This document shows, piece by piece, positions 1-64,000 of a DNA stretch of 64,000 nucleotides (position 1 is the stretch's first letter; each line of letters starts with the position of its first letter). The translations under genes and the position numbers were made by a program. Under the pieces are notes generated by a model. That model was not told where the DNA came from and searched no databases. It saw only the letters and a program-made list of their open reading frames with translations. Source of the DNA: Acidobacteriota bacterium (GTDB lineage: Bacteria > Acidobacteriota > Terriglobia > Terriglobales > Acidobacteriaceae); assembly GCA_021836865.1 (NCBI GenBank), contig JAKBHH010000002.1, positions 1 through 64,000 of the forward strand, given 5' to 3'.

Positions 1-3000
1 ATGCATGGTTCGGTCAGTTCCGACGACTCTTGGTTCGGCATGAGCACCTCCTTGCCACCTACCGCGCATTCTTTTACCTCGCCTGTTTCTGGATCACCCT
101 CAGGCGGTGTTTATGAAACAGCCTCTATCAAGAATCCGCACAGGAGATGTGTGCTTGGCTGGATATTTAAGCTCGCCTGCAGGTTCACTGTGCGAGCTTT
201 GGGCTTGTTCATTGTGCTGAGCGCGGCAGGCCGGGCCGTATCACAACAAGTTGGCCCTCCGGTCATTTTCGTTCATGGCATCTGTTCACATCCAACAGAT
301 TGGGACCAGCTCCGTCTCTCACTCGCCGCCTACCTGAACACAAATGAGAGTTCCCTCTATCCGAACTCCCAGGTATATGTCGGAGTTGCAACAGGGCCGT
401 CCGCCACTAATGTCTATTTCTATGACGACAGTGGGAACCAATTGTCGAGCCCTCCACCCTCAAATGCGCGCTTCTTTAGCATCGCTTTTAACCCTGATGC
501 TTTTGGATCTGCGCAGCAGTGCCCGTCCTGCAACCCGATCACATTCGACACAGAAAGCGTGATGCAGCAGTCCATAAAGCAAAAAGGGGACGAGCTCGCA
601 GCCCTCATCGCGCGGATTAAGCAAATCACAAGCGTTCCGAAGGTCATCCTCGTTGCTCACAGCATGGGCGGATTGGACGCACGTTCTTATCTTGAGAATC
701 TCGGCACATTGCACAGCCACATAGAAGGGCGCGACTCCGACGTGATCGAGGTTACAACAATAGATACGCCTCATTTGGGTTCGCCTCTTGCTAGCCTTCA
801 ATCTGATGCGAGCTTCTTATCATTTGTCACTCAATACCTGCCTGGCGTTAGTGCCTGCATGGTCGACCAGTCTGAGGATACAAACGAACTCGCGCCCGGC
901 TCTCAGACCATGAATGATCTCAACTATCAAAGCAATGCGGCAGGGGACATCCCAAGCACCGTTTCATTTGATAGCATGGTTAACTATGTGTATGGCGCTT
1001 GCCAAGGCCTTTTCCCTAATAACCCATACTGCCTTGAAGAGCCTGCGTACGTCCTATTTGGCCAAGATCCGAACAACGACGGGGCGGTCTCTCTGACCTC
1101 CCAAAATCTGACGAATGCGTTGATTTCTTACCATTACTCATCCGGCCCGCACATTACTGCTCCGAGCACACCATTCACGGGCACTTGTACATCCGGTACG
1201 ATTTTGCATCTACTAGGATGCGTCGGCGTTCAGCAAAACACCCAGCTTCAAGTGGACGTCGACGTTATAAGCAACCTCCTTAAGAATTCAATTGACGTCG
1301 AGCCACAGACGGTCACTATCGCTTCCGGTCAAACTCAGCAGTTCACGGCCGCTTTGAACTACTCCACGCCAGTCGTGAACTGGATTTTGCTGGAGGATCC
1401 ATCGAGCACTGCCATTGATACCTATGGGACATTCCACGCTGGAGCGAACGGCACGTATCATGTAGTTGCCACGGATCAAGCAACTGGGAAGCAATACGGA
1501 ATGGCAACTGTCTCGGTCGTTACGTCTCAAGTTCCCACTGCCACAACAGGCTCAGCAACCTCCATATCAAGTACAAATGCAACCTTGAATGGGACGATCA
1601 ACCCTAACGGAAGCACAACTCAGTATTTATTCCTCTATGGAACCGGTCAGACACTGGCTGGAGCATCAGCCACCGGCACCTATAGCATTGGAGCTGGATC
1701 TAGCTCACAGGCTGTCTATGCAAATGCTTCCGGCTTGTCCGCTGGGAAGACGTACTACTACGAGCTCCAGGCTTGGAACAGCGCCAACTCCAGTTCAAAC
1801 CCAACGAATGGCGGAATCCTTAGCTTCACTGCGCCGAGCGCGGCCAAGTCCACTCCACTGGTTTCGGTCGCGCCAGGTTCGCAGAGCATAACAACGACAC
1901 AGCCCCTATCTGTGAGCGTCGTGGTTGTAGGCAACTCCGGAACAGCAACTGGATCTGTGACATTGACTGGGGGCGGCTACAACTCCTCGGCAGTCCCACT
2001 CGTGAATGGAAGTGTGCTCTTTAATATTTCGGCTGGCCAGCTCCTCGTCGGCTCCGATACATTGACCGCCACGTATACGCCCGACTCGTCAAGTTCCTCG
2101 ATCTATAACAGTGCTACAGACAATGCAACAGTATCGGTGACCACGCCAGGCAAATTGACTCCAACCGTGGCGGTTTCGCCTCTTTCAACCAGCATTACAA
2201 CGGCCCAGGGTGTGACGGTAAACGTCAGCGTATACACAAGCAGCGGTCCATCACCTACGGGAACCGTAACCGTCACGATGGGGAACTATACATCCCAGGC
2301 AACTCCGCTAACAAACGCGAGCGCAAGCGTCATTATTTCGGGAAGTTCCCTTTCTCCCGGCACCTACACGCCGACTGCTCATTACTCCGGCGACAACAAC
2401 TTTAACAGTGCATCCGGGACTGCCAATAACTCCGTCACGGTAGCCGCCCCGCCATCAGCGACGCTGACAGTGTCCGTGACGGGAAGCGGCAGTGTGTTAA
2501 GCACTGACGGACATATCAACTGCCCTGGGACCTGTTCGTATGCATATCCTGCTGGCACTTCAGTTCTACTCTCGGCGAATGAGGCGGCTGGATACTATGA
2601 CCAATGGAGCGGCTGCGATGGCATCGACGGCGTGACGGGCGATTGCATGCTCACGATGACTCAAAGTAGAACTGTCAGCATTGTCTTCACACAACAACCC
2701 AAGGGGATCATGCTTGTCCAGCCGGGAAGTTATACGTTTCCTCCTCAGGTTCTTGGAACTTCCAGCACTACGCAGCCTGAACTCGTCATCGCCAACGGAG
2801 GCGCAGCGCTCGACCAAGTCTTCGCTTCATTGGGCGGATTCAACGCAGCTGACTTCGCGCTGAATAATCAATGTCCCACCTATGGAGTGAACAGCACCTG
2901 TTACCTCTATGTCACGTTCACTCCAAGCGGACTTGGGACCCGCACCGCGTCTTTCACAGTGTCGAGCGCAAACGCAACAATAACCCCTCAAGTATTCACG

Positions 3001-6000
3001 CTAAGTGGCACAGGCGTCGTAATACCTACCGTGTCCGTGACACAATCGTCGACCGCGATAGCTGCAAGTCAGGCGCTGACTCTCGATGTATCCGTTTCGG
3101 GGTCGTATGGAACTCCCACAGGGTCGTTGAACATTTATTGTGGCGCATACAGCCTTATAGGCGTGCCTCTTTCCGGGGGTGGTGCTGTGGTCAATATCCC
3201 TGGTGGGTCGTTAACGCCCGGCAGTGATGTAATCTCGGTCGATTACCGCCCTGACACGCCCAGTTCGACAGTCTACCTTTATGCCGCTGCGAGCGTTTCT
3301 GTCACAGTCGCCGGAACTACATCCTACTCTGCGCCACCTGAACCCGTAGGGACGCAAAGCTCAATGCAAGGCGCGACGATTCTCATCCCAACAAGCGTCA
3401 CGCTGGGTTCGATCACCGCGACCACATTGGGAGCGACGAATCTTGACTTCAACCTCGCTTCTGGCGGAACCTGCGCTGTGGGAACCGCCTACACCGCAGG
3501 GCAGACCTGCACGGTGAACTATACGTTTACTCCCTCGGTGCCTGGAACGAGGATGGGCGCCATCAATGTTTACGATAACGCATCGCCCGCGCCACACATA
3601 GTTTCGACGGTCTATGTCAACGGCATTGGTACTGGGCCGCAAGTCGCCTTTTCACCGGGTGTCCAGAGCACGATATTGCCGCTCATCATCCAGGAGAATC
3701 CCGGCGGAATTGCTGTCGATGGGAGCGGGAACCTCTACATCGCAGACTACGACAACAACGAGGTTCTCAAGGAGACCTTCTCGGGCGGCAAATACGCTGA
3801 AACCACGATAGGCAGCAGTTGGAATCAACCTCGATCAGTCGCTGTGGATGGGGCTGGCGCGGTCTATGTTGCAGAGTCTGGCATGAACCGCGTAGTAATG
3901 GAAACTCCTTCAGGGGGCAGCTACGTGCAGAGCACGGTTGCAAGCGGTCTTGGGTATCCATCCGGTGTTGCGGTGGATGGGACCGGCAACGTCTATATTG
4001 CCGACTCGCAGAACAATCAGATCCTGATGGAGACTTTAACCGCCAGCGGTTACGTTCAGAGCACAATACCCACCAGTGGCCTTAGCTGGCCAAATGGCAT
4101 AGCTGTGGATGGAAGCGGGGACATTTACATCGCTGATCAGTACAACAACCGCGTATTGAAGGAGACGTTTTCGGGCGGCAGTTACACACAAAGCACAATT
4201 ATCGGTAGTTTGAACAACCCACGCGGCGTTGCCGTAGATCCGAATGGGGATGTCTATATCGCTGATTCACAGGACAACCAAGTGCTGGAGGAGACGCCTT
4301 CGGCCAGTGGCTACGTTGAAAGCACGATCGGATCAGGGGTGTCCTATCCTTGCTGGGTGACGCTTGATGGGAGTGGAAACCTCTTTATCTCAGGTTATAA
4401 CCTTCTGAAGGAAGATGTGTCAGATCCACCCAGTGTCAGCTTTGAATCAGCCGCGAGCGGATCAACTAGCGCAGACAGTCCAAAAACGATTACACTCGCC
4501 AATATTGGCAACGCGCCTCTGACTTTTCCGGTTCCACCCAGCGGAAATGACCCCAGCATCTCGACGAACTTCTCGGTAGGCAATTCCACCACATGTCCGC
4601 AATTGAGTCAGAGCAGTTCCCCAGGAACATTGGCGGCAGGAACGAGCTGTGCTTATGCTCTGGATTTCTCTCCGACGGAAGGCGGAAACATCACTGGCTC
4701 ATTGCGTTTGAGCGACAACAACCTGAACTTGGCGAATGGAGTTCAGACGATCTCCCTCAATGGAATTGGCACGTGGGTAGCAACGATCACGGTGACCCTG
4801 GCTTCTTCCAGCATCACAACGACGCAAGTATTGCCGGTGACGGTCACAGTAAGCGGCGGAGCAGGCAGCCCAACACCTACTGGAACTGTCACGGTTTCTA
4901 GTGGCAGCTACACCTCGTTCGCAGGAGCACTGAGCGGGGGGAGCGCCACGATCAACATCCCGGCCGGCTCGCTGGCAGCTGGCAATGATACCCTGACCAC
5001 CACCTACACGCCCGACAGCAGCGGTTCCTCGACCTATAACAGCGCAGCGGGCACAATTTCAGTGACAGTAACGAAGGTGGTGCCCACGGTCACGGTGACA
5101 CCGTCGTCGAACAGCATCAGCACGACCCAGGCAGTGTCGGTGACAGTGACCGTAGCCGGCACGCCGACGCCAACGGGGAGCGTCACTCTCTCCGGGGGTG
5201 GATACACTTCGGCGGCCACGACCCTCAGCAGCGGCAGTGCCACGATCAACATCCCGGCCAACTCGCTGAGTGCAGGCACCGAAAACCTCGTGGTCAGCTA
5301 TACGCCGGATTCTTCCAGCTCCTCGATCTATAACAGTGCAACGGGGGCGAACTCCATCAACGTAACCCAGGCCAAGTCCACACCCACAGTGACGGTGACG
5401 CCTTCTGCCTCCAGCATCACCACGGCGCAGCCGCTGACGGTGACGGTGGCAGTCAGCGGCGGCACCGGCAACCCGACCCCCACCGGCTCGGTGACACTGA
5501 CTGGGGGCGGCTACACCTTTCCTGCCGCGACTCTCAGCAGCGGCAGCGCAACGATCAATATCCCGGCCAACTCGCTGAGCGCAGGCACCGACAGCCTGGC
5601 GGCCAACTATTCCCCGGACTCGTCCACTTCTTCGATTTACAGCAGCGCCTCCGGATCGGTCACCGTCACGGTGACCAATCCGGCGAAGACTACGCCGACG
5701 GTGACGGTGACACCCTCTGCGTCAAGTATCTCCACGGCGCAACCTCTGACGGTAACTGTGGCGGTCAGCGGTGGCACGGGCAACTCGATGCCCACCGGCT
5801 CAGTGACACTGACCGGCGGCGGATATACTTCGGCGGCTACGATCCTTACCAGCGGAAGTGCCACGATCAGCATCCAGGCTGGGAAGCTGAGTACAGGCAG
5901 CGACACTCTGGCGGTCAATTACATCCCGGACAGTTCCAGCTCGTCTACCTACAACAGCGCCTCGGGATCGGCTTCGGTGACTGTGATCGTTGCGGCGAAG

Positions 6001-7773
6001 ACCACACCCACGGTGACGGTGACGCCGTCCGCATCAAGCATCACTACGGCCCAGCCGCTGACGGTGACCGTGGCAGTCAACGGCGGTAGTAGCAACCCGG
6101 CGCCAACCGGCTCGGTGACACTGACCGGCAGCGGCTACACTTCTGCCGCAACAACTCTGAGCAGTGGCAGCGCCTCCATCAACATCCCCGCTGGATCGCT
6201 GGCGACGGGCAGCGACACACTGACCGTCAGCTACACTCCCGATTCCAACAGTTCCTCAGCCTACAACAGCGCTACCGGATCGGCCACGGTTGCGGTTACC
6301 AACCCGGCGAAGACCACGCCCACGGTCACGGTGACGCCATCCGCATCGAGCATCACCACGGCGCAGTCTCTTACAGTGACGGTCTCGGTGAACGGCGGAA
6401 GCGGCAACCCGACGCCGACCGGCTCAGTGACGCTGAGCGGCGGCGGATATACTTCGGCGGCCACGATTCTCGCCAGCGGCAGTGCCACGATCTACATCCC
6501 TGCCAACTCGCTGAGCGCAGGTACAGACAGCCTGGCAGTCAACTATACCCCGGACTCATCCAGCTCCTCGACCTACAACAGCGCCTCCGGATCAGCGACC
6601 GTCTCGGTGACGACTCCGGCCAAGACCACCCCCACAGTCACTGTCACGCCGACCGCGTCGAGCATCACCACGGCGCAGTCTCTTACAGTGACGGTCTCGG
6701 TGAACGGCGGAAGCGGCGACCCGACGCCGACCGGCTCAGTGACGCTGAGCGGCGGCGGATATACTTCGGCGGCCACGATTCTCGCCAGCGGCAGTGCCAC
6801 GATCTACATCCCGTCCAACTCGCTGAGTGCGGGCACCGACAGCCTGGCAGTTACCTACACCCCGGACTCGTCCAGCTCCTCGACCTACAACAGTGCTTTC
6901 GGATCAGCGACCGTCACGGTCACCACTCCGGCCAAGACCACACCGACCGTGACGGTGACGGCTTCTGCGTCCAGCATCACAGCGACCCAGCCGTTGACGG
7001 TGACAGTCGCAGTAAACGGTGGGACGGGCAACCCGACGCCGACCGGGACTGTGATCCTGAGCAGCGGAAGCTATAGTGCACAACAGACATTGGCCAGCGG
7101 CACGGCCAGCTTCACCATTCCAGCCGGGACACTGGGCAATGGTGCGAATACTCTGACGGCCAGTTACTCCGGGGACACGACTTACACTGTTGCCAGCTCG
7201 ACAAGCACCGTTACGGTCGAGCCGGTTTCGATCTCGGCAACTACGCCTTCGCCGGTAAACCCAGGGAGCAGCACCACTTCAGCCTTAACGCTGACCGGAA
7301 GCAGCGGTTACTCCGGTACAATGAATTTGAGCTGTTCGCTGACCAGTTCTCCGGCTGGCGCACAGAGTCTTCCCACCTGCACGCTGAATCCGGCGAACGT
7401 CACCCTCGCCTCCGGTGGCGGCGGTACGTCGACGCTAACCGTGAAAACGACGGCAGCCTCAACCGCTGCTCTGGCGCGGCCAACAGGCCAGCACTTGTGG
7501 AAGCTCGGTGGTGGTACGGTGCTGGCAGCATTGCTGCTCTTCGGCATTCCGTTTCGTCGCCGCCGCTGGACATCGATTCTGGCTCTGCTGCTGTTGGTCG
7601 CCACTGCCGGAGCAATCGGTTGTGGTGGGGGCGGGGGCACAAGCGGCGGAGGTGGAGGCGGCTCAAGCACACCAGCAACCACAGCAGGTAACTACTCATT
7701 CACGGTAGCCGCAATCGATTCGGCCAACGCCAAGATCACGGCTTCGACAACAATTTCAGTTATCGTTCAATAA
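1..7773 (+). CDS. Giant multidomain secreted/surface protein: N-terminal lipase-like alpha/beta hydrolase, Ig-like repeats, NHL repeats, C-terminal membrane cassette
   Basis: 2590-aa ORF; PVIFVHGICSHPTDWDQL and VILVAHSMGGLDARSYLE (oxyanion and GHSMGG-type elbow); repeated GxAVDGSGNxYIAD NHL units at ~3700-4400; repeated Big_3_5-like units at ~1850-7200; C-terminal GIPFRRRRWTSILALLLLVATAGAIGCGGGGG. The true start may lie upstream of the window. Confidence 0.85.
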   Translation: MHGSVSSDDSWFGMSTSLPPTAHSFTSPVSGSPSGGVYETASIKNPHRRCVLGWIFKLACRFTVRALGLFIVLSAAGRAVSQQVGPPVIFVHGICSHPTDWDQLRLSLAAYLNTNESSLYPNSQVYVGVATGPSATNVYFYDDSGNQLSSPPPSNARFFSIAFNPDAFGSAQQCPSCNPITFDTESVMQQSIKQKGDELAALIARIKQITSVPKVILVAHSMGGLDARSYLENLGTLHSHIEGRDSDVIEVTTIDTPHLGSPLASLQSDASFLSFVTQYLPGVSACMVDQSEDTNELAPGSQTMNDLNYQSNAAGDIPSTVSFDSMVNYVYGACQGLFPNNPYCLEEPAYVLFGQDPNNDGAVSLTSQNLTNALISYHYSSGPHITAPSTPFTGTCTSGTILHLLGCVGVQQNTQLQVDVDVISNLLKNSIDVEPQTVTIASGQTQQFTAALNYSTPVVNWILLEDPSSTAIDTYGTFHAGANGTYHVVATDQATGKQYGMATVSVVTSQVPTATTGSATSISSTNATLNGTINPNGSTTQYLFLYGTGQTLAGASATGTYSIGAGSSSQAVYANASGLSAGKTYYYELQAWNSANSSSNPTNGGILSFTAPSAAKSTPLVSVAPGSQSITTTQPLSVSVVVVGNSGTATGSVTLTGGGYNSSAVPLVNGSVLFNISAGQLLVGSDTLTATYTPDSSSSSIYNSATDNATVSVTTPGKLTPTVAVSPLSTSITTAQGVTVNVSVYTSSGPSPTGTVTVTMGNYTSQATPLTNASASVIISGSSLSPGTYTPTAHYSGDNNFNSASGTANNSVTVAAPPSATLTVSVTGSGSVLSTDGHINCPGTCSYAYPAGTSVLLSANEAAGYYDQWSGCDGIDGVTGDCMLTMTQSRTVSIVFTQQPKGIMLVQPGSYTFPPQVLGTSSTTQPELVIANGGAALDQVFASLGGFNAADFALNNQCPTYGVNSTCYLYVTFTPSGLGTRTASFTVSSANATITPQVFTLSGTGVVIPTVSVTQSSTAIAASQALTLDVSVSGSYGTPTGSLNIYCGAYSLIGVPLSGGGAVVNIPGGSLTPGSDVISVDYRPDTPSSTVYLYAAASVSVTVAGTTSYSAPPEPVGTQSSMQGATILIPTSVTLGSITATTLGATNLDFNLASGGTCAVGTAYTAGQTCTVNYTFTPSVPGTRMGAINVYDNASPAPHIVSTVYVNGIGTGPQVAFSPGVQSTILPLIIQENPGGIAVDGSGNLYIADYDNNEVLKETFSGGKYAETTIGSSWNQPRSVAVDGAGAVYVAESGMNRVVMETPSGGSYVQSTVASGLGYPSGVAVDGTGNVYIADSQNNQILMETLTASGYVQSTIPTSGLSWPNGIAVDGSGDIYIADQYNNRVLKETFSGGSYTQSTIIGSLNNPRGVAVDPNGDVYIADSQDNQVLEETPSASGYVESTIGSGVSYPCWVTLDGSGNLFISGYNLLKEDVSDPPSVSFESAASGSTSADSPKTITLANIGNAPLTFPVPPSGNDPSISTNFSVGNSTTCPQLSQSSSPGTLAAGTSCAYALDFSPTEGGNITGSLRLSDNNLNLANGVQTISLNGIGTWVATITVTLASSSITTTQVLPVTVTVSGGAGSPTPTGTVTVSSGSYTSFAGALSGGSATINIPAGSLAAGNDTLTTTYTPDSSGSSTYNSAAGTISVTVTKVVPTVTVTPSSNSISTTQAVSVTVTVAGTPTPTGSVTLSGGGYTSAATTLSSGSATINIPANSLSAGTENLVVSYTPDSSSSSIYNSATGANSINVTQAKSTPTVTVTPSASSITTAQPLTVTVAVSGGTGNPTPTGSVTLTGGGYTFPAATLSSGSATINIPANSLSAGTDSLAANYSPDSSTSSIYSSASGSVTVTVTNPAKTTPTVTVTPSASSISTAQPLTVTVAVSGGTGNSMPTGSVTLTGGGYTSAATILTSGSATISIQAGKLSTGSDTLAVNYIPDSSSSSTYNSASGSASVTVIVAAKTTPTVTVTPSASSITTAQPLTVTVAVNGGSSNPAPTGSVTLTGSGYTSAATTLSSGSASINIPAGSLATGSDTLTVSYTPDSNSSSAYNSATGSATVAVTNPAKTTPTVTVTPSASSITTAQSLTVTVSVNGGSGNPTPTGSVTLSGGGYTSAATILASGSATIYIPANSLSAGTDSLAVNYTPDSSSSSTYNSASGSATVSVTTPAKTTPTVTVTPTASSITTAQSLTVTVSVNGGSGDPTPTGSVTLSGGGYTSAATILASGSATIYIPSNSLSAGTDSLAVTYTPDSSSSSTYNSAFGSATVTVTTPAKTTPTVTVTASASSITATQPLTVTVAVNGGTGNPTPTGTVILSSGSYSAQQTLASGTASFTIPAGTLGNGANTLTASYSGDTTYTVASSTSTVTVEPVSISATTPSPVNPGSSTTSALTLTGSSGYSGTMNLSCSLTSSPAGAQSLPTCTLNPANVTLASGGGGTSTLTVKTTAASTAALARPTGQHLWKLGGGTVLAALLLFGIPFRRRRWTSILALLLLVATAGAIGCGGGGGTSGGGGGGSSTPATTAGNYSFTVAAIDSANAKITASTTISVIVQ
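4797..7060 (+). repeat. Tandem ~312-bp (104-aa) Ig-like coding repeats
   Basis: Units of the form KTTPTVTVTPSASSITTAQPLTVTVAV-GG-GNPTPTGSVTLSGGGYTSAAT-L-SGSATI-IPA-SLS-GTDSLAVNYTPDSSSSSTYNSASGSATVTVT; starts near 6318, 6630 and 6942 are spaced 312 bp apart. Confidence 0.85.
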
Positions 7774-7912
7774 GAAAGATTCTCAAGAACTCAGAGGCTG
7801 GGAGTTGACGAGTGCTCGCTCCGTCGGAGGCGCCAGGTTGTTGAGATGAGAAAGCTCATTGGTTTGGTCTGGAGCTTCTTTACACTCCTTGGAACGTCCA
7901 AGAAGCCACGAG

Positions 7913-7950
7913 TTCCTCCACGATCAGGTATCGAGAACCGGGGCTGGGTT
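7913..7950 (-). repeat. Short dispersed repeat, copy 1 (minus strand reads ...SQPSPGSRYLIVEE...)
   Basis: ttcctccacgatcaggtatcgagaaccggggctgggtt is similar to 40278-40315, with similar peptides on the same minus-strand frame. Confidence 0.5.
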
Positions 7951-8107
7951 GAGAAGTTCTGGACCGCGCTTTCGTGAATGCATTCGGCCTAACCGAATCC
8001 TTTAACTTGGTCCAGAATTTGGTCCAGTTGTGCGCCGAAAGGACTCCAATTTGTCCACTCGGCTCCTCTCTAATCCGTTGAAAACACATGTACTCCGGCG
8101 CTTATCC

Positions 8108-8158
<51 letters not shown>

Positions 8159-8422
8159 TCAAATCAATAACTTAGAGCAGCAGAGAGCGGCCAGAAATCC
8201 GCCAATTTTTCAAATTGTGCCCATTTTTGTGCCCACGCTCCTTCAAAATGGACGCCCTGTCCATAGCAATCCTGCTCAGTTGTTTCCCTCCTCGGTGAAT
8301 CGACTCGACACGCTTCCTGACTTCGGTTGATCGCCCCATTTGCGCGAATTTCCCTCCTGCTCCAATCTCCATTCGCGCGGGCCGTTTTGGCGTCGCGCCC
8401 TACCGAGAGACAGGAGCGCTCT

Positions 8423-9541
8423 ATGGCAGTTTTCAAACGAGGCGGAGTGTGGTGGTACAAGTTCTACTTCGCCGGTCAATTCATTCGCGAATCGTCAAAA
8501 TCGACCTCGAAAACCGTCGCCAAGGATGCGGAAAACCAAAGACGGCGTGAACTCGAACAGGGCTATCACAATCTTCGTCAGAAGCGAGAGATTCGTATCC
8601 GTCTCTTGCGGGACATAGCGGATGAATATTTGGCGGATTACAAACTGCGGTTTCGCGGAGTCACCTTCGCCGAATATGCGATCGGCCACGTTGTACGGCA
8701 CCTCGGCGACAAACTGCTGGTCGATATCGGGGAAGCCGAGGTTCTGGGCTACCAAACCGCACGTCTCAAAGAATCCGCTTCGGCAAAATCCATTAACGAG
8801 GAGGTCCGGTTCCTTCTGACCATGATGGGAGAGCCCGGTGAAGTGATTCGAGTCCGGCTCCGAAAGAAGAAGAAACTCAAGTTGCCGGTGCGCCGGAAGA
8901 TTGGTAAGGCATATGAGCCGGAAGAGACGGAGAAAATGGGGCAACTCTCGCGCAATTCGCGTTCTCCGCATATTCACCTCGCCCTCACCATGGCCCTGAA
9001 CGCTGGCATGCGCGATGCGGAGATCAAGTCGCTCACCTGGAGCCAGATTCATCTGGACAAAGGCTACCTGCAGGTTGGAAGAAGCAAGACGGCTGCGGGC
9101 GAAGGGCGGACGATTCCCATTAACTCGTTGCTCCTTCAGGCCATCGTCGAATATCGCGCGACCTATCAGAAGAAGTTCAAGGAGATTCGAGAGGAGTGGT
9201 ATGTCTTTCCGTTCGGGAGACCACGGCCTTGGGACCCCACGCGACATGTGACCACTCTCAAAACGGCATGGAAAAACATTCGAAAGAATGCCAACGTCAC
9301 AGGCAGGTGGCACGATCATCGCCACACGCTGATCACGCAGTTGGCCGAGAGCGGAGCCGGGGAGGAGACGATACGGCAGATCGTCGGCCACGTCTCCAAA
9401 GAAGTTCTCAGAGATTACCTCCATGTACGTATGAAGGCGAAGCGGGAGGCACTTGAGGGCATCGTGCCGCTGCCTGGCGGGATCGAAGCGGCGAGGAACG
9501 GCAATTTCGAGGCGGCGCATCGGGATTTGACCGAAACGTAA
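8423..9541 (+). CDS. Tyrosine recombinase / site-specific integrase
   Basis: MAVFKRGGVWWYKFYFAGQFIRESSKS Arm-type N-terminus; GMRDAEIKSLTW, HDHRHT...GHVS...RDYLHVR catalytic R-HxxR-H-Y pattern; next to the tRNA fragment. Start chosen inside ORF 8327..9541. Confidence 0.9.
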   Translation: MAVFKRGGVWWYKFYFAGQFIRESSKSTSKTVAKDAENQRRRELEQGYHNLRQKREIRIRLLRDIADEYLADYKLRFRGVTFAEYAIGHVVRHLGDKLLVDIGEAEVLGYQTARLKESASAKSINEEVRFLLTMMGEPGEVIRVRLRKKKKLKLPVRRKIGKAYEPEETEKMGQLSRNSRSPHIHLALTMALNAGMRDAEIKSLTWSQIHLDKGYLQVGRSKTAAGEGRTIPINSLLLQAIVEYRATYQKKFKEIREEWYVFPFGRPRPWDPTRHVTTLKTAWKNIRKNANVTGRWHDHRHTLITQLAESGAGEETIRQIVGHVSKEVLRDYLHVRMKAKREALEGIVPLPGGIEAARNGNFEAAHRDLTET

Positions 9542-9625
9542 GACCAAACTATGTTCAGCGCCTGCGTGCTTCGATCGTCCACGCGATGGAAGCAGCAGGC
9601 ATTTTTCTTAAACTGCGAGGTGTAT

Positions 9626-9859
9626 ATGGAATCCCTTCTTACGGAAAACGAAGTCTCGGCGAGCCTTAAGGTAAGCCTGGCCTGCCTCCGCCGCTGGAGA
9701 CTCCAAGGCGCAGGACCGCAATACGTGAAAGTCAACAATATGGTCCGCTATCGCGAGGCGGATGTCTCAGCATGGTTAAGAGAGTTGCCAACGGCGGGGA
9801 ACGGCCGGCGACTCGGTCCAAAGAGCGTTATCAGAACCAAGCTGGCGGTTAGCGCCTGA
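9626..9859 (+). CDS. Excisionase-like helix-turn-helix DNA-binding protein
   Basis: MESLLTENEVSASLKVSLACLRRWRLQGAGPQYVKVNNMVRYREADVSAWLRE matches the short MerR/excisionase-type HTH pattern; directly downstream of the integrase. Confidence 0.8.
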   Translation: MESLLTENEVSASLKVSLACLRRWRLQGAGPQYVKVNNMVRYREADVSAWLRELPTAGNGRRLGPKSVIRTKLAVSA

Positions 9860-9986
9860 TCTGGCGACCGCCCTGGATTCACGAATCGCGGCGACTCACT
9901 CAACTCGCATTGTCGAGCGACATGCTGGTTGGGCTTTCTCAAATCCAGTCGGTTTTGTCACGAACATTGACACCCGAAGATTACAG

Positions 9987-10550
9987 GTGAAAATGGTGAT
10001 ACGAAGAGCTGCGCGTGATTCTGTTCTTTGTTTCCTCTTCGCTCGGGTGAATGATGAGCAACGAGTTCGACATGGAATCCGAATGGATCACCGAGTTGGG
10101 AAAGGCGCGCAGCGACGAATATACGGAGAAGATTCTTGCCTGGCTGCAATCTTCTTAATCTTTGTTGGCTGCTTCCTGCCGTTGCTGCTCACGGTTATCA
10201 ACGCGGTGCAGAGTGTTCCTGCCGTGTACATCAATGCCGGGCGCAACTTTGGACTGGGCCCGGTTCCACTGATGCGCAAGATCCTTTTCCCAGCAATCAT
10301 TCCGCGTTTGATGACAGGTCTTCGCATCACGCTTGGCATTGCCTGGCTAGTCGTTGTGGCTGCCGAAATGATTGCGGTCAACTCCGGCCTGGGCTTCTTG
10401 ATTGTGGACGCTCGCAACGCGGGCAACCGCTACGACCTTGTGGTCGCCGGCATGGTGATTATCGGCGTGGTTGGACTTTTGCTCGACAATTGGGTTCGTT
10501 CGCTGGAGCGATCCCATGCGCTGTGCTGGGGTTTTGAGGAGAAACAGTGA
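9987..10550 (+). pseudogene. 5'-truncated ABC transporter permease (NitT/TauT-type)
   Basis: From ~10142 the ORF aligns with the second half of the intact permease at 11446-12138 (AAIFLIFVGCFLP... vs AAVFLVFLGAFFP...; AEMIAVNSGLGFLIVDARNAGNRYDLVV vs GEMIAVDSGLGFLIIDSRNSGKRYDLVV). The first ~50 residues are unrelated. Confidence 0.75.
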
Positions 10551-11449
10551 TGTCTTCATCTGCATCTGCAAGAGCGGTAACGGCGGCCGAGCCGCCCATG
10601 CCGGGTCTTCCAATCAAGCTGCGGACCGAAAACGTGGGCATGGCTTTCCTGCGCGACGACAAGACCCTCCCAGTGCTGGAGAACATCAATCTCGAGGTTG
10701 GCAACGGTGAGTTTGTGTGCCTGCTTGGACCATCGGGTTGCGGCAAGTCGACGCTGCTCAGCGCTATGGCGGGCTTTCTGAGGCCAACCAGCGGGGCGAT
10801 CCTGATCGATGGAGAAATCGTTCGCGGCGCCGACCCGCGCCGCATCTTCGTCTTCCAGGAGCGCGGCGTCTTTCCGTGGCTGACGGTCGAGGGAAACATC
10901 GGCTTCGGCCTGCGAAAGCTGCCCGCTAAGGAACGCGCGGAACGTGTGGGCCATTATATCCAGATGGTCGGGCTCGAGGGCTTCGAGAAATCATATCCCC
11001 ACGAGCTCTCCGGAGGCATGAAACAGCGGGTCGAAGTAGCGCGTGCATTGGCAGTCAACCCTGACGTAATGTTTCTTGACGAGCCGTTCGGAGCACTGGA
11101 TTCCATTACGCGTATGGTCATGCGCATCGAATTGCTGCGCATCTGGCAAGCCGAGCGCAAGACGATACTATTCGTTACCCACGATATCGATGAGGCCGTT
11201 CAGTTGGCTGACCGCGTTGTGGTAATGAGCGCTCGCCCTGGCCGTATCCAACAGATTGTCTCGATTGATATTCCGCATCCTCGCGATATCAGTTCTCCGC
11301 GATACCTCGAATTGCGTGATGGCATTCTCAGCCAGATTGGACTGGCACATCGGCTATTAGTGATTTCAGCGGCGCACAGGAAACAGAACGCTGGCTCTGG
11401 CCACTCTTCGCCACGGCGCTCTTTCTTTTATTTTGGCGATACGCGGTGA
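10547..11449 (+). CDS. ABC transporter ATP-binding protein (nitrate/sulfonate/taurine-type)
   Basis: Walker A GPSGCGKSTLL, signature ELSGGMKQRVEVARAL, Walker B VMFLDEPFGALD, H-loop FVTHDIDEAV. Confidence 0.93.
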   Translation: MMSSSASARAVTAAEPPMPGLPIKLRTENVGMAFLRDDKTLPVLENINLEVGNGEFVCLLGPSGCGKSTLLSAMAGFLRPTSGAILIDGEIVRGADPRRIFVFQERGVFPWLTVEGNIGFGLRKLPAKERAERVGHYIQMVGLEGFEKSYPHELSGGMKQRVEVARALAVNPDVMFLDEPFGALDSITRMVMRIELLRIWQAERKTILFVTHDIDEAVQLADRVVVMSARPGRIQQIVSIDIPHPRDISSPRYLELRDGILSQIGLAHRLLVISAAHRKQNAGSGHSSPRRSFFYFGDTR

Positions 11450-12138
11450 TCTGGACAGGCACGCGTGTCTTTCCGTCTCCGTTTGAGGTCAGGCTAGGCC
11501 TTGCTCAACTGGTTGAAGGCGGAGTCCTGTGGCGCGACATTGTCGATTCCATTCGGCGCGTTGCAATCGGCTACTTTGCTGCAGTGGGTTTCGGCATTCC
11601 GCTTGGCCTGCTTTTAGGCTGGTATCCGTCGCTGAATCAGATTGTGAATCCGGTCGTCCAGATTCTCCGCCCCATCAGTCCGATCGCTTGGATCCCGGTT
11701 GCGATCATTCTCTTCGGAGTGGGCGACCATGCGGCCGTTTTTCTTGTTTTTCTTGGAGCATTTTTCCCCATCGTCGTGACGTGTGTGGATTCCGTGTCAA
11801 ATGTCCCACTGATTTATCGGCGCGCTGGTAGCAATTTCGGACTCACAGGTCCGCAGCTGCTTGCCCGCGTTGTTTTTCCAGCCGCCTTGCCCCAAATCCT
11901 TGTCGGCCTCCGCATAGCCTTGGGGATTGGCTGGCTCGTTGTAGTCGCCGGCGAAATGATCGCCGTCGACTCGGGACTGGGCTTTCTCATCATCGATTCG
12001 CGCAACTCCGGCAAGCGTTATGACCTTGTGGTCGGAGCGATGCTCCTGATCGGAGTGATTGGTCTGATCCTCGATGTCCTGTTCCGCCGGTTGGAGACAA
12101 TCAAGCGCATTCGCTGGGGGTTCCGCAATGAGCCTTAA
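11446..12138 (+). CDS. ABC transporter permease (NitT/TauT-type)
   Basis: PLGLLLGWYPSLNQIVNPVVQILRPISPIAWIPVAIILFGVG...GAFFPIVV BPD_transp_1 features; GTG at 11446 is the first conventional start, but coding continues in frame upstream (see findings). Confidence 0.88.
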   Translation: MIWTGTRVFPSPFEVRLGLAQLVEGGVLWRDIVDSIRRVAIGYFAAVGFGIPLGLLLGWYPSLNQIVNPVVQILRPISPIAWIPVAIILFGVGDHAAVFLVFLGAFFPIVVTCVDSVSNVPLIYRRAGSNFGLTGPQLLARVVFPAALPQILVGLRIALGIGWLVVVAGEMIAVDSGLGFLIIDSRNSGKRYDLVVGAMLLIGVIGLILDVLFRRLETIKRIRWGFRNEP

Positions 12139-13219
12139 GAACATCGTACGCATAAAGAGCTGGAATCTAGGCGCCAAAGTGACCGCTGGCGCGGTCGCAT
12201 GGCTTGTCGTTGTCTCAAGCCTGCATTGCTGGCTAAACGTGAACTGGGCGGCCGTTCTTAACAGTTATCGACCGCCTGCCGAACGGAAGATTATCGTCGG
12301 TTACATCCCTGTTACGTGTCAGCTTACCTGCCCGGTCACTGACTACATCTCCAAGTATTCGGAAAGCGGCGAGATGTTTCTTCCGCGAATGTTTCAGGGA
12401 TTCCCGGAGCTGAAGGAAGCGCTCATCGCCAACAAAATCCAGGCAGCGTTCATTGTGGCTCCCATGGCTGTCGCGCTAGCCGCGCAGGGCGTACCCATCA
12501 AGGTTGTCTATCTCGGACATCGCAATGGAAGCGCGGTCGTTGTGCGCGAAGGTGGCCCGATCACCAACTTTGGTCAGTTGCGAGGCAAGATCATTGCCAT
12601 TCCCAGTCGATTCTCCGACGAGCGGCTTCTGCTTTTTCGGGCCATGCAGGCTTATGGAATGAAGCCCGATTCTTTGAAGATGGTCGAGATGGCGCCGCCT
12701 GATGTCGCCGGCGCTCTCCAGGCCAAGGCCATCGACGCATTCGTAATGGGAGAACCGTTTCCTTCGCAGGCCGAAATGGGAGGCTACGGCCGTATCCTGT
12801 TTTACGCCGATAAGTACTGGCCTAACTATATGTCCTGCATTCTGGTAGCCCGGGAAGATCTCATTCAAAATCGGCCGGAAGTGGTACAGCTTCTGGTAGA
12901 TGGCATCGCGCGTTCCGGGCTGTGGCTCGATGCTAGCCGGCCCCACCGTGTCGATGCCGCTGATTTTGTTGGCCGCTTTTATTACAACCAAAAACCAGAG
13001 TTATTGCGCTGGGCGCTGACCAAGCCGATGTCGCGCATCCGATACAACCTGCTCGAGCCGCAGAAGAAAGACTTCGACGAAGTGCGAGACATGATGATCC
13101 AGACTGGGGTACTGAACGTGAAGATCCCGTTCAGTGCCTACACAGACCTCAGGTTCGCTGATCATGCCACGATTGAAACTTCCTGGAAATACGAACCCGG
13201 CGACGCCGTCGCCAAATAG
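12128..13219 (+). CDS. ABC transporter substrate-binding protein (NMT1/NrtA/SsuA-like)
   Basis: KIIVGYIPVTCQLTCPVTDYI...LKEALIANKIQAAFIVAPMAVALAAQGVPIKVVYLGHRNGSAVVV; ATG overlaps the permease stop; N-terminal hydrophobic anchor. Confidence 0.87.
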   Translation: MSLKNIVRIKSWNLGAKVTAGAVAWLVVVSSLHCWLNVNWAAVLNSYRPPAERKIIVGYIPVTCQLTCPVTDYISKYSESGEMFLPRMFQGFPELKEALIANKIQAAFIVAPMAVALAAQGVPIKVVYLGHRNGSAVVVREGGPITNFGQLRGKIIAIPSRFSDERLLLFRAMQAYGMKPDSLKMVEMAPPDVAGALQAKAIDAFVMGEPFPSQAEMGGYGRILFYADKYWPNYMSCILVAREDLIQNRPEVVQLLVDGIARSGLWLDASRPHRVDAADFVGRFYYNQKPELLRWALTKPMSRIRYNLLEPQKKDFDEVRDMMIQTGVLNVKIPFSAYTDLRFADHATIETSWKYEPGDAVAK

Positions 13220-13243
13220 CGCCAGTCGTGCTGAGGAGGACGT

Positions 13244-13582
13244 ATGATTCGTCGCCAATTTATTAAACTCGCCACCCTTACCGGAGCCACAGGCGTCGCG
13301 TCTTTCGGCGCGATTGGAGCCCTGCGCGGAGACTCGGCAACCAACACTGCGCACCCGAAAGACATCGAGACTGTCACATGGCACGTCAAAGGATTCACCT
13401 GCATCACATGTGCCGTCGGTTTGGAAACGATGCTCCGCCAGGAAAAGGGCGTGGTCGCCGCAAGTGCAACTTATCCGCAGGGGGTGGTCACCATCCAATA
13501 TCTTCCGGATCTTGTGAATCAGAATGCGCTTCATTTGGCTATCGCCGACCTCGGCTTCACTGCTGAAAATAAGAAGAGCTGA
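13244..13582 (+). CDS. Tat-exported heavy-metal-associated (HMA) domain protein
   Basis: MIRRQFIKLATLTGATGVASFGAIGAL Tat-like signal, then VKGFTCITCAVGLETMLRQEKGVVAASATYPQGVVTIQY with a CxxC metal-binding-type loop. Confidence 0.8.
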   Translation: MIRRQFIKLATLTGATGVASFGAIGALRGDSATNTAHPKDIETVTWHVKGFTCITCAVGLETMLRQEKGVVAASATYPQGVVTIQYLPDLVNQNALHLAIADLGFTAENKKS

Positions 13583-13662
13583 ACCGGCGACAGTAACCTG
13601 CTGATCACCCGGTTGGCGCCATTTGTTCTCGATCCCCAATCACTCGATAAGGAATTCCACAT

Positions 13663-14421
13663 ATGGATCAGCCTTACCCTCAGCTGGCAGAGGCCCTAAC
13701 TCGCAATCTCCGGCTTGCCCAGGCGCCAGTGGCTGTCTGCTTTCCTGACTCGGTCCCCACGACAGTCCCCGCGCACAAAGGTCGTGTACCTGCCGGATGC
13801 AGCTTCTGGCGGCAGGCAGCTACAGCTCCGGTGTCAACTGCATCGGGCGACCATTCGTGTTGTGCTGTGGGTGTCTACACCCATAACCTCGAATTGTCAG
13901 TGGCAGTGCAGGGTGAACTTCAGGAGTCGCTTGCGGTCTTTGGCAGCCTCGGCTACGTAACCCAGCAGGATCTGCAGCTGATCCCCGTCCTCAACAAGCG
14001 TCCTAAGCACGTTGTTTATGCACCTCTGGCTCAGCCGCCGCTTCCTCCGGAGGTCATTCTTCTCTTCTGTGATGCGAGCCAGGCCTTGATCATCAGCGAA
14101 GCCGTGCAGCAGGTAGAGTTTCGTCATCCTCCTGCTCTTGGTCGTCCCGCCTGCGCGGTAATTCCACAAGTCGCCAACTCCGGCTTTGCTGCGCTAAGCC
14201 TCGGATGCTGCGGGGCACGCGCATATATGGATGCGTTCACCGCCGACGTCGTTCTATGTGCACTGCCCGGAGCGAATCTCGCAGCTTACGTCGAGCGCAT
14301 TGTCGCACTCGCTTCCGCCAATTCTGTCCTGTCCCAGTTCCATAAGCGACGCTGTCAGGACGTCGCGGCCGGTGCGACACCTAGGGTCAAGGAGTCTCTC
14401 GCCGCCATGACTCCACAATGA
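13663..14421 (+). CDS. DUF169 family protein
   Basis: PQLAEALTRNLRLAQAPVAVCFPDSVP...AGCSFWRQA...HSCCAVGVYTHNLEL...GCCGARAYM, the Cys-rich DUF169 pattern. Confidence 0.75.
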   Translation: MDQPYPQLAEALTRNLRLAQAPVAVCFPDSVPTTVPAHKGRVPAGCSFWRQAATAPVSTASGDHSCCAVGVYTHNLELSVAVQGELQESLAVFGSLGYVTQQDLQLIPVLNKRPKHVVYAPLAQPPLPPEVILLFCDASQALIISEAVQQVEFRHPPALGRPACAVIPQVANSGFAALSLGCCGARAYMDAFTADVVLCALPGANLAAYVERIVALASANSVLSQFHKRRCQDVAAGATPRVKESLAAMTPQ

Positions 14422-14598
14422 TTCTGAAATTGCGGGTGCTGGTTAAGAAGGAGTACCGCATCTGTTGGTTCTCCAACTTTTGATCGATGCTCGTTTCCTC
14501 TGCTTTCGGTAGAGTTTCGAATACGTTTGGGACCTGCTCTGTGGCTTGGCCTAAATCACTTCCTCCTTCTGCTGTTCAATTCATTCTGACGGGACGCC

Positions 14599-15981
14599 AT
14601 GCCAGGGTCGCTGCTGAGAGAACCTCTCGTAATCGAAACCGATGCTGTTGTGATCGGAGCAGGTCTTTCAGGGCTTGCTGCGGCCACCCATCTCGTGCGC
14701 AACGGTTTTCGGGTCATTTGCGTCGAGCAGCGAAAGGAATTCGGCAAAGTCGTCGGTGAATCCCTAGATTGGTCTGCCCCCGAACTTTTCTCCCATCTGG
14801 GCCTTCCCATGGAAGAGTTGATCTCGACTGAGGTTGCAACGTGGAAGCGCCATCTTACGGTCACGCGCAGTGACGGCTCCAGGAAGGAGTTTCTTCCTGG
14901 AGCATGGCTCGCTGACCCGCCATGGAATGTAGAGATCCGCACCCTGCATCTTGACCGGGATCGGACGGATGCTCGTCTGCGTGAGTTGGCACACCGACTC
15001 GGCGTGTCGATTCTTAATGAACGGGTGGCTGACTTTGCCGTTCTTGATGAGCAGAACCCGCGGGCTCGGCGCATCCTTGGTCTGCGCACTCAAGAAGGTA
15101 CATTCATTCGAGCTTCGTGGTTCGTCGATGCGTCGGGCAGCGATGCGAGCTTGCTTGGCAAGCGGTTCGGCCTCAAATCGTTCGAGTATGGACCCCGCAA
15201 GGTTGCAATCTGGTCGCACCTGCCCACCCAGGAATGGGTGGAAGGAACCAATCTCCATATGGTCTCTTCGCCCGGGGTATATATGGAGTGGATCTGGGAA
15301 ATTCCAATCCGGCCTGGTGTAAGCAGCATTGGATACGTCGCTCCTGGGTCGAGTGTGAAGGCACAACGCGCGATGGGACTAGGAACCCAGGACATCTTCG
15401 TGCGTCAATGCAGGAGTTTTCCGCGCTTGCAGAAGGCCTTTGATCAAGATCCGATGCAGGAGGTTGCGACGGCCTCATTTCTTTGTCGCACCTACGAAGG
15501 TGTTTGCGGAACTAACTGGGTCATCATCGGAGAAGCTGCTTCCCAGTCCGATCCAATCACCGGTAACGGCGTGACAGCTGCCCTTCGGCACGCTGAGGAA
15601 GCGATCGCTCTAATCCGTCACTATCGGCATCGCGGCACCATCTCATTTGCAGCACGAGCAATTTACAACCTGCGTGTCAAAGCGGTTGGTCTTTACTTTA
15701 ACAGCCTGATCGAAAAGCTTTTCTATCAACCCGTATTGCGTGACCGGCTGGGTCTGTTTGGCACAGCACGAGTCTACACAGTCCCGGCTTGGCTGACGAA
15801 CCTCTTCTATACGCGCATCCGGCCTAGTCGCTCTCTCTTGAGGACGTTGATCATTTGTTCGCTGATGGCTGCGGTTCGCGTGATGACGTGGGGCGAATAT
15901 CACATCGGTGCGTTCTTCTTTGGAATGAGTGCATCGCGCCAACAGGCGAATCCAGTGGAGGGACAGATCTATGCGATGTAA
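14599..15981 (+). CDS. FAD-dependent oxidoreductase / flavin-dependent halogenase-like protein
   Basis: GAGLSG Rossmann motif, KVVGESLDWSAPELFSHLGL, WIWEIP (WxWxIP) at 15289-15306, FVDASGSDASLLGKRFG, GEAASQSDPITGNGVTAALRHAEEA. Confidence 0.78.
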   Translation: MPGSLLREPLVIETDAVVIGAGLSGLAAATHLVRNGFRVICVEQRKEFGKVVGESLDWSAPELFSHLGLPMEELISTEVATWKRHLTVTRSDGSRKEFLPGAWLADPPWNVEIRTLHLDRDRTDARLRELAHRLGVSILNERVADFAVLDEQNPRARRILGLRTQEGTFIRASWFVDASGSDASLLGKRFGLKSFEYGPRKVAIWSHLPTQEWVEGTNLHMVSSPGVYMEWIWEIPIRPGVSSIGYVAPGSSVKAQRAMGLGTQDIFVRQCRSFPRLQKAFDQDPMQEVATASFLCRTYEGVCGTNWVIIGEAASQSDPITGNGVTAALRHAEEAIALIRHYRHRGTISFAARAIYNLRVKAVGLYFNSLIEKLFYQPVLRDRLGLFGTARVYTVPAWLTNLFYTRIRPSRSLLRTLIICSLMAAVRVMTWGEYHIGAFFFGMSASRQQANPVEGQIYAM

Positions 15982-17008
15982 TTCGCGCGGCAAAGGCGAA
16001 TCGATTCTGTTCATTCACGGCATGCCTACCAACGGGTATCTTTGGGATGATGTTGTGCGCGATCTCGCGCCTCATTTCCGATGCTTCGTCGTCGATCTAC
16101 CTGGCATGGGGGGAACCCCTTTCTTGCCCTATAGCCCTGCCTACTTCGCACAGGTTGCAGCGCAGATTGAACAAGTGAGAATACGCAATCGCGTGCGACA
16201 CTGGCATGTCGTCGGCCATGATGGCGGGTGCGCAATCGCGATCCAATACGCACACCTGTTTCCAATGCGTGTCAATTGCATGGCGCTGCTTTCGCCTGCA
16301 ATATTCCCTGATCTAAAGCCGTTCTTTCTTCTCGATCTGTTGCGCAAGCCTATTGTTGGGGAGATTACTGCTCCACTCGTTCACGCTCTCTTTTGGAAAG
16401 TAGCCATGCGCCGAGCCCTCCCCCACACTGGGCACAGATTTGAGTTCCATAAGACGTTTTCGGGCGCGACTGGTCCCTGGAAGCTCATGCGTGTGGTGCG
16501 TTGGGGTAGGCCAGACATTCTTTTCCGGGATTCCGCTTCGGTCCTTCAAAGCCTCAATCGACCGACGTTGGTCATCCATGGCTCTCGGGACATCCTGCCG
16601 AGTTCGTTCGCACTTCGCGCGGCAGATATGATCAAAGACTCGGAATTGATCGAATTGGATTCGGGTCACTTCATTCCAATCGAGCGAGCCACTGACGTAT
16701 CCCTGAAACTACTGGCGCACTTCGGATCGCGCGGCACGAAAATGGTGGTTGACTCTCCCGTCAACAAGCGAATTCTTTCGGAGATCCGTATTGACGCGGC
16801 CGGCTCGATCTCGGTTGCCGCGACACAATCGGGCTCAGGCAAGACTCCCGCTATGAAGACGGAGCCGATTGAGAGCACTCCCCGTCCACGAACTGTGATT
16901 CCCACCATTGCGGAGCGGCCCTCAACTTTCGATGGAGGCCCACAGGGGACCTGGACCAGCAAGTCCACAAGCATTTCGAGGAGAACTCCAAATCTATGCC
17001 CCATATAG
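15971..17008 (+). CDS. Alpha/beta hydrolase with Asp nucleophile elbow (haloalkane dehalogenase/epoxide hydrolase-like)
   Basis: ILFIHGMPTNGYLWDDV...FVVDLPGMGGT...HVVGHDGGCAIAIQYA; long low-complexity C-terminal tail overlapping the next gene. Confidence 0.8.
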   Translation: MRCNSRGKGESILFIHGMPTNGYLWDDVVRDLAPHFRCFVVDLPGMGGTPFLPYSPAYFAQVAAQIEQVRIRNRVRHWHVVGHDGGCAIAIQYAHLFPMRVNCMALLSPAIFPDLKPFFLLDLLRKPIVGEITAPLVHALFWKVAMRRALPHTGHRFEFHKTFSGATGPWKLMRVVRWGRPDILFRDSASVLQSLNRPTLVIHGSRDILPSSFALRAADMIKDSELIELDSGHFIPIERATDVSLKLLAHFGSRGTKMVVDSPVNKRILSEIRIDAAGSISVAATQSGSGKTPAMKTEPIESTPRPRTVIPTIAERPSTFDGGPQGTWTSKSTSISRRTPNLCPI

Positions 17009-17568
17009 CCCTACCGGAAAACCAGCCTGGAATTCGCGGTGCGATGGCATTTCGTCCAGAAACTGCCAAGCCCCTGAACGATCTTGTTGAAGTCCTTTTG
17101 CGAGGTCAGAACAGCCTCTCGCCAGGTGAGCGCGAACTGATCGCAACCTACGTCTCTTATCTGAACGATTGTCATTACTGCCAGTCGATTCACGGGGCCA
17201 TTGCCGCGGCCCATCTGGATGGTGACGAAGAACTGGTGCTCCGGGTCAAGGCAGATTTTCAATATGCCGACATTTCGGAAAAGCTGAAAGCTTTGCTCGT
17301 AATCGCCAGCAAAGTGCAGCGGGATGGCAAGCTGGTAACAGCTGAAGATGTGGGGAAGGCGCGCAGCCTGGGCGCGACCGACATTGAAATCCACGACGCC
17401 GTTCTGATTGCGGCGGCGTTTTGCATGTACAACCGCTACGTGGATGGGCTGGCAACCGTGCAACCGCGCGACGAGGCTATGTATCGGGAGCGCGGCAAGA
17501 TGGTGGCGCGCGACGGGTATGTCAGAATCAGCAAAACGTATCTGCCGGCCGAGCCGGTGGAACGCTGA
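16996..17568 (+). CDS. Carboxymuconolactone decarboxylase/AhpD-like peroxidase-related protein (1)
   Basis: LSPGERELIATYVSYLNDCHYCQSIHGAIAAAHL, CxxC AhpD-like motif. Confidence 0.85.
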   Translation: MPHIALPENQPGIRGAMAFRPETAKPLNDLVEVLLRGQNSLSPGERELIATYVSYLNDCHYCQSIHGAIAAAHLDGDEELVLRVKADFQYADISEKLKALLVIASKVQRDGKLVTAEDVGKARSLGATDIEIHDAVLIAAAFCMYNRYVDGLATVQPRDEAMYRERGKMVARDGYVRISKTYLPAEPVER

Positions 17569-17577
17569 GGGAGCACT

Positions 17578-18120
17578 ATGGCGCATATCGAACTTCCTGC
17601 AGGTCTGCCCGGCATTAGCGGCGGCTTTGCCTTTCGTCCGGAGACGGCCAAGCCGATGCGCGAGCTGGCGCATGTGCTGCTGCACGAGCCCAACAGCCTC
17701 ACGCCTGGCGAGCGCGAATTAATCGCTGCGTACGTTTCGTCGCAGAACGATTGCTATTTTTGCCAAACCAGCCACGGCGCGGCCGCAGCATGTCATCTGG
17801 GCGGCGAGGACGTGGTGAGGCGAGTGAAGACGGATTTCGAAAACGCACCCGTCTCACCGAAGCTGAAAGCCCTGCTGGCTATTGCGGGAAGGGTGCAGCG
17901 CGATGGGAAGCTTGTCACCTCTGAAGAGGTGGAGCGGGCGCGGCGCGAAGGTGCCTCCGATGTGGAGATTCACGATACAGTGCTCATCGCCGCAGCGTTC
18001 TGCATGTACAACCGCTATGTAGACGGCCTCGACACGTGGCAACCGCGCGATGCCGGCATGTATGTCCAGATGGGACAGCACCTGGCCGAGCATGGGTATC
18101 TGAAATCGTCGCAAAGATAG
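17578..18120 (+). CDS. Carboxymuconolactone decarboxylase/AhpD-like peroxidase-related protein (2), tandem paralog
   Basis: LTPGERELIAAYVSSQNDCYFCQTSHGAAAACHL; collinear similarity to 16996-17568. Confidence 0.85.
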   Translation: MAHIELPAGLPGISGGFAFRPETAKPMRELAHVLLHEPNSLTPGERELIAAYVSSQNDCYFCQTSHGAAAACHLGGEDVVRRVKTDFENAPVSPKLKALLAIAGRVQRDGKLVTSEEVERARREGASDVEIHDTVLIAAAFCMYNRYVDGLDTWQPRDAGMYVQMGQHLAEHGYLKSSQR

Positions 18121-18406
18121 TGAGCATCAGCTTTTTTCCTGAGCCATAGGCAATGCCTCCTCTAACGCCAAGGTTAGTTCGCTGAGAGTCTTGCGCAATC
18201 GTGCGTTGGCTAATTAGGAATAAGGTCCACCGAACGATTGAGTTAGCTACCCATCGACCGATGCAAGACAGTGCATCGACTTACCCACTACTGTTCCTCC
18301 GTGCAGCCTGCCACACGATTTCTTCCCCTGAGGTGGGCAGAGCCCTGCTCCTGGTGATCCCCGCCAGCATTCTCTAAGTCATGGAGCGTTCGACGATTGG
18401 GCGCGA

Positions 18407-21400
18407 TTGTGCGCGCATGCGTCATGGCCATTGATGTCTACAGGGTGTCACGCGAACCACGAAGGCACTCTGTTTGTAATGCAACATCTTCCGGGAGAGG
18501 TCGAAAACAACATGAACATGGTTCGCAATGTGCTGGCATTTGTAGCACTTTCTTGCCTCAGCTTGTCTGCTCAGCAGATCACGGGAAACATTCGCGGTAC
18601 CGTTACTGACCCGAGCGGTGCTGTCATCCGGGGCGCTGCGGTTACAGCACGGCATGCGGAAACGGGCCTGTCGCGCACAACCACCACCGACCACAACGGC
18701 AACTACGTTCTTCTGGAACTCCCGGTCGGACACTACCGCCTGCAAACCTTGGCGAAAGGTTTCCAGGAATACGTGCAGGAAGGCATCACGCTCAACGTGA
18801 ACGAGACGGCTTCAGTGTCACCACGACTCGCGGTCGGATCGGAAAACGAGCAGGTGCTAGTGTCCGCCGATGCGAAGCTGATTGAGCCAACCGTCACCAG
18901 CTTGGGCAAGGTAGTGCAACAGCAAGAGTTGGTAGATCTGCCGCTGAACGGGCGCATTTTTTCACAACTTGGGCTGTTGCAGCCGGGAGTCGTCCCTTTG
19001 ACGCCTGGGATAGCCGAAGCGGGTGGATCGCTGCGCAGCGGACAGGCTTATGCGGTCAATGGCCAGCGACCCGAATCAAACAATTTTCTGATCGACGGCG
19101 CGAACAACTTCAACGGAATCGACGGCGGATTCGTGCTGAAACCTCCGGTGGACGCGATCGCCGAGTTCCGCATCATCACGCTTAACGCGAATGCAGAGTT
19201 CGGAAATGCGTTAGGATCCACGACGAACATCATCACGCGGTCGGGTACGAACCATGTTCACGGGACCTTATGGGAGTTCCTGCGCAACGATGCAGTTGAT
19301 GCCAACAATTATTTCGCGCTGACGAAGGAGCCGCTGAAGCAAAACCAGTTTGGCGCCACGGTCGGAGGACCGATCAAAAAGGATAAGACGTTCGTTTTCG
19401 GCTACTATGAAGGCTTCCGCAATCGCCAGGGCGAGACAGCACTGACCACAGTGCCATCGGTAAGGGAGCGTACCGGCGACTTCTCCGAGCTCTGCCCAGA
19501 GGGCTTCACGGCCGGCTTCTGCAACAACCCGGCGCACCAGCTTTTCAACGTCTTCGCCAATGCGCCGTACCCCAATAACCAGGTGCCGCAGACCCAATTT
19601 AATGCGGTGTCACAAAACCTGCTGAGCTTCTTCCCGCTTCCGAACGCCGGTACAAATCTGTTCTCCACCACGCAAACCTTAAGCAACAATACGGATCAGT
19701 TCGGCATCAAGATCGACCATTACCTCAATCCACGCGACACGCTGAACTTCCGGTACATGTTCAACCAGCTCTCCCAGGTCGATCCGCTATCGCCCGGCGG
19801 CGCTAGCGTGCCTGGCTTCCCGGTAGGCGAAGACCAGCGCGCGCAGAACTTTGTGGCGGAAGAAACACACGTCTTTTCGCCCACTCTCATCGCTGTGGCG
19901 CGATTCTCGTTCCTGCGCAACAAATTCCTCTTCGGGGAGCACGAGAACCATCAGTCGCCGTCAAGCCTTGGATTTCAATACCAGCCGAGTCTCGCTATCG
20001 CTGCTGGACCTCCATTCATTCAGGTGAATGGCTATTCTACGGTTGGCGATCCGATTACCGGCCCACGCAATACCTACGAAAACGTCTTCGATTACTCCGG
20101 ATCGCTGAGTTGGGTGCGCAGCAAGCACGAGCTGAAATTCGGCGGCGGATACCAGCATCAGCAGATCAACGTGCTGCAAGGCATCGCCACAAATGGCTTT
20201 TTCGTGTTCGTGCCATTCCCGGTAACGGACGCATTCGCCAGCTTCCTCGTCGGGCAACCCATCGTCTTCCTGCAGGGCATCGGCGATTTCTCGCGTGGTA
20301 TTCGCGGCAACAATGCGAACTGGTACGTACAGGATACTTACAAGGTCTCGTCGCGCTTCACAATCAATGCCGGATTGCGTTACGAGCTGCCCCAACCGTA
20401 CACCGAAATCCATAACCGCATGTCATTGTTCGAGCCCGGGAAGAAGTCTCAGGTCTTGCCCAATGCGCCGGCGGGGTTGCTGTATCCGGGCGATCCAGGT
20501 GTGCCTGCCGGCCTCATTCCAACCGACATGAAGGCATTTGCGCCGCGCGTCGGCATCGCGTGGGATCCGAGTGGTCATGGCAATTCGCTGATCACTTCGT
20601 CGTACGGCATTTTCTATGAGCCCTACTACACCGGACAAGGTGGGCCTTTGCAGGCGCCGATCAGCGCGCCACCATACCTGGGTACGCCGCAGGTGACCCT
20701 ACCGAACTTCGCCAATCCATTCAACGGCAATCCTCCGGCCGTCGGAACGTTCTCCACCCCACTCACAAACCTGACTCTGTCGCCGACGTTGACGCTCCCT
20801 TACACGCAGGACTGGGACTTGAACCTTGAGCACTCGTTCGGATCCAATTTGCATTTCGAGATCGGATACGTGGGCACGAAGGGCACGCATCTGCCGCGCT
20901 TTATCGAAGCCAACCCGGCAGTATTCGTTCCTGGATACGTTAATGGCCAGCCGATTTCAAATTCCAGCAATGCCGATCAGCGGCGGCTTTATTCCGGCTG
21001 CACGCTGGCTGATCCGCCGAGTAGTTGCCTGTTTTCATCGACCGGCGAAATCGCGGGCATCGCCAACTCCGCATACAACGCGATGGAGGCGTCGCTGCGC
21101 AAGCGGTTCAGCCACGGGCTGTCATTCCTCCTCTCGTACACGTGGTCGAAAACGATCGACGATGTTTCGTCGTTCAACATCACCGGATCGGAAGCGAAGC
21201 CTGTAGCAGGCGAAAACGATCTCGCCCAAGATCCGTTTAATCTTGCAGCAGAGCGTGGGCTTTCGCTGTTCGATGCGCGCAACCGATTTGTCGGGAGCTA
21301 TGAATGGGCGCTTCCGTTCTGGAGCCATGCGCAGAACTGGTACCAGTCCGCGTTGGGGGGATGGCAGTTGGATGGAATCGCCACGCTGATGAGCGGCACG

Positions 21401-21823
21401 CCCTTCACGGTCTTCGACTCGAATGACGTTGCGGCGCAAGGCAGCGCGCCGGAGATCACGGGATTCTCCGCGCAGCGGCCCAATCTGGTCGGCAATTCTA
21501 ATAACGGGCCGCGCGCGGTTAACGCGTGGCTCAACACCAGCGCTTTCCAGCGACTCGATCCCGTAGCGAACGCGGGGCAGTTTGGCACGGAAGGACGCAA
21601 CGTGAATATCGGCCCTGCGTATGCTGATTGGGATTTTGCCGCGCTCAAGAACTTCAACGTGACTGAATCAAAGCAACTCCAATTCCGCGCGGAGCTGTTT
21701 GACTTTCTGAACCGCACGAATTTCCGTCTGCCCGACAGCGATATCAGCTCGCCGACGTTCAACCATATCCTTGAAGCGGAGGCTCCGCGCCAGGTGCAGT
21801 TCGCGTTGAAGTTCATGTATTAG
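18407..21823 (+). CDS. TonB-dependent receptor, Oar-like with N-terminal carboxypeptidase-regulatory domain
   Basis: ITGNIRGTVTDPSGAVIRGAAVTARHAETGLSRTTTTDHNGNYVLLELPVGHYRL; plug-like LPLNGRIFSQL; FDARNRFVGSYEWALPF; C-terminal FLNRTNFRLP...RQVQFALKFMY. True start probably ~18512 (MNMVRNVL). Confidence 0.88.
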   Translation: MCAHASWPLMSTGCHANHEGTLFVMQHLPGEVENNMNMVRNVLAFVALSCLSLSAQQITGNIRGTVTDPSGAVIRGAAVTARHAETGLSRTTTTDHNGNYVLLELPVGHYRLQTLAKGFQEYVQEGITLNVNETASVSPRLAVGSENEQVLVSADAKLIEPTVTSLGKVVQQQELVDLPLNGRIFSQLGLLQPGVVPLTPGIAEAGGSLRSGQAYAVNGQRPESNNFLIDGANNFNGIDGGFVLKPPVDAIAEFRIITLNANAEFGNALGSTTNIITRSGTNHVHGTLWEFLRNDAVDANNYFALTKEPLKQNQFGATVGGPIKKDKTFVFGYYEGFRNRQGETALTTVPSVRERTGDFSELCPEGFTAGFCNNPAHQLFNVFANAPYPNNQVPQTQFNAVSQNLLSFFPLPNAGTNLFSTTQTLSNNTDQFGIKIDHYLNPRDTLNFRYMFNQLSQVDPLSPGGASVPGFPVGEDQRAQNFVAEETHVFSPTLIAVARFSFLRNKFLFGEHENHQSPSSLGFQYQPSLAIAAGPPFIQVNGYSTVGDPITGPRNTYENVFDYSGSLSWVRSKHELKFGGGYQHQQINVLQGIATNGFFVFVPFPVTDAFASFLVGQPIVFLQGIGDFSRGIRGNNANWYVQDTYKVSSRFTINAGLRYELPQPYTEIHNRMSLFEPGKKSQVLPNAPAGLLYPGDPGVPAGLIPTDMKAFAPRVGIAWDPSGHGNSLITSSYGIFYEPYYTGQGGPLQAPISAPPYLGTPQVTLPNFANPFNGNPPAVGTFSTPLTNLTLSPTLTLPYTQDWDLNLEHSFGSNLHFEIGYVGTKGTHLPRFIEANPAVFVPGYVNGQPISNSSNADQRRLYSGCTLADPPSSCLFSSTGEIAGIANSAYNAMEASLRKRFSHGLSFLLSYTWSKTIDDVSSFNITGSEAKPVAGENDLAQDPFNLAAERGLSLFDARNRFVGSYEWALPFWSHAQNWYQSALGGWQLDGIATLMSGTPFTVFDSNDVAAQGSAPEITGFSAQRPNLVGNSNNGPRAVNAWLNTSAFQRLDPVANAGQFGTEGRNVNIGPAYADWDFAALKNFNVTESKQLQFRAELFDFLNRTNFRLPDSDISSPTFNHILEAEAPRQVQFALKFMY

Positions 21824-21849
21824 CAAGATTTGAATCAACTGAGGTAGCA

Positions 21850-22473
21850 ATGTTTGCAGACAACGGCGCGGCAATGGCTTGCGCAAAGCTTAGAGTAGCG
21901 CCTTCCTCCACGAATCTGCCCCTGGCGGATGAGCGCACAGCCAACGCCGAGGTCAGGGCATTGTTCGCCGATTACCGCGAGCGGTTTGCCCGGCCCGATC
22001 TTCCGGGGATTGTGCTGTGCTTCGCCACCAACTATGTCCTGCTCAAAGGAATGATGCAGATCGCCGAGGGCCTGCTATTCGGCGAGAGCCTATTGAGCCG
22101 TCGGCACAAGGAGATGATGGCTACGTATGTCTCGCAGCAGAATGCATGCCAATACTGCGCCGATAGCCACGCAGCATTCCTTCGCGTGCACGGTGGATCG
22201 GCTGAAATGCTCCGCGCCCTCCACCACGCGGACTTGGATTCCGACCTCTTTACCGAGTCGGAACTGGCTCTACTGAAACTCGCCGCAAAGGTAAACGCAA
22301 ATTCTCCCCCTGTCACCCGCTCTGATGTGGAAGCAGCCATGCAAGCCGGATGGACGGAAGCGCAAATTGCCGAAGCCGTCCACGTTGTATCCCTGTTTGC
22401 GGCGTTCAATCGCATCGCCAATGGCTTCGGGATTTCATCCCCGTACCCCGGGGGCATGGGAGGCCACCTATGA
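21850..22473 (+). CDS. Carboxymuconolactone decarboxylase/AhpD-like protein (3)
   Basis: LLSRRHKEMMATYVSQQNACQYCADSHAAFLRVHG with CxxC. Confidence 0.82.
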   Translation: MFADNGAAMACAKLRVAPSSTNLPLADERTANAEVRALFADYRERFARPDLPGIVLCFATNYVLLKGMMQIAEGLLFGESLLSRRHKEMMATYVSQQNACQYCADSHAAFLRVHGGSAEMLRALHHADLDSDLFTESELALLKLAAKVNANSPPVTRSDVEAAMQAGWTEAQIAEAVHVVSLFAAFNRIANGFGISSPYPGGMGGHL

Positions 22474-23462
22474 CTGAGGTTTTGAATCCGCGGCGGCCAA
22501 AGCGCGGAACCTGGAAGCCTCAGCCGGAAACCGTCGCACTTGTGCGCGTTTCCGGCAACTCAATCAACGGTGTCGGGGAGACCACGTCTCGCCGCCCATC
22601 TCCATTCTTCTGGCATCCTCCGGATCAGCATCCGTGGGGCGACTTGCAGCTCCTGGCGCGAAAGAACTCACGCAAATGCCCCGGTTCGATGGAGGCATTT
22701 CAGGGTGCCTACACCTATCCCGAGCTGATCCCTGTTGCTGCAAACCGCAACGCGTCTTCTGCTGAAGAGCTTTCCGAAGCGGCAAAGCGTTTCGGTCTGA
22801 CGCACGAGGCGGATGATATCGGGATGGCCGCGATGCATACGCATTATGTGTATCAGGGCTACACTATCGAACATCCGTGGGTCATCATCCTCGCTCTGGC
22901 GCATGACTACGAGCGCCTCCGCGAGGTTCCTTCCGATGAAACCAATGGTATCGGTGTTTGTGATGTGGGCGATCAATATGCCAGGGGTACAAGGGTCTCT
23001 TATGCGCTGGCCAACTGGATTCGTTCGCAGGGCTATGACGCCGATCCGTACCCGGGGCCGATGGCCAGTGCGCTGCTGCTCATTCCGCCTGCAATTGCCG
23101 CCGGGCTCGGCGAACTCGGCAAGCACGGATCGCTCATTAGCCCGCGCTTCGGAGCAGGTGTCCGGCTAGCTGGTGTAACGACGGACATGCCCCTTGTTGC
23201 CACTTCGCCCGTTCAGTTCGGCGCCGATGAGTTTTGCGCAAGCTGCGAGGTGTGCACGCAGGCATGCCCACCCGGCGCCATCACACCGCAGAAGCAGATG
23301 GTGCGCGGCGTCGAGAAATGGTATGTGAATTTTGACAAATGCATACCCTATTTCGCCGAAGCTGCATCCTGCGGCATCTGCATCGCAGAGTGTCCATGGA
23401 CGCGCCCGTCGGTGCGGCCAAAGCTGCTCACTACCATGGCTCGACGGATCGGTAAAGAATGA
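22470..23462 (+). CDS. Reductive dehalogenase-like protein with two [4Fe-4S] motifs, no Tat signal
   Basis: FGAGVRLAGVTTDMPL...FCASCEVCTQACPPGAI...WYVNFDKCIPYFAEAASCGICIAECPW resembles the RdhA C-terminal region; ATGA overlap with the preceding CMD gene. Confidence 0.7.
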   Translation: MTEVLNPRRPKRGTWKPQPETVALVRVSGNSINGVGETTSRRPSPFFWHPPDQHPWGDLQLLARKNSRKCPGSMEAFQGAYTYPELIPVAANRNASSAEELSEAAKRFGLTHEADDIGMAAMHTHYVYQGYTIEHPWVIILALAHDYERLREVPSDETNGIGVCDVGDQYARGTRVSYALANWIRSQGYDADPYPGPMASALLLIPPAIAAGLGELGKHGSLISPRFGAGVRLAGVTTDMPLVATSPVQFGADEFCASCEVCTQACPPGAITPQKQMVRGVEKWYVNFDKCIPYFAEAASCGICIAECPWTRPSVRPKLLTTMARRIGKE

Positions 23463-24760
23463 AGACGGCGCTCCAGAATTCAGACGAAGAGAACTCGATC
23501 AGCTATCCAGGATGGGGCGTTCTCGCGGCCGCCTGCACCGGCGTGATGGTGAGTTTCGCTCCCATTGTTCCGTACACGTTTGGCCTGTTCCTCGATCCGC
23601 TGCATGCGGCGTTTGGTTGGAAGCGAGAGGCGATGGGCGGAGCATTCGCACTGGCTGCCATTACGGTGGCGCTTGTCTCGCCCCTCATCGGCATCTTGCT
23701 CGATCGATATCCCCCACGACGTATCATCCTTCCCGGGATTTTGGTTTTCGCCGCCGGACTTGCCACGCTCAGCCGCTTGACGCCGAATATCGTTCAGTTC
23801 TACCTTACATTTTTTGTGATCGGCTTAGTCGCAAACGCCACAGCGCAATTCGCCTACACGCGCACCGTTCTTACCTGGTTCACAACCCACAGAGGAGTTG
23901 CCCTCGCACTTATGCTTACCGGCAGCGGTATTGGCTCCATCCTGATTCCACCGCTCACCCAGTGGATGATTCAACATCACGGATGGCGCAGCGGCTTTTT
24001 ATTGTTGGGAGGTATCGCCCTGCTAGGCCTGCCGCTTTCTGCCCTCCTCGTGCGTAATCGGCCGGAAGCTGCGATCGTCCGCGCCGAACACCACGCTGAC
24101 AGGGGAATGACCGTCCGTGCGGCGATGCGGACCACCGCATTCTGGATCCTCGCCGTCATCACCATCCTCTCCGCATTCAGCGAAAACGGCCTGGTCACCA
24201 ACCTCGCCCCCATGCTCACTCAACATGGCTTGCTTGCAGCCACTGCCGCGCTCGCTCTTTCAGTCCGCGGGGGAGCAGGAATCCTCGGCCGGCTCGGCAT
24301 CGGCCTTGCCATCGATCGGGTCTCGCCGGAGCGTATCCAGACACTTGTTCTGGCCTTGGCGGCCGCGGGGACGCTCATTCTCGCTTTTGCTGATAGCGCA
24401 TGGACAGCTCTGTTGGGGGCGGCGGTTCTGGGAGTCGGACTCGGTAGCGAAGCCGACGTAGGACCTTACTTGCTTGCGCGCTATTTCGGCCGCCGGCATT
24501 TCTCAGTGTTGTACGGCCTTACCTGGACCGCTTATGCCATCGGGGGCGCCACTGGTCCGCTCTGGATCGGGCACTTGTATGATCGCGCCGGTACGTATCT
24601 GCCGCAATTCATCGTTTATCTTTCGGTTGTGGCGTTTGGAGCGGTAATTCTCAGCTTTTTCCTGCAATCCGCCCGAGAGAGTAGGAAGTCTGCGCCAGAA
24701 GTGACAGTTAACGCAGACATGCAGCTCGAAGGTCAGGAACTGGAAGCCGACTCGGCTTGA
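23459..24760 (+). CDS. MFS transporter (MCT/OFA-like)
   Basis: ~12 hydrophobic segments; YTFGLFLDPLHAAFGWKREAMGGAF; LVSPLIGILLDRYPPRRIILPG; starts by ATGA overlap with the RdhA-like gene. Confidence 0.85.
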   Translation: MKTALQNSDEENSISYPGWGVLAAACTGVMVSFAPIVPYTFGLFLDPLHAAFGWKREAMGGAFALAAITVALVSPLIGILLDRYPPRRIILPGILVFAAGLATLSRLTPNIVQFYLTFFVIGLVANATAQFAYTRTVLTWFTTHRGVALALMLTGSGIGSILIPPLTQWMIQHHGWRSGFLLLGGIALLGLPLSALLVRNRPEAAIVRAEHHADRGMTVRAAMRTTAFWILAVITILSAFSENGLVTNLAPMLTQHGLLAATAALALSVRGGAGILGRLGIGLAIDRVSPERIQTLVLALAAAGTLILAFADSAWTALLGAAVLGVGLGSEADVGPYLLARYFGRRHFSVLYGLTWTAYAIGGATGPLWIGHLYDRAGTYLPQFIVYLSVVAFGAVILSFFLQSARESRKSAPEVTVNADMQLEGQELEADSA

Positions 24761-25118
24761 TTCTAGGGTTGCGATGCCGAAACGGCCTCTGCGCGTAGAT
24801 GCCGCTTGATTTGGGCCGCCTTAGCTAGACTTAGCCCTGAGCCGGCTCAGATCGTTTCGATCTTCATCGAAGCCTGGTACAGTTTGGTCCAACTTGTTTC
24901 AAGCAATGACGCGACGACCCAGATGAGCGGATAACAACCTCTTTGTTTTTTGGGGAAATAGAAATAGAGAAGAGTCGCGATCGGCGTGGATTAGGTTTTC
25001 GCCCGAAGGGTTATAGATACTGGACGTACCACCGCTTCAGATAGGCCAAGAGCACCGACGTTTGTTCACACTTGATGGTCGATCGTTGGATCTGTGTTGA
25101 GTCGAAGTGCGCCAGGTT

Positions 25119-27290
25119 TTATTGGGAGAGCACGCATCCCATTCTTGGCCGTGGAAAAACTACGACGCATTCCTCGCCGGTTTGACGGATCGTGATTTCG
25201 AGATCTGTCGGATAAATGATCTCGGCAGGCTTCGTGGCTCGCAAACGAACTTCCGCATCTCCGTCGATTCGCCACACCGCGAGAAAGGAGCGCTTCGGCG
25301 ATCGTATGCCGAGCGCGATGGGCTTCATGGCGTTTGTGACATTGGGCATGCCGAGTGGATAGAACGGCACCGCATCCGGAATATGTTCGCGGATGATCTC
25401 CTTGTAGACGCGGATGCCTTCTTTTACCTGATACGCGGCCGGGGCATCGAGGCGTGCCTGATGCCCGCTCTGATGGATGCGCAGAAGCATGGCCGAGACC
25501 ATGTTGAAGCTCGCCTGATCTGCATCTGCCCCTTGACGAGGATAGGACCAGACGGCAAGTTGGGAGGGGACTACTCCTGCGGATGCGCCTGTCGCGATTG
25601 CGGGAAGGCGTAAATACTCTTCCTGATCGGTGCAGGACTGGAGCTGCGTGTGAGAGAGCATGCCGTAATCCATCCGACCGCCCCCGCTTCCGCAGTTTTC
25701 GATGACGAGTTCCGGATAGCGATCGAGAAGACCATCGAGCCAGCTGAGAACAGCGCGGTTGTGTTCGAGCAGACCCTGGCCCGGACTGTCGGAATTCAGG
25801 CTGGTGCCTTCCAGCGTGTCGGTGTTGTAGTCCATCTTGATGTAGCCAACGCCGTAGTCGGTTACCAGCCTTTCGACGACACGATTGAGATAGCTCCGCA
25901 CTTCGGGGTTACGAAAGTCGAGAAGAAGACGAGAGTTCTTAATGACTCGCCTGCCGTGCCGCATGAAGAACCAGCTATCGGGCTTCTTCGCAAGCGGGGA
26001 GTGTTTGCCTGCTACTTCCGGCTCCAGCCACAGACCCGGAACCATTCCCTTTTCGCGAATCTTATCGAGCACGTAGCGGATGCCGTGCGGCCATCGCGTC
26101 TTCGATGGTTGCCAGGCCCCGACTGTCGATGACCAGTCCTCGTTTTGCTCTGCGTACCATCCGGCGTCGATCACAAAATACTCGCATCCGGCTTGAGCGG
26201 CAGCATCGATGAGAGGCAGCTCCTTCTCTTCGGTTGGATCGCCCCAGAGACAATTCATGTAGTCGTTGAAAATGACAGGACAAGTGAGATGCTGCGGTGG
26301 CCGCTTCCGCACGCAGATCTGCTCTCTGTATCTGGTCAGCTCCTGCGCGGCCTCCTGGAATCCGCCCTGGACGCAGCCGATCGCAACTGGGACCGTCTTG
26401 TAGGTCTCGCCGGGTTCCAGATTTTTCCACGCCTGGGAGTGGAGTTGATCGGGGCCTCCAAGATAGGCATAAACGTCGGAGGCGCGAATGCCTCTCTCCG
26501 CAAAATTCTACACATCCCAGTACCACGACCCATTGTGTTCGATCTGCCAAAACCACGCAACACCGAGTCTGACGTTTTCGACAATTGCCATGGGAAGATA
26601 CTTTTCCGTTGACCAGCTTCCGACGCTCGCGGCCGACGCCTGCGACCAGCTTGTGCGCATGTTCTCCACGAAGCCGAGCTCAGATGGCCGAAAACTATGC
26701 CACTGTCCTTCAGCCATCCAACTGTTGTATGCGAGCCAGACTTGCAGTTCGCGATCATAGTGGACTGGATCTGACAGGGCGTGGAGCATGGCCGAACTGA
26801 GGTACTCGATTCCGACCGTCCCTTTGCCTGTATTTCTGATCTCAACATGGTGCCGCACGACCGGCAGACCTTCGAATGCTTCGTAGTGGGATTCAAGATC
26901 CAGATGCAGGTCGGAATCTGTCTGCCGCAACACGAGAGTCCTCCCTCGCTCGCTTTGCTGCTCGTCCTTTGCTACAAACGTCATGCGCTGCCCGGGCGAT
27001 CCGGCGGACTGCTTCATTCCGGAATCCGGCGAATCTTCTCCGCTGCACAGAAGCGCTGACTCTACGCCCGCCCACTCTGAGGATTTGTTAGGAGGCTCGA
27101 CATCAACGGGCAGGAATAGATGCTGTCTGAGCCGCCCATCCACAACGGAAAACTCAAACTTCAGTTGACCGCTATTCCATGACAATCGCTCCGCGGATTC
27201 CGGTCCCGCAGCAGCGCCGGATGCGGAGGTGGAAAACACGGCGCTGACACCTGCGGCGCCCGACGAAATGAGAAACTTACGACGATTCAT
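25119..27290 (-). pseudogene. Alpha-galactosidase (GH36-like) interrupted by one in-frame TAG
   Basis: ORFs 26508..27308 and 25119..26312 are in the same frame. Translation runs ...HNGSWYWDV*NFAERGIRASDVYAYLGGPDQLHSQAWKNLEPGETYKTVPVAIG...HLTCPVIFNDYMNCLWGD; GWYAEQNEDW...GLWLEPE, YIKMDYNTD and ENCGSGGGRMD are GH36-type motifs. Tat-like N-terminus MNRRKFLISS. Confidence 0.85.
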
Positions 27291-27332
27291 GAGTTCATCC
27301 GTGTGCAAGAAATGAATGAGATTCGTATGCTC

Positions 27333-29165
27333 TCACGACAGACTCAGTTTGAGAGCCGCTGCGTAGTCCACCTTCGGGCGATAGTTCTTGGGAAGTGCCA
27401 CGCGAAGAGTGTCTGGGGTCTGCTTCCAGTCAACGCTTGCGCTGGTTCCCAAGAGCTCAACACGCGCGATCTTGCCGGGGCTGGTCGCCGCTGACAATCC
27501 CAGCGAACGCATGAGAATGGGCTCCGCGGGCCAACCAAGCACAATGGCATAGATAACGTTGTTCGCCTTGTTGCGAGTAAAGCGAATGTCTTTATCGCCC
27601 AGCTTATTGACGCTCTCGCCCTGAAACGAACCGGCCTTGACCATATTGGGGCCTTCCCCGGAGATCTTCCACGGCCGCGTCTCATAGATGGCCTCGCCGT
27701 TGACCTCCATCCACGAGGTTATGCCGTCCAGCACCGCGATCTCTTTGCTGTCGATTGTTCCGTCGGGTTTTCCGGGCACATTCAGGATGAACGTGCCGTT
27801 CTTGCTCACGGTATCGATGAGCCAGTGAATCACTTCTCTTGGATGTTGATAGCCGCCATACTCGCCCGGCTTCTCATACAGGAAGCGCAGGTAGTGCCAC
27901 GCGCCGATGCAGGTTTCGGACTGCCAGGGATACTTCATGATGTCAGCGGTCAAGCCGCGTTCATAGTCGGCAACCACTGCTTTCACAAGCCGGTCCGGAA
28001 CGTCCTTGACGTTCAGGATTGCATCCATCTTGCCGCCGTTCCTCTTCAGGCTGTTGTTGTAGAAGTACGCACCGATATTCATGCCGGCCCAGCCGAGCGG
28101 AAGAAGCGAGTCATCGAAGTAGAGAAGGTCGGGATTGTGCTGGTCAATCAGATCGCGCGTTCGGTCGTAGAAGTTCTTTACGTAGGAAACATCCGGTAGC
28201 GCGTCGCCTGGATGTTTCACGCAGTAGAGACGCTGCGGATCGAGCCCCTGCCACCACTGTTCCTTGCCCTGCGCTTCAGTAAGAGCGCCATCGTATGGAA
28301 CGCCGGCCAGCGGTCCTGATTTGTCGGCGCCATGCGAGGGCTGAAACCACCACCAATTGCGAGCTTGATGCACAGTGACGCCGAATCGCAATCCCTGCTT
28401 TCGCGCTACAGTGGCCCAGGCGCCGACCACATCGCGGTGCGGACCTATGGCTGAGGAATTCCAGGGGTGATGCTTTGAGTCCCATGCGTCGAAATTGCAA
28501 TGATGATTGGCGAGCGCCACGAAGATCCTCGCGCCTGCCTTCTTGTAGCGTGCGATCAACTCGTCGGGGTCCCAATTCAATAGCGTCCACTGCGCGCAAA
28601 GGTCCTTGTATCCGAAACGCGATGCCGGTCCGTAATGATCGAGGTGATACTTGTACTGCTTTTGCCCCTCGACGTAGAGATTGCGTGCGTACCAGTCCCC
28701 GTCTTCCGCCACGCACTGCGGACTCCAATGCGCCCAAATCCCGAATTTCGCGTCGCGGTACCACTCCGGCGCTTCGTACTCGAGCAGTGAATCCCACACC
28801 GGTTTGAAGGGACCGTCTCCGGCAAGATTGGGAATCGGCGATTCCAGTGGCACGTCGTCCCACATACCCCCAGCGATCCGCGACGGGGCCGGGCTATAGT
28901 TCCAGGCCGGCTGTTGCCAGTTGGCCTCGTCCAGCTTTGTCGGGACGATCTTGCCATCGCTCACCTTGTAGAAGACTCGCCTTTCCGGAGGCAAGGCGCA
29001 GAACGCGGCGTAGTCCTGGGTGTACCGGTTGAATCCTTCCGGCAATTCGGGGTGATCGCTGGACGAGCTTTGGGCATACGACGGAATCCCCGCCGATGCG
29101 GCTGTCATTGCAAGAAACTTGCAGAAATTTCTTCGCTCCATACGCTCCGGTTTCGCTCCTCGCAA
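27333..29165 (-). CDS. Alpha-L-fucosidase (GH29-like), exported
   Basis: EWYRDAKFGIWAHWSPQCVAEDGDWYARNLY...YKDLCAQWTLLNWDPDELIARYKKAGARIFVALANHHCNFDAWDSKHHPWNS...DLLYFDDSLLPLGW. Confidence 0.87.
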   Translation of the reverse strand: MRGAKPERMERRNFCKFLAMTAASAGIPSYAQSSSSDHPELPEGFNRYTQDYAAFCALPPERRVFYKVSDGKIVPTKLDEANWQQPAWNYSPAPSRIAGGMWDDVPLESPIPNLAGDGPFKPVWDSLLEYEAPEWYRDAKFGIWAHWSPQCVAEDGDWYARNLYVEGQKQYKYHLDHYGPASRFGYKDLCAQWTLLNWDPDELIARYKKAGARIFVALANHHCNFDAWDSKHHPWNSSAIGPHRDVVGAWATVARKQGLRFGVTVHQARNWWWFQPSHGADKSGPLAGVPYDGALTEAQGKEQWWQGLDPQRLYCVKHPGDALPDVSYVKNFYDRTRDLIDQHNPDLLYFDDSLLPLGWAGMNIGAYFYNNSLKRNGGKMDAILNVKDVPDRLVKAVVADYERGLTADIMKYPWQSETCIGAWHYLRFLYEKPGEYGGYQHPREVIHWLIDTVSKNGTFILNVPGKPDGTIDSKEIAVLDGITSWMEVNGEAIYETRPWKISGEGPNMVKAGSFQGESVNKLGDKDIRFTRNKANNVIYAIVLGWPAEPILMRSLGLSAATSPGKIARVELLGTSASVDWKQTPDTLRVALPKNYRPKVDYAAALKLSLS

Positions 29166-29237
29166 TCCTGATCAGCGCGGCTATACGCCGGCTTTTGAGC
29201 GGGGCCGCTTCCCTCGGAGGCTGGCCCCGGCATTTCG

Positions 29238-30452
<1,215 letters not shown>

Positions 30453-30476
30453 CTATGGGTAAAGGTTTTCGTGGCT

Positions 30477-30570
30477 ACCTCGTGGATTTGAAAAACGAGA
30501 GCACTCGAAATAGTACACGAGGTGGCCTGTTAACATAAACCGATTTATTAGGTTGTCCTGTATACCTCGT
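30477..30570. promoter_or_regulatory. Divergent intergenic region with three ACCTCGT half-sites (two direct, one inverted)
   Basis: ACCTCGT at 30477-30483 (+) and 30564-30570 (+); ACGAGGT (reverse complement) within CACGAGGT at 30516-30523. The region separates the minus-strand CE1/GH29/GH36 block from the plus-strand GH51/CE1/GH3 block. Confidence 0.4.
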
Positions 30571-30641
30571 CCATTGTATATTCATGTGGTTTCGATTTTG
30601 AAAGCCTTGGATGCGCTCCAGAAAAGGCGGACTCCTGGAGT

Positions 30642-32852
30642 TTGCGGAAAGCGTTTGCCCATGGCGTTGGGGGAAGCATGTCTCATTCGTCTCTTGCTGT
30701 TGGTTCAAGGGGATTTGCTCCTGGGTTGAACCGCTCGGTTGCTGCAATGTGCCGCGCTTATACGAACTCTGCGGCTGCACTGATTGTTGCAGGATTGCTG
30801 TCTTTGCCGGCGTTCTCTCAGCAGCATCCGGTAACCGCTACGATCGACGCATCGAAGACGTACGCGCCTATTTCCAAGAATATTTACGGCCAGTTTCTTG
30901 AGCACGGCGGCGACATCGTCAACAGCGGTGTCTGGTCAGAAATGCTCGTCGACCGCAAGTTTTACTATCCCGTCGGCTCCAGTGCACCCACTCCTCCGCC
31001 GGTGATTGCAAACGCTGGAGGCAATCCACGGTTTCGGCGGACTCCGACGCGCTGGTGGGCGCCCGTGGGCGGCGACTCCGTCGTCACGATGGATACAACG
31101 TCGCCATACGCGGGTGATCACACTCCGCTCGTGAAGCTGGACGCGAAGGAAGCGCATGGGTTGAGCGAGTCCGGGATCGCTGTTCGGAAAGGCAAGGCCT
31201 ACACCGGGCGGATTGTCCTGGCGGGCAGCCCACGCGCAGTCGTGAAGGTCGCGCTCATATGGGGAAAGGACGCTCGTGACCGCCAGGTGATCACAATCCA
31301 TCCGCTCGGACCGGTCTACAGGAAATTTCCGCTGCACTTTACCGCGGCCGCCGATAGCGACGGGGCGACGCTTGAGATCACGGGCACTGGCACGGGCTCA
31401 TTCCATGTAGGGGCGGTCTCGTTGATGCCTGCGGATAACATCGACGGATTCCGTCCCGAGGTAATTGCCGCGCTCAAGCAACTGCGTTTTGGCGTGCTGC
31501 GGTTTCCGGGCGGAAACTTCGTTTCCTCCTACGAATGGCGCTATGCCGTTGGAGACATCGACAAGCGGCCGCCTATCTTCGATCCGGTCTGGTCGGCGGT
31601 GCAGCCAAACGATGTAGGCACCGATGAGTTTCTCGCGCTCTGCAGCCTGCTTGGCGTCGATCCCTACATCACGGTGAACGCGGGCTTCGGCGATGCGTGG
31701 TCGGCGCGCGAACTGGTCGAATATACCAATGGCGCGTCCACAACGCCGATGGGCAAGTGGCGTGCGGAAAATGGCCACCCTGCGGCGTATGGCGTCAAGT
31801 TCTGGGGCATAGGCAATGAGCCGTGGGGCAACTACCAGATGGGCGCCATGTCGCTTCCGCAGTTCGAGCTCAAACACAATCTCTTCGCCAAAGAGATGCG
31901 CAAGGTTGATCCGTCCATCAAGCTCATTGCGGGTGGCGCGATGCCCGATGTGATGGAGGGCGCAGATCAGTCCCGTCGCATCAACGGGCAGTATGTGCCT
32001 GACTATCTCTCTTCGGCCGACTGGACAGGCCAGTTGCTGCTGAACTGCCTCGACAACATCGATATGGTCAGCGAGCACTACTATGCCTCGGGCACAGAGC
32101 ACACCGATATGAAGCTGCAGAAGAAGGTACCTATCGATCCGCCACTTTCGTTCATCGAGTGGCAGCGTGCCCCGGCCGTGCAGGTTCGCGCGAAGTATGA
32201 ACACTATCAGGAATACCTGAAGAGGATCCCCGCGCTGCGTGCTAAGCCGGTCCCGATCGCCATTGATGAGTGGGCCTACTTCGGCGGCGGTCCAAACTCC
32301 TACAAGACCGTTCCGGCCTACGCGTGGGCATTCCACGAGATGTTCCGGCATTCTGACGTGTTTCAGATGGGCGCATTTACCTTCGCGACGGCGATGATGA
32401 GCGAGACTCGGACCGACGCCATTCTCAATCCCACCGGGATGCTGTTCAAGATGTACCGCGATCACTTCGGCACGATTCCCGTCGAGGTCACAGGGGACTC
32501 TCCGCAACCGAACCCTGCATTTCCGGCTGGAGGCGATCAGCCCGCAGTCAATCCCGGCAGCCCGACCTATCCGCTCGATGTCGTCGCGGCATTCAGCGAA
32601 GATCGCAAAGCGCTCACCATCGCCGTGCTCAACCCGTCGGACTCCGAGCAGAGGATCAAGCTCACAATCAACGGAACGAAACTCGCAAATGCCGGGAAGC
32701 TGTGGCGCATGGCTCCGGACAAGATCGATGCAACGGTGCAGGTGGGCAAGGCACCCGAGGTGCAGGTCGAGGGCCAGTCGCTCGGCTCTCTGCCGGATAC
32801 TGTTACCGTGCGCCCCTTCAGTGTGAACATTTACTCCTACCCGGTGCAGTAG
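30642..32852 (+). CDS. Alpha-L-arabinofuranosidase (GH51-like), exported
   Basis: IYGQFLEHGGDIVNSGVWSEMLVDRKF; LRFPGGNFVSSYEWR; KFWGIGNEPWGNYQMG; VPIAIDEWAYFGG. Probable start ~30747 (MCRAYTNSAAALIVAGLLSLPAFSQQ). Confidence 0.9.
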   Translation: MRKAFAHGVGGSMSHSSLAVGSRGFAPGLNRSVAAMCRAYTNSAAALIVAGLLSLPAFSQQHPVTATIDASKTYAPISKNIYGQFLEHGGDIVNSGVWSEMLVDRKFYYPVGSSAPTPPPVIANAGGNPRFRRTPTRWWAPVGGDSVVTMDTTSPYAGDHTPLVKLDAKEAHGLSESGIAVRKGKAYTGRIVLAGSPRAVVKVALIWGKDARDRQVITIHPLGPVYRKFPLHFTAAADSDGATLEITGTGTGSFHVGAVSLMPADNIDGFRPEVIAALKQLRFGVLRFPGGNFVSSYEWRYAVGDIDKRPPIFDPVWSAVQPNDVGTDEFLALCSLLGVDPYITVNAGFGDAWSARELVEYTNGASTTPMGKWRAENGHPAAYGVKFWGIGNEPWGNYQMGAMSLPQFELKHNLFAKEMRKVDPSIKLIAGGAMPDVMEGADQSRRINGQYVPDYLSSADWTGQLLLNCLDNIDMVSEHYYASGTEHTDMKLQKKVPIDPPLSFIEWQRAPAVQVRAKYEHYQEYLKRIPALRAKPVPIAIDEWAYFGGGPNSYKTVPAYAWAFHEMFRHSDVFQMGAFTFATAMMSETRTDAILNPTGMLFKMYRDHFGTIPVEVTGDSPQPNPAFPAGGDQPAVNPGSPTYPLDVVAAFSEDRKALTIAVLNPSDSEQRIKLTINGTKLANAGKLWRMAPDKIDATVQVGKAPEVQVEGQSLGSLPDTVTVRPFSVNIYSYPVQ

Positions 32853-32873
32853 CTCCGGCTGAGAGAGGGCCAA

Positions 32874-33980
32874 ATGATGACAACGAAACTGATGCTTGCG
32901 TGCGCGTTCGCGATTGCGATCACGCCTGTTGCCCAACTCCGCGCCCAGGTGCAAACGATAGTCCCCGAGGTGGTGCCTGGCGCCAAACCCGTGACCGTCG
33001 AGCGCATCAACATTCACGGCGCGGCACTGGAAGGAAATCTCGAAGGCGACGCAGTCGATCGCGAGGCCTTCGTCCTGCTTCCGCCCAGCTACGAGAAAGA
33101 CAAGAAGCGCCGCTATCCCGTCGTGTATGCGTTACACGGATACTCGATTGGAGCCGAGCAATGGACGCACGAGATTCACGTGCCGCAGACCGTTGAAGGG
33201 GCATTCGCGCTAGGGTCGAAGGAAATGATCGTCGTGCTGCCCGATTCCAAGACGATTTACAACGGTTCCATGTATTCAAGCTCTGCAACGACAGGTGATT
33301 TTGAGAACTATGTTGCGCGCGATGTTGTTTCTTACATCGACGCGCACTACCGCACCATCCCGGATCGGCAGAGCAGAGGATTGGTCGGCCACTCGATGGG
33401 CGGCTACGGTGCTTCCCGCATCGGCATGAAGCATTCTGACGTATTCGGAGCACTCTACATCATGAGCCCGTGCTGCCTGTCACCCATGACCGGCGGAGGC
33501 CCCGGACCCGCCGATCAGATGAAGGAGCGCGCGATTGCCAATGAAAAGAAGGTTGCCGCGGCAAAATCGCCCTCCGATCTGGCTGCCGCATCGCCCGGGT
33601 TCGGCTCCGCCATCTTTGCGACGGCAGCGGCGTGGGCTCCCGATCCGAAGAACCCGCCGCTCTACTTCGATCTGCCGACGAAAGACGGCGAGCCCCAGCC
33701 CGACGTCATGGCGAAATTCACGGCCAATGCTCCGCTCGTATTCATTGATCAATACATCGCCAATCTGAAGCAATACAAGGCAATCTCCATCGATGTCGGC
33801 GACCAGGATGGCCTGCGCACCGACACCGGCAAACTGCATGCTGTACTCGACGAGTACGGAATCGCTAACAGCTTCGAGATATATTCCGGCACGCACACCA
33901 GCGCCGTAGCCGACCGATTCCAGAACCACGTAATGCCGTTTTTCAGCAAGAATCTCTGTTTTACAGAGGGCTGCCGCTAG
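32874..33980 (+). CDS. CE1-type esterase (putative esterase/feruloyl esterase-like)
   Basis: EAFVLLPPSYEKDKKRRYPVVYALHGYSIGAEQW...DRQSRGLVGHSMGGYGASRIGMKH. Confidence 0.83.
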   Translation: MMTTKLMLACAFAIAITPVAQLRAQVQTIVPEVVPGAKPVTVERINIHGAALEGNLEGDAVDREAFVLLPPSYEKDKKRRYPVVYALHGYSIGAEQWTHEIHVPQTVEGAFALGSKEMIVVLPDSKTIYNGSMYSSSATTGDFENYVARDVVSYIDAHYRTIPDRQSRGLVGHSMGGYGASRIGMKHSDVFGALYIMSPCCLSPMTGGGPGPADQMKERAIANEKKVAAAKSPSDLAAASPGFGSAIFATAAAWAPDPKNPPLYFDLPTKDGEPQPDVMAKFTANAPLVFIDQYIANLKQYKAISIDVGDQDGLRTDTGKLHAVLDEYGIANSFEIYSGTHTSAVADRFQNHVMPFFSKNLCFTEGCR

Positions 33981-34002
33981 CACGCGAACAAGGGGCAAGA
34001 CT

Positions 34003-35256
34003 ATGACTGTTGGCCGGCTGACAGAGGAGATAAAGATGAGGTTGGGTAAGCGAATGACCTGCAAGTTTTCTGTCGTCGCCGGGCTGTGTGTGTCTCTCTC
34101 GGCGTTTGGTCAAGCGGCACAGCAGCCGACCAACCGGCCTGCAATGCAGATGCCCGCGCCCACGCCAAACGACACCCTCAAATCCGTCGAAGTGATGCCC
34201 GATCACCATGTTCGATTCCGCCTCTGGGCGCCAAACGCGACAGAGGTGAAGCTGCATGCCGAGGGGCCTGAGGCCACACCGGGAATCACGCCTCAAGAGG
34301 CGAACAAGTACCAGGGTGGAGTAGCGATGGCGAAGGGCGATCAAGGCATCTGGGAAGCGGTCATCGGTCCCATAGAACCTGGAACCTATCGCTATACCTT
34401 CACCGTAGATGGCGTAAGCACCACGGACCCCCGCAATCCACTCACGTCGCAATCGCTGACTCACTCTTCAAGCATGTACGAAGTTCCGGGCGCGGCGTTC
34501 ATGGAGTACAAGGCGGGAGTACCGCACGGCGCGATTTCGGCAGTCTATTATGACTCTTCGGCGACCGGAGGCCAGCGTCGCATGCACGTCTACACGCCGC
34601 CCGGTTATGAAAGCGGAACCGCACGGCTGCCAGTGCTCTATCTGCTTCACGGCGGAGGCGACTCCGATGATTCCTGGGCCACCGTCGGACGAGCGGGAGC
34701 CATTCTGGACAATCTGATAGCCGCTGGCAAGGCCGCTCCAATGATGATCGTGATGCCGGCTGGCCACATCTCGACCGACTTCCGGCTCACGCCCAGCGTT
34801 CGTATGGGACATGACGCCTTCAACGACGATCTGACCAAGGTGGTTCTGCCGTTCATTGACGCGCACTACCGCACCATCGCCGACCGCGATCATCGAGCGA
34901 TTGCCGGGCTTTCCATGGGCGGCCTGCAAGCACTGGACATCGCGCTCGACGATTCGGCGGACTTTGCCTGGGTGGGCATCTTCAGCTCAGGTTGGTTTCC
35001 GAATGCGCAGAAGGAAGAAGAGGATACCGATGTGGCGCAGTACCGCGCCTCGGGGAATCGGTTCCGACTCTTTTGGGTGGACGCCGGCCAATACGATATT
35101 GCGCTTCAGAATAGCAATGCCACGGTCGCCATTCTCAGGAAAGCCGGAATTAACGTGGAGCAGCATCAAAGCGCCGGCTTCCACGCCTGGAACAACTGGA
35201 GAGACTACCTGAATCAGTTCGCGCCCCTGCTTTTCAAGAAAAGCAATGCGCAATAG
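34003..35256 (+). CDS. CE1-type esterase with N-terminal CBM48/E-set-like domain (paralog of 29238-30443)
   Basis: HVRFRLWAPNATEVKLHAEGPE; RRMHVYTPPGYESGTARLPVLYLLHGGGDSDDSW...DRDHRAIAGLSMGGLQALDIAL. Probable start ~34036. Confidence 0.85.
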   Translation: MTVGRLTEEIKMRLGKRMTCKFSVVAGLCVSLSAFGQAAQQPTNRPAMQMPAPTPNDTLKSVEVMPDHHVRFRLWAPNATEVKLHAEGPEATPGITPQEANKYQGGVAMAKGDQGIWEAVIGPIEPGTYRYTFTVDGVSTTDPRNPLTSQSLTHSSSMYEVPGAAFMEYKAGVPHGAISAVYYDSSATGGQRRMHVYTPPGYESGTARLPVLYLLHGGGDSDDSWATVGRAGAILDNLIAAGKAAPMMIVMPAGHISTDFRLTPSVRMGHDAFNDDLTKVVLPFIDAHYRTIADRDHRAIAGLSMGGLQALDIALDDSADFAWVGIFSSGWFPNAQKEEEDTDVAQYRASGNRFRLFWVDAGQYDIALQNSNATVAILRKAGINVEQHQSAGFHAWNNWRDYLNQFAPLLFKKSNAQ

Positions 35257-35323
35257 GATGCAGAATCAATAACCGTTTGCGAGATACGCCCGCTCGAAAT
35301 CGAAACGAATCTGGAGAAGCTCG

Positions 35324-38002
35324 ATGAAAAACCGCGCAACACCACTCTTTGAATGCATTGTTACTTGCCTGGGAGCGCTGCTCCTCGTGTCTGCCGCGAA
35401 CATTGGAGTCGCGCAGGACTCAGCAAATCTGCCCTACATGAATCCGCAGCTCTCGCCCGAGCAGCGCGCGATTGACCTGGTGCGTCGGATGACGCTGGCG
35501 GAGAAAGCTACGCAGATGCAGAACAATTCTGCGGAAATCCCGCGGCTGAAGATTCCTGCCTATCAGTGGTGGAGCGAGGCCTTGCACGGCGTCATCAACG
35601 ACGGCGTGACCGAGTATCCGGAACCCGTCGGCCTGGCCGCCACATTCGATGCGCCGGGCATTCACACCATGGCGGCACAGATCGGCATTGAAGGCCGAAT
35701 CAAGCATGTGCAGAATCTGCGCGAAGGGCACACCGGCATCATGGGGGGCCTCGACTTCTGGTCGCCCAACCTCAACATCTTCCGCGACCCCCGCTGGGGC
35801 CGGGGACAAGAGACCTACGGCGAGGATCCCTTCCTCACCGGCCGCATGGGGGTTGCGTACGTAACCGGTTTGCAGGGCGACGACCCCAAATATTACCTCG
35901 CCATCGCGACGCCGAAGCACTATGCCGTGCACAGCGGACCCGAACCCACGCGCCATTTCGCAGATGTAGACGTGAGTAAGCATGATGAGGTTGATACCTA
36001 TGAGCCCGCATTCCGCGCTGCCGTCGTGGAAGGCAAAGCGGGATCGGTCATGTGTGCCTATAACGCGATCAATGGCCAGCCGGCGTGTGCGAACCAGTAC
36101 CTGCTGCAAGATCAACTGCGCGGCAAATGGGGATTTCAGGGATATGTCGTCTCCGACTGCGACGCGGTGCGAGATGTAGCAGCGAACCATCGCTACGAGC
36201 CGACACAAGCGCGAGGCGCGGCGATTTCGGTCATGCGCGGCATGGACAACGAGTGCGTTACGTTCACGTCGCGCTTTGGCGAGCCGGTCGAGAAAGCTTA
36301 CATCGATGCCGTGCAGCAGGGATACCTGCCCGAGAGCGTTCTTGATACCGCTTTGATTCGTTTGTTTACTGCGAGGATCAAGCTGGGCATGTTCGATCCT
36401 CCTGAGATGGTCCCTTACACGAAGATCGATGAGAGGGAGTTGGACAGTGCGGAACACCGCGCGCAGGCACGGAAGCTCGCGAACGAGTCCATGGTTTTGT
36501 TGAAGAACGACGGACTTCTTCCGCTGAAATCCGGAATCAAAAAGATCGCTGTCGTAGGGCCGCTTGCCGACCAAACCCGGCCGCTCATCGGCAACTACGC
36601 CGGTCAGCCCACGCATATCGTATCGATCATCGACGGGCTCAAGGCTGAATTCCCCAATGCAACCATCACCTTCGTTCCTGGTACGCAGTTCCTTCGGGCC
36701 GAGGGGAACCCGATCCCCGACGCTCTTCTGACGACTCCTGATGGCAAGCCCGGCTTGAAGGCCGACTACAACGAAGGCATGCGCAGAGGTCCCGGCGGTC
36801 CAAATAGTCCGACGATCGTTAGTCGCACCGAGAGTAACGTGAAACTCGCTGAAGGCAACGTGCCGGCGGAAGTCGCCGGCAAAAAAACATTCGGCGTGCA
36901 GTGGTCGGGATTTCTAACGCCGACGGAATCGGGCGACTTTCTGCTTGGTGTGCGCTGCGAGGGCTTCGGCAGAGTGGCCGTTGACGAGAGGCAGGTGGCG
37001 ATGGCCTTTGGCGGCGGCACGCGAGGACTTTCCTCTGCAGTCGGCCGCGTTCACCTTGAGAAAGGTCGCAAGGTCGCGATCGAAATCTCGTATGGTACGC
37101 GCAACAGCAAGCCACATGCGGAACTGATCTGGGCTAAGGTCGACAACGCTCCTTCGCAGGAGGCGATTGCGGCCGCGAAGAACGCCGACGCGGTCATCGC
37201 TGTTGTCGGAATCACGAGTCAGCTCGAAGGCGAAGAGATGCCGATTAGCGAACCCGGCTTCCTCGGCGGAGATCGCACCAGCATTGATCTGCCTCAGCCC
37301 GAAGAAGACCTCGTAGAGGCTGTGGCGGCCACGGGCAAGCCTCTCGCAGTCGTTCTCATGAATGGCAGCGCGCTCGCCGTCAATTGGATCAACGAACATG
37401 CCAACGCGATTCTTGAGGCGTGGTATCCAGGCGAAGAGGGCGGTGCCGCTGTGGCGGAGACGTTAAGCGGCAAGAACAATCCCGCAGGCCGGCTACCCGT
37501 CACGTTCTACAAGGGAGTCGATCAGTTGCCCAACTTCGAAGACTACGGAATGGCAAACCGGACCTACCGCTACTTCAGCGGCAAGCCGCTCTATCCCTTC
37601 GGCTATGGGCTCAGCTACACGAAGTTCAGCTACAGCGATCTGAGCGTGCCACAGGGAGCAATTGCCGCCGGACAACCGATTGGCGCAGACGTGACGGTGA
37701 CAAACACCGGCAACCTCGCAGGAGATGAGGTGGTGCAACTCTACCTCAAGTTCCCGCCAGTGAAAGGTGCGCCCAACGTAGCTCTGCGCGGATTTACGCG
37801 CGTTCATCTCGATGCGGGCGCCGGCCAGAAGGTCCATTTCGATTTGAAGCCGCGCGATCTTGAAATGGTCACCGAGGATGGCAATCCCATCATCGCGCAA
37901 GGGGATTACTCGATCAGCATCGGCGGAGGTCAGCCTGGCACAGCCGCACCAGTCGCGGCTGGACACTTCCACATTGATAGCCAGTATGCGTTGCCGGAAT
38001 AG
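35324..38002 (+). CDS. GH3 beta-glucosidase/beta-xylosidase with PA14 insertion
   Basis: IPAYQWWSEALHGV, NIFRDPRWGRGQETYGEDPFLTGRMGVAYVTGLQGDD, GYVVSDCDAV; PA14-like GVQWSGFLTPTESGDFLLGVRCEGFGRVAVDERQV; C-terminal Fn3-like DVTVTNTGNLAGDEVVQLY. Confidence 0.92.
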   Translation: MKNRATPLFECIVTCLGALLLVSAANIGVAQDSANLPYMNPQLSPEQRAIDLVRRMTLAEKATQMQNNSAEIPRLKIPAYQWWSEALHGVINDGVTEYPEPVGLAATFDAPGIHTMAAQIGIEGRIKHVQNLREGHTGIMGGLDFWSPNLNIFRDPRWGRGQETYGEDPFLTGRMGVAYVTGLQGDDPKYYLAIATPKHYAVHSGPEPTRHFADVDVSKHDEVDTYEPAFRAAVVEGKAGSVMCAYNAINGQPACANQYLLQDQLRGKWGFQGYVVSDCDAVRDVAANHRYEPTQARGAAISVMRGMDNECVTFTSRFGEPVEKAYIDAVQQGYLPESVLDTALIRLFTARIKLGMFDPPEMVPYTKIDERELDSAEHRAQARKLANESMVLLKNDGLLPLKSGIKKIAVVGPLADQTRPLIGNYAGQPTHIVSIIDGLKAEFPNATITFVPGTQFLRAEGNPIPDALLTTPDGKPGLKADYNEGMRRGPGGPNSPTIVSRTESNVKLAEGNVPAEVAGKKTFGVQWSGFLTPTESGDFLLGVRCEGFGRVAVDERQVAMAFGGGTRGLSSAVGRVHLEKGRKVAIEISYGTRNSKPHAELIWAKVDNAPSQEAIAAAKNADAVIAVVGITSQLEGEEMPISEPGFLGGDRTSIDLPQPEEDLVEAVAATGKPLAVVLMNGSALAVNWINEHANAILEAWYPGEEGGAAVAETLSGKNNPAGRLPVTFYKGVDQLPNFEDYGMANRTYRYFSGKPLYPFGYGLSYTKFSYSDLSVPQGAIAAGQPIGADVTVTNTGNLAGDEVVQLYLKFPPVKGAPNVALRGFTRVHLDAGAGQKVHFDLKPRDLEMVTEDGNPIIAQGDYSISIGGGQPGTAAPVAAGHFHIDSQYALPE

Positions 38003-38018
38003 AGAAGGAGAGTCATTC

Positions 38019-39713
38019 ATGTCCGAATCTTCAAGGCATATTCTTACTCGCCGTGAGGCACTGCTTCTTTCGGCCACTGCCGGAATCGGCGTCGTTGCGG
38101 GCGATTCTGCATTTGCATCCGACAGCATCAAGACCGCGGCGCACCAGGAGCCCGGCAACGTCTCTACGCCGCGCTCAGCGGTTGCGAAGACGCAATACGG
38201 GAAGGTGCGCGGGTTTGTGGATGGAGGTGTTCTGACGTTCAAAGGCGTTCCCTACGGCGCAACTACGGCCGGAGAGAATCGCTGGCTTCCAGCCAAGCCA
38301 CCCGCACCGTGGGCGGACGAGTATCCAGCCCTGGTGTACGGAGCAAACTGTCCGCAAAATCTGCATACCTGGACCGGCATCGAGCAGACGTTTCTCTTTG
38401 ACTGGGACGACGGCTGGCAGAGCGAGGACATGCTGAAGTTGAACATCTGGACGCCGAGCCTCACAGGGAAGCGGCCGGTGATGTTCTATATGCATGGGGG
38501 TGGGTTCAGCTTCGGATCGTCGTACGAGCTGCCGTCGCACGAGGGCGCACAGATGGCGCGCCATCATGATGTAGTGCAGGTGTCGGTGAATCATCGCCTC
38601 AATGTTCTTGGATTCTTTGATGCCGCGGAGATTGGGGGTTCTGCGTATGAAGATTCCGCAAACGTTGGGATGACGGACCTGGTGGCGGCGCTGAAATGGG
38701 TTCAAGAGAATATCGAGAACTTCGGAGGCGATCCCGATCGGGTGATGATCTATGGACAGTCGGGTGGTGGATCGAAGGTGACCACTTTAATGGGCATGCC
38801 TTCCGCCGTAGGACTCATTCATCGGGCGGCGGCGCAGTCGGGCGGTGGCGGGAATATTCCGAGCAGGGATCAGCAAAAGGAGCTGGCCCGGCAGGTGATG
38901 AAGGAACTCGGGCTTGCGGCGAATGACATCGGGGCCTTGCAGAAGATGGAGTGGGCGAAGCTGTTTGCCGCAGGTAATGCCGCGGCAGCGAAGATCAATC
39001 CGCCGGGGCGGCCCATGATGGGGCCAGGCGCGCCGGGTACGCCGCGCGTGGGTTGGTCGCCTTGCGTTGACGGGAAAGTGATCAACATGCGGTCATTCTT
39101 CGATGCCGCTCCGGAGATCTCGAAGAATGTGCCCATATTGGTAGGGTCGGTAAGCGAAGAGGGCAATCAGATGTCCTCGCGCCCGACAGAGGAGGAGTGG
39201 CATGCAAATCTTTCGAAAACGTATGGCGCGGATAAAGCAACGGCGATTGTCGCCGCGCTGAAGAAGGCGTATCCGGAGAAGAAGATTCAGACCCTGTCAT
39301 ACATGTGCAGCGGAACCCCGGGATTGAATGGGCTTGGAATGCGCAACAACGTGGTGAAGATGGCGCGATTGAAGCACGAACTGAAGGAGGCGCCGGCGTA
39401 CCCGTACTACTTCACGTGGCAGACGCAGATTCTCGATGGGGTGGCTGGTGCGTGGCACACTGCGGACCTTCAATTCTGTTTTGATAACACCAGGCGCTGC
39501 GAGCAGGGAACCGGAAACACTCCGGAGGCGCAGGCATTGGCGAAGAAGATGGCGGCGTCCTGGGCCGCATTTGCCGCAACCGGAAGCCCGAGCATACCGG
39601 GCTTGCATTGGTCACCTACCGATCCGGTAACGAATAAGACGATGATCTGGGATGACGAGTGCCGCATGGTAGATGACCCAGAGGGAGAAGCTCGAAAGAT
39701 CATCTTGACCTGA
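38019..39713 (+). CDS. Type B carboxylesterase, Tat-exported
   Basis: HILTRREALLLSATAGIG signal; TFKGVPYGATTAGENRW; SEDMLKLNIWTPSLTGKRPVMFYMHGGGF; DPDRVMIYGQSGGGSKV. Confidence 0.9.
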   Translation: MSESSRHILTRREALLLSATAGIGVVAGDSAFASDSIKTAAHQEPGNVSTPRSAVAKTQYGKVRGFVDGGVLTFKGVPYGATTAGENRWLPAKPPAPWADEYPALVYGANCPQNLHTWTGIEQTFLFDWDDGWQSEDMLKLNIWTPSLTGKRPVMFYMHGGGFSFGSSYELPSHEGAQMARHHDVVQVSVNHRLNVLGFFDAAEIGGSAYEDSANVGMTDLVAALKWVQENIENFGGDPDRVMIYGQSGGGSKVTTLMGMPSAVGLIHRAAAQSGGGGNIPSRDQQKELARQVMKELGLAANDIGALQKMEWAKLFAAGNAAAAKINPPGRPMMGPGAPGTPRVGWSPCVDGKVINMRSFFDAAPEISKNVPILVGSVSEEGNQMSSRPTEEEWHANLSKTYGADKATAIVAALKKAYPEKKIQTLSYMCSGTPGLNGLGMRNNVVKMARLKHELKEAPAYPYYFTWQTQILDGVAGAWHTADLQFCFDNTRRCEQGTGNTPEAQALAKKMAASWAAFAATGSPSIPGLHWSPTDPVTNKTMIWDDECRMVDDPEGEARKIILT

Positions 39714-39768
39714 GCACAGCGGAGACCTACGAATCGACGCGAGCCTTCGCTCATGCAGGGGTTAGCAT

Positions 39769-40140
39769 ATGCCTATCCCAGACACACTAGGCGCCTTCGC
39801 CATCGTTCCGAGTCACGATTTCCGTGCCGCTATGCCGTTTTGGGAGCGCACCGGGTTCCAGGGATTGGCAGGGATTCCAACTAAATCATCATGACGGGCC
39901 GGGGTTGCCAGATACATCTCACGCAGGCAGGCGAGGGTCTCCGGAGGGTGCCGGAGCAGAACAATTCAAATAATCCATTCGGAGTGTTCATCCGAACGCC
40001 CAACGTCAACGAACTTGCGGCGAGGGCGGAGGATATGATCACTCGGCCCGGAGGTATCGTACGTCACCGTGAGTTGAGTCTGTATAAGGTAGGTGTGTGC
40101 GACCCGGTCGGCCATCTTGTTCGCATTGGGTGGACTTCCC
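39769..40140 (+). pseudogene. Glyoxalase/bleomycin-resistance-like protein, frameshifted
   Basis: Frame 1: MPIPDTLGAFAIVPSHDFRAAMPFWERTGFQGLAGIPTKSS*. It resumes in ORF 39891: MTGRGCQIHLTQAGEG...NNPFGVFIRTPNVNELAARAED...VCDPVGHLVRIGW. Frame break near 39880. Confidence 0.7.
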
Positions 40141-40277
40141 GCCGAATGCGAACCAGCCAGTTCAACATTGCCACTGGCGCCGCTTCCTGGAACATGGGCC
40201 GACGAAGCGGAAAGTCTTTCCTGGCGTCCCCCAACGTCTGTTCATCGCCGGGATTTTCTTTATTGGAAATGTGCCGA

Positions 40278-40315
40278 TTTCTCCACGATCAGGTAAATGG
40301 AACCGGGCCTTGGTT
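40278..40315 (-). repeat. Short dispersed repeat, copy 2 (minus strand reads ...SEPRPGSIYLIVEK...)
   Basis: tttctccacgatcaggtaaatggaaccgggccttggtt is similar to 7913-7950. Confidence 0.5.
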
Positions 40316-40536
40316 CGCTTGTACGCGCCTGCTGCGGAATAGATAAATTGGGTACAAATGTCTGTGACTTAGAAGCTAACCCCACGACAAACTTTGGCCG
40401 GGAGCACTTCCGAACTGCGGTGAATTCGACAGAACATGTACGGCGCGAATCTCTCCGGACGTCCAGGGCATGACAGTTCGCATTCTCGATTGAGCGCACA
40501 CACGAAGGAGAAGAGATTAGGCCGGACAGGACTATT

Positions 40537-40940
40537 CAGCTTCGATTACCGCGAAGGTGAAAGCACGGGAAGCGGCCGAACGCACACAACTGCGTGGCCG
40601 ATTGGTGGGCCACGAGCTTCCCTGAAGCTGCCGGGAACGTCGGCGACGCCTTTACGGTTCGTTTCGGCAAAGGCCTTGCCAGATTCGTCGTTGGTCAGAT
40701 CGTCCCGGCACAAAGAATCGCCGGGTGCGTTACCGACTGCAACTTGTACTTCATCGAAGACAAAAAAGAGTGGAAGGGGAGCAGCGTCGTCTTCGATGCA
40801 TCTTCGCAAGGTGCGGCTACAAGCGTAACCATGACCCACGCCGGGCTTGTGCCGGGCGTCGAATGCTGTAAGTTGTGCAGGACTGGTTGGGAGTTATATA
40901 TCAGGGAGGGCCTGCAGAAACTGCTCCCCGATACCCATGA
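40537..40940 (+). pseudogene. SRPBCC/AHSA1-like protein, frameshifted
   Basis: 5' end reads ITAKVKAREAAERTQ in one frame. The body is in another: ADWWATSFPEAAGNVGDAFTVRFGKGLARFVV...CNLYFIEDKKEWKGSSVVFDASSQGAATSVTMTHAGLVPGVECCKLCRTGWELYIREGLQKLL. Confidence 0.65.
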
Positions 40941-41129
40941 GGCGCCGGATGGGAGCGGAAGGCGGCAGGGCGCGGTAAAGTCGGTGCGGAATCCTGCCGA
41001 CCGCTGGCTGAAGAATAAGCCCGCCATGTGGAGAAGAAAGCGGCGCCAGAATGAGCAGCGGAATGTCCGGAACAGAGTCCGCCAAACGTCTACAGCATGG
41101 AATTCAACTTCTCCAAGGAGGAAAAGGAA

Positions 41130-41471
41130 ATGAATGAGTTTGTGTTTCTTTACCGCGGCGGCGAACATGGCCGATTGCCTGAGCGCGCCCAGCAGATCAT
41201 GCAAAAATGGGTAGCATGGTTTAAGGAACTGACCGATAAGGGCCATCTCAAAGACATGGGTCAGCCTCTCGAGCGCTCCGGGAAATTGGTGAGCGGCAAG
41301 CGCAAAACCGTCACCGACGGCCCGTTTGCAGAAGCCAAGGACGTGATCGGCGGCTACACTTTGATTCTGGCCAAGGACGTGAACGAGGCAGCCGAACTTG
41401 CCAAGGGCTGTCCCATTTTCGAAGCCGAAGGCCAGGTGGAAGTGCGCCCGATCATGAAGCTCAACATGTAA
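41130..41471 (+). CDS. YCII-related (DGPF) domain protein
   Basis: MNEFVFLYRGGE...GKLVSGKRKTVTDGPFAEAKDVIGGYTLILAKDVNEAAELAKGCPIFEAEGQVEVRPIMKL. Confidence 0.92.
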   Translation: MNEFVFLYRGGEHGRLPERAQQIMQKWVAWFKELTDKGHLKDMGQPLERSGKLVSGKRKTVTDGPFAEAKDVIGGYTLILAKDVNEAAELAKGCPIFEAEGQVEVRPIMKLNM

Positions 41472-42718
41472 TGGAACCGAGTGAACATCTATTTCGGCAC
41501 GAAGCGGGGCGGATGGTCGCCACCCTGACGCGCATCTTCGGAGTCCACAATCTCGGCCTGGCAGAAGACGTGGTCCAGGACGCCTTCTGCCGGGCGCTCG
41601 AGGTCTGGAAGTTCCGTGGGATGCCGGAGAATCCTTCGGGTTGGCTGATGACCACGGCCAAGAATCGCGCGCTTGATGTTCTGCGCCGCGAGCGAACCGC
41701 CAGGACCTTTGCGCCCGAAATAACTCGCCAACTTGAAAGCGAGTGGACCTTGGCGCCCACGGTCGAAGCAGAGTTCGGACCGGAAGCCATCAAAGACGAC
41801 GAGTTGCGAATGATGTTTTCGTGTTGCAACCCGCAATTGCCGGAAGAGGGCCAAATCAGCCTCATCCTGAACATCCTGTGTGGGTTCAGCGTGGACGAGA
41901 TCGCAAACGCGTTCGTGAGCAGTCACGCCGCCATTGAGAAGCGCATTACACGCTCCAAGAATGTGCTTGCCCGATCCAGAAAACTGTTCGATATTTCAGG
42001 TGCAGACGACTTTGCCCGGCGCCTGGCCGCGGTTCAACGTGCTCTTTACCTGCTCTTCAACGAAGGCTATCACGGCGCGTCGCCGGAATCCGCAGTTCGA
42101 GCCGATCTCTGCCGCGAGAGTATGCGGCTTGCGTCAATCCTCTTGAAGAACCCATTGGGAGCAACGCCCTCCACGTACGCTCTCGCCGCTCTCATGTGCC
42201 TGAATGCAGCGCGATTGCCGGCCCGGCGCGACGTTTCTGGAAGACTGGCTGCGCTCGGAGATCAGGACCGGTCGCAGTTTGATCAAGCACTCGCGCAAGA
42301 GGGCCAGCGGTTGCTGGAGCTTTCTGCAAGCGGCGCCGAGCTTACGGACTATCACATTGAAGCTGCGATCGCATGGGCTCATACTTCACCGCTGCGGACG
42401 GAAGACACCGACTGGGCGATGATCGTTTCGTTCTATGACCAGTTGTCGGCGATTCGACCTTCCCCGGTCGTTGCCCTCAATAGGGCAATTGCCATTTCAC
42501 AGCACGAAGGACCACAGCGCGGATTGGACGAAATCCATGCAATCGAGGACTCGGAGCGCCTCGCCAACTATCCGTTCTATTACGCCGCTCTCGGCGAACT
42601 TGAGCTTCGCATGCAAAACAAAGAAGCTGCGCGCATGCACTTTGCTTCTGCGCTGAGGTTGGCGCGCAACTCGATGGAGCAAAGCTTCTTCGAGCAAAGG
42701 ATTGATGCCTGCGGGTGA
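41471..42718 (+). CDS. ECF sigma factor with long C-terminal extension (ECF42-like)
   Basis: AGRMVATLTRIFGVHNLGLAEDVVQDAFCRALEVWKFRGMPENPSGWLMTTAKNRALDVLRRE; C-terminal SPVVALNRAIAISQHEGPQRGLDEIHAIE...LGELELRMQNKEAARMHFASAL; TAATG overlap with the YCII gene. Confidence 0.92.
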   Translation: MEPSEHLFRHEAGRMVATLTRIFGVHNLGLAEDVVQDAFCRALEVWKFRGMPENPSGWLMTTAKNRALDVLRRERTARTFAPEITRQLESEWTLAPTVEAEFGPEAIKDDELRMMFSCCNPQLPEEGQISLILNILCGFSVDEIANAFVSSHAAIEKRITRSKNVLARSRKLFDISGADDFARRLAAVQRALYLLFNEGYHGASPESAVRADLCRESMRLASILLKNPLGATPSTYALAALMCLNAARLPARRDVSGRLAALGDQDRSQFDQALAQEGQRLLELSASGAELTDYHIEAAIAWAHTSPLRTEDTDWAMIVSFYDQLSAIRPSPVVALNRAIAISQHEGPQRGLDEIHAIEDSERLANYPFYYAALGELELRMQNKEAARMHFASALRLARNSMEQSFFEQRIDACG

Positions 42719-42837
42719 GATTCGTTGGCCACATCGTCGGCATCTGATTCGGAGAACTCTGTGTTGCGTGTTGAAACCGGGGCGATTCATTCAGCGCCGG
42801 CCCGTGCCCATGTGCAGGCATTCAAGTTGACCTAGAA

Positions 42838-43117
42838 CGGGCGACGCCTCAACCCACGGCTCGCGGCAGTGCAGAGACTTGCCTATGAGGCTGCAGGCGC
42901 TGGCCTGCTCAGCCCGAACTCGCCGCCGGAATGCGACGAGTGAAAGGCGCCAAGAAGCTGGGTGTGAGGCTGGGAAATTGGCTAACCGCCGAGGAAGCCC
43001 GCAGGTTCTGGCAATCGCCTGCGCCTGACACTTTGAAACGAAAAGGGACCGCGCAATTCTCGCTGTCTTGCTTGGCTGTGGACTCCGGCGCCGCGACGGC
43101 TATACCACTTTTTTGAC
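42838..43117 (+). pseudogene. Tyrosine recombinase (XerC-like) remnant with at least two frameshifts
   Basis: RLNPRLAAVQRLAYEAAGAGLLSP / PELAAGMRRVKGAKKLGVRLGNWLTAEEARRFWQSPAPDTLK / KRDRAILAVLLGCGLRRRDGYTTF, read across three frames. Confidence 0.65.
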
Positions 43118-43378
43118 AGCACATCCTGGAGCATCGTCTTATCCAGGCTAAGCTCGGCCACCAGCTGCTTCAGACGGCCGTTCTCGTCCTGCGGTTGCTT
43201 CATCTCCCGGACCTGGTCCGATTCCAGGCCGACGTACTGCTCCTTCCAGCGGTAGAAGGGCTGTTCGCTGATCCCGGCTTTGCGGATGACCTCAACGACG
43301 GGCACTCCCACTTCGGCCTGCTTCAGAACACCAACAATCTGCTCTACTGAAAAGCGCTTCTTCAGAAGAAAAACTACA
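42982..43378 (-). mobile_element. IS3-family OrfA transposase remnant
   Basis: Minus strand KKRFSVEQIVGVLKQAEVGVPVVEVIRKAGISEQPFYRWKEQYVGLESDQVREMKQPQDENGRLKQLVAELSLDKTMLQDVLSKK; no OrfB follows. The OrfA-like part is ~43120-43378. Confidence 0.85.
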
Positions 43379-43586
43379 TACCAGGCTTTTGTTGAAAATC
43401 AGGCGGGGCGGCCCAGCTGGCCCCACTTGGGCAAGGCGAAGACTCTCCCAAGGTCAGCATCGCCGGTGACAGGGCCGGATCCCGGGTATCAGTGAACAAG
43501 TAGCTCGGCGGAGATCGTTCGTTGAGATTTGCTCGCGGGGAGGCTGGATAAGGAATCACGAACGCAGCTCGCTCCAGCAAGGCAGC

Positions 43587-44975
43587 TCAACTTGGCGGCT
43601 TTTCCCCAATGGATAACGATTGTGGAACGCCGATCTGGTCTGACTCCTGCTCGCGCATAGCTTGTCTGGACGCGATCTGCTCGTCGCTCAGGCGCGCATC
43701 GTAGATCGAACGGGGCTCAACGGAACGGGAAATCAGTGCCGAGAGGGCAGCGATTAAAATCAGCGGCAGAACGAAGGACCTGTCCCTGCCGGTAAGCTCC
43801 AGCATCAGGACAACGGCCGAGATCGGCCCCTGCGTGGTAGCGGACAGAACAGCGCCAGCGCCCAGCAACGCGAAGAACCCAAGAGGCACGCCCGGCCACA
43901 TCGCGCTCCACGCGTAACCCACCGCAGCACCGAGGAGAGCTCCAAATGTGAGAGAGGGCGTGAACAAGCCGCCAGGTACGCCGCTGCGCATGCACAGGAT
44001 AGTGGCCAGCGGCTTCAGCAGCAGTAGAGGCAGCAACAGCGGCAGTCCAACCTGGGCAGTGAAAAGCAACTGGGAAAGGTCCTTGCCGTTGCCGAGTAAC
44101 TCCGGATAGCGCACGGAGACCGCTCCCAACAGCCCGAGGACGACTCCAGGAGCTATGAATCGCTGCCATCCGCGCGGCTTACCCTTGTCGGCCCAGCGGA
44201 CGAGCCGCACGTAGAGGATGGAAGCGAACGCGAAGACCGGAGCTGTCGCAATCGCCCACACGATCACGGAGGCCGAAAGCGGGAAGGAGGCGATGAGGTA
44301 AGTCGGCGCATTCGGCAGAGCCACCCAGGAGACCCCGGTGGCGATCAACGAAGCAAGCAGTGCCGGCAGAACGAAGCGTAAGGCCAGCTTGCCGCGCATC
44401 ACCTCCAACGCGAAGAGCGCGCCGCCAAGTGGAACGCTATACGCCGCTCCCATGCCCGCTCCCGCACCACAGGCGACGAGCAACTGTCGCTGTTCATCGG
44501 AGAGTTTTCCGGTATCGGAGAAGATGTTTGCGAAGACAGCTCCGGCCTGCTTGGGTGCACCTTCGCGTCCCATGGATGCGCCCATCGCGACCGCGAAAAT
44601 GGACAACACAGCGCTGCCCAGTGTTCGCAAGGCCGGCATGCGGCCGGCATAGAACCAAATCGCCGCAGTCGTATCGATGCCGTTGCCACTTGAGAGCTGT
44701 TTGAGAATAACTTGCCCAAGGCCGGTCAGGATGGCTGCGGCGAGGAGAATAGCGATGTGTCTCGACGCACTGGCACCACGCGCGGCGGCAAGTATGTTCG
44801 TGCCGGATCCACGCCATGCAATGTGCTGAACCAACTCAAGCAGTCGGGTCAGGGCTGCGGCTGCCAGACCCGTCGTAACGCCAATTAAGCAAACCGCCAG
44901 CCAGAATCTCAGTGCGCCGGGGCTCGCCAGAGTGGTGGGGATAGCTTCGCTGTTCTTGGCGGCGGGTGTCGGCAT
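43587..44975 (-). CDS. CLC-family chloride channel/transporter
   Basis: SSGNGIDTTAAIWFYAG, GASMGREGAPKQAGAVFANI, GAGAGMGAAYSVPLGGALFALEV, GVPGGLFTPSLTFGALLGAAVGY. Confidence 0.93.
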   Translation of the reverse strand: MPTPAAKNSEAIPTTLASPGALRFWLAVCLIGVTTGLAAAALTRLLELVQHIAWRGSGTNILAAARGASASRHIAILLAAAILTGLGQVILKQLSSGNGIDTTAAIWFYAGRMPALRTLGSAVLSIFAVAMGASMGREGAPKQAGAVFANIFSDTGKLSDEQRQLLVACGAGAGMGAAYSVPLGGALFALEVMRGKLALRFVLPALLASLIATGVSWVALPNAPTYLIASFPLSASVIVWAIATAPVFAFASILYVRLVRWADKGKPRGWQRFIAPGVVLGLLGAVSVRYPELLGNGKDLSQLLFTAQVGLPLLLPLLLLKPLATILCMRSGVPGGLFTPSLTFGALLGAAVGYAWSAMWPGVPLGFFALLGAGAVLSATTQGPISAVVLMLELTGRDRSFVLPLILIAALSALISRSVEPRSIYDARLSDEQIASRQAMREQESDQIGVPQSLSIGEKPPS

Positions 44976-45579
44976 GTAGATACCATTCTAATGAAGCCTT
45001 CGCGTGCTGTATCCGTCGGCCATTGAGTGCGACGATAAAGCAACTCGACGCCACGGTGCAATGCAGCAGCCCGAGGTCAGCCAGGATCCGGCGAGATTTC
45101 CCAGCCTGAATGGCCAGTCATTGCAAACAGGACAACCTGCACGGCAAGCTGATCCGGAGGGAATGGCAGAAGCACAGGGTCGTTATGCATGTAGATTCGA
45201 AAGCTGCAGTTGCCCGGAATGGAGATCTGCTTAGTTCCAGGGGTCTGAACCCTGCGACCGTGCTCCATGCCGTTCATCTTCGACATGGACGCATTACCAG
45301 AGAGTGACTCTGTTTGGCGCAAACAACACCGTAAGGTGCACATACTCACCGCCACCTGCGTACTGAGCAGCGCGCGCGTGCAAGCGTGGCGGCCAAGAGT
45401 CGGTCCATCCGATTTTCAGGTTGCTACCTGTCTGATGCGGAGAACAAGTCTGCAACTCTGAATCTCTAAAAGTCAGTCGAGCAAAATTCGTGGAGTGCAC
45501 CATCACGCGCGACTCATAAGGGCATCGGCATTTCACTCAGCAGGGGGTTATCGTTGCATCGATAGCACGAGAGTATTCA

Positions 45580-46157
45580 TTGTTCGAAATCGATCGCGAG
45601 CTCGACACTCTTCTCCACGAGATCGAAGAAGAGATCGAGAGCCGCGGGGAGGCTTCGGCCGGATTGATGCAGCGATTCCAGCAGTTCTGCAAGGCGCACA
45701 GCGAAAAGGCAGACCGGATCGGGCGCTTCCTCAGCATAATGGAGGCCCGCGCTCAGTACTGCCGGAGCGAAGCAAACCGCTGGCAGGAACGAGCTCGCAG
45801 CAGCGCGCGGAAGGCGACGCAGACGAACTACATGATCATGTATTACCTGAAGAGCCGCGAACTGAGGAAGATTGAATGCAGAGAGTTCACTCTCCGGATT
45901 CAGAAGAACAGCCAGGATTCAGTGCGGTTCACCGATGAGACGCGGTACCAATGCGCCATCGAACCGTTGCGGCGCGAATTGACGGGCCCTTGTGGGAAAG
46001 GATGATCGAGAGTCTGCCGGAGGACCTCAGCCGTCCTCTCATGGCGTCGATTCAGGACACGTCACCGGGCAACGAGGCCATCAAACAGGCTGTTCTGAAC
46101 CAAGTTGCCGTTCCTGGTACCGAGGTCTACCGAGGCAACTACCTGCGCTTGGCGTAA
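45580..46157 (+). pseudogene. Siphovirus Gp157-like phage protein, frameshifted
   Basis: FEIDRELDTLLHEIEEEIESRGEA...EKADRIGRFLSIMEARAQYCRSEANRWQERARSSARKATQTNYMIMYYLKSRELRKIECREFTLRIQKN. The C-terminal part is in another frame: MASIQDTSPGNEAIKQAVLNQVAVPGTEVYRGNYLRLA. Confidence 0.6.
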
Positions 46158-46209
46158 ATGTCACTTGCACGATGTTCAGGGACCGAACCGACCCCAGGGC
46201 ATGGACGAG

Positions 46210-47373
46210 CTATTCGCCCTTACCGATAACCAGAATCTGGAACGAGTGAGGGATCATCGGAGGCCGCGGCCTCCGCATCCATTCCGGCGCATTCGCCGGC
46301 AGGTTCGCCGGAGGCGTCTTCGGCACTGGCCCGAATTCCGAGGTGATGGTGTACAGATTTCCCGTCTTCGGATCCAGCGTGTGCGTCCTCGCCCCCATCG
46401 GCGTAAAGACCGTCTGCTCCACCCGGAAGCTCGTCGGCGAATCTTCCTTGATGACCGTCATGGTTCCGTCGCCCTGCGAACTTGCCGCCTCCATCGTTGC
46501 GGGATTGAACGTCACCCCGTCGCACCCTTCGCCGATCGGCAGGTCGGTGATGATATGCCCATCGGCTGCGGAAAGAATCACCATGTTGTTCTTTTCGCGG
46601 CATGCCGCAAACAGGATGCCGTTCTGCGCGTCGAGCGCCAGCCCCGCGCACTCCGAGCTCCGCGGCGACAAATCGTATTTGCCCACCATCTTCATCGTGT
46701 TGGCGTCGATCACTGCAATTGCCGCCTTGTTCACGATGTCCACGTAAATCCTGCCATGCCCATCCGCCGCCGCCTGTTCCGGCGCGCCGCCGATATCGAT
46801 GGTCCCCAGGATGCTCCCATCCTTATCGTCCAACACCGTGATCTCCGGAGCCACGTGACTCAGCACGTAGAAGTGGTGATTGTACGTGTCGTTCAGGTAG
46901 CCGTCGGGATGGCCACCTGTATCAATCCTTTTGATCACGGCGAAGGTCTTCGCGTCGAACATCGTCACCGGGTTGGAGGTGGCGAAGCCGTGGCCGGTCT
47001 CCGTGTCCACCTCGGCGCCTTGCGCGCTTACGTCGGGGATGTCTCCAACCCGCTCCAGCGTGTCGAGATTGTAGACGCCGATATGCCTCGCAGGGCCGGA
47101 ACGAGCCACGAACAAATGTCGTCCGTCCGGGTCCGCGGTGATATAGTCCCAGCCGCCCTCGCCGCCTGTTAGTTGAATCCGGATGACCTTATAGGGGCCG
47201 CTCTCCTGCGCGAATGCCGCTCCGCCCACCATGGACGCCGCCACCAGTCCAGCGGCAACAATAGACCCTATTCTCAACACCAATCCCCTCCGAAGACGTT
47301 CGTCGCCCCATCGGCGAGCATCGCGATTTGCTTCTTTTAATCGACGTCCTAAACGGTCACACTCAGCATACAC
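46210..47373 (-). CDS. YncE-like beta-propeller (YVTN-type repeat) secreted protein
   Basis: Repeats GHPDGYLNDTYNHHFYVLSHVAPEITVLDDKDGSILGTIDIGG, IYVDIVNKAAIAVIDANTMKMVGKYDL; signal peptide at LRIGSIVAAGLVAASMVGGAAFAQ. True start probably ~47290. Confidence 0.83.
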   Translation of the reverse strand: MYAECDRLGRRLKEANRDARRWGDERLRRGLVLRIGSIVAAGLVAASMVGGAAFAQESGPYKVIRIQLTGGEGGWDYITADPDGRHLFVARSGPARHIGVYNLDTLERVGDIPDVSAQGAEVDTETGHGFATSNPVTMFDAKTFAVIKRIDTGGHPDGYLNDTYNHHFYVLSHVAPEITVLDDKDGSILGTIDIGGAPEQAAADGHGRIYVDIVNKAAIAVIDANTMKMVGKYDLSPRSSECAGLALDAQNGILFAACREKNNMVILSAADGHIITDLPIGEGCDGVTFNPATMEAASSQGDGTMTVIKEDSPTSFRVEQTVFTPMGARTHTLDPKTGNLYTITSEFGPVPKTPPANLPANAPEWMRRPRPPMIPHSFQILVIGKGE

Positions 47374-47722
47374 GCGTGGGCCTGAGTCGATGGTCTCCTT
47401 GGCCCAATTCTCAATTCAACAACTGCCATTTCGCCCGGTTCGGGCCCCGGGGAGGCGGTATGTTTCTCTGCCAGCCACTGCTCGACGTCCTGATTATAAA
47501 AAGCTTCCATAGGCCCGGAAAGCTCTGGATGCTCGCAGCGAAATTGCCCTCCTTGATCTTCCAGTACCTGAGATACTCATCGCTGAAACGCTGTCTGCGG
47601 AACTTCGTCAGTGTTCAGCGATTCGAACTCAAGCTGCGCGGAGCAGTATCGGCTGAAGCGCGGGTGTCCATCGCCAACAACCAGCAGCGTCAATACTTTG
47701 CAGTGCTAGAATTCCGGACAAG

Positions 47723-49462
47723 ATGAGGAATCGAACATCAGAGTGCATCGTACTACTCTTCTCCGTCTGCACTCTCAGCGCGCAAATTCCTGCAGCGGCC
47801 GTGCCCAAACAGCTCGCGCAACCCTCTGTGCCGCATTTTCGAGACGTTTCGCAGGAGGTTGGACTTCGCACTATCCCTCACACAAATCTCGACCGGCGCT
47901 ATGTCATCGAAACGATGAGCGGCGGAGGAGTTGCCTTTCTGGATTGCGATAACAACGGCAAATTAGACATTGCCGTGGTGAACGATTCCTCAATCGACCG
48001 CTACCTTGCCGGCGGCGATCCTATGATCACGCTCTATCGGGAGGATGGCAACGAGAAGGCACCGCACTTCACTGACGTCACCGCAGCAGCGGGGTTGACA
48101 ACCAAGGGATGGGCCACCGGGGTTGCAGTCGCCGACTATGACAACGACGGTCTTCCTGATATTTATGTCACCGGATACGGCCACAATGTGCTCTACCACA
48201 ATCTTGGTGGCTGCAGATTCTCCGACGTTACGGCAAAGGCGGGTGTTGGCGGCGGTGGCTTTAGCGCCGGAGCCGCCTGGGCCGACTACGACCGTGACGG
48301 ATTTGTGGATCTTTACGTTGCCCGCTATGTTTCCACCGATCCCCGACATCTTCCAGACCCTCAAAGGAAGGTATACAAGAGCGTACTCACCGAACTGCCA
48401 GGCACGATGCCGGGCGAAACCAACTTCCTCTACCGCAATCGGGGCGACGGAACCTTCGAAGAGGTTGCGGCCAAATCCGGTGTCCAGAACACACAAAGGG
48501 CGCACGGCATGGGAATCTGTTGGGGAGATTTCGACGGCGATGGATGGCCCGATCTCTATGTCACTAACGATGGATACCGCAATTTTCTGTTTCACAACAG
48601 AAGGACAGGAACCTTTGAGGATATCGGCCTCTATTCAGGCACGGCCTACGGCGAAATGGGACAAACCTTCGGAAACATGGCCTGCGATGTTGCCGACCTG
48701 GAGCACAACGGCAGATTCGACCTGGTGGTGACCCGTTTTGCCGGCCAGCCGGCCAGCCTGTACATCAACGACGGCCACAACGAGTTTCAGGACGTTGCCG
48801 ACCGCGCCGGAATCGCCGCTCCCACATTACCGCTCGTCAAGTGGGGTGCAAACTTCGCAGACTTCGACAACAGCGGTTGGCAGGATCTTTTTATAGCCTC
48901 GGGCAACTTCTCGACTTTGCTCAATGGAGTACCCGGCGAACCCCCCTTTGTCGAGCCCATCGAGCTTTTTCTCAACGAGACGAACGGCAAGTTCCGCGAG
49001 GTCGCTACCGCTACTGGCTTAAATGCAGGCCCGTTGGAATCCCGGCGGGGAACAGCCTTGGGAGATGTGAATAACGACGGAAGACTTGACATCCTCGTTT
49101 TCAACGTCGGCGCTCCACCCTCACTTTTTCTCAACGAAACCAGGAATGACAACCACTGGATCACGCTGCATCTGGTGGGCACGAAGAGTAACCGGATGGC
49201 GATTGGCGCCCGAGTGGCCGTCATCACCGGCAATGTCGAGCAACTCGATGAAGTCCGCGCCGGAGGAAGCTATCTTTCCACCAGCGACCCGCGACTCCAT
49301 TTTGGACTCGGCTCGGCTGCCGCCTTCGACCGCATCGAGGTCCTTTGGCCCAGCGGCCTATTCGAACAGTTCCCAGGAGGCTTGGGCGATCGATTTGTCT
49401 CCCTGGTGGAAGGAAGTGGCACCGCACTGCACGCAGGCCAGGATCTCCTGAAGGAGAAGTAA
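47723..49462 (+). CDS. CRTAC1-family FG-GAP/ASPIC-UnbV protein
   Basis: GVAFLDCDNNGKLDIAVVN, GVAVADYDNDGLPDIYVTGYG, GICWGDFDGDGWPDLYVTNDG; C-terminal NHWITLHLVGTKSNRMAIGARVAV...VRAGGSYLSTSDPRLHFGLG. Confidence 0.93.
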   Translation: MRNRTSECIVLLFSVCTLSAQIPAAAVPKQLAQPSVPHFRDVSQEVGLRTIPHTNLDRRYVIETMSGGGVAFLDCDNNGKLDIAVVNDSSIDRYLAGGDPMITLYREDGNEKAPHFTDVTAAAGLTTKGWATGVAVADYDNDGLPDIYVTGYGHNVLYHNLGGCRFSDVTAKAGVGGGGFSAGAAWADYDRDGFVDLYVARYVSTDPRHLPDPQRKVYKSVLTELPGTMPGETNFLYRNRGDGTFEEVAAKSGVQNTQRAHGMGICWGDFDGDGWPDLYVTNDGYRNFLFHNRRTGTFEDIGLYSGTAYGEMGQTFGNMACDVADLEHNGRFDLVVTRFAGQPASLYINDGHNEFQDVADRAGIAAPTLPLVKWGANFADFDNSGWQDLFIASGNFSTLLNGVPGEPPFVEPIELFLNETNGKFREVATATGLNAGPLESRRGTALGDVNNDGRLDILVFNVGAPPSLFLNETRNDNHWITLHLVGTKSNRMAIGARVAVITGNVEQLDEVRAGGSYLSTSDPRLHFGLGSAAAFDRIEVLWPSGLFEQFPGGLGDRFVSLVEGSGTALHAGQDLLKEK

Positions 49463-49919
49463 GATTGCCAAATAGTGCGCGCCGTTGACTTTGACGCGAC
49501 ATCCTCTGACGAAAGCGACTCAGGTCTGTTTCGAGCAGCCCTGGGTACGTTTCCAACTCCGGTTCTGCACTGGACGTGAGCCATTGCTTGATCTCCCCGA
49601 GTCTGCGATGAAACTGCAGGGAACCGGTGCTGTCTTGCGTCGCATAGGCGAGTCAAGCTCACTTTGTGCATTTTCGCCCCACCCACATTCCGCAGAAACT
49701 TCTTTCGAAACTGCTTTCCGACTCGACAAATCCGAGATTCTTCGTCGGCGCATGGGGGAGAATCACATGTGGTTCGGTTGTTGTGCGATTGTTTTCGGTG
49801 TTAAATCCTTGGCAGATGCCGGAATGCGCGTGGAGACTCGGACTTGTGCCTGCCAATTGCCTGGGTAAAGGTGTCTCTTTGTAACGGATAGAGGGGACTA
49901 TCAGGCTAAAGGGGATCGA

Positions 49920-51440
49920 ATGGAAGAGGTAAAGATGTACAGCGAGGAGCACGGGAAAGACCGTGAGAGCTGGATGCCGAATCGCCGGGAATTCCTGGCG
50001 GGATCTGCGGCGCTGGGGCTGGCCGGGTGGACCGGAAAGATAGCCGGCGCGCTCCCGGAAAAGAATGGCTGGAGCGGGTTGCCTGCGCGCCCTTCTGAGC
50101 CCCCCCTCGACTTTCACGCCCTGGCTAGTGCTTTTGACGCCTACGTGATGGACCCCACGCACGGGCTGAATCTGGTCGCTAAGGATGGCCGCCAGGTGTT
50201 TCCTTCGGCGGTTGAAGGCGAGGAGGACGGAGGACTGACAGCCTACGGGCCAATGGCATTGGGCAAGGAACTGCGCGGAAGTGGGTTAGAGGGCCTGGCG
50301 AAATCGTTGCAGGGCTACTTCAGCGAACCTTATGGGCTGTTTCTTGATGGTGCCGGCGCAACGTTATGCGAATACTGGTACCTGATGAATGTGACCGCTC
50401 TGGCCTTTGGGCTGATTCAGTTGCGCTTTAGCAGGGATGCAGCGTGGCTTGCGCGTGTAGAGCGAAGTGCGACGCGACTGCGGGATATGGCGCAGCAGAT
50501 TCGCTACGACTTCAATGACCAGGGCTACGACTTCTCCAAGAACGCTACCTTTACCAACCACAATATCTATCGTCAGCCTGATGCGGTAGGCGGATATTCC
50601 TACGTGATGCTTCTGGCGTGGAAGTTGACGGGCAAGGAGTTCTGTCTGGCTGAAGCGAAGACAGGAATCGATCATTACCTGAGCTTTGCCGCCAATCCCT
50701 GGTACGAGGTTCCCAGCGGCGCAATGGCAGTTTTTGCCGCTGCACGGCTTGAAGCGATGGGGTATCCAGCGAACGCAACAAAGGCGCTGGCCTTCGTGCT
50801 TGATTCGAAGGTAGGGCTCATGGCCACGGGACAATGGGGCGGCCGCGCGGTCGATGGGCTGATGGCGGGCTTTAGCACCGAGCCGGCCGGTCAGGCATAC
50901 AGCATGGAGTCGATGGTCACTCTGCCCTATCTATTGCCGGCGGTGAGATTCCGGCCAGAGTTGGCTGGGGTGGTTGCGAAGTATGCACTGAACGTGGCGG
51001 CGAACCTGCGCTGGTTCTATCCGGAGTACTTGCCACGCGAAAATCAAAGCCGGCCGGATCTGCCTGCGGTCTTTCCTTATGAACGGTTGAGCCGCGCAGA
51101 AAAGGGACACAGCCCGTATGCGACGGGTGACTTTGCAGGACACCGCTCGATCTACGGTGGCGCCTATGTTTTGTGGCTCGATCAGGTAATGCAGCCTCAG
51201 GGAGATCCATGGCTGCTGCGCTGGGATCTTTCCAAGACGAACTTCCTGGATCGCGACCTGCCGCCTGCATTTCTTTATTACAATCCTTTGCCGGCCGAGA
51301 GGACCGTCACAATTGAGACAATTGAGGGGCACAGCCAGATTCACGATCTGACGCTCAACGTACGGCTGCATCCGCGCGCGGGCAAGGCGGAACTGAAGCT
51401 TCAACCGTTTGAAACACGAGTGATTGAGATGAGAGCTTAG
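49920..51440 (+). CDS. Tat-exported protein, possibly six-hairpin-glycosidase-like fold; function unknown
   Basis: MPNRREFLAGSAALGLAGW Tat signal (ORF probably starts ~49935 or ~49974); helical repeats such as GGYSYVMLLAWKLTGKEFCLAEAKTGIDHYLSFA and PSGAMAVFAAARLEAMGY. Confidence 0.6.
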   Translation: MEEVKMYSEEHGKDRESWMPNRREFLAGSAALGLAGWTGKIAGALPEKNGWSGLPARPSEPPLDFHALASAFDAYVMDPTHGLNLVAKDGRQVFPSAVEGEEDGGLTAYGPMALGKELRGSGLEGLAKSLQGYFSEPYGLFLDGAGATLCEYWYLMNVTALAFGLIQLRFSRDAAWLARVERSATRLRDMAQQIRYDFNDQGYDFSKNATFTNHNIYRQPDAVGGYSYVMLLAWKLTGKEFCLAEAKTGIDHYLSFAANPWYEVPSGAMAVFAAARLEAMGYPANATKALAFVLDSKVGLMATGQWGGRAVDGLMAGFSTEPAGQAYSMESMVTLPYLLPAVRFRPELAGVVAKYALNVAANLRWFYPEYLPRENQSRPDLPAVFPYERLSRAEKGHSPYATGDFAGHRSIYGGAYVLWLDQVMQPQGDPWLLRWDLSKTNFLDRDLPPAFLYYNPLPAERTVTIETIEGHSQIHDLTLNVRLHPRAGKAELKLQPFETRVIEMRA

Positions 51441-51484
51441 GTGAGCAATTGACCTGGGTGGAACGCGCACTTCGGCGCAGCGGT

Positions 51485-52762
51485 TCAGGGATGAATTACG
51501 CGCGCGGCGATGATTGAAGTGGCGTTTGGAGCGCCGGCGACAGACTTGGTTCGGATGAGGGCTTCGAAGTAAACGGGCTGGTCGGGCGTGCCAGAGATGC
51601 CGAGAGCCTGCTGAAGGCGTTGCCGGTCTGCGGCATCCGCCAGGAAAAGCCCTGCAGCTTCGGTGCCTTCCTGTTGCAGGCCTTGCAGGATGAGAACGCT
51701 GCCGCGTCCATTGGCGAGGGGCAGGAGTGATATGGTTGCATAGTCCTCCCCCGAACTACCCGTGAAAACCAGCCCGTGGTAGGATTCTTGCTCGCCGGCC
51801 TTGGGATGAAGATTCTGGAAGTACTTCAGACTCTCGCCTACGACGCCTTCACGCTCTTGAAAGTTGAGCTTGTCTTGGAAGTAATAAACCCAAGGGTTAG
51901 AGCTCGGGCTGCCGACAAAGACAAAACTACCATCCTCCAAATCGCGTGGGCGCAATTCACGGGCCGAGCGAATTACGAGCCAGTCGCGCGAGCTCCCGCT
52001 CAATCGCACCAGTGTATCCGCCACCACCAGGTCAGCATAGGAGGTGAGCAGCGAGCCGGAAAGGTACTTCATCATGCGCGCTTCGCGGGCCGAGGGGTGA
52101 GCGCTGGAGAAATCCTCGCCGCTCCGGTAGGCGGGGCTTAAATACCGCTCCAGTGTCACTGGTTGCTCGTCCACCAGCCGCGTCATTCCATAATTGACGT
52201 CCGCAACCACCACCTGGACAGGATGATTGGGCGGATTGAAAAGTGCTGCCAGCGGCCACGGCGGGGCAGGCGGCGGTGCGACGACTGGCTTGCGAAACCA
52301 GGCGATCAGGGTGGTCGTCAGAAAGAGCGCCACCAAAACCCAAGGCAAAAGCCTCAGCGACAATCTAGGGCCGTAGCGCGCCAAGGCCGGTGCAAGGATC
52401 GCCGAGGTCCTCGGTTCGGCAGGGCGAAAAAGGGTGGTGTAAGCCCCTTTTGGAATTTCGACGATAGAGGTTTCGCCGCGGCCTTCCCCGTCAAAGTATT
52501 CATGCAGCTTGAGCCGCAGTTGGCGGACGTGAACGCGGACTGAACTGTCCTCTACAACGCTGTAGTCTTTAGCCTTGCCAAAAACTGCGCTCCCGATTCG
52601 GTGTTCCGTCAGGTCCTGGAGCTGACCGTGAAGAGATCTCTCTGCCATGAAGCAAAGCAGGTCTCTGAGACGTGCAGATTTCTGGAAAGCTGGACTGGCG
52701 GTGATCCTTTCAATTAGCTGCCAGCGGGCGTCTGCCCGAAGTTCCGGTTCCACTTCCTTCAT
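51485..52762 (-). CDS. Membrane-spanning winged-helix transcriptional regulator (acidobacterial one-component type)
   Basis: RLRDLLCFMAERSLHGQLQDLTEHRIGSAVFGKAKDYSVVEDSSVRVHVRQLRLKLHEYFDGEGRGETSIVEIPKGAYTTLF, then TM segment LLPWVLVALFLTTTLIAWF and an extracytoplasmic domain. Confidence 0.78.
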   Translation of the reverse strand: MKEVEPELRADARWQLIERITASPAFQKSARLRDLLCFMAERSLHGQLQDLTEHRIGSAVFGKAKDYSVVEDSSVRVHVRQLRLKLHEYFDGEGRGETSIVEIPKGAYTTLFRPAEPRTSAILAPALARYGPRLSLRLLPWVLVALFLTTTLIAWFRKPVVAPPPAPPWPLAALFNPPNHPVQVVVADVNYGMTRLVDEQPVTLERYLSPAYRSGEDFSSAHPSAREARMMKYLSGSLLTSYADLVVADTLVRLSGSSRDWLVIRSARELRPRDLEDGSFVFVGSPSSNPWVYYFQDKLNFQEREGVVGESLKYFQNLHPKAGEQESYHGLVFTGSSGEDYATISLLPLANGRGSVLILQGLQQEGTEAAGLFLADAADRQRLQQALGISGTPDQPVYFEALIRTKSVAGAPNATSIIAARVIHP

Positions 52763-53198
52763 CCGCGTCCATTCCCATTTCGTTTGATTAAGCGGGCTTC
52801 CAGTCCAACTAAGGATGCGATAAGGACTCTTAGACTGCGCGCTGATTGTAGCGCATTTAATTCGTTAGGGAAAGCTGCTCGTGGACAGCATTTCCATTTT
52901 TCAAGACTGAGAATCGAGCGGATTCAAAACGAACTGCCTGAGCGGATCCCTCCCAAGATGTCGCTGAGGGAGGCTCCACCCTCACGGGCCGCACTTTCGA
53001 GTCTATCCGGGGCTCATTCCCCAGCGATTACCCGCGAATCACATGTAATTCGCACAGATTATCAAAGATTTTTGCGGTAAGTCCCTTTTGCGGTGCACGT
53101 CCCTTAACCCAGGCTCATCAACGGCTCCACACGACCCACTTGATAGGCGCTGAAACGCTGGCGCGAAGACTTCCCCTACCAACGCGAATTGGCTCATA

Positions 53199-54266
53199 AT
53201 GACCGACCTTGCAGAACGCTTCGAGCAGAACCCCATTCTCAGGCCGCGAGACCTCCGTCCAAGTGTGGAAGACATGGAAGTGACGTGCCTCCTGAATCCG
53301 GGAGTCTTCCGCTACGAGGGGAAGACCTGGCTATTGGTGCGTGTGGCCGAGCGTCCGGCGCAGGTCGAGGGTAAAACTTCCCTTCCCATTCTGCGTCCTG
53401 ATGGCCGCATGGAGGTACTTGCATTCGATTCGAGCGATCCAAGGCTCAATCTGAGCGACCCCCGCGTTATTAGTTTTGACGGGCGCGATTATCTCACCAC
53501 GCTCTCCCACCTTCGCCTGCTTTCGAGCGAAGACGGCATCACCTTCACCGAGCCGGCGCAATGCCAACCCCTTATGGGAAGTGGAGAGCTTGAAACGTAT
53601 GGCATCGAGGACTGCCGGGTCGCGCAGATTGGCGACACCTACTACCTGACATATACGCAGGTCTCCAACAATGGCGTAGGCGTAGGACTGCGGACCACAC
53701 GCAATTGGAAGGACTTTGTGCATGCGGGCATGATTCTTGCTCCGCACAACAAGGATTGCGCGGTCTTCGAAGGACAGATCGGCGGCAAGTACTACGCGCT
53801 GCATCGGCCCTCCAGCCCGGAACTGGGCGGCAACTACATTTGGCTGGCGGAGTCGCCCGACTTGATTCACTGGGGCCAACATCGTTGTCTGGCCCACACC
53901 CGTGAAGGGTATTGGGATAGTGCGCGTGTCGGGGCCGGAGCGGCTCCGATCCGAACGGCCGAAGGGTGGCTTGAAATCTATCATGGCGCGACCAAGGCAA
54001 ATCGCTACTGTCTTGGCGCCCTGCTGCTTGATCTTGACGAACCCTGGCGCGTTCTCGCCCGCTCCGAGACGCCCATCATGGAGCCGTTGGCGCCTTATGA
54101 GCAGGAGGGCTTCTTCGGCCACGTCATTTTTACCAATGGCCACGTCGTCGATGGTGATTGCATCACGATCTACTACGGCGCCGCCGACAGTGTGATCTGC
54201 GCGGCACGTCTCTCTATCCTGAGCATCCTTGCCAGCCTGCACGTACCCCAGGGAGCAAAGAAATGA
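53199..54266 (+). CDS. GH130-family glycoside phosphorylase/hydrolase
   Basis: FEQNPILRPRDLRP...TCLLNPGVFRYEGKTWLLVRVAER; YGIEDCRVAQIGDTYYLTYTQVS; HNKDCAVFEGQIGGKYYALHRPSSP; WLEIYHGATKANRYCLGALLLD. Confidence 0.9.
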   Translation: MTDLAERFEQNPILRPRDLRPSVEDMEVTCLLNPGVFRYEGKTWLLVRVAERPAQVEGKTSLPILRPDGRMEVLAFDSSDPRLNLSDPRVISFDGRDYLTTLSHLRLLSSEDGITFTEPAQCQPLMGSGELETYGIEDCRVAQIGDTYYLTYTQVSNNGVGVGLRTTRNWKDFVHAGMILAPHNKDCAVFEGQIGGKYYALHRPSSPELGGNYIWLAESPDLIHWGQHRCLAHTREGYWDSARVGAGAAPIRTAEGWLEIYHGATKANRYCLGALLLDLDEPWRVLARSETPIMEPLAPYEQEGFFGHVIFTNGHVVDGDCITIYYGAADSVICAARLSILSILASLHVPQGAKK

Positions 54267-55552
54267 ATCATCTGCGCAAGGAGTTCGACGTCTTCCTTCA
54301 GTGCCCCCGCTCCATGCAGGTGCTGATGGTGTCGAACATGATGTATGCCCTTGTCCTGCCCGTGATCGAGGTCTTCGTCGCCGCCTATGTCATGCGAAAC
54401 TCGCACGCGGTGGCCAAGGTTGTTACCTATCAGTTGTCCATTTACGCGGCTACGCCGCTGGCTTTTTATCTGAACGGCAAGCTGCTGGGTCGAGTGGGAG
54501 CCAAACATCTGTACGCTGCCGGAATGTTGCTGTCAGGAGTCGCAATGATGCTGATGATGGAGTTGAGCATCCTCACTCCTGTCGCCGTTGCCATCTCGGG
54601 CTTCACCATGGGGCTTGCCACCGGCATCTTCTGGGCAAACCGTGGATTCCTGGCGCTGACCGCCACCAACGACGACAACCGGAACTACTTCTACGGCGTG
54701 GAGAATTTTACTGCCTCCCTCGCTGGCGTCGCAGTTCCGGCGCTCATTGGCGCGTTTATCAGCGGCACTATCCTTTACGGATGGTTAGGCGGGGTTGCGA
54801 ACCGCGCATACCACATCATTGCGATGGTGGTTTTCGGCCTGACAATTCTGGCTGCCGGCATTCTTGAACGAGGCGATTTCCGCAATCCAAAGCATACGCG
54901 CTTCGTCTTCTTTCAATTTCATCGTTTGTGGTGGCGAATGCTCCAACTGGCTTTGCTGAAGGGCTTGGCGCAGGGATATATTGTCACGGCGCCAGCCATG
55001 CTCATCATGTTGCTGGTCGGTCAGGAGGGAACGCTGGGCGCCACGCAGGCCATCGGCGGCGTCTTCTCTGCGTGCATCATGTACCTGGCCGGCCGGATTG
55101 TGGCTCCCAGGCACCGCATCATCGTCTTTTCCGCGGGGCTCCTCCTGTTCTTTCTTGGATCGGTTGTCAACACATTGCTCTTCAACGCCGTGGGAGTGCT
55201 GATCTTTCTCGGTTGTCTTCTTCTGGCGAAGCCGCTCCTGGATCTTGCGTATTACCCCATCCAGCTCGGGGTGATCGATGTGGTCTCCCGGCTGGAGGGC
55301 CGCAACGAGTACGCCTATATCTTCAACCATGAATTCGGACTGTTTGCGGGGCGCTGCCTGGGATGTGGGTTGTTCCTGGGCATCGCTTACGGGTGGTCTG
55401 GAAAGGCAGCGCTCAAATATGCCTTGCCGGTAATTGCGCTGTTGCAGTTGTTATCCATCCGGGTGGCCGGCCAGATCTTTCGGGGTTTGGCCGCAACGGG
55501 CAGCAGCACCTCCCCCGTCGCAGGTCTCGCCGGAAACACAATGGAGGCCTGA
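54263..55552 (+). CDS. MFS transporter (YqgE-type), probable oligosaccharide/glycoside carrier
   Basis: MNHLRKEFDVFLQCPRSMQVLMVSNMMYALVLPVIEVFVAAYVMRNS; ~12 TM segments; ATGA overlap with GH130. Confidence 0.82.
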   Translation: MNHLRKEFDVFLQCPRSMQVLMVSNMMYALVLPVIEVFVAAYVMRNSHAVAKVVTYQLSIYAATPLAFYLNGKLLGRVGAKHLYAAGMLLSGVAMMLMMELSILTPVAVAISGFTMGLATGIFWANRGFLALTATNDDNRNYFYGVENFTASLAGVAVPALIGAFISGTILYGWLGGVANRAYHIIAMVVFGLTILAAGILERGDFRNPKHTRFVFFQFHRLWWRMLQLALLKGLAQGYIVTAPAMLIMLLVGQEGTLGATQAIGGVFSACIMYLAGRIVAPRHRIIVFSAGLLLFFLGSVVNTLLFNAVGVLIFLGCLLLAKPLLDLAYYPIQLGVIDVVSRLEGRNEYAYIFNHEFGLFAGRCLGCGLFLGIAYGWSGKAALKYALPVIALLQLLSIRVAGQIFRGLAATGSSTSPVAGLAGNTMEA

Positions 55553-55557
55553 GAACA

Positions 55558-58500
55558 ATGCTGAAAAGGAGACACACAATGAACCACACAAGTTGCACGG
55601 CGCAAAGACCGTGCTATCTCGCGGTCTGGTTATTGTTGACGCTTTGCCTGATGGCCGGCATCCCCGCCGTCGCCCAATCGGGCAGAGGTACTTTGACCGG
55701 CTCGGTGAAGGACACAACCGGCGCAAGTATATCCGGCGCCTCCCTTAATCTGACGGAGACAAACACGGGCAGTCGCTATACAGCAGTATCGAGTGACCAG
55801 GGATTGTTCAAATTCCCCGAGCTCCCGCCTGGCACTTACGCCCTGACGGTAACGTCTCAAGGGTTCGAGTCATTTACGCAAAGCGGCATCACCGTGTACG
55901 TGGGTAGTACGGCGACCGTGAATCCCGCATTGAAGGTAGGAGCGAGCTCGCAGTCGGTCACCGTATATAGCGATGCCTCGCATCTTGGGACTGAATCCTC
56001 TGATGAAGGCTTCACGATGTCGCCTCAGGTACTGGAATCGCTTCCGCTGCCCTTTGGCGGTGAGATCCGCAACCCGCTCGAGTTCGCAGCACTCTCGCCT
56101 GGATTCGCCGGCACCATGACCAACAACCCATCCTCGCCACCCTCCGGAAACTTCAAGCTCAGTGGCGGACAACAGGGTGGTGGCGACATCCTGCTCGATG
56201 GCGCCACCACCGAGCTGGCCTCGGCCAACATGCAGGTCACCTATGGGTTCAGCGTCGAGGCCGTCTCTGAGTTCAAGGTCATGACCAACACCTTCGACGC
56301 TCAGTTTGGAAGCGCCAGCGGTGGCGTGGTCAATCTCGTCTCGAAGCAAGGAACAAACGACTTGCACGGCTCGGCGTACGACCTGCTCAAGAATCGCGTC
56401 CTGGATGCTAACAGCTGGCTGAACGATTACCAGAACGCCGTCTTCGGGCCAAACTCAACGACCAAGCCAATCGATACCCAGAACGACTTTGGCGCAAGCA
56501 TCGGAGGGCCGGTGCGCGTTCCCTGGCTTTACAATGGCCGAGACAAGACCTTCTTCTTCTTTAACTACGAGGGCTTTCGGCAACAAAACGGAGGCACCTC
56601 GCTTCTGTCAGCACCCACTCAGGCGATGCTCGGCGGCGACTTCTCGTCCCTTCTAAGCCCGCTGACCGTCGGCGGCCAGACCTTCCAGGCCCACATCCTG
56701 TACGATTACAGCACCTGCACAGGCGCCAACCAGGGACAGCCCTGCCAGGCTTACCCCAACAACAAAATCACCGAGTCCGCGGATCCGGTCTTTGCCGCCG
56801 CTTCCAAGGTCATGCCCGCCGCTCCCACCGGCGCCACCAGCCCTTACTTCAACATCAATGACACCAGTTCCAACCACGAACAAGCCGACATGTGGAACAT
56901 CCGCATCGACGAGAACATCAACGCGCGTAACAAAATCACAGGCAGTTACTTCACAGGCAACATGCCTTACATCAGCACTCAAAGCCTCGGGCCGCTTTAC
57001 ACCGGCGGCAACATCCAGGGCAACAAATATGTCCGTTTGGGCTATGACTTCTTCGTCTCGCCCACCCTGCTGAACCACTTCAACGCCGGCTTCACTCGCC
57101 GCCACCGCCTCGAAACCTCGGGCGAGGGAGGATTTGGCGGTAACTGGGCTACCAAGTTCGGGCTTAAGGGCGTGGGGAACTCGGTTTTCCCTAAATTCAC
57201 CTACAACTACCCCGGAAATGGCATCAACAGCCCCAGTGATGGCGACAGCGTCTTCGACGACAACGTATTTCAATATGACGACACGGTCTCGTGGCAAAAG
57301 GGTCGTCACAGCCTCCGTTTCGGCGGTGAATTCAGGGCCGCGCAATTCAACCTCGGTATCCTGACCGGCAGCGCCGGCCAGTTCAACTTCAACCAGGGTC
57401 CCACCAGCACTCCGAGTGACACGAACTCTGGCTTTGGCTTCGCCAGCTTCTATCGCGGCGCAGCCTCCAACGCGTATATTGACATTCCCCAGATCAATGG
57501 GTGGCGCGCCAAGTATGTTGCCTTGTTTGCCGCCGATGACTGGAAGTTCAATAGCAAACTTACCTTCAACCTTGGCTTGCGTTATGACATGCCAATTCCG
57601 GTGACCGAGGCGCATAACCGCATGTCCTATGTGGACCCGACTCTGCCGAACCCGGGGGCCGGCGGACTTCCCGGCGCTTACGTCTTCGAAGGCAGCGGCG
57701 CGGGACGCCTCGGTGGCAGCTCACCCCAGTCGGTTTTCACAAAGGCCTTTGGCCCTCGCGTCGGCCTCGCCTATTCGGTCGATCCCAACACCGTCATCCG
57801 CGCCGGCTACGGCATCTTCTACTCCACCCAACGCATCGGAGGCTTTGCTGAAAACGACAGCCAGGGCTTCTTCTCCAGCTACACCTACCCCACCCCGGCC
57901 AGCATTCAGACTCCGGCTGTCGTGCTCTCGCAGATCACTGCCTATCCCGGCAAGCTGCCTCCCTTCATCGACCCCACGGTCATGAACGGGCAGGGCAATG
58001 CTCTATTCCTTGAGTCGAAAGTCGACCGCCCCGGCACCATCCAAAACTGGACACTCGATGTGCAGCGCCAGCTGCCCTTCCAGACCATTATTGACGTGGC
58101 CTACGTTGGCGCGCATGGCGATCACCTGCAGGCATTCCTGCATGACCCCAACCAGGGACTCCCGGTGAACCAGGCGCGTGGCGCATGCTTGCAAGTCAAC
58201 ATTGCCAATCAGGCTGGCAACCCGGCATGTGCGGGCCAGACCGTGGTTGCCGCTCCCTATGCCGGATTCAACGGCACCGTGTCTCAGGCACTGCGTCCCT
58301 TCCCGCAGTATGGAACCGTCACGGTGGATTCCGCTACCATGGACGATCCCTTCGGCGATTACACGTACAATGCCCTTCAGGTTCAGGCAACCAAGCGGGC
58401 AGGCAACGGGCTCACCGTATTAGCCAATTACAGTTGGTCAAAGAACCTCACCAACGCCGACTCGGAGTACCCGACCGAGGCCGCCTGGGAAGGTAACGGC

Positions 58501-59184
58501 AATTCCGGCGCGCTGAACACCTACAATCTGAAGGTTGAAAAGGCCCTTAGCCAGTTCGATATCCCGCAGCGCGTCGTCCTGGCCTGGACCTACGATCTGC
58601 CCTTCGGTAAAGGCAAGAGGTTCGCCAATCAGGGCGGAGTTGTGAACGTGCTTGCAGGTGGATGGACCATTGCCGCCGTCCAGAAGTATCAAAGCGGCAC
58701 TCCACTCAGCGTAACCTCGCCGGGCTGGACCTCTGGCATCTTTGGCGGAGGCGAAGGCGCAACCGGTTCATCCAGCCGTCCCAACATCGTTTCCGGAAAG
58801 AGCTTTAGCGCGCTCCACGGAAAATATGTCTGGGGCCAGAGCCGCCTCTTAAATCAGACTGCCTTTACTCCTGCCGCCAACTTCACCTTTGGCAACGCGC
58901 CCCGCGCCCTTGGCGTGCGCGAACTCTTCAACGACACTGAGGATTTCAATGTCGCCAAGGCCATCCCCATGTATACCGAACGGGTCCAGGCAAACTTCCG
59001 GGTGGAGTTCTTCGACGTCTTCAACCGGCACCGCTTCACCGGTTTTGACACCTCAGTGACGTGTAGTACCTCGTTGTCGCAAACCTGCGACCCGCTGGTC
59101 AATACAAACTCAAACTTCGGGAACGCTTCGGGCCTTGCCTATGGCCCAAGAAACATCCAGGGCGTCCTGAGGATCACCTTCTGA
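55558..59184 (+). CDS. TonB-dependent receptor, Oar-like
   Basis: RGTLTGSVKDTTGASISGASLNLTETNTGSRYTAVSSDQGLFKFPELPPGTYALTV; VPWLYNGRDKTFFFFNYEGFRQQNGG; C-terminal FDVFNRHRFTGFD...NIQGVLRITF. Confidence 0.92.
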   Translation: MLKRRHTMNHTSCTAQRPCYLAVWLLLTLCLMAGIPAVAQSGRGTLTGSVKDTTGASISGASLNLTETNTGSRYTAVSSDQGLFKFPELPPGTYALTVTSQGFESFTQSGITVYVGSTATVNPALKVGASSQSVTVYSDASHLGTESSDEGFTMSPQVLESLPLPFGGEIRNPLEFAALSPGFAGTMTNNPSSPPSGNFKLSGGQQGGGDILLDGATTELASANMQVTYGFSVEAVSEFKVMTNTFDAQFGSASGGVVNLVSKQGTNDLHGSAYDLLKNRVLDANSWLNDYQNAVFGPNSTTKPIDTQNDFGASIGGPVRVPWLYNGRDKTFFFFNYEGFRQQNGGTSLLSAPTQAMLGGDFSSLLSPLTVGGQTFQAHILYDYSTCTGANQGQPCQAYPNNKITESADPVFAAASKVMPAAPTGATSPYFNINDTSSNHEQADMWNIRIDENINARNKITGSYFTGNMPYISTQSLGPLYTGGNIQGNKYVRLGYDFFVSPTLLNHFNAGFTRRHRLETSGEGGFGGNWATKFGLKGVGNSVFPKFTYNYPGNGINSPSDGDSVFDDNVFQYDDTVSWQKGRHSLRFGGEFRAAQFNLGILTGSAGQFNFNQGPTSTPSDTNSGFGFASFYRGAASNAYIDIPQINGWRAKYVALFAADDWKFNSKLTFNLGLRYDMPIPVTEAHNRMSYVDPTLPNPGAGGLPGAYVFEGSGAGRLGGSSPQSVFTKAFGPRVGLAYSVDPNTVIRAGYGIFYSTQRIGGFAENDSQGFFSSYTYPTPASIQTPAVVLSQITAYPGKLPPFIDPTVMNGQGNALFLESKVDRPGTIQNWTLDVQRQLPFQTIIDVAYVGAHGDHLQAFLHDPNQGLPVNQARGACLQVNIANQAGNPACAGQTVVAAPYAGFNGTVSQALRPFPQYGTVTVDSATMDDPFGDYTYNALQVQATKRAGNGLTVLANYSWSKNLTNADSEYPTEAAWEGNGNSGALNTYNLKVEKALSQFDIPQRVVLAWTYDLPFGKGKRFANQGGVVNVLAGGWTIAAVQKYQSGTPLSVTSPGWTSGIFGGGEGATGSSSRPNIVSGKSFSALHGKYVWGQSRLLNQTAFTPAANFTFGNAPRALGVRELFNDTEDFNVAKAIPMYTERVQANFRVEFFDVFNRHRFTGFDTSVTCSTSLSQTCDPLVNTNSNFGNASGLAYGPRNIQGVLRITF

Positions 59185-59238
59185 CGACACAGGACGAACC
59201 GGTCCTGTTCCGTCCGACGTTTGAAAAGCAAGCCAACA

Positions 59239-59268
59239 CTCCCGGACCTCTTCATCGAGGTCCGGGAG
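59239..59268. terminator. Perfect 12-bp GC-rich hairpin downstream of the TonB receptor gene
   Basis: ctcccggacctc-ttcatc-gaggtccgggag: 12/12 stem with a 6-nt loop, 54 bp after the stop; no strong T-tract follows. Confidence 0.65.
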
Positions 59269-59347
59269 AAATGCACCTCTAACTCGACACACAATCCAGA
59301 CAGCAGGACGATCGACCTATTAGAAAAACACCGTACAGGATCGCGCA

Positions 59348-61276
59348 ATGGGATTCAGTGACGTGAAAGTACACTACTATCAATCCATGTCTCGCTTCCG
59401 CTGCCGGCGATTTCTGTTTTTTATTGCAGTGACTCCGACGGTATGCGTGCTCGCGTCAGTTGGCACTGCGCAGGTTGCCGATTCAACGATACAGGCCAAA
59501 GTAGAGGAACATTTTCTCGCTGCGCAGCAGGCGCAGCAGCAGGGCCGCCTCGACGTGGCGGCGCATGAATATCAGACCGTCCTGCATCTTCAACCGGAAA
59601 TACCCGAGGTGTACGTAAACCTTGGGTTGGTCTACTACGCCCAAGGCAAATTCGAAGATTCTGCACGCGCGTTGGCAACAGCCGAAAAGTTGAAACCCGG
59701 CATGCACGGGGTGAACCTCTGGCTCGGAATCGATTTGGTGAGGCTCAACAGGCCTGCCCAGGGTGTCACTCTCCTGCGCGAGGCCGTTCGTCAGGACCCG
59801 AACGAAAAATTGGCGCAAAGCTGGCTGGGAACTGCGCTGTGGGACGATGGGCAGATGGATGCGGCTTTGAGTCAATTGCGAAAGGCTTCCTCGCAGTTTC
59901 CCGACGATCCCGATCTGCTTTTCGCTCTGGGCGAGGCATACGGCAAGGCCGCCAACCAGCAGTCGGAGCAGCTATTGGAAGACTCCGCTGGAACAGCCAT
60001 CTCTGACCGGATCTATGCGGGCTTGTACGCTGCCGAGCACGATTGGACCAAGGCTGAAGGGCATCTTCGCCGCGCCATCCTGCGCGATCCGCACTCGGTG
60101 GAAGCGCATCTCGATCTTGCCGAGGTATTTCTCGATCAAGCTCAACTGCCGGCCTCGTTAGAGCAGCTTGAGGTGGCGCGTCGCATGTCTCCAAATTCGG
60201 CAACCGTCCTGGCACGCTCCGGGGAGTTGCTGATTCTCTCAGGGCAGCTTCCAGAGGGGCTTTCCAGCATTGAGCAAGCGCTCAAATTTGACGAAAGTGA
60301 AGCTCTTGATGCACTGGGACTTCCTGTGGGAGACCACATCTCTGCCAACATGGCGAGCGCTGATCTTCTCGCCCTGTGTCATGCAGCGGAGGAGAAGCTG
60401 GAGGCGCTGCAGCCGTCAAACCTCGCAAGGGATGTCGCTTTGGCGGGATTGTATGCAAGATCAGGGGATGACGAAGCCGCTGCCCGTGCTTACAGGCGGA
60501 TTGGACTGACCCCGCAAATCGAAAGGCAGACAAAAGATGTCTTTCGCCAGGCGATGGATGCGGTGCATCAGCACCGTTATGAAGCAGCCGAAGCCGCTTT
60601 AGTTCGCTGGTTGGCACTTCATCCTGGAGATCTATCCGCACGCTACGAATTGGTTATTGTGCGTCGTCAAATCTCCACGACGCAGATTGAAAGGCTCTAT
60701 GCTGTTGCGCCAGACTCTTACCAGCTACATCAACTTCTCGGGCAGCTTTACGTTGCGCGCGAGGAGGACGACAAGGCGCTGGCGGAGTATCGCGCTGCAG
60801 CCGACGCCGCGCCTGACCTTCCCGATGTTCACTTCTGGCTTGGTCACCTCTATTGGAAACACGGCGATGCAGACCATGCTCTCGCCGAATTCACGCGGGA
60901 ATTGCAATTGGATCCAGGTCATCCCGAAGCGAATGGCGAACTTGGCGCCATTCTTGTAGCCGAAGACCGAGCCGGAGAAGCAATTCCGCATCTCGAGTCG
61001 GCAATCCGCAGCAAGCCGGATCTTTGGCCCGCCTATGCGCAACTGGGCAGGGCATACGCAATGGAGAAACACTACGCTCAGGCTGAAGCGGTCTTGAGGC
61101 GTGCCCTTGCCCACGATGCCGACGCCTCCACGCACTATCAGCTCGGGTTGGTCCTTCGCAGCGAGGGCAAGACCGCGGAGGCGGCTCAGGCATTCGCCAA
61201 AGTGGCCGCCATAAAGAACGAAAAGTTAGCGGGACCTTCCTCCAACGACGCCGCAAACGAGAGAGTCAAACGATGA
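59348..61276 (+). CDS. Secreted tetratricopeptide-repeat protein
   Basis: Multiple TPR units, e.g. AHEYQTVLHLQPEIPEVYVNLGLVYYAQGKFEDSARALATAEKLKPG; hydrophobic N-terminus FLFFIAVTPTVCVLASVGTAQ (probable start ~59387). Confidence 0.9.
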   Translation: MGFSDVKVHYYQSMSRFRCRRFLFFIAVTPTVCVLASVGTAQVADSTIQAKVEEHFLAAQQAQQQGRLDVAAHEYQTVLHLQPEIPEVYVNLGLVYYAQGKFEDSARALATAEKLKPGMHGVNLWLGIDLVRLNRPAQGVTLLREAVRQDPNEKLAQSWLGTALWDDGQMDAALSQLRKASSQFPDDPDLLFALGEAYGKAANQQSEQLLEDSAGTAISDRIYAGLYAAEHDWTKAEGHLRRAILRDPHSVEAHLDLAEVFLDQAQLPASLEQLEVARRMSPNSATVLARSGELLILSGQLPEGLSSIEQALKFDESEALDALGLPVGDHISANMASADLLALCHAAEEKLEALQPSNLARDVALAGLYARSGDDEAAARAYRRIGLTPQIERQTKDVFRQAMDAVHQHRYEAAEAALVRWLALHPGDLSARYELVIVRRQISTTQIERLYAVAPDSYQLHQLLGQLYVAREEDDKALAEYRAAADAAPDLPDVHFWLGHLYWKHGDADHALAEFTRELQLDPGHPEANGELGAILVAEDRAGEAIPHLESAIRSKPDLWPAYAQLGRAYAMEKHYAQAEAVLRRALAHDADASTHYQLGLVLRSEGKTAEAAQAFAKVAAIKNEKLAGPSSNDAANERVKR

Positions 61277-62823
61277 TCCAGTATCGAGCAGTCGCGTTTG
61301 CGTTTCATTTCATTGCCTGTGTCTCGTCGTTAAGCGCGCAATCTACAGCGATGGACGAGGGTGTGCAGCAGATTCGTGAAGGCCACTTCGATCAGGCACT
61401 GGTCAAGCTAGAGCAGGCGCATCGCATTGCACCGCAGAATGCCACAATTGAAAATCTTCTAGGAATCACCGAGACCAAGCTCGGTCATATCGAGAAAGCC
61501 GACAACCATTATCGCAACGCAATCCACCTTGAGCCCTCGCAGGCGGCGCCGCATAGGAATTTAGGGTTCAATCTTCTTAATCTGAAGGATTACGTCCACG
61601 CGGAATCTGAGTTACGCGAAGCATCCCGCCTGGATCCCAACGACGAGTTTGCCCATTTCTATCTTTTGCTGCTTGCGTTGGCCACAAACAAGGATGCGGA
61701 CGCGCTCGCGGAAGCATCTCGTGCAGGGAAGTTGGTCGACAACGATCCGGAGGCCGGTGCGAGACTGGTAGAAGCAGAGATTCGCACGGGACATGCAAAC
61801 GAGGCCGCCGGCCGTATTGAGCAATTGGAAAATGCCAATCAGATTTCGCCGGAGCGGGAATATCAGATCGCGATTCTTCTCAGCCAGCATGCACTTTATG
61901 CTGAGTCTGTCCACTGCTTCCGACGAATTGCGTCGCTCAATCCAACATGGGAGAGCCGCTATAATCTGGCACTCGCGTTGTTGTATGACGGCCAGTCCCC
62001 CGAGGCCTCGACGCTCCTGACTGCGTTGCACAACGAGCGGCCTGCGAATGCCGATGTGCTCATGTTTCTTGGCTCGGCATTGGAGATGCAGCAAAAGATG
62101 CCTGCGGCGCTGGAAGCCTATCGCGCTGCCCTTGTGGCCGATCCATCCAACCCAGACAGAACGCTCGATTACACACGTTTGCTGATGGACATGGACCGCT
62201 ACGACGAGGCAATTCAGGTTGTCCAGACCGGCCTCGGGGAAACCGCCTCGACGGTGCCACTGCAACTGCGGCTGGGCGCGATCGAAATGGTAAAAGGGAA
62301 CTACGCCGCAGCGCGCGACGCGTTCCAATCGACACTCGAGATCGATCCGCAGCTCGATACCGCCTATGTTGGTCTTGCGCAGACCTATGCTCGCCAGGCC
62401 AACGACCTTGAGGCCGTTCGCATCCTTGAAGCGGCGCGCAAAAGGCTGCCCGGTCACTATCTTTTGGAGTATTACTTTGGCTTGTTAGCCAGCCGCCTTG
62501 GTCGCGAGCAGGAGGCGATTCTCGCGCTCGAGAATGCAGCAAAGTTGCAGCCCAGCTCTCCTGAACCGTTCTTTGAGCTGGGTAAGGTTTATGCGTCGCA
62601 ACAAGACTGGCCCAAGGCCCGCGACGCATTCATCCACGTCGTTGAGTTGAATCCGCAATTCGCTCCTGCCCACTACCAGTTGAGCCAGGTTTATGCGCGA
62701 ATAGGGCTGCGTTCCAAAGCCGAAGATGAGGCGCACCTGACCCGCACTTTGGTTGAGGCGCAACGCGACCAAGCGATCAAAGAACAACGTGAGCGCGGCG
62801 CAGGCTTCCAACCGCAGCCGTGA
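61273..62823 (+). CDS. Secreted tetratricopeptide-repeat protein
   Basis: ALVKLEQAHRIAPQNATIENLLGITETKLGHIEKADNHYRNAIHLEPSQAAPHRNLGFNLL; ATGA overlap with the previous TPR gene; signal peptide. Confidence 0.9.
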   Translation: MIQYRAVAFAFHFIACVSSLSAQSTAMDEGVQQIREGHFDQALVKLEQAHRIAPQNATIENLLGITETKLGHIEKADNHYRNAIHLEPSQAAPHRNLGFNLLNLKDYVHAESELREASRLDPNDEFAHFYLLLLALATNKDADALAEASRAGKLVDNDPEAGARLVEAEIRTGHANEAAGRIEQLENANQISPEREYQIAILLSQHALYAESVHCFRRIASLNPTWESRYNLALALLYDGQSPEASTLLTALHNERPANADVLMFLGSALEMQQKMPAALEAYRAALVADPSNPDRTLDYTRLLMDMDRYDEAIQVVQTGLGETASTVPLQLRLGAIEMVKGNYAAARDAFQSTLEIDPQLDTAYVGLAQTYARQANDLEAVRILEAARKRLPGHYLLEYYFGLLASRLGREQEAILALENAAKLQPSSPEPFFELGKVYASQQDWPKARDAFIHVVELNPQFAPAHYQLSQVYARIGLRSKAEDEAHLTRTLVEAQRDQAIKEQRERGAGFQPQP

Positions 62824-62981
62824 CAGTTGAGGGCATCTTTGCGTGTGTTGATGTAGAACGACGGCCGGCTCCCCGGTGCAGCGGACAGAGTTCGACGAAC
62901 TCGGATCGACTCGCAGGATGACCAGTCCAGTTATGGTGCCGCAGAGAATCCAGCGGTGCCCGCCCCTTGAGGGGTTTGAAG

Positions 62982-63347
62982 TCATTGCCCACAGCTCCTT
63001 TTCGCCTCCAGCAGATGGCGGACGTTCAAGATGGTCGCCTCATCCGGGGCTGGTGCCCGACGCAGATCGACACCGGCAAAGCGCCGCAGCGCGGGCGACT
63101 CATGCAGCGCATCTTCAACTACCGGATCAGGAATCGCGAGCGATTGCTGCCACAAGCAGGCGCGCAGCACGATCTCAAGTCCTGCTGGCTTGCGGCCGAC
63201 TTCGCCCTTCGAATAATGCCCCGCAACCAGGGCGAGCAAGTCGGCCCGCGGCATGACCGCGTTCATCACTTGCAGAAACTGCTCGCGCCGTATCTTCTTT
63301 GAGTTGCGTAAGGACTCTGTTTGCTGGGCCAGCTTAAGCTGCCGCAT
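62982..63347 (-). mobile_element. IS5-family transposase N-terminal remnant
   Basis: MRQLKLAQQTESLRNSKKIRREQFLQVMNAVMPRADLLALVAGHYSKGEVGRKPAGLEIVLRACLWQQSLAIPDPVVEDALHESPALRRFAGVDLRRAPAPDEATILNVRHLLEAK; truncated afterwards, no DDE domain. Confidence 0.85.
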
Positions 63348-63517
63348 CCGTGTCGATCTCTTCGGCCGGGCGCATTCATATGCCGCACCGGGTTGGCCGG
63401 CCGAGCCGATGCCAGGTGCGACAACGGTCTTTGCCTCGCGGGCAGCAGGTGCCTGGCCGTGGCGGCAGTTGCGCCGGCGCGCCGTCCATTCTTGTGGAAA
63501 GGATGAGGGCTCTTCCG

Positions 63518-64000
63518 CTAGTGCACAGGCTCTGCCGAGCCTACCTGGCTTGCGGTTGCAGTGTAGAGATGGCAGTTGTCGGTCGTTTCCTTGAAGCGGA
63601 AGTAGGGGTGAATGAAAAGCATCGCGCGCGCGTCGCCTGAGCCTTCCGCCAGGTCGGTCAGCCACACGCCGTCTGCCTGCCGCTGGTTGTGAATATGCAC
63701 CCAGAATCCCTTGTGCAGGTTGGCCAGCAAGCCGCCCCCAATTTTCAGATCCTGTACCGATTTGATATTCAGGTCAATCAACTCGCCGCTCGCCTCATCG
63801 ACAGACATCGTTCCCTGCATCACCTGCGCAAAGCGCTGATTCATATTTCTGGCCTGGAAGTGAGGATTTGGAACGACGTCGTAAAACAGTACGCTGCGGC
63901 CGTTCACCTCGCCGCGGTGGCCGTGGGTCAGCATCATGGCTTCCAGCATGTCTTCCACCTGCTGGTCCTGCTTGTCCGTTTCTTTCTTCGCGTTGGCCTC
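63518..64000 (-). CDS. C-terminal part of an uncharacterized exported protein, runs off the window
   Basis: Minus strand continues open to 64000 (EANAKKETDKQDQQVEDMLEAMMLTHGHRGEVNGRSVLFYDVVPNPHFQARNMNQRF...IKSVQDLKIGGGLLANLHKGFWVHI). Confidence 0.7.
   Translation of the reverse strand, partial: EANAKKETDKQDQQVEDMLEAMMLTHGHRGEVNGRSVLFYDVVPNPHFQARNMNQRFAQVMQGTMSVDEASGELIDLNIKSVQDLKIGGGLLANLHKGFWVHIHNQRQADGVWLTDLAEGSGDARAMLFIHPYFRFKETTDNCHLYTATASQVGSAEPVH

Follow-up and report, generated by a model that had tools for sequence, protein, structure and literature searches.

Gene content of the rdh locus

Within the window (the whole 64,000-nucleotide stretch of DNA analysed here), a forward-strand open reading frame that starts with an ATG at 22470 and ends with its stop at 23462 encodes a 330 aa protein, rdh, which we assign as a putative short RdhA-like corrinoid/[4Fe-4S] reductase on the basis of the reading frame itself, profile searches, PDB matches, a structural model and a tree. 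Towards the N-terminus lies a clade signature, SGN.INGxGE (residues 28–37; 22551–22580), in which S28, G29, N30, I32, G34 and E37 are near-invariant across the clade alignment, and further along the same strand are the codons of Tyr170 (22977–22979) and Arg232 (23163–23165), the latter within the stretch RFGAGVRLAGVTTDMPL (residues 226–242). The original prediction had noted two complete Cys motifs in the C-terminal arrangement of RdhA, and these are indeed present on the forward strand: a first [4Fe-4S] motif, CX2CX2CX3CP (CASCEVCTQACP, C256–P267; 23235–23270), and a second set, CX9CX2CX3CP (C291–P309; 23340–23396), which reads CIPYFAEAASCGICIAECPW from C291 through C308 to W310. Both are conserved among the aligned relatives, and this conservation rules out a chance Cys motif.

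What the prediction had reported as missing is missing. The rdh N-terminus has neither a twin-Arg (Tat) signal nor a hydrophobic stretch (the top 19-residue Kyte–Doolittle mean, for windows within the first 60 residues, is 0.37), no small 2-TM ORF resembling RdhB occurs between 18000 and 27000 of the window, and the 330 aa protein contains no fused reductase domain. With neither Tat signal nor RdhB, a respiratory RdhA is ruled out. The duplicated cobalamin-binding domain of proteins of ~700 aa or more is likewise absent, rdh being a single domain, and neither a ferredoxin nor a reductase is encoded next to it.

The genes on either side of rdh, all on the forward strand, are tightly packed. Upstream is a gene for a CMD/AhpD-family protein (21850–22473) that matches the peroxidase-related model TIGR01926 and has the CxxCxxxH motif carried by CMD proteins of the acidobacterial loci; downstream is an MFS carrier of the monocarboxylate/oxalate–formate type (23459–24760). 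Each overlaps rdh by 4 bp (ATGA), so the proposed coupling to both genes stands, with the amendment that the CMD gene is AhpD/peroxidase-related rather than a proven carboxymuconolactone decarboxylase. A gap of 26 bp separates the CMD gene from the preceding gene for an outer-membrane beta-barrel receptor with a CarboxypepD_reg N-domain (18407–21823). Two further CMD/AhpD-family genes (16996–17568 and 17578–18120) lie on the other side of the receptor gene, such that three paralogues flank it, and the cmd–cmd–barrel–cmd order is seen again in loci L002–L005.

Further upstream are genes for a flavin-dependent halogenase-like FAD protein (14599–15981) and an alpha/beta-hydrolase (15971–17008, its start set by comparison with L005). 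The FAD protein aligns with PltA, CmlS and Bmp2 and retains the WxWxIP motif, as well as a Lys aligned with a Lys of Bmp2, which we take to be the catalytic Lys of halogenases. The hydrolase has a nucleophile elbow, GHDGG, whose Asp is invariant (GHD[GA]G), a feature of both haloalkane dehalogenases and epoxide hydrolases. Beyond this set, a gene for a sulfonate/taurine-type ABC substrate-binding protein and a DUF169 gene occupy 12074–14421, upstream of the FAD gene, and the region after the MFS gene (25119–32852) contains glycoside hydrolases (a melibiase and an alpha-L-fucosidase by Pfam, and a putative arabinofuranosidase-like ORF).

A distinct clade of the RdhA family

The rdh protein matches the reductive dehalogenase model TIGR02486 with an E-value of 1.6e-32 and 113.7 bits, under the curated cut-off of 160.35 bits, and PF13486 with 12.4 bits against a cut-off of 24.3, these cut-offs being annotation thresholds and not biological features. 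At the level of sequence, the relationship to TIGR02486 is significant despite the sub-threshold score: the model matches all 26 aligned clade members at 1e-10 or better, while PF13486 at 1e-3 matches none of the 26. Scores below the cut-offs of curated models mean that the clade is easily overlooked as RdhA. Among PDB sequences, rdh matched NpRdhA (4RAS, E 1.5e-26) and PceA (4UQU, E 1.6e-24), with QueG far weaker, and the QueG model TIGR00276 gave a weak 39.8 bits (cut-off 200 bits).

Structure and phylogeny point the same way. An AlphaFold2 model of rdh built from 26 sequences (pLDDT 90.8, pTM 0.90) predicts the corrinoid-type RdhA fold with the confidence that the original prediction had asked of it, and Foldseek searches with this model placed PceA and NpRdhA at the top (E ~1e-17 to 1e-19, TMq 0.57–0.73) and QueG much lower (TMq 0.41–0.45). 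Two trees were built, a quick one of 74 core domains and a careful one of 51 from which long branches were left out. In both, the short rdh proteins form a single clade nested among RdhA; in the careful tree this clade has 100/100 support and a long stem (0.92), NpRdhA-type enzymes form a separate clade (100/100) with which rdh does not group, and QueG is the outgroup, again at 100/100. Besides Acidobacteriaceae, the rdh clade takes in alpha- and gammaproteobacteria as well as a group belonging to a different acidobacterial family.

The active-site residues are consistent with this placement. Alignment with NpRdhA pairs Y426 with Tyr170, K488 with Arg232 and R552 with Phe295, and the PceA equivalents of the first two are Y246 and R305; the catalytic Tyr and Lys/Arg that were to be looked for are thus both in place. 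All RdhA groups share Tyr170 with QueG, whereas the column of Arg232 holds Arg or Lys in every RdhA group (Lys in the NpRdhA type) and Phe or Leu in QueG. Because QueG also has the Tyr, it is Arg232 and not Tyr170 that is diagnostic. Roles for Y426, K488 and R552 of NpRdhA, the last in substrate binding, have been described (PMC10463259); with Phe at the position of R552, substrate binding by rdh therefore probably differs, while the catalytic residues are kept. Residues Lys218–His219 are invariant in the rdh clade, as in QueG, where other RdhAs have Arg.

The original prediction of a cytoplasmic branch of the RdhA family is thus upheld by a fully supported clade inside RdhA, the fold of a confident model, and retention of the Tyr/Arg pair and cluster motifs; the placement in QueG that would have spoken against it was not found. 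We conclude that the rdh clade is a real, conserved and new subfamily of RdhA.

Distribution and linkage across genomes

A sample of 398 genomes from the same family contained rdh in 37, at 68–100% identity. Named acidobacterial isolates of Edaphobacter, Granulicella, Acidipila and Silvibacterium have it too. Relatives in alpha- and gammaproteobacteria are 40–47% identical, and a clade member (E 1e-60) occurs in 18 of 289 alphaproteobacterial genomes. Broken or split copies were seen at L024 and L039 and in genomes G163, G553 (contig C1) and G103 (contig C37). A distribution as patchy as this is in keeping with an accessory catabolic trait, and cultures of the isolates would allow a possible natural-organohalide step in acid soils to be put to the test. 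The proteobacterial relatives have no conserved operon partner, mostly standing alone in unrelated contexts. Two proteobacterial bins (G397 and G398; L079–L087) each contain 8 to 12 RdhA-family matches, several of the short type, also in unrelated contexts.

In the acidobacterial loci, rdh is repeatedly accompanied by genes for the barrel receptor, the MFS carrier and CMD proteins. Across the 398 genomes, and in tests that ignore phylogeny, rdh and orthologues of the MFS gene tend to occur together (Fisher p 4e-18), 22 of the MFS copies being within 10 kb of rdh; the same holds for orthologues of the CMD gene (p 2e-8; 10 within 10 kb). Of the 37 rdh-positive genomes, 15 have the FAD halogenase-like gene, against 5 of 43 rdh-negative genomes picked by hand (p 0.003, likewise without regard to phylogeny), and in eight genomes this gene is no more than 10 kb from rdh. 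Together with the adjacent alpha/beta hydrolase it is near rdh in the window and at L005, L011, L013 and L024, although both genes are absent near most rdh copies. That a halogenase-like flavoprotein and a hydrolase with an Asp nucleophile are linked to rdh tilts the reading towards halogen chemistry. On the plasmid pANY103b of Aminobacter (L067, 6021–6629), a ‘peroxidase-related’ CMD-family gene, which matches the acidobacterial CMD profile with 65 bits, comes after the gene for a self-sufficient RdhA, giving an independent RdhA–CMD pairing.

Genomes with the barrel and MFS genes and no rdh were read for a step that might replace it: one set was adjacent to pca genes, one to genes of sugar-acid type, and the others were uninformative. 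G592, which lacks rdh, has the pair with an MFS 79% identical; some 2 kb away are an IclR-type regulator and a protocatechuate (pca) set in which PcaF, PcaH and PcaG score above NCBIfam cut-offs and a PcaB-like protein just below. This proximity suggests aromatic acids for the carrier. In G663, the barrel–CMD–MFS set adjoins dehydratase/aldolase genes, and the transport set is therefore not tied to a single pathway; at L148 the same set is next to sugar-acid-type genes. At L149 (5527–17891), the barrel and MFS pair of a genome without rdh stands beside pca genes and a MetE-like gene.

Proposed function and alternatives

We consider it somewhat probable that rdh is a cytoplasmic, non-respiratory reductive dehalogenase that uses external redox partners and acts on an imported, probably aromatic, organohalide. 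The scheme we infer for its corrinoid, activity, substrate class and electron donor builds on an established family membership, fold, set of conserved residues and genomic linkage, and runs as follows. The outer-membrane barrel and the MFS carrier would let in an organohalide, for which a halogenated phenolic or aromatic acid is the likeliest candidate. Within the cytoplasm, electrons from an external ferredoxin/flavodoxin system would pass via the two [4Fe-4S] clusters to a corrinoid bound by the nitroreductase-like domain, reducing it to Co(I). Reduction of the carbon–halogen bond would then release halide, with Tyr170 as proton donor and Arg232 assisting, by analogy with characterized RdhAs, and the CMD/AhpD proteins (plus the halogenase-like flavoprotein and the Asp-nucleophile hydrolase where present) may process the same compound class. 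Dependence on B12 is plausible from the fold and from the presence of MetH and a separate QueG, the latter above its cut-off, in the same genome, both of which hint that the cell makes use of cobalamin enzymes. Several findings weigh against the scheme: Phe295 in place of the NpRdhA substrate residue Arg552, the QueG-like Lys218–His219, the absence of halogenase-like and hydrolase genes near most rdh copies, the mostly solitary proteobacterial relatives, the lack of an adjoining ferredoxin or reductase gene, and the occurrence of the barrel–CMD–MFS set beside sugar-acid-type genes at L148.

As the original prediction had suggested, the same fold and cofactors might instead serve a non-halogenated substrate, with an ether, hydroxyl, epoxide or other leaving group, which we regard as a minority possibility. 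QueG itself reduces an epoxide, and the rdh clade shares Lys218–His219 with QueG and not with RdhA; its long stem, the replacement of NpRdhA Arg552 by Phe295, the variable proteobacterial contexts and a hydrolase that could also be of the epoxide type fit as well. Yet the basic Arg232 of RdhA is kept where QueG has none, the halogenase-like gene is linked to rdh, and the lack of any RdhA-type enzyme with a non-halide substrate in the literature searched also counts against this reading. That rdh is a QueG-like, tRNA-modifying epoxyqueuosine reductase has next to no chance of being right, for all its similar length and weak TIGR00276 match: QueG identity is ruled out by the tree, in which QueG is the outgroup, by residues including Arg232, and by the separate QueG in the genome, and is further at odds with the lower fold similarity and the accessory distribution of rdh.

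The halogenase-like gene, with its WxWxIP motif and aligned Lys, could also belong to a biosynthetic cluster in which this enzyme adds a halogen and rdh or a CMD protein takes one off (cryptic halogenation), as the CMD homologue Bmp8 removes bromine (PMC7918430). We think this unlikely, given that an uptake-like receptor and MFS carrier recur with rdh, that the cluster showed no biosynthetic genes such as those for a carrier protein or a synthase, and that most rdh copies have no halogenase-like gene nearby. The broken copies in some genomes might suggest an orphan redox or corrinoid protein with neither dehalogenase nor related catalysis, e.g. a paralogue that is decaying or acts like a chaperone. 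We hold this to be very improbable, because the Cys ligands, Y170 and R232 are strongly conserved across phyla.

A bolder reading, which we offer tentatively and hold to be less likely than not, is that this minimal, single-domain cytoplasmic subfamily of soil acidobacteria and proteobacteria, combining a QueG-like Lys–His with an RdhA-like Arg, applies Co(I) chemistry to a class of substrate different from the ortho-halophenols of known catabolic RdhAs, possibly one with a non-halide leaving group.

Relationship to known systems

In the scheme of Fisher et al. (PMC10463259), RdhA comprises a respiratory, a transmembrane and two catabolic subfamilies, and every catabolic enzyme tested is stated to be active on ortho-halogenated phenols. 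Activity has been demonstrated for RdhAs that lack a signal (NpRdhA, JtRdhA, Ros_A3X954), so the absence of a signal is not in itself new. In the literature searched we found no report of RdhA in Acidobacteriaceae, and a forest-soil survey recorded only pceA-like reductive dehalogenase genes; the rdh clade, its minimal form and the acidobacterial gene set appear to be undescribed there.

NpRdhA of Nitratireductor pacificus (4RAS/6ZXU), from the subfamily without a reductase domain, resembles rdh in being cytoplasmic, with no Tat signal, two [4Fe-4S] sites, a Tyr plus basic residue and, presumably for rdh too, an external electron supply. It differs in its ~700 aa and duplicated cobalamin domain, in K488 and R552 (Arg232 and Phe295 in rdh), and in falling in a separate clade. 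The self-sufficient catabolic enzymes BhbA and JtRdhA share the catalytic core and an aerobic-type catabolic context, but at ~1070 aa have both a duplicated domain and a fused phthalate-dioxygenase-reductase domain (PMC10463259), neither of which occurs in rdh. Ros_A3X954 (Roseobacter sp. MED193) and A0A2T7UTL8 (Pararhodobacter) likewise lack signal and reductase domain and fit the core and cluster motifs into a similarly short span, with activity shown on 2,6-dibromophenol, a substrate of Ros_A3X954, and on triiodophenol (PMC13101508). By published motifs, however, Ros_A3X954 (CDICTKCADACP and CAICMRVCP) resembles L094 of another clade and not the rdh clade.

Respiratory PceA has the same fold, Tyr, Arg305 equivalent and two clusters, and differs in its Tat signal and RdhB anchor, whereas QueG shares the corrinoid/[4Fe-4S] fold, the Tyr column and Lys–His at 218–219 but has no basic residue at column 232, stands outside RdhA and is encoded by its own copy elsewhere in the genome. 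The neighbours of rdh, as judged from sequence, belong to the same broad families as the CMD-family debrominase Bmp8 and the halogenases Bmp2 and PltA. Set beside these systems, a 330 aa enzyme that dispenses with signal, anchor, second domain and reductase fusion would also give experimenters the RdhA core in minimal form.
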